DNA of 64,000 nt from NCBI RefSeq assembly GCF_003387475.1, contig NZ_QUNO01000016.1, positions 62,001 through 126,000 of the forward strand, in the 5' to 3' direction. How positions within the stretch are numbered: position 1 is the first letter of the stretch; every line of letters begins with the position of its first letter. A program made the translations under genes and the position numbers. The notes beneath the pieces were generated by a model. The model saw nothing but the letters and a program-made list of their open reading frames with translations. It did not search any database and was not told the DNA's origin. Below, piece by piece: positions 1-64,000 of this stretch. This stretch comes from Kutzneria buriramensis. Lineage in GTDB: Bacteria > Actinomycetota > Actinomycetes > Mycobacteriales > Pseudonocardiaceae.

Positions 1-1522
1 TCGGACGGATCGGCGCCATCTGGGTGAGGCACTTGCCGCCGCGGCCGACACACGACTGCACCTCGTACGAGCCCTGCATGTCGGACAGGTACTTCGCCTC
101 CGTGCCGGCGGCGTATGACTCGAAACTGTCGTTGTACGGCAAAGAAAGGCCGTGCTGGGCGGGACTGACGGCGGTGCCCTTGCCCTGGCCGGTGGTCGTC
201 GAGATGGTGTAGATCGTGTTCGGCTGGAGGGTGAGCGAGTAGCTGCCGCCGGACGGCGTCAGGTCGGCGCTGTGCTGGAAGTCCGCGCCGCTGCCGAGGT
301 CGGTCGTCCACACGTGCGCGGTGCTCGTCTTCAGGCCGCCGGTGATCGTGAAGCTGACGGGCTGGGCGGCGGTGGCCGTGGTGGTCTCGATGACGGTGCT
401 GTAGTCGTGGCCGTCGGTCAGGGTGACGTAGCTGCCGCTGGTGCCGAGGTATCCGCTGGCGGTGTCGATGAAGTGCCAGCCGGGCTGGGTGAACTGGGTG
501 ACCTGCGCGGTGGCCCAGGTGCTCTTGCCCAGGCTGTAGGCCCCCGACCACGGTGACGGCGCGACCGCCAGTCCGACCGTGGAGTACGGCAGGTTGGGGT
601 AGATCGCGGCGATGAGCGGCCAGTTCAGGTAGGCGGTCATCTTGGCGTCGATGTAGCCGCGGGTGATGGACCTGATCAGCGCCGCCGTGCCGGTGTTGAT
701 GTCCTGCGAGCCGTTCTCGCTGGCCCACAACTGCTTTCCGGTGGCCAGCGCGTTCGCGGTCGTGCTGCACGAGATCGCGTCGCCGCCGTCGCCGCCGCGG
801 CACGGGTAGTGCGCGCCGACGATGTCCACCGACTTGGCGAAGGTGGCGTCGGTCTTCATGTCGTCGGCGATCTCCCAGCCGGAGTCCGCGCCGACGACCT
901 TCACGGTGCCGAAACCCTTGGCGGCCAACGTGCTGTGCAGGTTCTCGTACCACGCCTTGTCGTAGCCGCGCTCGTTCCAGCCGCCGAGGAAGTTGATCGT
1001 CAGCCCGTGCTGTTTGGCGCAGCCCAGCCAGGTCATCAGGTAGTCGACCATGTCCTGGGACCAGAAGTTGCCGCCGCCGATCCAGCCGGGGGCGGCCCAG
1101 GCGAGCCCGTACAGCTCGATGTTGGGGTTACGGGCCTTGGCCTGCTCGGCCAGCCACCACTCGTAGCCGCCGTTGCAGTTCACGGCGCCCTTGGTGTGCT
1201 CGATGCTCGGCTCGGAGCCGTCCGTGGAGTTGGCGTCGCCGCCGATCTCCAGCTTCAGCACCTGCAGGTCGGCGCCGTAGCCGGGCTTGAACAGGTAGTC
1301 GAGGAGCTGGCCACGCTGCGGCTCCGGGTAGTCGGTCAGCAGTCGGGAGTTGCCACCGCCGCCGCTGATCGCGCCGACGCCGTCGTACGTGCGGCCGCCG
1401 TGCGTGCCGTCGATCGTGATGGTGGTGGCGGCGCTGGCGGTGGTCGGCCCCGCCAGCGCCACCGCGGTCAGGGCGGCGAGCACCACTGCGCCGATTCTTG
1501 TCAGGGGCCAGCTCTTGGCCAC
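1..1522 (-). CDS. Secreted GH59-type galactosidase (galactocerebrosidase family), C-terminus off the edge
   Basis: The frame is open to the window edge, giving about 507 residues. It starts at a GTG with a GGGGA ribosome site 8 nt upstream, followed by a signal peptide ending near ASA. The mature N-terminus reads TITIDGTHGGRTYDGVGAIS, a GH59 hallmark. The two catalytic glutamates expected for the family are present: E184 in GGWNERG (acid/base) and E269 in WASENGSQD (nucleophile). These positions are close to those known for mammalian GALC (182 and 258). A beta-sandwich region follows (about 330-450), and a further domain begins at the edge. It should hydrolyse beta-galactosides outside the cell. 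The real bacterial substrate is unknown; plant or animal galactolipids or galactans are possible. Confidence 0.85.
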   Translation of the reverse strand, partial: MAKSWPLTRIGAVVLAALTAVALAGPTTASAATTITIDGTHGGRTYDGVGAISGGGGNSRLLTDYPEPQRGQLLDYLFKPGYGADLQVLKLEIGGDANSTDGSEPSIEHTKGAVNCNGGYEWWLAEQAKARNPNIELYGLAWAAPGWIGGGNFWSQDMVDYLMTWLGCAKQHGLTINFLGGWNERGYDKAWYENLHSTLAAKGFGTVKVVGADSGWEIADDMKTDATFAKSVDIVGAHYPCRGGDGGDAISCSTTANALATGKQLWASENGSQDINTGTAALIRSITRGYIDAKMTAYLNWPLIAAIYPNLPYSTVGLAVAPSPWSGAYSLGKSTWATAQVTQFTQPGWHFIDTASGYLGTSGSYVTLTDGHDYSTVIETTTATAAQPVSFTITGGLKTSTAHVWTTDLGSGADFQHSADLTPSGGSYSLTLQPNTIYTISTTTGQGKGTAVSPAQHGLSLPYNDSFESYAAGTEAKYLSDMQGSYEVQSCVGRGGKCLTQMAPIRP

Positions 1523-1563
1523 GGGTCGTCCCCATTCATCCTGGCACTGTGGCGGCAGCGCTT

Positions 1564-1577
1564 TGACAACGTTGTCA
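1564..1577. promoter_or_regulatory. LacI-family-type operator upstream of the GH59 gene
   Basis: TGACAACGTTGTCA is a perfect 14-bp palindrome with a central CG, the usual layout of LacI/GalR-family operators. It lies 42 bp upstream of the GH59 start and overlaps the likely promoter, so sugar-dependent repression is inferred. No LacI-family gene is in the window. Confidence 0.65.
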
Positions 1578-1634
1578 CGTCGTTCGCACCTCCCATGCTG
1601 CCGGGCGCTCAGGACCCGAACAAGGTTCACCCGT

Positions 1635-2288
1635 TCACAGTTGAGAACTCGCCAGTATGAGCGGAACCGCTTCCGCCGCAGTGGAAACGCGGTGAACGGG
1701 CTGATCGAGATCCGCCGGCCAGGGCCGATCGCGGTGCACCCAGACGGTGCGCAGACCGGCGGCGTGGCCCCCGGCGATGTCTCCACGCGCGCTGTCACCG
1801 GTCATCCAGCCGCCGTCGGCGAGCGACGCGCCGGCGCGGGTCGCGGCGATCTCGAAAAGGCGGACATCGGGCTTCCAGATGTCCTCCGGGCCGGAAATCG
1901 CCCAGCCGTCGACGTGGTCGGCGATGCCGGAGCTGGTCAGGGTGTTCGTCTGGACGTCGCCGTAGCCGTTGGTGACGACGCCGATGCGCCAGCCGGCGGC
2001 GCGCAGCTCGGCGAGTCCGGCGAGCACACCGTCGTAGACGGGGATCAGCGTCGGCTGGCGATCGCGGTACTGGCCGAACAGCTCGTCCACTGACGCGGCG
2101 AGGCCGTAGCGGTCGCGGATCCGGGCGAAGAACTGCTCCTTGGGCACACGCCCGTCACCGTCGGCCTCGACGATCCACTCGGCCTCGATCGGGTCGAGCC
2201 CGTGCGCCCCGCAGAACTCGTCGGCCCAGGCCCACAGGCCCACGGCCCGGTCGACCAGCGTTCCGTCGAGATCGAAGAGAGCCAGCAC
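1635..2288 (-). CDS. HAD-superfamily hydrolase
   Basis: About 217 aa from the GTG at 2288. An ATG at 2312 is a possible alternative, but it would overlap the start of the divergent gene. The N-terminal motif FDLDGTLVD contains the nucleophile aspartate. Motif II is VVTNGYGD, the motif III lysine lies in IWKPDVRLF, and the distal acidic motif is GDSARGD. An alpha-helical cap lies between motifs I and II. This is a cytosolic phosphatase of the phosphoglycolate-phosphatase-like type. The substrate cannot be told from sequence. Confidence 0.85.
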   Translation of the reverse strand: MLALFDLDGTLVDRAVGLWAWADEFCGAHGLDPIEAEWIVEADGDGRVPKEQFFARIRDRYGLAASVDELFGQYRDRQPTLIPVYDGVLAGLAELRAAGWRIGVVTNGYGDVQTNTLTSSGIADHVDGWAISGPEDIWKPDVRLFEIAATRAGASLADGGWMTGDSARGDIAGGHAAGLRTVWVHRDRPWPADLDQPVHRVSTAAEAVPLILASSQL

Positions 2289-2310
2289 GGGAACGATCTT
2301 AGGATGGGGC

Positions 2311-3891
2311 ATGGACTTCGACGCGGTGGTTTTCGGCGCGGGGCACAACGGGCTGGTCGCCGCGAACCTGCTGGCCGACCGGGGCTGGCGGGTGCTCGTC
2401 CTGGAGGCGGCTGATCACCCGGGCGGCGCGGTGGTCAGCGCCGAGGTGACCGCCCCGGGGTTCGTCACCGACCTGTGCAGCTCCGGCTTCCCGATGACCG
2501 TCGCGTCACCGGTCTTCGCGGACCTCCGCCTCGAACGGCACGGCCTGCGCTGGCGGCACGCGCCGGACGCCCTGGCCCACGTCCTCCCGGACGGCCGCGG
2601 CGTGACGTTGTCCCGTGACCTCGACCGGACGGCGCAGTCCGTCGCCGAGTTCGACCCACGCGACGCCGACGCCTGGCGGCGCATGCACGAGCAGTGGTTG
2701 ACGGTGCGAACTCCGTTGCTGGAGGCCCTGTTCCGGCCGTTCCCGCCGATCGCCCCGGCCGGCCGGCTGGTTCGGGCAGCCGGCACCGCCGAAGCGCTGC
2801 GTCTGGCACGGATGCTGACGTTGTCGGCGCGGCAGATGGCGTCCGAGAACTTCACCGGCGAGGGCGCGCGGCTTCTGTTGGGCGGCAACGCGATGCACGT
2901 GGACGCCGGCATCGACAACGCTGGCAGCGGCGTGTTCGGCTGGATGCTGGCGATGATCGGCCAGGAACTCGGCTATCCGGTGCCCGAAGGCGGCGCCGGC
3001 AAGATCACGGCGGCGCTGGTGCGACGGCTGGAATCCCTTGGCGGGCAAGTGGAATGCGGCCGCCGCGTCACGGAAGTGCTGATCGCCCGCGGCACTGCCG
3101 TCGGCGTCCGGGATCACGAGGGCACGGCCATCCGGGCCACCAGGGCGGTGCTCGCGGACGTCGCCGCGCCGCAACTCTACGGCGACCTCGTTGGCGCGGA
3201 ACACCTTCCGTCCCGGCTGCTCGACGATCTGAAGCGATTCCAGTGGGATCCCGCCACCATCAAGGTGAACTGGGCGCTGTCCGGCCCGATTCCCTGGGCG
3301 GCAAAGGAAGCCGCCGGGGCAGCGTTCGTGCACGTCGGCGGCGACATGGACACCATGTCGGGCTGCTGCGCGGACATGGCAATCGGCCGCACGCCGCGCA
3401 ACCCATTCCTGCTGCTGGGGCAGACCACCACCGCCGACCCGTCCCGCTCCCCCGCCGGCACCGAGTCCGCGTGGGCTTACACCCATGTGCCGCAAGGACA
3501 ACGCTGGACCAGGGACCGCTCGACGCGGCTCGCGGACAAGATCCAGCAGATCGTCGACAAGCACGCCCCCGGCTTCGCCGACCTGATCATCGGCCGGCAC
3601 GTGCAGGGCCCGGCGGACTTCGAGGCCGGCAACGCCGGCCTGGTCGACGGCGCGCTCAACGGCGGCACGTCGGTCATCGCCCAACAGCTGATCTTCCGCC
3701 CGACGCCGGGGCTGGGCCGTGCTGACACCCCCGTCGACCGGCTCTACCTGGCCAGTTCCTCCGCGCACCCGGGCGGCGGCGTGCACGGCGGTCCCGGCGG
3801 CAACGCCGCCCGGGCGGCGATCGCCCGCGACACGTGGGGCGTCGCGTACAAGTCGGCGATCGGCGCCGCCCACCGCCTCATTCACGGTTAG
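2311..3891 (+). CDS. FAD-dependent phytoene-desaturase-like oxidoreductase
   Basis: 526 aa. The ATG at 2311 has AGGATGGGG just upstream. The N-terminal dinucleotide-binding fold reads VVFGAGHNGLVAANLLADRG, with E/D residues for the ribose further on (VLEAADHPGGA). The C-terminal flavin motif is SSSAHPGGGVHGGPGGNAA, typical of CrtI/PYROXD2-like amine-oxidase-fold proteins. No carotenoid genes are adjacent, so phytoene is not implied; the substrate is unknown. It is divergent from the HAD gene, with starts about 20 bp apart, and is followed by a strong hairpin. Confidence 0.85.
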   Translation: MDFDAVVFGAGHNGLVAANLLADRGWRVLVLEAADHPGGAVVSAEVTAPGFVTDLCSSGFPMTVASPVFADLRLERHGLRWRHAPDALAHVLPDGRGVTLSRDLDRTAQSVAEFDPRDADAWRRMHEQWLTVRTPLLEALFRPFPPIAPAGRLVRAAGTAEALRLARMLTLSARQMASENFTGEGARLLLGGNAMHVDAGIDNAGSGVFGWMLAMIGQELGYPVPEGGAGKITAALVRRLESLGGQVECGRRVTEVLIARGTAVGVRDHEGTAIRATRAVLADVAAPQLYGDLVGAEHLPSRLLDDLKRFQWDPATIKVNWALSGPIPWAAKEAAGAAFVHVGGDMDTMSGCCADMAIGRTPRNPFLLLGQTTTADPSRSPAGTESAWAYTHVPQGQRWTRDRSTRLADKIQQIVDKHAPGFADLIIGRHVQGPADFEAGNAGLVDGALNGGTSVIAQQLIFRPTPGLGRADTPVDRLYLASSSAHPGGGVHGGPGGNAARAAIARDTWGVAYKSAIGAAHRLIHG

Positions 3892-3960
3892 AAAACCTCA
3901 CATTCACCAAAACCGGTTGTGTATCAGGACATCCGGCAAGACGGGCACGACCTCGCGACG

Positions 3961-3988
3961 CCCGGGACGGCGACCGCACCGTCCCGGG
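3961..3988 (+). terminator. Hairpin terminator after the desaturase-like gene
   Basis: Perfect 10-bp stem CCCGGGACGG / CCGTCCCGGG with an 8-nt loop, about 70 nt after the stop codon. There is no T run, as is common in actinomycetes. It separates the oxidoreductase from the lectin gene. Confidence 0.6.
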
Positions 3989-4036
3989 TAGCGGCCCCCT
4001 ACGGTCGGCCCTGGGGGAACTCACCGGGAGGTTGCC

Positions 4037-4519
4037 ATGAAACGACTGCTCGCCGTGCTCGCAGCGGCACTAGCGTTCGCCGCCGTCACCGCGACACCGG
4101 CGTCCGCCGAGCCGCCGATCCGCGAGATCCACCAGGCCGGCACGCAGAACTGCATCGACGTCGCCGGCGCCGACAAGGCCGACGGTGCCACGATTCTGAT
4201 GTACCCGTGCACCCACGGGTCGAACGAGCGCTGGCAGTTCCGGTCGACCGGCGACGGCTACTCGCAGGTCATCGCCATGCACAGCGGCAAGTGCCTGGAC
4301 GTGGCCGGCGGCTCCATAAGCGACTACGCGAACATCATTCAGTACACCTGCGACGGCGGCGATAACCAGCGCTGGCGGTACGTGCAATCGGGTCAGTACC
4401 TGAAGCTCCAGGTCAAGCACAGCCAGAAGTACCTGGACGTCCACACCCGCACCGACAATCTGCGGCACGCCGAGCAGGACTACGTCGGCATTCTCCTCGA
4501 GGACTATCCCTCGGCCTGA
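4037..4519 (+). CDS. Secreted ricin-type beta-trefoil lectin (CBM13-like)
   Basis: 160 aa. The ATG follows GGGAGG at 5-nt spacing. A signal peptide (KR, hydrophobic core, cut near ASA-EPP) precedes a single RICIN-type domain. It has the repeated CIDVAGADKADGA / CLDVAGGS and ERWQF / QRWRY (QxW) motifs, and a third degenerate repeat near YLDVHTR. No catalytic domain is attached, so it is a stand-alone extracellular sugar-binding protein. Together with the glycosidases in this region it suggests a role in binding galactose-containing glycans. That role is inferred. Confidence 0.85.
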   Translation: MKRLLAVLAAALAFAAVTATPASAEPPIREIHQAGTQNCIDVAGADKADGATILMYPCTHGSNERWQFRSTGDGYSQVIAMHSGKCLDVAGGSISDYANIIQYTCDGGDNQRWRYVQSGQYLKLQVKHSQKYLDVHTRTDNLRHAEQDYVGILLEDYPSA

Positions 4520-4538
4520 CTCACCGCGACCGCAGCGA

Positions 4539-5156
4539 TCAGTGCACGCCCCGTGGCCGGAACTGGACGCTGATCCGCGGCCCGACCGGCCGCGCGGTCT
4601 TGGGCACGGAGTGTTCCCACGTGCGCTGACACGTGCCGCCCATGACGATCAGGTCGCCGTGGCCGAGCATGTGTCGGATGCTCTCGCCGCCGCCCCGGGG
4701 ACGCAGCAGGAGCGCGCGCGGCGCTCCGAGCGACACGATGGCCACCATGGTGTTGTCCACCAGCCGGCCGCTGTTGTCGCCGTGCCAGGCGACGCTGTCG
4801 TGGCCGTCGCGGTAGTAGCACATGCCGACGGTGCGGAACGGCTCCCCCAGCTCCGGTCCGTAGTGCTCGGTGAGGGCGGCCATCGCCTGGTCCAGCACGG
4901 GATCCGGCAGCGGGACCTGCTCCCGGTAGAAGCACACCAGCCGGGGCACGTCGACGATCCGGTCGTACATCTGGCGGCGCTCGGCGTACCAGGGGACGTG
5001 GCCGACGAGCCGCTCGAACAGCAGGTCCGCGCCGGTGAGCCAGCCCGGCAGCACGTCCACCCACGCGCCGTCGGTCAGCTCCGTGCGGCGGACGCGGGTC
5101 AGCGGCCCGAGCGTGGGCGCCTCGGCCTGATCGAACAGAGAAGCTTGCAACGCCAT
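4539..5156 (-). CDS. AlkB-family Fe(II)/2-oxoglutarate dioxygenase (alkylated nucleic-acid repair)
   Basis: 205 aa from the ATG at 5156. The double-stranded beta-helix core carries the iron ligands H125 and D127 (WHGDN) and H182 (WEHSVPK). The 2-oxoglutarate/substrate motif RISVQFR spans R194 to R200. N-terminal VCFYRE and MCYYRDGHDSVAWHGD match the nucleotide-recognition region of AlkB proteins. It should oxidatively remove alkyl groups from DNA or RNA bases. A perfect LexA box sits 13 bp before the start codon, which points to SOS induction and supports a repair role. Confidence 0.9.
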   Translation of the reverse strand: MALQASLFDQAEAPTLGPLTRVRRTELTDGAWVDVLPGWLTGADLLFERLVGHVPWYAERRQMYDRIVDVPRLVCFYREQVPLPDPVLDQAMAALTEHYGPELGEPFRTVGMCYYRDGHDSVAWHGDNSGRLVDNTMVAIVSLGAPRALLLRPRGGGESIRHMLGHGDLIVMGGTCQRTWEHSVPKTARPVGPRISVQFRPRGVH

Positions 5157-5169
5157 ACACCCGACACTA

Positions 5170-5185
5170 TCGAACGCCTGTTCGA
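5170..5185. promoter_or_regulatory. LexA (SOS) box for the AlkB-family gene
   Basis: TCGAACGCCTGTTCGA matches the actinobacterial SOS consensus TCGAAC-N4-GTTCGA at every defined position. It lies between the AlkB start (5156) and the end of the upstream FAD-monooxygenase gene, so it can only serve the AlkB-family gene. Confidence 0.85.
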
Positions 5186-5204
5186 ATAGCCAGCGATTCG
5201 AGTC

Positions 5205-6404
5205 TCAGGCGGTGGCCCCGGAGTCCGGCAGCCCCGCGTAGTCGGGCAGCTCGACGCCGTTGAGCGCGCGCTCGACCAGCGCCATCAGCGCCTCCATGTC
5301 GGGCTCCGGGCTCGGCTCGGCGTCCGGCCCGGGTGCCTCGCGGCTCTGCACGTGCAACCGGCCGATCTCCTGGTTGGCCTCGACGAACGACCGCATCCGC
5401 GCCTCGTAGGCGGCGAACCCGACCTCCGCGTCCCACCCGGCGGCGGCCAGCTCGCCGGCCAGCAGGTAGGCGCCGATCAGGGCCAGCCCGGTGCCCTGCC
5501 CGGACATCGGCGACGAGCTGAACGCGGCGTCGCCGATCAGCCCGACCCGGCCGCTCGACCAGCGGTCCATCACCACCTGCGCGACCTGGTCGAGGTAGAA
5601 GTCCGGAGCGTCGTCCAGGTGCGCCAGGATGCGCGGGGTCAACCAGCCGAAGCCGTCCATCCGCTCGCGCAGCAGGCGTTTCTGGGCCTCGACGTCGCGG
5701 TGGTCGACGTCGAAGTCGGCCGCTGGGAAGGAGAACATGGCCATCGCCCGGGTGGCGTCCGGGATGGGCCGCAGGCCGGCGGAGCGCCCGGACACCTGGT
5801 CCTGGTAGTCGATCACCCAGCGGTCCAGCTCGAACTCGTTGGGCACGCTGTAGAAAGCCAGCACGAGCCCGAGGTGGCGGACGAACTGCTCGCGCGGCCC
5901 GAAGACCATCTCGCGCGTCGCCGAGTGCAGCCCGTCCGCCCCGATCACCAGGTCGAAGCGCCGCCGGCCGCCGCCGGCGAAGGTCACGTCGACGCCGCCC
6001 GCATCCTGGGTGAGCTCGGCGATCCGGTCGCCGAAGACGTACTCGACGCCGTCGCGGGTGTCGTCGTAGAGCACCTGGGACAGGTCCCCGCGCAGGATCT
6101 CGATCTCGGAGATGTACCCGTCGCCGCCGTCGTCCTCCGCGCTGAAGGTCTCCAGCACGTTCCCGTCGACGTCCACGGTGTGCGCGCCGGCGGTCTTGGT
6201 GCGGGCCGCGCGCACCGCCGCGTCCAGCCCCATCCGTTGGATGACGTCCTTGGTCACGCCGCGCGCGTCCACCGCCTGCCCGCCCGGGCGCAGCTCGGGG
6301 GCCCGCTCCACCACGGTCACCTCGGCTCCCCGGCGGCGCAGCCAGTGGGCCAGCGCCGGCCCCGCGATGCTCGCGCCGGCCACCAACACCTTGGTACCGC
6401 TCAC
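5205..6404 (-). CDS. FAD-dependent aromatic monooxygenase (UbiH/TetX-like fold)
   Basis: 399 aa. The GTG start overlaps the stop of the upstream APH gene by 4 nt (GTGA). The N-terminal FAD fold is VLVAGASIAGPALAHWLRRR, and the second FAD motif is GLIGDAAFSSSPMSGQGTG. A DG-type motif occurs in FDLVIGADGLHSATREM. This is a group A flavoprotein monooxygenase using NAD(P)H. The family covers polyketide hydroxylases and antibiotic-inactivating enzymes. Coupling to an APH-type kinase makes a detoxification pair conceivable, but the substrate is unknown. Confidence 0.8.
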   Translation of the reverse strand: MSGTKVLVAGASIAGPALAHWLRRRGAEVTVVERAPELRPGGQAVDARGVTKDVIQRMGLDAAVRAARTKTAGAHTVDVDGNVLETFSAEDDGGDGYISEIEILRGDLSQVLYDDTRDGVEYVFGDRIAELTQDAGGVDVTFAGGGRRRFDLVIGADGLHSATREMVFGPREQFVRHLGLVLAFYSVPNEFELDRWVIDYQDQVSGRSAGLRPIPDATRAMAMFSFPAADFDVDHRDVEAQKRLLRERMDGFGWLTPRILAHLDDAPDFYLDQVAQVVMDRWSSGRVGLIGDAAFSSSPMSGQGTGLALIGAYLLAGELAAAGWDAEVGFAAYEARMRSFVEANQEIGRLHVQSREAPGPDAEPSPEPDMEALMALVERALNGVELPDYAGLPDSGATA

Positions 6405-7324
6405 TTCGCCCCCTGCTCACCGGTCCCGATCACTGTCCGGATCGTACAGTTGTCGACGATCTCGCCGAGGATGCGACGCGCGTCCATCGCCTCCTCGTCG
6501 GTCCGGCCGACGGTCTGAGCGCAGGCGACCAGCGTCTTCCACAGCGCCCACCCGCGGCCGCGCGCCCACGTCGCGTCGTCGACGGCCAGGCGCTCGCGGA
6601 ACGCCTGCCGGCCTTCGGCGGTGAGCAGCGTCCAGGCAATGGCCAGGTCACAGGACGGATCGCCGACGCCGGAGGTCCCGAAGTCGATCACCGCCGTCAG
6701 CGCGCCGCCGTCCACTAGGAGGTTCCCCGGCGCGATGTCGCCGTGGAACCAGACGTCCACGCCGTCCCACGGCGTGTCCAGCGCGGTCTGCCAGATCTCA
6801 CGGGCCAGGGCGACGTCGACGTGGCCTCCGAGAGCCGTCAACGCGCGCTGCGCCAGCCCGTCGTAGGTGCGCAGGGTCGCGCCGCGGAACCAGTTGTGCT
6901 TGCCCGGCTGCGGACCGTCGGCGGTATCGACGCTCTGCAAGGCAGCCAGAAACTCGGCCAGGTCGAGGGCGAAGCGGACGGGGTCCGCGATACGGCCCGC
7001 GTCGGCGGGTTCTCCTCGCAGCCATTGGTAGATCGACCACGGGAAGGAGTAGTCCGCGCCGGGCTTTCCCTGTGCCAGCGGCACAGGGATGGGCAACGGC
7101 AGTTGTGTGGCGAGCGCCGGCAACCATCGCTGTTCCTTCTCCACTGCCAGGGCGTACTCGGACGCGGTCGGCAGCCGCACCACCATGTCGTCGCCGAGGT
7201 GGAAGGTGACGTTGTCCCAGCCGCTCTTGGCGACCGGCCGCACCGGAAGGTCGGCCCACTGCGGGAACTGGTCGCCGATCAGCCGACGCGCCTGCTCGGC
7301 GTCGACGGTGATCCGCCGGGGCAT
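6401..7324 (-). CDS. Aminoglycoside phosphotransferase (APH)-fold kinase
   Basis: 307 aa from the ATG at 7324 (MPRRITVDAEQARRLI). The Brenner motif WFHGDIAPGNLLVDGG supplies the catalytic aspartate and the metal-binding asparagine. IDFGTSGVGDPSCDLA supplies the second metal-binding aspartate. The N-lobe contains the expected nucleotide loop and a lysine/glutamate pair (VVRLP; AVEKEQRWL). It resembles the subgroup that phosphorylates macrolides, aminoglycosides or sugars. The gene is translationally coupled to the downstream flavin monooxygenase and divergent from the GNAT gene. Confidence 0.82.
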   Translation of the reverse strand: MPRRITVDAEQARRLIGDQFPQWADLPVRPVAKSGWDNVTFHLGDDMVVRLPTASEYALAVEKEQRWLPALATQLPLPIPVPLAQGKPGADYSFPWSIYQWLRGEPADAGRIADPVRFALDLAEFLAALQSVDTADGPQPGKHNWFRGATLRTYDGLAQRALTALGGHVDVALAREIWQTALDTPWDGVDVWFHGDIAPGNLLVDGGALTAVIDFGTSGVGDPSCDLAIAWTLLTAEGRQAFRERLAVDDATWARGRGWALWKTLVACAQTVGRTDEEAMDARRILGEIVDNCTIRTVIGTGEQGAK

Positions 7325-7418
7325 GGGACCGAGATCCGGTGTAGTGGTCAACTGCGGGATCCTCGCGTGGTAGGGAGAGTCGAGACCTGGACGATAGATC
7401 CTCGGAAGGAGGCGGGCA

Positions 7419-8432
7419 TTGGGAATTCCGCGCGTCAGCCCGTTCGACCCGGACCGTGCAGGCCAGGCGCGGCTGGAGGAGTTCGCCGCGCTGGTGTTGG
7501 CCAGCCGGGCCGTGGACTGGCCGGACACCCCGCAGCACGCCACCGCCGAGATGATCATCAGGCGGATGTGTGTCCCGAATCCCGGCGAGGGAGAACGGCT
7601 GCGCTGGGCCGCCTACGTCGGCGACCGGATGGCCGGCTTCATGGTTGCCGTCCTTCCCGAGGACGGACATGACGGCGGGGTCGAGCTCACGGTGCATCCC
7701 CAGTTCCGCCGGCTCGGCGCCGGCACTGCGTTGCTGCGGACGGTCCTTGCCGTGCTGGGACAACGCGGTCGCGCGACGATCGAGGGCTGGTGGATCGCCG
7801 CCGACGGCGTCGGCGAACGCTGGGCTCGGAGACGGGGATTCCGCCGCACCCACGCGACCGTGATCCAGAATCTCTCGCTGCCCGACGCGGATGTGTCGTC
7901 GGCGGCCCGAACGCCGGCCGGCTATCGGATCGTGGAGTGGGTGAACCACGCGCCGGAGGAGCTGGTCGTGTCGTACGCCGCCGCGCGCCGGGCGATCGAG
8001 GATGCCCCGGTCGGTGAGTCGTCCTTCGCGGCCCCGGACTGGACCGTCGAACGCATCCGCCGCATCGAGGCCGAACAGCGCGAAACCGGCGTCGAGCAAC
8101 ACGTCGTCGTCGCGGTGCACGAGGCGACCGGAGAGGTCGTCGGCTTCACCGAGGTCGAGCTGAGTCCCGCCAGCGAGGACGTCGCCCACCAATACGACAC
8201 GGCGGTTCTGGCGGCCCACCGAGGTCACGGGCTGGGCCTGCACATCAAGGCGCGCATGGCCGAGCGGCTGCGCGCCGAGCGCCCCGAGATCACCCGCGTC
8301 ACCACGTCGACCGGCAGCGACAACACACACATGATCCGGGTCAACACCGCGCTCGGCTATGTCGTCTCGCACAACCTGGTCGTGCTGACCGGAGAGGTGG
8401 ACGCTATTTCGGTTGACGCCGTTGGCGAGTAG
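7419..8432 (+). CDS. Tandem-domain GNAT acetyltransferase
   Basis: 337 aa. The start is TTG, chosen because a strong GGAAGGAGG lies 6 nt upstream. Two GNAT domains lie in series. The first (about 1-145) has the acetyl-CoA motif HPQFRRLGAGTALL; the second (about 165-337) has AAHRGHGLGLHIKARM. The double-GNAT layout is like that of MshD (mycothiol synthase) and of several actinobacterial N-acetyltransferases, but I do not see enough to call mshD. The stop lies inside the start region of the next gene, so the two are probably co-transcribed. Confidence 0.8.
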   Translation: MGIPRVSPFDPDRAGQARLEEFAALVLASRAVDWPDTPQHATAEMIIRRMCVPNPGEGERLRWAAYVGDRMAGFMVAVLPEDGHDGGVELTVHPQFRRLGAGTALLRTVLAVLGQRGRATIEGWWIAADGVGERWARRRGFRRTHATVIQNLSLPDADVSSAARTPAGYRIVEWVNHAPEELVVSYAAARRAIEDAPVGESSFAAPDWTVERIRRIEAEQRETGVEQHVVVAVHEATGEVVGFTEVELSPASEDVAHQYDTAVLAAHRGHGLGLHIKARMAERLRAERPEITRVTTSTGSDNTHMIRVNTALGYVVSHNLVVLTGEVDAISVDAVGE

Positions 8433-10113
8433 CCCGGAATGTGGCGCGGTGCTTCCAGTCGAGGTGTGCGCGGCGTTCGGGGTGGCGGCCGATTCCGCGG
8501 TCCGGCTGCCCGGCGGGGCGGGCGAATGCTGGCGCGCCGGCGGGCTTGTGCTCAAGCCCGGTCACAGCCTGGCGGCGGGCTCGTGGCTGGCCGAGGTGTT
8601 CGCCGACCTCAGCGGGCCGGGTTTCCAGGTGCCGCGGCCGGTGCGCGCCGCGGACGGTTCGTGGGTGGTCGACGGCTGGGCCGCGTGGACCGCCCTCGAC
8701 GGCGAGCCGGCCCCGGTCAAGCGCTGGCCGGAACTGGTGACGGCGACTCGCGGGTTCCATGCCGCCCTGGCCGGCGTGCCTGCGCCGCGTTGGGTGGGTC
8801 GCCGCCGGGACCGGTGGGCGGTCGCCGATCGCGTGATCTGGGAGGGCGTGAACGTCGACGTCGCACCGGAATTGGCCGATCTGGTCGACGCGCTGATGGC
8901 GGCCTGCCGGCCGCTGCGGCTGCCGTCCCAGCTGGTGCACGGCGACATCGCGGGCAACGTCCTGTTCGCCGACGGGCAGCCGCCGGCCGTGATCGACTTC
9001 TCGCCGGGGTGGCGGCCGGCCGGTTATGCGCTGGCGGTGGCGGCGGTCGACGTCCTGGCGTGGTCGGCCGCGCCGCCCGACATCCTCGACGAGCTCGCCG
9101 ACGACGAGGAGATCGATCAGCTCCTGCTCCGCGCCCTGGCGTGGCGCCTCGTCACCGAGTCGCTCGGTCGGACCGACGCGGACAGTCGGCGAGCGGTCCG
9201 CCGGGCGAACGAGCCGGTGGTGGACCTGCTGCTGTCCCGCGTCGCCGGCCGGCCCCCGACCATTGCGCCGATCACCGACCGCGACCTCGCCGAGTCGACA
9301 AGCCGCCTGCTGGGCTGCGAGATCACCGGCCTGCGGCCGGTCAGTGGCGGTCACAGCCGGGCCGTGACCCGGCTGGCCGATCGAGCCGACGGCGGCACAG
9401 TGTTCGCCAAGGCCGGTTCTGAGCTTGAGGTCACGGTGTACGAGGCGCTGAGCGGCAGCTCGTTCCTCCCGAGGCAGTTGGCGGCCACCAGGGAGCCGGT
9501 GCCCACGCTCGTGCTGGAGGCGCTGGATCCGAGCGGCTGGGTCCACGAATGGACACCACAGCTGATCGACGCCACCCGCGGCCTGCTGCGCGAGGTGCAT
9601 GCCCTGACCGTGCCTGGCGTTCCGGCGCTGGGAGCCGTCGCCAATCCGTGGGACGCCATCGCCGCCGATCCGACCCGCCTGCTCCGCATGCTCGTCTGCA
9701 CCGACGAATGGCTGTCCAAGCATCTGGACACCCTGCGCGCGGCGGCCGCGACCGCGCCGACCGCCGGCGAGAGCCTCATCCACCGTGACGTCCGCGCGGC
9801 CAACCTGTGGTGCCAGGGCGGGCGGCTCGTGCTCGTCGACTGGGCGTCGGCGGCGATCGGCGACCCCTGGCTGGACCACCACCTCTGGCTGGTCGCCGTG
9901 CACGCCGAGGGTGGCCCCGCCCCGGATGCCGCCGAGGGACCCCACGCGGCCGGTCACGCGGCGTTGATCGCCGGCCAGCAGCCCCTGCTCACGCCGTCAC
10001 GGGACGCCGATCCGGAGCTGTTCGCCCAGCGTCGCCGGCGACTGGAGGTCGCCCTGTCGTGGGCCGCCCGCCGGCTGGACATCGCGCCGCCCTACCAGGG
10101 CAGGCCCACGTAG
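8413..10113 (+). CDS. Fused double APH-fold protein (two phosphotransferase domains)
   Basis: About 566 aa from a TTG at 8413 that overlaps the GNAT gene by 20 nt; a TTG at 8422 is equally possible and no clear ribosome site is visible. The first domain (about 1-275) resembles the actinobacterial TIGR02569 group, with VHGDIAGNVLFADG and VIDFSPGWRP. The second (about 290-566) is another APH fold, with IHRDVRAANLWCQGG and LVDWASAAIGDPWLD. Both Brenner motifs and both DxD-type aspartates are kept, so both lobes look catalytically competent. Substrate unknown. It converges on pobA with a 22-bp overlap. Confidence 0.75.
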   Translation: MTPLASSPECGAVLPVEVCAAFGVAADSAVRLPGGAGECWRAGGLVLKPGHSLAAGSWLAEVFADLSGPGFQVPRPVRAADGSWVVDGWAAWTALDGEPAPVKRWPELVTATRGFHAALAGVPAPRWVGRRRDRWAVADRVIWEGVNVDVAPELADLVDALMAACRPLRLPSQLVHGDIAGNVLFADGQPPAVIDFSPGWRPAGYALAVAAVDVLAWSAAPPDILDELADDEEIDQLLLRALAWRLVTESLGRTDADSRRAVRRANEPVVDLLLSRVAGRPPTIAPITDRDLAESTSRLLGCEITGLRPVSGGHSRAVTRLADRADGGTVFAKAGSELEVTVYEALSGSSFLPRQLAATREPVPTLVLEALDPSGWVHEWTPQLIDATRGLLREVHALTVPGVPALGAVANPWDAIAADPTRLLRMLVCTDEWLSKHLDTLRAAAATAPTAGESLIHRDVRAANLWCQGGRLVLVDWASAAIGDPWLDHHLWLVAVHAEGGPAPDAAEGPHAAGHAALIAGQQPLLTPSRDADPELFAQRRRRLEVALSWAARRLDIAPPYQGRPT

Positions 10114-11255
10114 TTCTCGGCGATGCTGGTCATGGCGGCGGTGCTGCTGACGGTGTAGCGCAGCTGGGCGAGCTGCACCTGGCGCTGGAACGCGTCCGCG
10201 CCGGGCATCACATGCAGCATCGACGTCATGGTCCAGGAGAAGGCCTCGGCCCGCCACACGCGGCGCAGCGCGGTGTCCGAATAGGACTCGATGAGTCGGG
10301 AGTCGTTGCGCCGGAGCAGTTCCGTCAGGGCCATCGACAGCAGCCGGACATCGGCGACGGCGAGGTTCATGCCCTTGGCGCCGGTCGGCGGCACGATGTG
10401 GGCGGCGTCGCCGGCCAGGAACAGCCGGCCATGCCGCATCGGTGTGGCGACGAAGCTGCGCATGGCGGTGATGCCCTTGTCCAGAACCGGCCCCTCCAGC
10501 ACGGGACTCTCGCCGGCCACGGCCATCCGGGTGTGCAGCTCCGCCCAGATGCGGTCGTCGGGCCAGTTCGCGATGTCCTCGTCCGGGGCAACCTGGAGGT
10601 AGAGCCGGGTGATCTCCGGCGACCGCATGCTGTACAGGGCGAACCCACGTTCGTGGTGCGTGTAGGCGATTTCCTCCCGGGTGGGCGCGGCCTTGGCGAG
10701 AACGCCCAGCCACGCGAAGGGGTACGTGTGGTCGTAGGCCTCGTGCGGCACGGATTTTCGGCTGACGCCGTGGAAGCCGTCGCAGCCGGCGACGACGTCG
10801 CAGACCAGCTCCTGCGGTTGGCCCGCGGAATCCGTGAAGGTGATGCGCGGGCGGTCGGTGTCGATGTCGTGCACGGCGGTGCCGCTCACCTCGAACAGCA
10901 GCCGGCCGCCATCGCGGTTGCGGGCGTCGATGAGGTCCTTCACGACCTCCTGCTGCCCGTAGACGGTGACGTTGCGGCCGATCAGCTCCTCGAAGGCGAT
11001 GCGGTGGTCGGCGCCGTCGAAGCGGAACGAGACGCCGCCGTGCACCAGGCCCTCGCGGTCCATGCGCTCGCCGAGGCCGACCTCGCGGAGCAGGTCGGTG
11101 GTGGTGTTCTCCAGGACGCCGGCGCGCACGCGCTGCCGCACGTAGTCCTCGCTGCGCTCCTCGATGACCACGGACTCGATGCCGTTCAGGTGCAGCAGAT
11201 GCGACAGCAGCAGCCCGGCCGGACCGGCTCCGATGATCCCGACCTGTGTCCGCAT
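10092..11255 (-). CDS. pobA: 4-hydroxybenzoate 3-monooxygenase
   Basis: 387 aa, near the usual 390-395 of PobA. The ATG at 11255 follows GGGAGG. Landmarks are the N-terminal FAD fold VGIIGAGPAGLLLSHLLHL, the RQRVRAGVLE substrate-loop region, the DG motif CDVVAGCDGFHGVSRKSVP, and GDAAHIVPPTGAKGMNLAVAD. It converts 4-hydroxybenzoate to protocatechuate with NADPH and O2 and feeds the beta-ketoadipate pathway. The ring-cleavage genes are not in the window. It is divergent from an IclR-type gene with a palindrome between them, as is usual for regulated pob loci. Confidence 0.93.
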   Translation of the reverse strand: MRTQVGIIGAGPAGLLLSHLLHLNGIESVVIEERSEDYVRQRVRAGVLENTTTDLLREVGLGERMDREGLVHGGVSFRFDGADHRIAFEELIGRNVTVYGQQEVVKDLIDARNRDGGRLLFEVSGTAVHDIDTDRPRITFTDSAGQPQELVCDVVAGCDGFHGVSRKSVPHEAYDHTYPFAWLGVLAKAAPTREEIAYTHHERGFALYSMRSPEITRLYLQVAPDEDIANWPDDRIWAELHTRMAVAGESPVLEGPVLDKGITAMRSFVATPMRHGRLFLAGDAAHIVPPTGAKGMNLAVADVRLLSMALTELLRRNDSRLIESYSDTALRRVWRAEAFSWTMTSMLHVMPGADAFQRQVQLAQLRYTVSSTAAMTSIAENYVGLPW

Positions 11256-11316
11256 GATGCCTCCCTGGTTGCCGGCGTCCAGCATGGAAGCCAGACTGCA
11301 CGGGGTCACCGCCGGT

Positions 11317-11331
11317 TTCCGTTGAACGGAA
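11317..11331. promoter_or_regulatory. Candidate IclR-type operator between pobA and its regulator
   Basis: TTCCGTT-G-AACGGAA is a perfect 15-bp palindrome around one central base, the shape expected for IclR-family sites. It lies 12 bp before the likely IclR-gene GTG and about 60 bp from the pobA start, so it could serve both divergent promoters. Confidence 0.6.
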
Positions 11332-11343
11332 GGATTGGCTCCC

Positions 11344-12159
11344 GTGCCGCCTCGCACCACCTCGCCGGCCAGCGTCGGGGCGCGGCTGATCGCCGTGCTG
11401 GACGCCTTCACCGAGCGGGCGCCGGCGCTGACGTTGTCCGAGCTCAGCCGCCGCACCGAGCTGCCGCTGACCTCCACGCACCGGCTGGTCGGCGAGTTGG
11501 TGGCGGGTGGGCTGCTGGAACGCGGCGCGGACGGCAGGTACCGGATCGGGCTGCGGCTGTGGGAGATCGCCTCTCTCGCGCCGCGCGGCGTCGGCCTGCG
11601 CGAGAGCGCGCTGCCGTTCCTGGAGGATCTGTACGAGGCGACGCACCAGCACGTGCAGCTCGCCGTGCTGGAGGGCCGGGAGGTGCTGTACCTGGAGCGC
11701 ATCTCCGGCCGGGACGCCGTGTCGATCATCTCCCGGGTCGGCGGCCGGCTCGCCCCGCACGCCACGGGTGTCGGCGTCGTGCTGCTGGCGCATGCGCCGG
11801 TAGAAGTGCAGGAGGCGATCCTCGCCGGGCCGCTGCGGCGGTTCACGCCGAAGACGGTCACGAGGTCATCGGAGCTCCGACGAATTCTGGCCGATGTCCG
11901 CCGCGACGGTTACGCGATCACCGACGGCACGGTCGAGACCGTCGCCCTCTCGGTCGCCGCCCCCGTTCGAGGCCCGGCGGACACAGTGGTCGCGGCGATC
12001 TCCGTGGTGGTGCCCGCCGCCTCCGCGCAGCCGCGCGAGATCGTGCCGGCGGTGGTCGCGGCGGCGCGCGGCATTTCCCGGGTGCTCGGCGCACCGAGTG
12101 CCCGCGATCTCGGCCGCACTGTACGTCGCGAGACCCATCGCCGTGACCTCGCGTTCTGA
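11344..12159 (+). CDS. IclR-family transcriptional regulator, probable regulator of pobA
   Basis: 271 aa from the GTG at 11344, which has GAAGGA 9 nt upstream. A TTG at 11335 in the same frame would sit on top of that ribosome site. The N-terminal winged helix-turn-helix (about 10-70) contains LTLSELSRRTELPLTSTHRL. The C-terminal IclR effector domain (about 80-250) contains SRVGGRLAPHATGVGVVLLA. Divergence from pobA makes a 4-hydroxybenzoate-responsive role likely (PobR-like). This is inferred from position. Confidence 0.88.
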   Translation: MPPRTTSPASVGARLIAVLDAFTERAPALTLSELSRRTELPLTSTHRLVGELVAGGLLERGADGRYRIGLRLWEIASLAPRGVGLRESALPFLEDLYEATHQHVQLAVLEGREVLYLERISGRDAVSIISRVGGRLAPHATGVGVVLLAHAPVEVQEAILAGPLRRFTPKTVTRSSELRRILADVRRDGYAITDGTVETVALSVAAPVRGPADTVVAAISVVVPAASAQPREIVPAVVAAARGISRVLGAPSARDLGRTVRRETHRRDLAF

Positions 12160-12163
12160 AACA

Positions 12164-12190
12164 GTATTGTCACAGCGTCTGTGACAATAC
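12164..12190. promoter_or_regulatory. 27-bp perfect inverted repeat upstream of a lipoprotein gene
   Basis: Arms GTATTGTCACAG and CTGTGACAATAC (12 bp each, no mismatch) around CGT. The element is much richer in AT than its surroundings. It begins 4 nt after the IclR-gene stop and ends 49 nt before the lipoprotein ATG. It could be a terminator hairpin, but it has no T run and only a 3-nt loop. A TetR/GntR-like operator for the downstream gene seems more likely. Confidence 0.5.
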
Positions 12191-12239
12191 CGTCGACTAG
12201 GAACGCGCACCCGTTCCACGATTACCGCGACTACCGGGT

Positions 12240-13076
12240 ATGCGAATCCCAGCGAGCCTTGTCATGGGGGTCGCGTCGCTGGCACTCGTGGGCTGTGGTC
12301 ACGTGCGCGCCACCGGCGGCACCCCTACCGCGGTGTCCCCCGTGGCCGCGGCCACGAGCAGTGCCGACGCCACGACCAGCAGTAATCCGCCCGATCCGGG
12401 GGTCGCGGCCGCCGCCGCGGAAGCCGACGGCCAGTTCTCCCTACTGGTGTTCGACCGCGTCGCCGGGCAGGTCGTCGCCAGTCACGAGCCAACGATCCAC
12501 TATCCCGCGGAATCCGTCGTGAAACTATTCATCGCGATCACGGCACTCGAGGCGGGCGGTGACGAGGAGTCGGTGGTGGATATGCTCGCGCACAGCGACG
12601 ACGAGATCGCGAACAAATTGTGGACGACCTATGGTGAAACGGCGATCGTGACCGGAATCGCCGCCAAGGCCGGCATGGTGAACACCACCCCGCCGAACGA
12701 TCCCGGCCGATGGGGCGACACCCAGACCACCGCCGAGGACCTCGTCGCGCTCTACCGGTACATCCTCGACACCGTCCCCGAGCACGTGCGCAGCGTGATC
12801 CTGAGAGCGCTGTCCGGCGCCAGCCAGACCGCCGCCGACGGGCTCGACCAGTACTTCGGCATCCCCGACGCGGCGACGGGGTGGCCGTGGGCGGTCAAGC
12901 AGGGCTGGGCCTGCTGCAAGCCGAACCGCGTGCTGCACACCACCGGCCTGCTCGGCAAGAACTACCGGTACATCGTGGTCGCGCTCAGCTCGCACGACGA
13001 CTCCACGACCTGGGAGCAGGTGATCGGCGAGCTGACCGAGGCCGTGCGTTCGGTGGTGTCCACGCTCCGGCAATGA
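12240..13076 (+). CDS. Lipoprotein with class A beta-lactamase-like fold
   Basis: 278 aa. The N-terminal lipobox ALVGC (Cys near residue 19) predicts lipid anchoring after export. A low-complexity Ala/Ser/Thr linker runs to about residue 60. The rest resembles the serine beta-lactamase/PBP fold: an SxxK-type motif ESVVKLF, SDDEIANKL in place of the SDN loop, and KQGWACC in place of KTG. The altered second and third motifs make true beta-lactamase activity doubtful. Similar mycobacterial and streptomycete lipoproteins are mostly uncharacterised. Confidence 0.7.
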   Translation: MRIPASLVMGVASLALVGCGHVRATGGTPTAVSPVAAATSSADATTSSNPPDPGVAAAAAEADGQFSLLVFDRVAGQVVASHEPTIHYPAESVVKLFIAITALEAGGDEESVVDMLAHSDDEIANKLWTTYGETAIVTGIAAKAGMVNTTPPNDPGRWGDTQTTAEDLVALYRYILDTVPEHVRSVILRALSGASQTAADGLDQYFGIPDAATGWPWAVKQGWACCKPNRVLHTTGLLGKNYRYIVVALSSHDDSTTWEQVIGELTEAVRSVVSTLRQ

Positions 13077-13230
13077 GTCGGCGCGGCCGTCGCCAGTTTC
13101 AGCGGGCTGAACAATGATCCGATGTATCAATCAAGACGGTAGGCCTTTTGGCCCAAGTTGACCGGGTCACTGTTGCTTGCAAAGGTTCTCCGGCCTAGGT
13201 TTCGCCTCAGTCTCGACGAGGAGGTCGGAT

Positions 13231-15282
13231 GTGTTCCGGGTCTTAGCGGTCGTACCGATGATGCTCGTCGGGCTGGCCACGCCCGCGAACGCGCTCGACA
13301 ACGGGCTGGCCGCCACGCCGCCGATGGGGTGGAACGACTGGAACGCCTTCGGGTGCAGCGTGGACCAGCAGCTCGTGGAGCAGACCGCGGACACGCTGGT
13401 GTCGAGCGGCATGCGGGACGCCGGCTACCAGTACGTGAACATCGACGACTGCTGGGCGCTGCCCAACCGGGACACCACCGGCAACCTGGTGGCCGACCCG
13501 GCCAAGTTCCCCGACGGCATCGCCGAGCTCGCCGACTACGTGCACGCGCGCGGCCTCAAGCTGGGCATCTACGAGGACTCCGGCATCCACACGTGCTCCA
13601 AGAGCGGCGGCTTCCCCGGCAGCCTGGGCCACGAGCAGCAGGACGCGGACCTCTTCGCGAGCTGGCACGTCGACTACCTCAAGTACGACGACTGCAACGT
13701 GCCCGCCGACGGGCAGAACATCCCCTCGACCATCGCCCGCTACGACGCCATGCGGGACGCGCTGGCCGGCAAGGGCATCGTGTTCAGCATCTGCGAGAAG
13801 ACCGACTTCGGCGTGCCGAACTCGGCGTGGCCGACGGTCGGCAACCTGTGGCGCACCACCGGCGACATCCACGACAACTACAACCGCATGGTGGCCCTGT
13901 TCCACACCAACATCACGCTGGCCGACCTGGCCGGGCCGGACCACTGGAACGACCCGGACATGCTGGAGATCGGCAACGGCGGCATGTCGGACGTGGAGTA
14001 CCGGTCACACTTCGCGCTGTGGGCGGAGATGGCCGCGCCGCTGATCGCCGGCACCGAGGTGCGCACGATGTCGCCGGCCACCAAGGAGATCCTCACCAAC
14101 CGCGAGATCATCGCGGTGGACCAGGACCCGTCGGGGGCGCAGGGCCGAGCCGTCTCGTCGGCCGACGGCCAGTGGGTGCTGACCAAGCCGCTGGCCGACG
14201 GCAGCCGCGCCGTCACGCTGTTCAACGAGACCGACTCCCCCGCCACGATCTCCACCACCGCCACGCAGGTCGGGCTGGGTCGCGCGTTCGACTACCAGGT
14301 GCGGGACCTGTTCGCACACACCACGTCCGAGTCCGCCGGCAAGATCACGGCGGCGCTGCCGGCGCACGCGTCGGCGATGTACCGGGTCTCCCCCAACCGG
14401 CACCTGGCGCTGCCGCACGTGGTCGTCGGACTCTCCACTGTGGACCCGGCGAACCCGACGTCTGTCACCGCGACCGTCACGAACGACGGGCTGCTGCCGG
14501 CGGTCTGGAACCAGCTGCACCTCACGCTGCCCGCCGGCTGGACGGCCCGGCCGTCGCACGACGAGCTGATCCCGGTCGTGCCGTCAGGGCAGAGCCGGTC
14601 GATCACCTACCAACTCACGCCGCCGGCCGTGAACACCCCGTTGCCGACCGATCAGCTCGCGGTGTCGTTGAACGGCAGGCAGTCCTTCACCGAGGACGTG
14701 CACCGGCCGACGCCCGTGCAGGCGCCGCTGAAGACCTTCGCCGCGGTGGACGGCACCACGCGGCCGCAGTTCGGCGAGCTCGGCGACCGGCTGGCGATCG
14801 TCGCCGCCGGCGCGGACGTGTCCGGCACCAACAACCAGTACGGCACGATCTACCGGCCGCAGGGCCTGCCCGCCACCGGCACGGCCACCACCCAGGTGCT
14901 GTCCCAGCAGAACCGCAACGCGTCCACCAAGTCCGGCCTGATCGTGCGGAACGATCTGTCCAAGGCGGACAGCTCGGCCGGTTACGTCACGCTGGAAGTG
15001 ACGCCGAGCAAGGGCATTCAGCTCCAGTGGGACGCCGACGGCAACGGCCAGCTGGAGTCGTCCAGGACCGTGGGCGGCGTGACCGCGCCGGTGTGGCTGC
15101 GGATCACCCGTGACGGCACGGCGTTCACCGGGCAGTACTCCGTGGACGGCGCCACCTGGAGCACTGTCGCGACGATCACCGTGCCGTCGGCCACCGGGAC
15201 CGAGGACGTCGGCGTGTTCACCTCGTCCCACAACAAGTACGTCGACGGCCGGGCCGACTTCGGCTCGTTCGCCGCCGGCTGA
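13231..15282 (+). CDS. Secreted GH27 alpha-galactosidase with C-terminal sandwich domains
   Basis: 683 aa. The GTG at 13231 was chosen because GAGGAGG lies 6 nt upstream. A signal peptide ends near residue 21 (ANA-LDNG). The catalytic barrel opens with TPPMGWNDWNAFGCSVD. Its nucleophile is D153 in YLKYDDCN and its acid/base is D243 in HWNDPDMLEIG, both in the GH27 pattern. Next come the family's antiparallel C-domain, an NEW3-like sandwich (about 400-490) and a DUF1349-like jelly roll (about 510-683). It should remove terminal alpha-galactose from plant galactosides. It ends 4 bp from the convergent LLM gene. Confidence 0.92.
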   Translation: MFRVLAVVPMMLVGLATPANALDNGLAATPPMGWNDWNAFGCSVDQQLVEQTADTLVSSGMRDAGYQYVNIDDCWALPNRDTTGNLVADPAKFPDGIAELADYVHARGLKLGIYEDSGIHTCSKSGGFPGSLGHEQQDADLFASWHVDYLKYDDCNVPADGQNIPSTIARYDAMRDALAGKGIVFSICEKTDFGVPNSAWPTVGNLWRTTGDIHDNYNRMVALFHTNITLADLAGPDHWNDPDMLEIGNGGMSDVEYRSHFALWAEMAAPLIAGTEVRTMSPATKEILTNREIIAVDQDPSGAQGRAVSSADGQWVLTKPLADGSRAVTLFNETDSPATISTTATQVGLGRAFDYQVRDLFAHTTSESAGKITAALPAHASAMYRVSPNRHLALPHVVVGLSTVDPANPTSVTATVTNDGLLPAVWNQLHLTLPAGWTARPSHDELIPVVPSGQSRSITYQLTPPAVNTPLPTDQLAVSLNGRQSFTEDVHRPTPVQAPLKTFAAVDGTTRPQFGELGDRLAIVAAGADVSGTNNQYGTIYRPQGLPATGTATTQVLSQQNRNASTKSGLIVRNDLSKADSSAGYVTLEVTPSKGIQLQWDADGNGQLESSRTVGGVTAPVWLRITRDGTAFTGQYSVDGATWSTVATITVPSATGTEDVGVFTSSHNKYVDGRADFGSFAAG

Positions 15283-15286
15283 GGGC

Positions 15287-16123
15287 CTACTCGCCGTGCA
15301 GCTCCGCGACCGCGGTCTCGATCTCGTCCAGCCGCCGCTCGATCGGGCCGCGGCCGGCCGACGGCAGCCAGAACAGGATGCGCCGGAAGCCGGCCGCCTC
15401 GTACTTCTCCAGCACCGCCGGCTTGGTCGGGCCGCCCATCAGCACCAGGTCGATCGGCCGGTCGGCCCGGTCCTGGAGCGCCTTGCCGCGGCCGATCAGG
15501 TCGTCGGCGCGGCCGGCGTAGTTGGGCATCCAGGCGTCGGCGAAGGCCAGCGCCCGCTCCTCCACGGTCGGCCCGTTGCCGCCGAGCAGGATCGGCGGGT
15601 GCGGCCGCTGCGCCGGCTTCGGCCAGGACCAAATGCGCTCGAACTTCACGAACTCGCCGTCGTAGCTGGCCTCGTCGTCGGCCCAGATCCGCTTCATGGC
15701 GTCGATCCGCTCGGCCATCAGCCGCATCCGCGTGCGCGGGTCGGTGCCGTGGTTCTCCATCTCCTCACGGTTCCAGCCGGCCCCGACGCCGAACTCCAGC
15801 CGCCCGCCGGAGAGGTGGTCGACGCTGGCGACCTCCTTGGCCGTGATGATCGGGTCGCGCTGGTTCACCAGACAGATCCCGCTTCCCACCCGCAGCCTCG
15901 TGGTCGCCGCGGCGGCCGCCGTGAGCGCGACGAACAGGTCGTAGGTGTGGGCGTACTTGCGGGGAAGCTCGCCGCCGGCAGGGTAGGGCGTGCGGCGGTC
16001 CGCCGGGATGTGGGTGTGCTCCGTGAAGAACAGCGACTCGTGCCCGCGCTCCTCGACCAGCCGCGCGAGCGGCCCGGGGGCGACGGTGTCAGGGGTGGCG
16101 AAGACGGCAGCACCGATGTCCAT
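15287..16123 (-). CDS. LLM-class F420-dependent oxidoreductase
   Basis: 278 aa from the ATG at 16123. It has the bacterial luciferase-like TIM barrel: FFTEHTHIPADRR near the N-terminus, LRVGSGICLVNQRDPI, GGRLEFGVGAGWNREEMENHG and RPHPPILLGGNGPTVEERAL. The last two are typical of actinobacterial TIGR03619-type F420 enzymes. It probably transfers hydride with coenzyme F420. The substrate is unknown. Divergent from the beta-helix gene. Confidence 0.87.
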   Translation of the reverse strand: MDIGAAVFATPDTVAPGPLARLVEERGHESLFFTEHTHIPADRRTPYPAGGELPRKYAHTYDLFVALTAAAAATTRLRVGSGICLVNQRDPIITAKEVASVDHLSGGRLEFGVGAGWNREEMENHGTDPRTRMRLMAERIDAMKRIWADDEASYDGEFVKFERIWSWPKPAQRPHPPILLGGNGPTVEERALAFADAWMPNYAGRADDLIGRGKALQDRADRPIDLVLMGGPTKPAVLEKYEAAGFRRILFWLPSAGRGPIERRLDEIETAVAELHGE

Positions 16124-16170
16124 GCGTGCACCGTACGCCGGTCGTTGTGTCATCACGATGTGGAGTGCTC

Positions 16171-18750
16171 ATGAAACGATCAGTCCAACTGGCGGTCGGC
16201 GTGGCCGCGGCGGTGGCCTCCGCCGTGGCGCTGACCGCCACCCCGGCTGACGCGTCCGGGCCGCGCGGCTCGGACGTCTACGTGTCCCCGCGCGGGAACG
16301 ACCGGTTGCCGGGCACGGCGATGCTGCCGGTGCGCACCCTGCAACGCGCCCAGGCCATCGTGCGCGACCGGGCGGCCCACGCCGACGGCGACATCACCGT
16401 GCACCTGGCGCCGGGGGTGTTCGACCTGTCGCAGCCCTTGCAGCTGGACGCGCGGGACTCCGGCGTCAACGGCCACCGGGTGATCTGGCAGGGCTCGAAC
16501 GGCACCGAGATCAGCGGCGGCAAGCAGGTCACCGGCTGGCGGCCGGTGCCGGGACGGCCGGGGCTGTTCGCCGCGCCGGCGCCGAAAGGCCTGGACAACA
16601 CGCGGCAGCTATACGTCAACGGCGTCCGTGAGCAGCGGGCGCAGGGCACACTGCCGGTGACGCTGACGGCGACCGCGACCGGCTACACCGCGTCCGCGCC
16701 GACGATGGCCGGCTGGCGCAACCCGTCCGACATCGAGTTCGTGTATACGGCCGGCGAGGCGCTGTGGAACATCCAGCGCGACGGCCTCGGCCAGTGGACC
16801 GAGCCGCGCTGCCCGATCGGGTCCATGAGCGGCACCACGATCACCATGGCCCAGCCGTGCTGGGACAACTCCACCAAGCGGGTGGTGTTCCCGAACATCC
16901 CGGGCCGCAGCGTGAACATGGTCGGCCCCTACGACCTGACCAACGGCCGGCAGCCGACATACGTGGAGAACGCGTTCGAGGTGCTGGACACGCCCGGCGA
17001 GTGGTACCTGGACCGGTCCGCGCACACCGTCTACTACATGCCGCGGCCGGGTGAGAACCTCCGCACCGCCGACGTCGAGGCGCCGGCGCTGGAACAGTTG
17101 GTCACCGCGTCGCACCTCCAGAACGTGTCGTTCCGGGACATCCAGTACTCCTACGCGACCTGGCTGACGCCGTCGTCGCCGGAGGGCTTCTCGGAGATCC
17201 AGGCCGGCTACACCAACACCGGCCCCGACGGCTGGGCCGTGCAGGGCCTGTGCCAGTTCGTGCCGGGCGGCACCTGCCCGTACGCGTCGTGGACACCGGA
17301 GCCGGGCAACATCTCCGTGACGGACAGCTCCGGCCTCGAGTTCACCGACTCCGTGTTCACCCACCTCGGCGCGGCCGGCCTGCGCCTCGGCGGGAACACG
17401 GCGAACACGGTGGTGCGCGGCGACATCTTCACCGACATCTCCGGCAACGGCATCGAGATCGGCGGCGTGGACCAGCCGACCACCGGCAGCACGCACGACG
17501 TGCAGGTGCTGGACAACCACCTCTACGGGCTGCCGCGGGAGTTCCACGGCGGGGTGGCGATCATCAACGGCTACAGCCAGCACGACGTGATCTCGCACAA
17601 CCAGATCGACCACGTGGCGTACTCGGCGATCTCGATGGGCTGGGGCGGCTGGCCGGACAAGATCAAGGTGGCCGCCACGCCGAACAACTCGCACGACAAC
17701 GTGGTGTCCGACAACCTGATCCACGACTACATGCTGTCGCTGGACGACGGCGGCGCCATCTACACCCAGGGCATCACCGGCAGCTCCATCGAGACCGGCG
17801 AGAAGGTGACCGGCAACCTCATCCACGGGCAGTTGGGCCTGGGCAAGGGCATCTACACCGACAACGGCAACACCTACGAGAACGTGGTCGGCAACGTCGT
17901 CTACGGGACCGCGTACGCCAATGTCGGCACCGCGCACGTGGACTACCGGGACCAGCTCGGCAACAACGACCCGACGCTGATCCAGGGCAACTACTGGGAG
18001 CAGGGCGACAAGGACGGCAACAACAAGGGCGTGATCACCCAGGGCAACCACCTGCTGGACAACCCGGCGGCCGCGCCGAAGTCCATTGTGGACAACGCCG
18101 GCCTGGAACCGGCGTACCGGGGTCTGCTGTCGCGGCGGGTCGGCGGCGACGGGCCGCCGGCGCAGCCGACGCGGGTGGGGTCATTCGCCGCCGACGGCAA
18201 GGTCTACGTCACCTGGAACCCCAGCTACGCCTTCAACAACGCGCCGCTGGACAGCTACCTGATCACCGCCGGGAACAAGACGGTGAGCATCCCGGCGGCC
18301 CAGTTCGACAAGCAGGGCTACGCCGAGGTGGACGGGCTGGCCAACGGAACGTCATATGTGGTCACCGTGCGGGCGCACAACTGCTTCGGCGCAAGCACTC
18401 CGTCGCTGCCGGCCGCGGCGGTGACGCCGGGTCCGCTCGCCGGCGTCAAGTCCGACGCGCCGACCGGAACCAAGGCGCTGCCGTCGTCCAGTGCGGTCAG
18501 CCTGCACTGGACGCCGCCGGCCAAGATGGGTGACACGCCGATCATCGCGTACGTGATCACCGTGTCGGACGGGCGGACGATCACCGTGAACGGCCGGGAC
18601 GCCCTGGTGTCGCAGCCGACCGCGAAGGCGATGACCCGTGTGGTCGACAAGCTGTCGCCGGCCACCGCCTACACCTTCACCATCGCGGCCGTCACCGCCG
18701 ACGGGCCCGGCGCCGCCGTGACCGTCACGGCGACGACAGCCTCCTCATAG
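16171..18750 (+). CDS. Secreted right-handed beta-helix glycan-active protein with two FN3 domains
   Basis: 859 aa. The ATG follows GGAG at 6-nt spacing. A signal peptide ends near ADA. The N-terminal motif DVYVSPRGNDRLPGTAMLPV and the later SGGKQVTGWRPV are typical of the parallel beta-helix glycosidases in GH120/GH141-like families. Multiple helix rungs span about 350-640 (VRGDIFTDISGNGIEIGG; NVVSDNLIHDYML; DDGGAIYT). Two fibronectin type III domains follow at about 664-754 and 761-859. It is probably an extracellular polysaccharide-degrading enzyme. I cannot assign its family or substrate firmly. Confidence 0.75.
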   Translation: MKRSVQLAVGVAAAVASAVALTATPADASGPRGSDVYVSPRGNDRLPGTAMLPVRTLQRAQAIVRDRAAHADGDITVHLAPGVFDLSQPLQLDARDSGVNGHRVIWQGSNGTEISGGKQVTGWRPVPGRPGLFAAPAPKGLDNTRQLYVNGVREQRAQGTLPVTLTATATGYTASAPTMAGWRNPSDIEFVYTAGEALWNIQRDGLGQWTEPRCPIGSMSGTTITMAQPCWDNSTKRVVFPNIPGRSVNMVGPYDLTNGRQPTYVENAFEVLDTPGEWYLDRSAHTVYYMPRPGENLRTADVEAPALEQLVTASHLQNVSFRDIQYSYATWLTPSSPEGFSEIQAGYTNTGPDGWAVQGLCQFVPGGTCPYASWTPEPGNISVTDSSGLEFTDSVFTHLGAAGLRLGGNTANTVVRGDIFTDISGNGIEIGGVDQPTTGSTHDVQVLDNHLYGLPREFHGGVAIINGYSQHDVISHNQIDHVAYSAISMGWGGWPDKIKVAATPNNSHDNVVSDNLIHDYMLSLDDGGAIYTQGITGSSIETGEKVTGNLIHGQLGLGKGIYTDNGNTYENVVGNVVYGTAYANVGTAHVDYRDQLGNNDPTLIQGNYWEQGDKDGNNKGVITQGNHLLDNPAAAPKSIVDNAGLEPAYRGLLSRRVGGDGPPAQPTRVGSFAADGKVYVTWNPSYAFNNAPLDSYLITAGNKTVSIPAAQFDKQGYAEVDGLANGTSYVVTVRAHNCFGASTPSLPAAAVTPGPLAGVKSDAPTGTKALPSSSAVSLHWTPPAKMGDTPIIAYVITVSDGRTITVNGRDALVSQPTAKAMTRVVDKLSPATAYTFTIAAVTADGPGAAVTVTATTASS

Positions 18751-19860
18751 CGTCGGCAGCAATCCGGCGACCGGGCTGAGCACCACGCCCAGCACGATCC
18801 TCGCCGGGCCGACCAGAACACCCGCCACCACGCTGGCCGTCAGGCACACCGCCCAGGCCGGCGTGGTGGCGCGTTTCCGGGCCAGGTGCACGCCGAACAC
18901 CATCGCCGCGACCAGGACCGGCGGGCCCACGGCGATCAGCCAGGTGGGCACCGGGCCCAGCGTCACCGGCGAGTTCGGCAGGCCGGAGATCGCGATCGCG
19001 CAGGCGGAGAGGGCCACCGTGAAGTCGACGAAATGCAGCAGGACCGGGTCGACGTCGGTGTCGTTGAGGACGTCGGCGCGATACCGGTAGCAGGCGAACA
19101 GGAACAGCACCGACACCCCGACGAGGTCGAATGTGATCGCCTCGTCCAGCGTCGGGGCCGGCAGGTTCGCCACGGCCAGCACGATCGTGGCCAGCGCCGT
19201 CAGCAGGCCGAGGATGCCCAGCCAGACGCCGCTCACCGTGAGGACCTGCTTCAGCGGCACCCGCCAGCGCTTCTTCGACGTCGCCACGGCGGTGAGGTAT
19301 GCCATGCCGACCATCGCCGACGTGACCGCCGCGGCCGTGCCGAAGTCACCGTCGAGCAGCGACAGCACCAGGATCGTGTACAGGATCAGCAGCGCCGTGA
19401 ACGTCAGGAACGCGCCGATGGTGCGGAGCGGTCGCAGGAGTTGGGCGCGCGGGATGCCCAGCAGGAGGCCGAACAGCGTCCAGCAGGCGCACAGCAGCAC
19501 CCACTGGGTGAGGATCGCCAGCGGCATCACCCCGGCCAGCCGGTCCCTGCCCAGGTAGATCAGCTCGTCCGTCAGCGATTCGGTCTGGTCCGCGCCGTAG
19601 AAGCCGTACGCCAGCACCAGCAGCACGGTCGACACCGCCGTCGCCAGTTTGCCCGGGTGCCGCCAGAACTCCTCGTCGATCTGACGCTTGGACCAGCGGG
19701 TCAGCGGCTTGCCGACGGCGTAGGCGATGCCGCCGGCGACGACCACCAACAGGGTGATCGCCGCCGTGCGCAGCTGGCCGGGGTCGATGTCCACCCCGGC
19801 CTGGCTCAAGAACTGCCCGATGAGGTCGATGTAGTCCACGGCCTTCGGAGCCTCGGCCAA
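18745..19860 (-). CDS. Polytopic membrane protein of unknown function
   Basis: 371 aa from a TTG at 19860; a GTG at 19839 is an alternative. About ten hydrophobic segments run through the protein, for example LLVVVAGGIAYAVG, LTFTALLILYTILVLSLL and VSVLFLFACY. A short cytosolic N-terminus and a basic loop (KPLTRWSKRQIDEEFWRHP) precede the main membrane part. I recognise no family motif. It is convergent with the beta-helix gene, overlapping by 6 bp, and divergent from a methyltransferase gene. Confidence 0.7.
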   Translation of the reverse strand: MAEAPKAVDYIDLIGQFLSQAGVDIDPGQLRTAAITLLVVVAGGIAYAVGKPLTRWSKRQIDEEFWRHPGKLATAVSTVLLVLAYGFYGADQTESLTDELIYLGRDRLAGVMPLAILTQWVLLCACWTLFGLLLGIPRAQLLRPLRTIGAFLTFTALLILYTILVLSLLDGDFGTAAAVTSAMVGMAYLTAVATSKKRWRVPLKQVLTVSGVWLGILGLLTALATIVLAVANLPAPTLDEAITFDLVGVSVLFLFACYRYRADVLNDTDVDPVLLHFVDFTVALSACAIAISGLPNSPVTLGPVPTWLIAVGPPVLVAAMVFGVHLARKRATTPAWAVCLTASVVAGVLVGPARIVLGVVLSPVAGLLPTL

Positions 19861-20014
19861 ACCGCCTGATACACGTCAGGGAAGGGTTGTCGGCCGACCG
19901 ACGCAAGGACCGTTCCGGCCACTCCACTCGTTCGGATCAACTTTCTTCCTCTTAAGGCAGATATTCCATGGGAGTAATCGTAACGACCGCGTTCGCGGCC
20001 CCGAAGCGTCCGAT

Positions 20015-20614
20015 GTGACCGCCATCAGCGCACTTCGTCGCACCGCGTCGCACGCCCTCGACTTCTGGTACAACACCGACACCGCCGGGAAAATCGAACT
20101 ACCCGGAATTCACGGCGCCGACCAGATCTACTACATCGCCTCGCCGTGGCGATCGCTACGCCGGGCACTGTCTCCCGCCGACGTCACCTCGTCGGACGTC
20201 TTCCTCGACGTCGGCTGCGGCAAGGGGCGCATGGTCCTGGAGGCCGTCAGCTCGTACCGGTTCCGCCGGTGTGTCGGCGTCGAACTCGTGCCCGAGATAT
20301 ATCGGCACGCCGTCCGCAACATCCACAACGCGCAGCGCCGGCACCGCCGAATCCGCGGCCGGGTCGAATTGATCAACCAGGACATCCGCACCTTCGCCGT
20401 GCCCGACGACGTCAGCGTCGTATTCGCCTTCAACCCGTTCCGCGGTCCCGTGTGGACTGCCGCCATCGACTCGCTGATCGCCTCCCACGACCGCTCTCCC
20501 CGTCGTATTCGCCTGGTTTACGTCAATCCGGAGGAACACCGGGAGCTGGTCGCCACCGGCCGCTTCCGCGTCGAGCGGGAACTCCCCGGAACCACCGTCT
20601 ACGAACTCCGCTGA
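20015..20614 (+). CDS. Class I SAM-dependent methyltransferase
   Basis: 199 aa from a GTG at 20015; no ribosome site is visible, so translation may be leaderless. Motif I VFLDVGCGKGRMVLEA and the acidic residue ending the second strand (CVGVELVPEIY) form the SAM site. INQDIRTFAVPDDV is motif II and VFAFNPFRG is the post-II loop. The acceptor is unknown. The preceding 154 bp hold the divergent promoters; apart from a 10-bp palindrome near 19889 I see no feature there. Confidence 0.82.
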   Translation: MTAISALRRTASHALDFWYNTDTAGKIELPGIHGADQIYYIASPWRSLRRALSPADVTSSDVFLDVGCGKGRMVLEAVSSYRFRRCVGVELVPEIYRHAVRNIHNAQRRHRRIRGRVELINQDIRTFAVPDDVSVVFAFNPFRGPVWTAAIDSLIASHDRSPRRIRLVYVNPEEHRELVATGRFRVERELPGTTVYELR

Positions 20615-20629
20615 TGCCAGAATGGGGTC

Positions 20630-21184
20630 ATGATCACCAGGTACCTCACGGCGAGCGCCGGGTTCGAGAAGGTGCTGCGGGCGGTGTCGGCGGACGGCTG
20701 GACCGCCGGCACGCCCTGCACCGAGTGGAACGTCCGGCAGCTCGTCAACCACGTGGTCCGCGGCAACCACCTGAACCACATCATGCTCACCCGGCCCGCG
20801 CAGGCAATGGACTACCGCCGGTCCGCCGCGGAGGACGTCCTCGGCGACGATCCGCTCCAGGCCTTCGCCGAGAGCACCCAGATCTGCGCGGAGGCGTTCC
20901 GGCAGCACCCCGACGCGAAGCTCGTCTACCCGATGGGGCCGATCCCGGCATCAAGGGCCCTTGCGCTGCGGACGACCGACGTCATCATCCACACCTGGGA
21001 CCTGGCCCGGGCGATCGGCGCCGACGAGACGTTGAACCCCGAGCTGGTGGCGTGGGCGGATGACGCGTTCGCGGAGACGTATGCGGGGCTGCTCGACCGG
21101 CCGGGCGTGTTCGCGACCCCGGTGGGTGCGGCACCGGTGGAGAGGCAGGCGGCGTTCCTGCACCGCGCCGGGCGGAACCCGTGA
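20630..21184 (+). CDS. TIGR03086-type DinB-fold metal-binding protein (maleylpyruvate isomerase-like)
   Basis: 184 aa. The N-terminal helix bundle has WTAGTPCTEWNVRQLVNHVV with the metal-binding histidine. A second conserved histidine lies in TTDVIIHTWDLARAIGADE. This is the actinobacterial TIGR03086 / mycothiol-dependent isomerase superfamily. Members use mycothiol or act as stress and detoxification proteins. The gene lies 15 bp after the methyltransferase gene and probably shares its transcript. Its stop directly abuts that of the convergent kinase gene. Confidence 0.85.
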   Translation: MITRYLTASAGFEKVLRAVSADGWTAGTPCTEWNVRQLVNHVVRGNHLNHIMLTRPAQAMDYRRSAAEDVLGDDPLQAFAESTQICAEAFRQHPDAKLVYPMGPIPASRALALRTTDVIIHTWDLARAIGADETLNPELVAWADDAFAETYAGLLDRPGVFATPVGAAPVERQAAFLHRAGRNP

Positions 21185-21706
21185 TCAGGTCCAACCGGTA
21201 GCGGACACGACCGCGCGAGCGACATCCGCGACGGTCCATCCATCCGTGGCCACGCGAACGGTGTCGGCGGGTGCCTGCTCCTCGAGGATCCGGGCACTGC
21301 GAAGGCTACCGGCAATCTCCCGCTCCAACCCGGAACCGACCTCACGGCCAGCGAGCCGCGAATAGGTCTCCGCGTCGGAGGCGGTGAGCAGCACCCGCAC
21401 CAGCCGTACAGACGGCCCCATCGCCCGCGCGAACATTATGGCGTTCTCCGCCAGCACCACACGCGTGTTCACGTAGACGAGCCGGCGGTGGCCGAGCGCG
21501 GCGAAGTTGGCCCACACGGCGGCCAGGTTGCAGGCGGTGATCTCCGCGCGGTCGGGGTCGTCGGCGGGCGCGGGATGGACCTGGCCCATGAAGTCGCCGT
21601 CGACGAGCGCGTGGGAGACGCCGGCTGCCTGGAGCAGCGCCGACACCTCCCACGCGACGGTGGTCTTGCCGACGCCGGCCCGGCCGCCGATCAGAAGTGC
21701 TTCCAC
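21185..21706 (-). CDS. P-loop nucleoside-kinase-like ATPase
   Basis: 173 aa from a GTG at 21706. Walker A is LLIGGRAGVGKTTVAWEV at the very N-terminus. LVDGDFMGQVHPAP resembles the acidic substrate loop of small-molecule kinases. VRLVRVLLTASDAETYSRL and a lid-like segment with several arginines follow. The size and order suit an adenylate/shikimate-type kinase or a stand-alone small ATPase. Substrate unknown. Confidence 0.75.
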   Translation of the reverse strand: MEALLIGGRAGVGKTTVAWEVSALLQAAGVSHALVDGDFMGQVHPAPADDPDRAEITACNLAAVWANFAALGHRRLVYVNTRVVLAENAIMFARAMGPSVRLVRVLLTASDAETYSRLAGREVGSGLEREIAGSLRSARILEEQAPADTVRVATDGWTVADVARAVVSATGWT

Positions 21707-21721
21707 GCCGGAGAGAATGGC

Positions 21722-22141
21722 TCAGACGTCACGCATGTCGGCGCGCAGGGTGTGCGGCTCCTTGTCCCGGTCGGCAGGCAGGATGCCGAAGGCGACGATG
21801 CGCCGCGGGTGGATGCGGATGATGGCGCCGGGGACGCGGCTGGCGCTGTCGGACGGGTCGGCGAGCGCCTCGCCGTCGCCGCGGATCTCCAGGCACCGCA
21901 CCCGCCACGGGTCGGTGGAGACGATGTCGTCCACGACGAACGCGACCCGCCCGTTGGCGGCCACGTTGCGGAACTTCCGGCTGGCGACCATGTTGTGGCC
22001 GCCGATGTCGATGGTGCCGGTCGCCGCGTTGTACGAGAATCCGACCGGGCTCACCTGGAGCGTGCCGTCCGGCTTGGCGGTGGCGAGCCGGCCGAGCGGC
22101 TGCGCGGCGAGGTAGTCCAGCTCGGCGTCGGTGAAGGACAC
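21722..22141 (-). CDS. PPOX-class F420-dependent oxidoreductase (split-barrel flavin-binding fold)
   Basis: 139 aa from the GTG at 22141 (VSFTDAELDYLAAQ), which has GGAAAGG 9 nt upstream. GRLATAKPDGTLQVSPVGFSY is the usual first strand pair of the pyridoxamine-phosphate-oxidase-like split barrel. HNMVASRKFRNVAANGRVAF and RCLEIRGDGEAL complete it. The short form is typical of actinobacterial TIGR03618/TIGR04023-type F420 reductases rather than of PdxH. Substrate unknown. Confidence 0.85.
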   Translation of the reverse strand: MSFTDAELDYLAAQPLGRLATAKPDGTLQVSPVGFSYNAATGTIDIGGHNMVASRKFRNVAANGRVAFVVDDIVSTDPWRVRCLEIRGDGEALADPSDSASRVPGAIIRIHPRRIVAFGILPADRDKEPHTLRADMRDV

Positions 22142-22161
22142 GATGGCCGACCTTTCCGTTG

Positions 22162-22198
22162 TGGTGGAGGCTGCGACCCCAGTCTGCAACCTCCACCA
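22162..22198. repeat. Inverted repeat in the leader of the PPOX gene
   Basis: TGGTGGAGG pairs with CCTCCACCA. On the minus strand the stem extends through one G-U pair to about 12 bp around an 11-nt loop. It sits about 20-57 nt before the PPOX start codon. It could be an operator or an RNA hairpin in the 5' leader; the sequence alone does not decide. Confidence 0.45.
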
Positions 22199-22204
22199 TC
22201 CTGG

Positions 22205-22330
22205 AGATCAAGCTGTGTTTACGGCGCCGCCTTCGGCGTCGCGGCTCGGCCCCTCGGGCCCGCTGGCTTCGCTTGCTGGATTTCGCTCCGGGCAGCGGCG
22301 GGCCGAGCGACTCGGTCCGTTGCCGGTTGG
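22205..22330. repeat. Hairpin-rich intergenic segment
   Basis: Several short GC hairpins lie between the DUF-type membrane gene and the PPOX gene. One stem is capped by TTCG (GCGCCGCC-TTCG-GCGTCG, imperfect), and one reads GGCCC-CTC-GGGCC. The minus strand also holds an AGCGAAATCCAGCAAGCGAAG segment. At least one hairpin probably ends transcription of the upstream membrane gene. No reading frame looks real here. Confidence 0.4.
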
Positions 22331-22336
22331 TAGCTC

Positions 22337-23005
22337 TCAAGCCTCCGTGGACACCACCGCCGGCGTCGGGAACACGTCGCCGAGAATGGCCTCGCCCTTG
22401 GTCAGCCACGCCACCCCGAAGGACATCACCGCGATCGACTCCAGCCACAGCTCGGGGTGGACGGGAGCCAGCGCGGCGTCGAAGAACTGGTGCACGGCGG
22501 CGATCGCCAGCAGGCACGCGATGATCACGATGCCGCACGTCAGGTAGAGCCGGTTGCGCTGGAGCTTGCGCTCGGTGGGCCCCATCTCGCTGGTCCGCCG
22601 GAACAGCACGATGGCGAAGAAGGCGATGGTGAGGAAGAAGATCGCGGCGAACACCAGGTGCAGCACGCCGATCACCTGAGCCGTGCTCGACGGGTGGTCC
22701 GGCGCGGTCGGGAACAGGCCGACGCCGATCGCGGCGACGCCGGCCACGTTGCCGGCGATGTCGTCGATGACGTCGTATCCGCGGTAGGACAACAGGAATG
22801 CCCCCACCGCGCACATGCTGCCGACGAACACGCCGCGCATGTCCGTCCAGAAGTAGGAGCTGATGGAGTCCTGGAGTCCGCCGCCGTCGACGATCAGCTT
22901 GCCGATGATCAGCACCGCCGGCAGCGCCGTGCCGATCACGCCGATGGCACGCCGCAGGTACAGGTACGAGTGGACGAGAGTGTCCTCTGGGGATCGAGCG
23001 CTCAT
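22337..23005 (-). CDS. Conserved integral membrane protein, six predicted segments
   Basis: 222 aa from the ATG at 23005, with GGAGG 6 nt upstream. About six hydrophobic helices run through the protein. Conserved-looking loops are SSYFWTDMRGVFVGSM, LLSYRGYDVIDDIAGNVAG and GLFPTAPDHPSS. I have seen this arrangement in hypothetical bacterial membrane proteins but cannot name a function. A DevR-like box lies about 51 bp upstream. Confidence 0.75.
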   Translation of the reverse strand: MSARSPEDTLVHSYLYLRRAIGVIGTALPAVLIIGKLIVDGGGLQDSISSYFWTDMRGVFVGSMCAVGAFLLSYRGYDVIDDIAGNVAGVAAIGVGLFPTAPDHPSSTAQVIGVLHLVFAAIFFLTIAFFAIVLFRRTSEMGPTERKLQRNRLYLTCGIVIIACLLAIAAVHQFFDAALAPVHPELWLESIAVMSFGVAWLTKGEAILGDVFPTPAVVSTEA

Positions 23006-23055
23006 GGCTGCCTCCGCGCAACGTCGCTGTAGGAGATGATCGGCGTGCCCGACCA

Positions 23056-23068
23056 GGGACCTTAGTCC
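23056..23068. promoter_or_regulatory. Possible DevR/DosR-type box
   Basis: GGGACCTTAGTCC matches the core of the actinobacterial dormancy-regulator motif (GGGACTWWAGTCC type) with one deviation, and its GGAC/GTCC arms are symmetric. It is 51-63 bp upstream of the membrane-protein gene start. The outer flanks match the full consensus poorly. Confidence 0.4.
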
Positions 23069-23165
23069 TGACCTCGGGTTTTCACGTGATCGGCGGACAC
23101 CACGCGTTGTCGGGCCCCGGTCCCGGTGCGAGGATGGCGGCTGTTCCCGACCCAAGGAGCACCCC

Positions 23166-23576
23166 ATGGGCTCACTGCTCAACCCCTACATCAGCTTCGC
23201 CGGCGACGCCCGCCAGGCGCTGGAGTTCTACCAGGCCGTGTTCGGCGGCGAGCTGAGCCTGAACACCTTCGGCCAGTTCGGCCAGACCGGCGACGGCGCC
23301 GACCAGATCATGCACGGCCAGCTGACCACGCCCAGCGGCTACACGCTGATGGCGTCGGACACGCCGCCCGGCATGGCACACAACCCCGGCAACAACATCA
23401 CCGTGAGCCTGTCCGGCGACGACGACGCGGAGCTGCGCGGCTACTGGGAGAAGCTGTGCGACGGCGGCACGGTGAACGTGCCGCTGGAGAAGCAGATGTG
23501 GGGCGCCGTGTTCGGCTCGTGCCAGGACAAGTTCGGCATCTACTGGATGGTGAACATCGCCGAGTGGCAGGGCTGA
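23166..23576 (+). CDS. PhnB-like VOC/glyoxalase-fold protein
   Basis: 136 aa. AAGGAGC lies 7-8 nt before the ATG. The N-terminus NPYISFAGDARQALEFYQAV and the internal MHGQLTTPSGYTLMASDTP match the PhnB/3-demethylubiquinone-methyltransferase-like VOC subgroup. FGSCQDKFGIYWMVN near the end is a typical closing motif. It is a small cytosolic protein, probably dimeric, of unknown ligand. Monocistronic. Confidence 0.88.
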   Translation: MGSLLNPYISFAGDARQALEFYQAVFGGELSLNTFGQFGQTGDGADQIMHGQLTTPSGYTLMASDTPPGMAHNPGNNITVSLSGDDDAELRGYWEKLCDGGTVNVPLEKQMWGAVFGSCQDKFGIYWMVNIAEWQG

Positions 23577-23604
23577 CTCCGCGAAACCGGTTGCCATAGT
23601 CCGA

Positions 23605-23624
23605 TGATCGGTATATACCGATCA
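23605..23624. promoter_or_regulatory. Perfect 20-bp palindrome at the PadR gene start
   Basis: TGATCGGTATATACCGATCA is self-complementary over all 20 bases, is AT-rich in the centre, and ends 1 bp before the padR-type GTG. This position fits autorepression of the PadR operon. Confidence 0.7.
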
Positions 23625-23625
23625 C

Positions 23626-23964
23626 GTGACTGACGGCGCGCTGCGGGAGCCGACCTTCCTCGTCCTCACCGCGCTCGCCGCCGGACCCCGGCACGGCTAC
23701 GGGATCCTGCTCGAGGTCGAGCAGATCTCCGCCGGCCGGGTCCGGCTGCGCGCGGGGACGCTGTACACCGCCCTGGACCGGCTCGTCGCCGACGACTGGG
23801 TGGCGGTGGACCGCGAGGAGGTGGTCGACGGCCGGCTGCGCCGCTACTACCGCCTGACCGACCAGGGGGCGGCCAGGCTGGCGACCGAAGTGGACCGGAT
23901 GCGGGCCAACACCCGCGCCGCCGAGACGCGCCTGCGGGCGCGCTTTGCTGGAGGGACGGCGTGA
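23626..23964 (+). CDS. PadR-family transcriptional regulator
   Basis: 112 aa from the GTG at 23626. The winged helix begins LREPTFLVLTALAAGPRHGYGILLEVE, followed by AGTLYTALDRLVADDWV (recognition helix) and RRYYRLTDQGAARLATE (wing). A short C-terminal helix for dimerisation makes it a PadR subfamily 2 protein. Its stop overlaps the next start by 4 nt (GTGA), so it is coupled to the two membrane proteins. PadR proteins commonly repress adjacent membrane or transport genes. Confidence 0.9.
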   Translation: MTDGALREPTFLVLTALAAGPRHGYGILLEVEQISAGRVRLRAGTLYTALDRLVADDWVAVDREEVVDGRLRRYYRLTDQGAARLATEVDRMRANTRAAETRLRARFAGGTA

Positions 23965-24084
23965 GCGAGACCCAGGAGCGGCGCTTACGGCGGCTGCTCG
24001 CCCTGTACCCACGCGATCACCGCGAAGCCCACGGCGAGGAGATGCTGGGGGTGCTGCTGGACAGCTCCCCCGGCTGGCGCGACG
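23954..24084 (+). repeat. Direct repeat, copy 1 (start of first membrane paralogue)
   Basis: A 131-bp segment spanning the ribosome-site region and the first 41 codons recurs 926 bp downstream with only 3 mismatches. Similarity falls off sharply after this block. Confidence 0.9.
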
Positions 24085-24890
24085 GCCTGAACCTGGTCGG
24101 CGGCGCGATCGCGCTGCACGCACGCCGGCTGCTCGGACTGGACGGCGGTGTCAACCGGCGCGACGTGCTGGCAGTGGTCGGCCTGCTGGGCCCGCTCATG
24201 ATCCTGACCGCCGCCGTCGGCGACCTGCACGAAGTCGCGTGGTTCACCAAGAACGGCGGGCTCGCGGACATGCCGCTGTCGCAGGTCCCGGACGCGCCGG
24301 TGTGGGCGGTCTGGCTGGTGGTGGCGGGGCTCGTTCTGTTCGGCCTGCGCCGGACCGCCGCGGTCTTCGCCTGGCTGGCCGACATCGTGCACCTCGTGAT
24401 CCCCTATAAGGCCAGCAACTGGACGTGGAGCTACGAGAGCAAGGGCTGGCTGCTGCTCGGCCTGGTCACCGCGATCGCCCTGACGTGGTCGGCCGGTCCG
24501 GCGCGCGGCCGGAAGCTGGTCGGCCGCCGCGGCATCGTCCTCACCCTCGCAACTGTCGCCGTGGCGATGTCGTGCCAGCTCTTCGCGCCGCGTTTCGTCA
24601 TGATCGGCCGCTGGCCGCTCGACATGTCGGAGTGGCTGGTCTACCTCGCGCTGGCGGGCGGCGCGTGCCTCGCCTGCCGGTCGGTTCCAAACCGTAGGAC
24701 GGGCCGGCGTGCGGCATTCGTGCTCGCGCTGCCGGCCGTGGCCTTCGCGCTGGAGTACGTCGAAGTGACGATCATCGGCCCGCCGCTGTACTGGGTGCCG
24801 GCCGTCGAGGCAACCGTGCTCTACGGCATTCCGGTCCTGTTGGTGTTGGCCGGCAATGGAGTTCTCCGTCCAATCAGGAGGACGGCGTGA
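23961..24890 (+). CDS. PadR-operon membrane protein, paralogue 1
   Basis: 309 aa; the GTG overlaps the PadR stop. The cytosolic N-terminal domain RRLRRLLALYPRDHREAHGE continues with EEMLGVLLD and a WRDGLNLVGGAIALHARR segment. This N-terminal signature is frequent in actinobacterial membrane proteins next to PadR genes. About seven or eight hydrophobic helices follow (LLGPLMILTAAVGDL; VWLVVAGLVLFGL; AFVLALPAVAFAL). Function unknown; an envelope or transporter-accessory role under PadR control is inferred from context. It is a tandem duplicate of the next gene. Confidence 0.8.
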   Translation: MSETQERRLRRLLALYPRDHREAHGEEMLGVLLDSSPGWRDGLNLVGGAIALHARRLLGLDGGVNRRDVLAVVGLLGPLMILTAAVGDLHEVAWFTKNGGLADMPLSQVPDAPVWAVWLVVAGLVLFGLRRTAAVFAWLADIVHLVIPYKASNWTWSYESKGWLLLGLVTAIALTWSAGPARGRKLVGRRGIVLTLATVAVAMSCQLFAPRFVMIGRWPLDMSEWLVYLALAGGACLACRSVPNRRTGRRAAFVLALPAVAFALEYVEVTIIGPPLYWVPAVEATVLYGIPVLLVLAGNGVLRPIRRTA

Positions 24891-25010
24891 GCGAGACCCA
24901 GGAGCGGCGCTTACGGCGACTGCTCGCCCTGTACCCACGCGATCACCGCGAACGCCACGGCGAGGAGATGCTGGGGGTGCTGCTGGACAGCTCCCCCGGC
25001 TGGCGCGACG
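24880..25010 (+). repeat. Direct repeat, copy 2 (start of second membrane paralogue)
   Basis: Second copy of the 131-bp repeat, 3 mismatches from copy 1. It includes the GTGA coupling site, so the duplication carried its translational signal with it. Confidence 0.9.
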
Positions 25011-25786
25011 CCGTCGACCTGGTCGGCGGCGCGATCGCCCTGCACCTGCGCCGCCTGTTCGGTCTGGACGGCCAGGTGCGGCGTCGGGACGTGCTGTCGG
25101 TCGTGAGCCTGCTGGGCCCGATCGTCATCCTGGCCGGGGCGGCGGCCGACGTCCGCGAGGCGGCCTGGTGGCTCCTGCACGACAATATGGAGCCGCTGCC
25201 GACCTGGTACGTCCCGGACGCGCCCGCCTGGGGCGCCTGGCTGGTGGTGGCGTTCCTGGCGTTCTTCGGCCAGCGGCGGGCGGCAGCGGTGTCGGCATGG
25301 CTGGCGCTGGGTGCGTTCGTGGTCGTCACCCCCATCCTGAGCCAGGGCTACCTGCTGCGCTCCGCGGGGGCGGGCTACCTGGTGCTGGGCGCGTTCACGG
25401 CGGTCGCGCTCACCTGGTCGCCGGGACCGGTTCACGGTCGGATGCTGGCCGGGAAGTGGGCTGTGCCGCTCGCCTTCGGCGGCGACGCGCTGGTGTTGGC
25501 CGCCATGGTCTTGCACAGCATGATGTTCGCGTGGTGGCTGGCCTTCGCCGCGATGGCGCTCACCGCGCACCTCGCCTGCCGCGCGGTGCGTGACCGCCGG
25601 ATCGGGCGACGGGCGGCGCTCGTGCTGGCGCTGCCGCCCGTCACCTTCATCGTCGAAGCGTTCGCCGGCCCCTGGGCGTACGGGAATCCGTACCTCAGGG
25701 ACATCGCCTTCTACGGTCTGCCCACGCTGATCGTGTTGCTGGGCATGGGGATTCTCCGCCCGGTCAGGAGGCGGCAGCCGAGCTGA
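24887..25786 (+). CDS. PadR-operon membrane protein, paralogue 2
   Basis: 299 aa; the GTG overlaps the previous stop by 4 nt. The first 40 residues are almost identical to paralogue 1; the membrane part (about 65-299) is similar only in layout. Both end in a basic tail after G(M/N)G(I/V)LRP. About eight helices are predicted. It converges on the alpha/beta-hydrolase gene with a 23-bp overlap. The pairing suggests a heteromeric membrane complex or a recent duplication kept by gene conversion at the 5' end. Confidence 0.8.
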   Translation: MSETQERRLRRLLALYPRDHRERHGEEMLGVLLDSSPGWRDAVDLVGGAIALHLRRLFGLDGQVRRRDVLSVVSLLGPIVILAGAAADVREAAWWLLHDNMEPLPTWYVPDAPAWGAWLVVAFLAFFGQRRAAAVSAWLALGAFVVVTPILSQGYLLRSAGAGYLVLGAFTAVALTWSPGPVHGRMLAGKWAVPLAFGGDALVLAAMVLHSMMFAWWLAFAAMALTAHLACRAVRDRRIGRRAALVLALPPVTFIVEAFAGPWAYGNPYLRDIAFYGLPTLIVLLGMGILRPVRRRQPS

Positions 25787-26555
25787 GGAGCTCGTGCAGC
25801 TGCGCGGCGAACTCGACCGGATGTTGGAGGTAGCCGAGGTGGCCGCCAGGGAACTCCACGACGTCCACGCCGAGCCGGTCGGACAGCACCTCGTTCGGCC
25901 GGTACGGCAGGAGCCCGCGCGACTCGACACCACTGGCCAGCACGAGCTTGCCCTTGCTGTCGGCGAGCGCGTCCAGGTCGAGCTCGTGCCGGGGGTACTG
26001 GCGCAGCTCGTGCTCCATCCAGAACGACACGTTGAACGCCATCCGCTCGAACATCTCCCGCACGACCGGCGGCAGCTCGGCCGCGGGCGGCGTCGGGGCC
26101 TCGCCGCCCAGGCCGACCTCCTTGCGGAACAACGCCATCGCCACGTCCGGGCCATCACTGCGGAACAGGTCGTAGACGCGGTCCATCCGGGCCAGCCAGT
26201 CGTCGCGGTCCGGCAGCACGGAGATCAGCGGCGGCTCGTGCGGCACGGCCAGTTGCACCGCCGACGGGTACTTCGCCAGCAGCTCCAGCGTGACGATCGC
26301 GCCGGAGCTGCTGCCGACCACGTAGCCGGGCTCGTCGCCCAGCAGCTCCCGCGCGTCCTCGACGTCGGCGGCCAGGCGGTCGGCCGGGATCGCGTCGATC
26401 GGGCTGCGGGCGAAGCCGGCACGGTCGTACAGCACCACCGTGTACCGGTCGGCCAGCTGCGCCGCCGCCTGCTCGAACACGGTGCTGTCGCCGTTGCCGC
26501 CGACGACGAACAGCAGCGTCGGTCCGCTGCCGATTCTCTTGGTGTACAAGCTCAC
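25764..26555 (-). CDS. Alpha/beta-hydrolase
   Basis: 263 aa from the GTG at 26555, with GAGGGGG just upstream; it overlaps the TetR-gene stop (GTGA). The oxyanion region is LLFVVGGNGDSTVFEQ, the nucleophile elbow is GYVVGSSSGAIVTLELL (GxSxG), and the catalytic histidine lies in PGGHLGYLQHPVEF. This matches small actinobacterial hydrolases under TetR control. Substrate unknown. Confidence 0.85.
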   Translation of the reverse strand: MSLYTKRIGSGPTLLFVVGGNGDSTVFEQAAAQLADRYTVVLYDRAGFARSPIDAIPADRLAADVEDARELLGDEPGYVVGSSSGAIVTLELLAKYPSAVQLAVPHEPPLISVLPDRDDWLARMDRVYDLFRSDGPDVAMALFRKEVGLGGEAPTPPAAELPPVVREMFERMAFNVSFWMEHELRQYPRHELDLDALADSKGKLVLASGVESRGLLPYRPNEVLSDRLGVDVVEFPGGHLGYLQHPVEFAAQLHELLSSAAAS

Positions 26556-27133
26556 CGAATCCCCCTCAACTGCTCGAGCGCCGTCTCCAGCAGGCCGAGC
26601 AGCGGCACCGGAGGGTCCGCCCGCAGCCAGTGGTCGGACGCCACCTGGGTGGCGGCGGCGACCGCCGCCGCCAGGATCTCCGGATACATGCCGTGGTCGC
26701 CCTCGCCGAGCCGCGCCGCGATCGCGTCGGTCAGGGCCTGCCGCATCTTCACGTACGACTTGAGCAGCTCGCCGGACATCGCCGGCGCGGACAGCACCGG
26801 CCGCAGGCCGGCCAGCCATTCGGGCTGCGGGACGGACCCGGCCTCCGCGTGCACCGCCAGCACGGCGGCGGTGATCGCATCCCACAGCGGCTCGTCGGCC
26901 GGGCGGTCCAGCAGCACCTCGCCGACCCGGTGGATGCGGTCGGCCGCGCGGGAGGTGATCGCCTCGTACTTGCTGGAGAAGTAGTTGTTGAACGTCCGGG
27001 GCGAGACCCCGGCGGCGTTGGCGATGTCCTCGACCAGCACGTTGTCCAGCCCGCGCTCGACGGCCAGCGACAGCGCGGCCCAGCTCAGCGCCTCGCGGGT
27101 GGCCTGCTTCTTGCGCTCACGGAGACCGGACAC
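26552..27133 (-). CDS. TetR-family regulator of the adjacent hydrolase
   Basis: 193 aa from the GTG at 27133. The N-terminal helix-turn-helix reads RKKQATREALSWAALSLAVE, then VEDIANAAGVSPRTFNNYFSSKYEAI, a canonical TetR recognition helix. The C-terminal ligand domain is Ala/Leu-rich with no identifiable ligand. It is co-transcribed with the hydrolase through a 4-nt overlap, and a small palindrome lies upstream. Confidence 0.9.
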   Translation of the reverse strand: MSGLRERKKQATREALSWAALSLAVERGLDNVLVEDIANAAGVSPRTFNNYFSSKYEAITSRAADRIHRVGEVLLDRPADEPLWDAITAAVLAVHAEAGSVPQPEWLAGLRPVLSAPAMSGELLKSYVKMRQALTDAIAARLGEGDHGMYPEILAAAVAAATQVASDHWLRADPPVPLLGLLETALEQLRGIR

Positions 27134-27152
27134 CCGCCCACCATAGCAAAAG

Positions 27153-27167
27153 TTGCGGGCCGCGCAA
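27153..27167. promoter_or_regulatory. Candidate TetR operator
   Basis: TTGCGGGCCGCGCAA has 5-bp symmetric arms (TTGCG/CGCAA) around GGCCG. It lies 20-34 bp upstream of the TetR-family start, in the 34-bp gap after the acetyltransferase gene. Confidence 0.4.
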
Positions 27168-27692
27168 TTATTTCCGGAGCAGGTTGCGGGCGGCGGCCTT
27201 CAGCGTGACCACGCGGGTGACGGCGCCGTCCTCGCCGGTCACGTCCCGCACCACCTCGAAGCCGGCCTTGCGCGCCATGGCCAGCGACCGGGTGTTGGCG
27301 GCGTTCACGCAGCCGTGCACGGCGTCCAGGCACAGGTCGTCGAAGCCGTAGTCGACGACCCGGTACGAGAGCTCGGTGCCCAGGCCCATGTGCCAGACGT
27401 CGCGGACCAGCGCGCAGATCAGCTCGTGCCCGTCGACGTTGCCGGTGCGCTTCAGCTCGGCGTGGCCGACGTAGCGGCCGTCCAGCCGCACCGCCCACAC
27501 GTCGAACATGTTGTTCGGGTACACCTCGGTGAACAGCAGCGCGAAGAGCGATCTGATCGTCTCCTCGGGCTGCCGTTCCTGACCCATCCACTTGCAGACC
27601 TCCTCGTCGCGTAACAGCGCGACGAAGTCGTTCTCGTCCTCGGGTGCGTACGGCGTCAGCAGAAGGCGCTCGGAGCGCAGGGTGGGAGTCAC
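27168..27692 (-). CDS. RimJ/RimL-type GNAT acetyltransferase
   Basis: 174 aa from a GTG at 27692. LRSERLLLTPYAPEDENDFVALL is the usual RimJ/L N-terminus. The acetyl-CoA region reads VRDVWHMGLGTELSYRVVDYGF, less canonical than Q/RxxGxG/A. The end, VNAANTRSLAMARKAGFEVVRD, is typical. It lies just beyond the terminator of the NRPS operon, so it is probably not part of the cluster. Substrate unknown; a resistance role cannot be excluded. Confidence 0.83.
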   Translation of the reverse strand: MTPTLRSERLLLTPYAPEDENDFVALLRDEEVCKWMGQERQPEETIRSLFALLFTEVYPNNMFDVWAVRLDGRYVGHAELKRTGNVDGHELICALVRDVWHMGLGTELSYRVVDYGFDDLCLDAVHGCVNAANTRSLAMARKAGFEVVRDVTGEDGAVTRVVTLKAAARNLLRK

Positions 27693-27745
27693 GACGAAAC
27701 GCTATCCGCGCGCCGAAATCGCGGCAATCATCCCATCGTGCAAGG

Positions 27746-27763
27746 AAAACACCCGACGGGGTG
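27746..27763 (-). terminator. Intrinsic terminator of the NRPS operon
   Basis: On the minus strand CACCC-CGTC-GGGTG is followed at once by TTTT. It lies 12 bp after the P450 stop codon. A hairpin with a T run is unusual in this GC-rich sequence and marks a likely right boundary of the transcript. Confidence 0.65.
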
Positions 27764-27774
27764 AGTAACGAGGG

Positions 27775-28974
27775 TCAGCGCGGGACCACGTCCACCGGCA
27801 GCTTTCGGACACTCACGATCATCGCCGGATTCTGGAACTCCACCGGCTCGCTCCGGGCCACGGAAAGCCCAGCATAGCGCCGGTTGAGCGCCTCGAAGGC
27901 GATCCGCCCCTCCATCCGCGCCAGCGGCGTGCCGAGGCAGAAGTGGATGCCGTGGCCGAATGTCAGATGCGGATTCGGCGTACGGGTGAAGTCGAAGCTC
28001 TCGGCGTCGGCGAAAACGCGTGGATCCCGGTTCGCGGACGCGATGTTGGCCATGATGATCGAATTGGCGGGAATCGTGCGGCCGCCCAGTTCCACCTCCG
28101 TCGTGGTGCGCCGGCCGAGCTCGTTGAACGGGGGCAGGCAGCGCAGCACCTCCTCCAGCGCCACCGGAATGCCCGACGGGTCCTCGCGCAGCGCCGCGGC
28201 CGCCGCGGGGTGCCGGTCGAGGCTGATGGTGGCGTTGCCGATGAGCGCGGTGGTGGTGATGTGCCCGGCGACCAGCAGCAGCGCCACGAAGCCGACCATC
28301 TCCTGGTCGGCCAGGCTCTCGCCGTCCACCGAGGCCCGGCACAGCTTGCTGGTCAGACCGTCGCTGGGGTTGGCGCGGTGGTACTTGATGTGCGCCAGCA
28401 TGTACTCGTTCATCTCGCGGATGGTCGGCGCGATCATCTGAAGCGCCGCCTCGATCTCCGCCATGGTCGAGTTCTCGGTCAGCTGGTCGCCGCTGAACAG
28501 CACCTTCGCCCACTTCTCGAACAGCTCCCGGTCCTGCGCCGGGATGCCGAGCAGCTCGGCGATCACCAGGATCGGCAGCGGATAGGCCAGCGCCTCCACC
28601 AGGTCGAACCGCCGCTGCCCGGCGACGGCGTCCAGCAGCTCCTCGGTGATCTGGTGGATCCGCGGCTCCAGGCCGGCCACCGTGCGCGGGGTGAAGGCCT
28701 GGCTCACCAGCGTGCGCAGCTTGCGGTGGTTGGGCGGGTCCATGGTGAGGAACATGCCGGTGCGGAACGCCTCGAAGTCCTCCTGCACGGGGGCCAGCCC
28801 GGAGAAGTCGCTGGAGAACGTGCCCGGCTCGGACAGCACGCGGGAGACGGTGGCGTGGTCGAGCAGCCGCCACATCCCGTTCTCCTCGTCGAGGTAGACG
28901 GGCTCGACGCCGCGCCGGTCGATCCAGTGGTCCAGGCGTTCCTCGAAGGCGTAGCGGGGCGGCGCGAGGGTCAT
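27775..28974 (-). CDS. Cytochrome P450, likely tailoring enzyme of the NRPS product
   Basis: 399 aa. The ATG overlaps the MFS stop by 4 nt (ATGA). The I-helix reads LLLVAGHITTTALIG, a variant of the A-G-x-x-T oxygen-activation motif. The K-helix ExxR is EEVLR. The heme loop FGHGIHFCLGTPLAR has C346 as ligand. Size and motifs fit soluble bacterial class I P450s, which need external ferredoxin; none is encoded nearby. Its place at the end of the NRPS operon implies hydroxylation or cross-linking of the peptide or of a carrier-bound residue. The target is unknown. Confidence 0.92.
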   Translation of the reverse strand: MTLAPPRYAFEERLDHWIDRRGVEPVYLDEENGMWRLLDHATVSRVLSEPGTFSSDFSGLAPVQEDFEAFRTGMFLTMDPPNHRKLRTLVSQAFTPRTVAGLEPRIHQITEELLDAVAGQRRFDLVEALAYPLPILVIAELLGIPAQDRELFEKWAKVLFSGDQLTENSTMAEIEAALQMIAPTIREMNEYMLAHIKYHRANPSDGLTSKLCRASVDGESLADQEMVGFVALLLVAGHITTTALIGNATISLDRHPAAAAALREDPSGIPVALEEVLRCLPPFNELGRRTTTEVELGGRTIPANSIIMANIASANRDPRVFADAESFDFTRTPNPHLTFGHGIHFCLGTPLARMEGRIAFEALNRRYAGLSVARSEPVEFQNPAMIVSVRKLPVDVVPR

Positions 28975-30298
28975 CGGGTGGGCTCCTTGACTCGATCGGT
29001 GGCGGGAAACGCGCGCATGGTGGGGCTGACCGTGACGACCACGGTGATCAGGGCGATGCCGGCGGCGCACAGCAGGATCGCGTCGGCGCCGCCGAACTGC
29101 TGCACGAGCACGCCGCCGAAGGCCGGGCCGGTGGCGGCGGATGCGCCGGCGATCACGGCCATCACGCCGGTCATCCGGCCGCGCAGGCGATCCGGCGTGA
29201 GCAGCAGCTGCGACGTGCTGATGGTGGTGTTCGCGGTCGGCGGCAGCAGGGCCATCGCGGCGAACAGCAGGCCGAGCAGGTAGCCGTTGTCGATGAAGAC
29301 GGCGAGCGGTGTCAGTCCCGCGAGCACCCAGAACACGCCGGCGATGGACAGGTACGGGCTGAGCATCCGTTGCAGCGTCGGGGCGAGCAGCGCTCCGAGC
29401 AGGCCACCGACGCCGAGCATCGCCGCCATGATGCCGATCTCGCCGGACGGGACGCCGCGTTCCTTGGCCAGCACCACGAGGATCACGTAGTAGGCGGAGA
29501 AGAAGAAGTTCAGGCTGACCGCGCAGGCGACGGTGGCGCGGACGTGCCGCTGGCTCCACACCCAGCGCAGGCCCTCGACCATTTCGCTGATGAGATGCCC
29601 GCTCTCGTGCTGTTCCGGGCGTTTGTACGGCACCCGCACGAACAGCAGGGCACCGAAGCTGATCGCGTGCGTGACCACCTCGACCGCGAACGGCACCGCC
29701 CGACCGATCGCGTAGAGGAAACCGCCGACGGCAGTCCCGGTGAGCTGCCCCAACGCCCCACGCGCCGAGTTCATCGCCACGGCCGTGGGCAGTTGTTCCT
29801 GCGTCACGATCTGCGCCACCGCGGCGTTTTCCGCCGGCAGGAACAGCGCCCGGCACACGCCCATCGTCGCCGCGACCAGGATCATGTGCGGCACCGTCGG
29901 CGTGTTCAGCCACAACGCGATGACGAGGCTGGCGACCGCGATGCCCTGTGCCGCCTCGCAACACAGCATCACGACCTTGCGGTTCCAGCGGTCGACGAGC
30001 GCTCCGGCGGGCAGGCCCGCGATCAGCTGGGCCGCCGCGTCCACGCCCAGCACGAAACCGGAGACGGCGGGCGAGCCGGTGACCGCCAGGACGAGCAGTG
30101 GGAAGGCGATCATCGAGCCACTGAAGCCGGCGGTGGAGAGAGCTTGGCCCGCCCAGAGCAGACGGTAGGAACGGCTCATCGCCGGACGCCGGCGCTTGGG
30201 TGCGGCATCGGGGTCACTCGCAGCGGTCGCCCGCGGCCCGGACGCTGTCGCCTGCGGGTCGGTGGCGTTCGGCTGCGTCCGTGTCGGGTCGCGGCGGT

Positions 30299-30302
<4 letters not shown>
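28971..30302 (-). CDS. MFS exporter, probable export of the peptide
   Basis: 443 aa. The ATG overlaps the NRPS-B stop by 4 nt. A hydrophilic N-terminal tail of about 40 residues, rich in Thr/Pro/Ala, precedes the first helix ([18 protein letters not shown]); an internal Met (MSRSYRLL) could be the true start. Twelve hydrophobic helices are expected. [14 protein letters not shown] is the MFS loop 2-3 motif, and [14 protein letters not shown] is its repeat in the second half. It resembles the MFS_3/enterobactin-exporter-like group. Its position implies self-protection or product efflux. Confidence 0.88.
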
Positions 30303-48625
<18,323 letters not shown>

Positions 48626-48648
48626 GATGTCCGTTTCTCTAGTCTCGG

Positions 48649-49899
48649 TCAGCGGCGGGCGGCGACACGGCCGCCGGTCTGCAGGCCGTGGATCCGGCCG
48701 GTCGACGGGTCGCGCAGGAAGCGGCCGCCCAGCACGCGCCGGCCGGATTCCGGCTCCAGCACGGAGAACGCCCAGTCGCGGTGCACCGTCAGCTCCGGGT
48801 ACAGCTCGCCGCCGACGCGCAGCACGCCGTCGCCGGCGTCGACGAAGTACTCCATGTCGCCGTTGGCGTAGCTGCCGGTCAGCCCCGCCGGCATCGGCAT
48901 CTCGTCGTGCCGCTGCGACAGGTCGTAGTCGGCCACGTCCAGGCCGAGTTCGCGGAGCCGGCCGACGAGATCCACCCACAGCGCCGCGCCGGACACGGCG
49001 TTGGTGGTCAGGGCCACCACCTGGCCGCCGGTCGGGTTGATGCGCAGGTGGCAGGAGGTGCCGTCGGCGGTGCCGTCGTGGCCGACCCAGCCGTCGAACA
49101 CCGCGAGGCCCAGTCCCCAGCCGTTGGCCAGTCCAAAAGGGACGACGCCGGGCACCTGGCGGCGCATGGTGCGCAGCAGCTGCGGCGACAGCGGGCCGTC
49201 ACCGGTGACGTGCATCAGCCCGAAGGTGACCAGGTCCTCGGCGCTCAGCGCCAGCGCACCGGCGCCGGCCTCGACCTCCGACAACGTCTGATCCACCGGC
49301 ACGCCGCGACGAGCGTGGCCGGTCACGAAGGTGTCGGTGGACCGCTTGCCGCCCGGCTCGACCGTGAACGCCGGCTCGATGCCCAGCGGCGTCAGCAGGA
49401 GGGCCTCGACGGCCTCCCACCAGTCCATGCCGGTGATCTCCTCCACGAGCCGCGACAGCAGCACGTAGCCGACGTTGGAGTAGGAGAACCCCACGCCGGG
49501 GCGCAGCACCAGCTCCGCGTCCCGGCAGGCGCGTAAGTACTGGCGCGTCGAGGAGTTCTCGCCGGCCACGGCGGCCGGCAGGCCGCTGGTGTGGCTGAGC
49601 AGCTGCCGCACGGTCAGCTCGCCCACCCGCGGCCCCAGGTCCCCCAGGTGCTCGGCGAGCCGGTCCTCCAGGTCGAGATCGCCGTCCGCGACCAGCAGCA
49701 TCGCCAACGTCGCGGTGAACGGCTTGGTGATCGATCCGATCGGATACTTGCCGGCGGCGCCGACGGTGATCGTCTCGCCGCCGGTGTGCACCGACAGCTG
49801 CGCCGCCGGCACCCCGTGGCGGTCGACCAGTCCCGACAGGGTGTGTTCGAGGCTGGTCTTGTCCACAACGGACCGGATCGTCGCGGCGGACGAGGTCAC
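48649..49899 (-). CDS. Candidate trans-acting PBP-type thioesterase (SurE-like peptide cyclase)
   Basis: 416 aa from a GTG with GGGAGGG upstream. There is no signal peptide, so it is cytosolic, unlike resistance beta-lactamases. The serine-hydrolase fold has S56-I-T-K59 (SxxK), Y140-S-N142 (YxN) and H274-D-G. A C-terminal lipocalin-like domain (about 330-416; [19 protein letters not shown]) follows. Family knowledge: SurE and its relatives are stand-alone penicillin-binding-protein-type thioesterases, encoded beside NRPSs that end in an E domain without a thioesterase; they offload and macrolactamise peptides with a C-terminal D-residue. This gene lies inside exactly such an operon, between MbtH and NRPS-B. 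A class C beta-lactamase-like resistance protein is the alternative. Confidence 0.82.
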
Positions 49900-49955
49900 G
49901 GCGTCCCTCCCCAGGAATTAGTTTTGATCTTCACTGAAGTGATAGTGCTATTGGT

Positions 49956-50156
49956 TCAGTGGTTCGCGGCCATCCACTCCCGCAGGCTGCGCGGCCTCAT
50001 GTCGGTCCACACCTGGTCGACGTGGTCCATGCACTCCTGCTTGCCACCCTGGAAACCGGTCGGCCGCCAGCCGGCCGGCACCTCGTTGGCCAGCGGCCAC
50101 AGCGAGTACTGCTCCTCGTCGTTGACCAGCACCTGGTAGTCGATGTCGTCGCGCAT
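49956..50156 (-). CDS. MbtH-like protein
   Basis: 66 aa. The ATG follows GAGAGGAAG. Hallmarks are NDEEQYSLWP, VPAGWRPTGFQGGKQEC and VWTDMRPRSLREWM. It binds NRPS adenylation domains and is often essential for their solubility and activity. It is encoded 24 bp after NRPS-A. The following 56-bp spacer to the thioesterase gene is AT-rich, with a short symmetric CTTCACTGAAG, but shows no clear promoter. Confidence 0.97.
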   Translation of the reverse strand: MRDDIDYQVLVNDEEQYSLWPLANEVPAGWRPTGFQGGKQECMDHVDQVWTDMRPRSLREWMAANH

Positions 50157-50180
50157 TGCTTCCTCTCAGATTTCCGCTGT

Positions 50181-64000
<13,820 letters not shown>

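Follow-up and report, generated by a model that had tools for sequence, protein, structure and literature searches.

Gene organisation of the locus

The window analysed here is a stretch of 64,000 nucleotides from Kutzneria buriramensis (C16:62001-126000; the genome searched comprised 11,968,322 bases in 65 contigs). It carries, apart from the first 3.5 kb of NRPS-A, an operon in which the genes follow one another on the same strand in the order NRPS-A, mbtH, PBP-type thioesterase (TE), NRPS-B, MFS exporter and cytochrome P450. Their coordinates are detailed in Table 1. The TE gene occupies exactly one open reading frame with a GTG start, and the ribosome-binding-like sequence GGGGAGGGA lies upstream of it. 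Orthologues in four other Kutzneria genomes were 89-91% identical, and dN/dS was 0.12-0.25 over the 10 pairs formed by the five Kutzneria orthologues, which marks the reading frame as a real gene kept by purifying selection.

Table 1. Features of the operon, of the TE protein and of a second NRPS in Kutzneria viridogrisea. Positions refer to the window unless another source is given.
Feature	Position	Strand	Basis or remark
PBP-type thioesterase (peptide cyclase), 416 aa	48649..49899	-	homology, alignment, tree, fold comparison
S56-I-T-K59, nucleophile and SxxK lysine	49723..49734	-	aligned with SVTK of SurE and Ulm16
Y140-S-N142	49474..49482	-	aligned with YSN of SurE and Ulm16
H274-D-G	49072..49080	-	aligned with HDG of SurE and Ulm16; invariant in 23 aligned sequences
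G214, aligned with SurE Gly235 (pocket for C-terminal D-residue)	49258..49260	-	alignment and PMC11735501 (excerpts)
C-terminal lipocalin-like beta domain, about residues 336-416	48652..48894	-	AlphaFold2 strands; PDB match of the tail alone
NRPS-A, 5762 aa, A-T / CATE / CATE / CATE / CAT	50181..64000, on to window-equivalent 67469 (C16:129469)	-	
MbtH-like protein, 66 aa	49956..50156	-	Pfam PF03621, E = 2.8e-21
NRPS-B, 6108 aa, CATE / CAT / CATE / CAT / CATE	30299..48625	-	domain motifs, HMMs
Terminal E domain of module 10, HHVVVDG, no thioesterase behind it	30311..31594	-	
MFS exporter	28971..30302	-	Pfam MFS_1; start uncertain, 30302 (overlapping NRPS-B) or 30179
Cytochrome P450, likely tailoring enzyme	27775..28974	-	Pfam p450
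K. viridogrisea second NRPS	G006:C7, oriented 4725-30365 of 120 kb (L226, L056)		two modules called without A domain

The MbtH and MFS genes were present in all ten related clusters compared, and an orthologue of the P450 (68-89% identity) followed the MFS gene in nine of them. The nearest solved relatives of this P450 include CYP107B1 and CYP113A1. In K. viridogrisea no such P450 was found after the region had been extended, the P450s there being 34-39% identical and at least 4 kb away. Among these ten clusters, the genes for GNAT, TetR and alpha/beta hydrolase that lie downstream of the operon, and likewise the FAAL and amine oxidase-PCP-TE-P450 genes beyond NRPS-A, were confined to the four close Kutzneria genomes (the G142 contig ends inside NRPS-A, and G277 covers about 3 kb beyond NRPS-B). 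Because these flanking genes are so restricted while the genes between them are kept more widely, the core unit, as judged from gene conservation, is NRPS-A, mbtH, TE, NRPS-B, MFS and P450.

No Pfam Thioesterase domain (PF00975) was found in the operon. Of 33 matches in the whole genome, only one lies on the contig (C16:138816-139196, window-equivalent 76816-77196); it belongs to a separate, oppositely oriented gene some 9.3 kb past the start of NRPS-A. Thus, the initial annotation, which had placed the gene between mbtH and NRPS-B in an operon without a thioesterase, agrees with these data.

Other genes were recorded in the surroundings. At window-equivalent 73772-78789 (L001:11772-16789), an AMP-binding FAAL-like gene is followed by a gene for a single chain of 1110 aa with amine oxidase, carrier, thioesterase and P450 parts. 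At window-equivalent 93496-97341, a 1281-aa protein with AMP-binding, carrier and hexapeptide-repeat regions and no condensation match is encoded, overlapping an M1 peptidase gene at 97338-98648 (L002:11496-16648); by its size and make-up it presumably resembles an epsilon-poly-lysine-type synthetase. Inside the window, two adjacent similar genes (23961-24890, without a Pfam match, and 24887-25786) differ at a single position in their first 40 residues.

Family placement and active-site residues of the thioesterase

Compared with proteins of solved structure, TE matched SurE with E = 3e-71 (residues 36-413) and Ulm16 with 5e-49, the next match being at 1e-18. It belongs to PF00144; IS11 esterase, D-amino-acid amidase, R61 DD-peptidase and class C beta-lactamases are among the proteins of related fold. 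Against the equivalog model for class C beta-lactamases it scored 61.6 bits, the cut-off being 415. In a tree, TE grouped with SurE and Ulm16, apart from the 20 other beta-lactamase-family proteins of the genome (SH-aLRT 99; quick tree, 39 versus 20 rows, no bootstrap). On the basis of the SurE similarity, the class C score and the tree, identification of TE as a beta-lactamase or D-peptidase was rejected. The closest family members found outside Kutzneria were about 61% identical, and of 297 Pseudonocardiaceae genomes sampled, 100 gave a match at E ≤ 1e-45 (six candidates scored per genome).

The catalytic tetrad of PBP-type thioesterases consists of Ser, Lys, Asn and His (PMC11735501, excerpts), and in TE these residues are present as S56, K59, N142 and H274, together with the YxN tyrosine Y140. 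In an alignment of TE and 22 relatives, S56, K59, Y140 and H274 were invariant and N142 was replaced by threonine in three of the 23 sequences. Residue G214 was matched to SurE Gly235, residue numbers in the crystallised chain and in native SurE apparently differing by 20. The small size of Gly235 leaves room for the side chain of the C-terminal D-residue, according to excerpts of PMC11735501. From the alignment, G214 would be compatible with a large C-terminal D-residue in the product of the window; it fits such a residue but does not prove it, because the glycine is invariant in all 23 sequences, including that of K. viridogrisea, whose module 10 code differs.

The lipocalin-like tail noted in the initial annotation was recovered as strands in an AlphaFold2 model, and the tail alone retrieved SurE from the PDB at 3.4e-6 and only one other chain, at 0.98; IS11 esterase likewise aligns through to the last residue of TE. 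The model was built from 23 sequences (mean pLDDT 82.5, residues 107-116 below 50), and its Foldseek superposition on SurE had an rmsd of 6.4-6.6 Å over about 440 columns. Owing to the low depth and the large rmsd, the orientation of the domains in the model is not reliable, and a two-domain fold (PBP plus lipocalin-like) is predicted. By a simple hydropathy scan, which is a heuristic and not a signal-peptide predictor, the N-terminus has no hydrophobic stretch; TE is a stand-alone, probably cytosolic protein. The SurE-family assignment of the initial annotation is thus upheld by similarity and aligned SxxK and YxN motifs. TE would be an orthodox SurE-type cyclase of an enzyme class already described, and knowledge of that class is unchanged by it.

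Modules of the assembly line and related clusters

NRPS-A and NRPS-B comprise ten modules, according to domain calls made with motifs and with HMMs built from these same ten modules; the first is A-T and the last ends in E. Pfam matched AMP-binding at the start of NRPS-A, and PP-binding and a condensation-fold domain at the end of NRPS-B. The last match stops 2 residues short of the protein end and no thioesterase was matched there, in line with the earlier claim that nothing follows the E domain. Since module 1 has neither an E domain nor an acylating C domain, residue 1 is expected to be L, and since module 10 ends in E, residue 10 is expected to be D. The partner NRPS of TE thus lacks a thioesterase, begins with an L- and ends with a D-residue, all by domain order. 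The whole order reads L-D-D-D-L-D-L-D-L-D; altered E motifs in modules 3 (HHLVVDT) and 8 (NHLVVDG) make the D-configuration of residues 3 and 8 unsure, residue 10 not being affected.

Pocket codes were read with an assumed K after each and with the code-position numbering that we take to apply: DALLIGSVV (module 1), DVFSVAIVY (2), DAYFWGVTF (3), DAYWWGGTF (4 and 9), DALLIGAVV (5 and 10), DT(E/L)DMGFVD (6), DFWNIGMVH (7) and DA(E/W)NVGLVD (8). Position 239 of modules 6 and 8 hangs on the placement of a one-residue gap (E or L, and E or W, respectively). The pockets of modules 6 and 8 are presumably basic (Orn/Lys-type) and those of modules 1, 5 and 10 presumably hydrophobic. Excerpts of PMC9113097 assign DAYWWGGTFK and DAYFWGVTFK to Val and DFWNVGMVHK to Thr; by code, modules 3, 4 and 9 are therefore read as Val, and module 7, by a close variant, as Thr. 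The first half of the module 2 code, DVFSVAIVYK, is common to piperazate codes (PMC9866976, PMC3943440, excerpts).

The cluster of the window and those of 22 further family members (10 and 12, read in two sets) were compared. Clusters and loci were drawn by similarity to TE and are mostly from Pseudonocardiaceae, so that the counts given here are not independent events. In all 23 clusters an E domain closes the last NRPS and is followed by no more than 12 aa, and every cluster with a visible start (21 of 21; not G003 and G142) begins with A-T followed by C. A five-module NRPS-B in one gene was found in 21 of the 23, the gene calls of G001 and G003 being split, and NRPS-A has five modules in 12 clusters and three in nine; in G003 and G142 it is cut short. 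G175, G277b, G048 and G082b, single 20-kb stretches, were left out of the 23; in the last three, the NRPS before TE also ends in E. Five other multimodular NRPS genes in the regions of the second set served as a control: in four, the last T is followed by a further 280-305 aa, while the fifth stops at a T domain directly ahead of one of these four, and the two tails tested were Pfam Thioesterase.

A co-directional NRPS gene was present in the flanks of 75 of the best 80 loci of 94 (in six of these 80 the gene caller missed the TE gene itself). The five remaining loci were L087, where a single A domain stands at the border of the locus, L090, L094, L097 and L121. Among the same best 80 loci, 54 showed an A-T-C start, and A-T-E fragments were seen in L088 and L124. 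In L144, L150 and L151 the NRPS gene after TE begins C-A-T; either not every line starts A-T-C, or the gene that opens these lines is located at another site.

K. viridogrisea (G006, L053-L056) has a ten-module layout like that of the window, with a TE 50% identical whose gene lies before NRPS-A. Its codes differ at modules 6, 8, 9 and 10, with Val at 6 and DT-DMG-type codes at 8, 9 and 10. A second NRPS of 8546 aa, with an A-T start and an E end, lies 28 kb before its TE gene; no PBP-type TE of its own was found in the 120 kb read, and the genome contains one match to TE at E ≤ 1e-50. It may be that a single TE works for both lines, or that a terminal E domain alone is no sign of a TE nearby; the second line is a possible client of the same cyclase.

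Separately, in nine of the 12 clusters read later (G223, G128, G171, G260, G239, G112, G267, G091 and G143; L177-L214), module 2 of NRPS-A is called C-T-E, and a module without an A domain also occurs in loci such as L092, L095 and L105. In module 2 of G223, the one inspected, the large core of the A domain is missing, and between C and T there is only a remnant of the C-terminal A subdomain. Such a conserved module without adenylation domain would have to be loaded in trans or skipped.

Proposed release, product and comparison with known systems

PBP-type thioesterases are described, in excerpts of PMC11735501, as trans-acting enzymes that close a lactam head to tail, joining an L-residue at the N-terminus to a D-residue at the C-terminus. 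NRPS-A and NRPS-B would assemble a decapeptide, L-first and D-last, which would pass in trans from the last carrier domain to Ser56, surrounded by Lys59, Tyr140, Asn142 and His274. The free alpha-amine of residue 1 would then attack the ester, giving a head-to-tail cyclic decapeptide; the MFS protein may export it and the P450 may oxidise it. The free L-start, the D-end and the absence of a thioesterase are most simply explained if the peptide is handed to Ser56 and the amine of residue 1 then attacks, and TE is very probably a stand-alone SurE-family PBP-type thioesterase with a head-to-tail cyclic decapeptide as release product. The release logic at a C-terminal D-residue put forward initially is supported by the domain order, from A-T start to E end.

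Release of the decapeptide by hydrolysis, with a linear product, is unlikely. The decapeptide surugamide F was isolated in linear form (PMC9810689, PMC11012974, excerpts) and a tetrapeptide substrate of PenA was mostly hydrolysed (PMC11735501, excerpts), but the same excerpts of PMC11735501 report no hydrolysis by SurE with an AEEA size series, as well as offloading and cyclisation of the surugamide F decapeptide by SurE. The L-first/D-last order kept across the compared clusters is also a ring-closing pattern, which argues against hydrolysis.

Side-chain-to-tail closure, by attack of a side-chain amine or hydroxyl of the module 6, 7 or 8 residue, is less likely again. Module 7 is read as Thr and the pockets of modules 6 and 8 are polar, but module 1 lacks an acylating C domain, which should leave the amine at the N-terminus free, and only head-to-tail lactams are reported for the family in excerpts of PMC11735501.

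That TE is a bystander in the operon, a D-peptidase, esterase or beta-lactamase-like protein for resistance or housekeeping, is highly improbable: the membership of PF00144 and the fold relatives would suit such a role, but the class C score, the grouping with SurE and Ulm16, the N-terminus and the NRPS genes in the flanks of 75 of the best 80 loci of 94 speak against it.

Release by another enzyme, such as the alpha/beta hydrolase at 25764-26555 or the 1110-aa amine oxidase-PCP-TE-P450 protein through its TE domain, is equally hard to credit. Neither gene is more than about 10 kb from the operon, and both are present in the four close Kutzneria genomes, but around the other six clusters (G142 and G277 partly covered), all of which have a PBP-type TE, neither was found. 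The one type-I thioesterase of the contig, sought as the alternative named in the initial annotation, is accordingly disfavoured, being present in only four of the ten related clusters.

For the predicted cyclic decapeptide, the initial expectation of a more polar peptide was only partly indicated, as Thr and two presumably polar pockets fit it, but three Val and three presumably hydrophobic pockets do not. The peptide had also been expected to exceed the known examples in length, and this was not borne out: the line has ten modules, and SurE is also reported to cyclise the surugamide F decapeptide (PMC11735501, PMC11012974, excerpts). No product assigned to the conserved Kutzneria cluster was found in the open-access literature. 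Near-identical pocket codes are shared by Kutzneria and four clusters of other genera, with cyclases about 60% identical; down to about 50% cyclase identity the ten-module layout is kept with other codes. It is tentatively proposed that the cluster belongs to a family, apparently not yet described, for P450-decorated cyclic decapeptides of Pseudonocardiaceae, containing three Val, one Thr, three large hydrophobic and two basic D-residues, that the cyclases of this family form a natural ten-residue branch of the SurE family, and that the one cyclase of K. viridogrisea may serve two E-ending lines. From the assignment of TE follow the probable final step of the assembly line and a predicted product for a cluster that five close Kutzneria genomes share and that other Pseudonocardiaceae have with a diverged cyclase. 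SurE-type enzymes serve as peptide-cyclising biocatalysts, and the Kutzneria branch could widen the usable set.

SurE (surugamides; PDB 6KSU/6KSV) resembles TE in its PBP and lipocalin-like domains, catalytic residues and encoding in trans, with about 40% identity. The SurE system has two NRPS lines and four NRPS genes, whereas the region read here has one line and two NRPS genes, with the TE gene, unlike that of SurE, between them. Service of two lines by one TE is reported for SurE and PenA. Ulm16 (ulleungmycin; PDB 8FEK) is 35-39% identical to TE, and its native substrate is a hexapeptide. PenA/CppA (pentaminomycin, BE-18257; Streptomyces cacaoi) is, like TE, a stand-alone PBP-type thioesterase with L-first, D-last NRPSs that lack a thioesterase (PMC7827011, excerpts), but it takes penta- and tetrapeptides and, in excerpts of PMC11735501, no larger substrates, in contrast to the ten modules of the window.

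In S. cacaoi (G297), three PBP-type TE genes were found, 52, 43 and 42% identical to that of the window. Two of them had no adjoining NRPS gene in the stretches read, near contig ends. The other (L156) lies beside two NRPS genes of about six modules, unlike the pentaminomycin line; considered as the pentaminomycin NRPS for calibrating Trp/Arg codes, it was rejected as another line.

The SurE domain of BifB (biffamycin A) belongs to the same family but is embedded at an NRPS end and acts with a C-terminal Gly on a tetrapeptide (PMC13285481, excerpts). An in-frame fusion of NRPS and PBP-type TE was also observed in another genus of the Pseudonocardiaceae (L195, G175:C2:1418001-1438000, positions 1326-10388), where a protein of 3020 aa reads C-A-T-E-C-A-T-PBPTE, the layout of BifB as described in that source.
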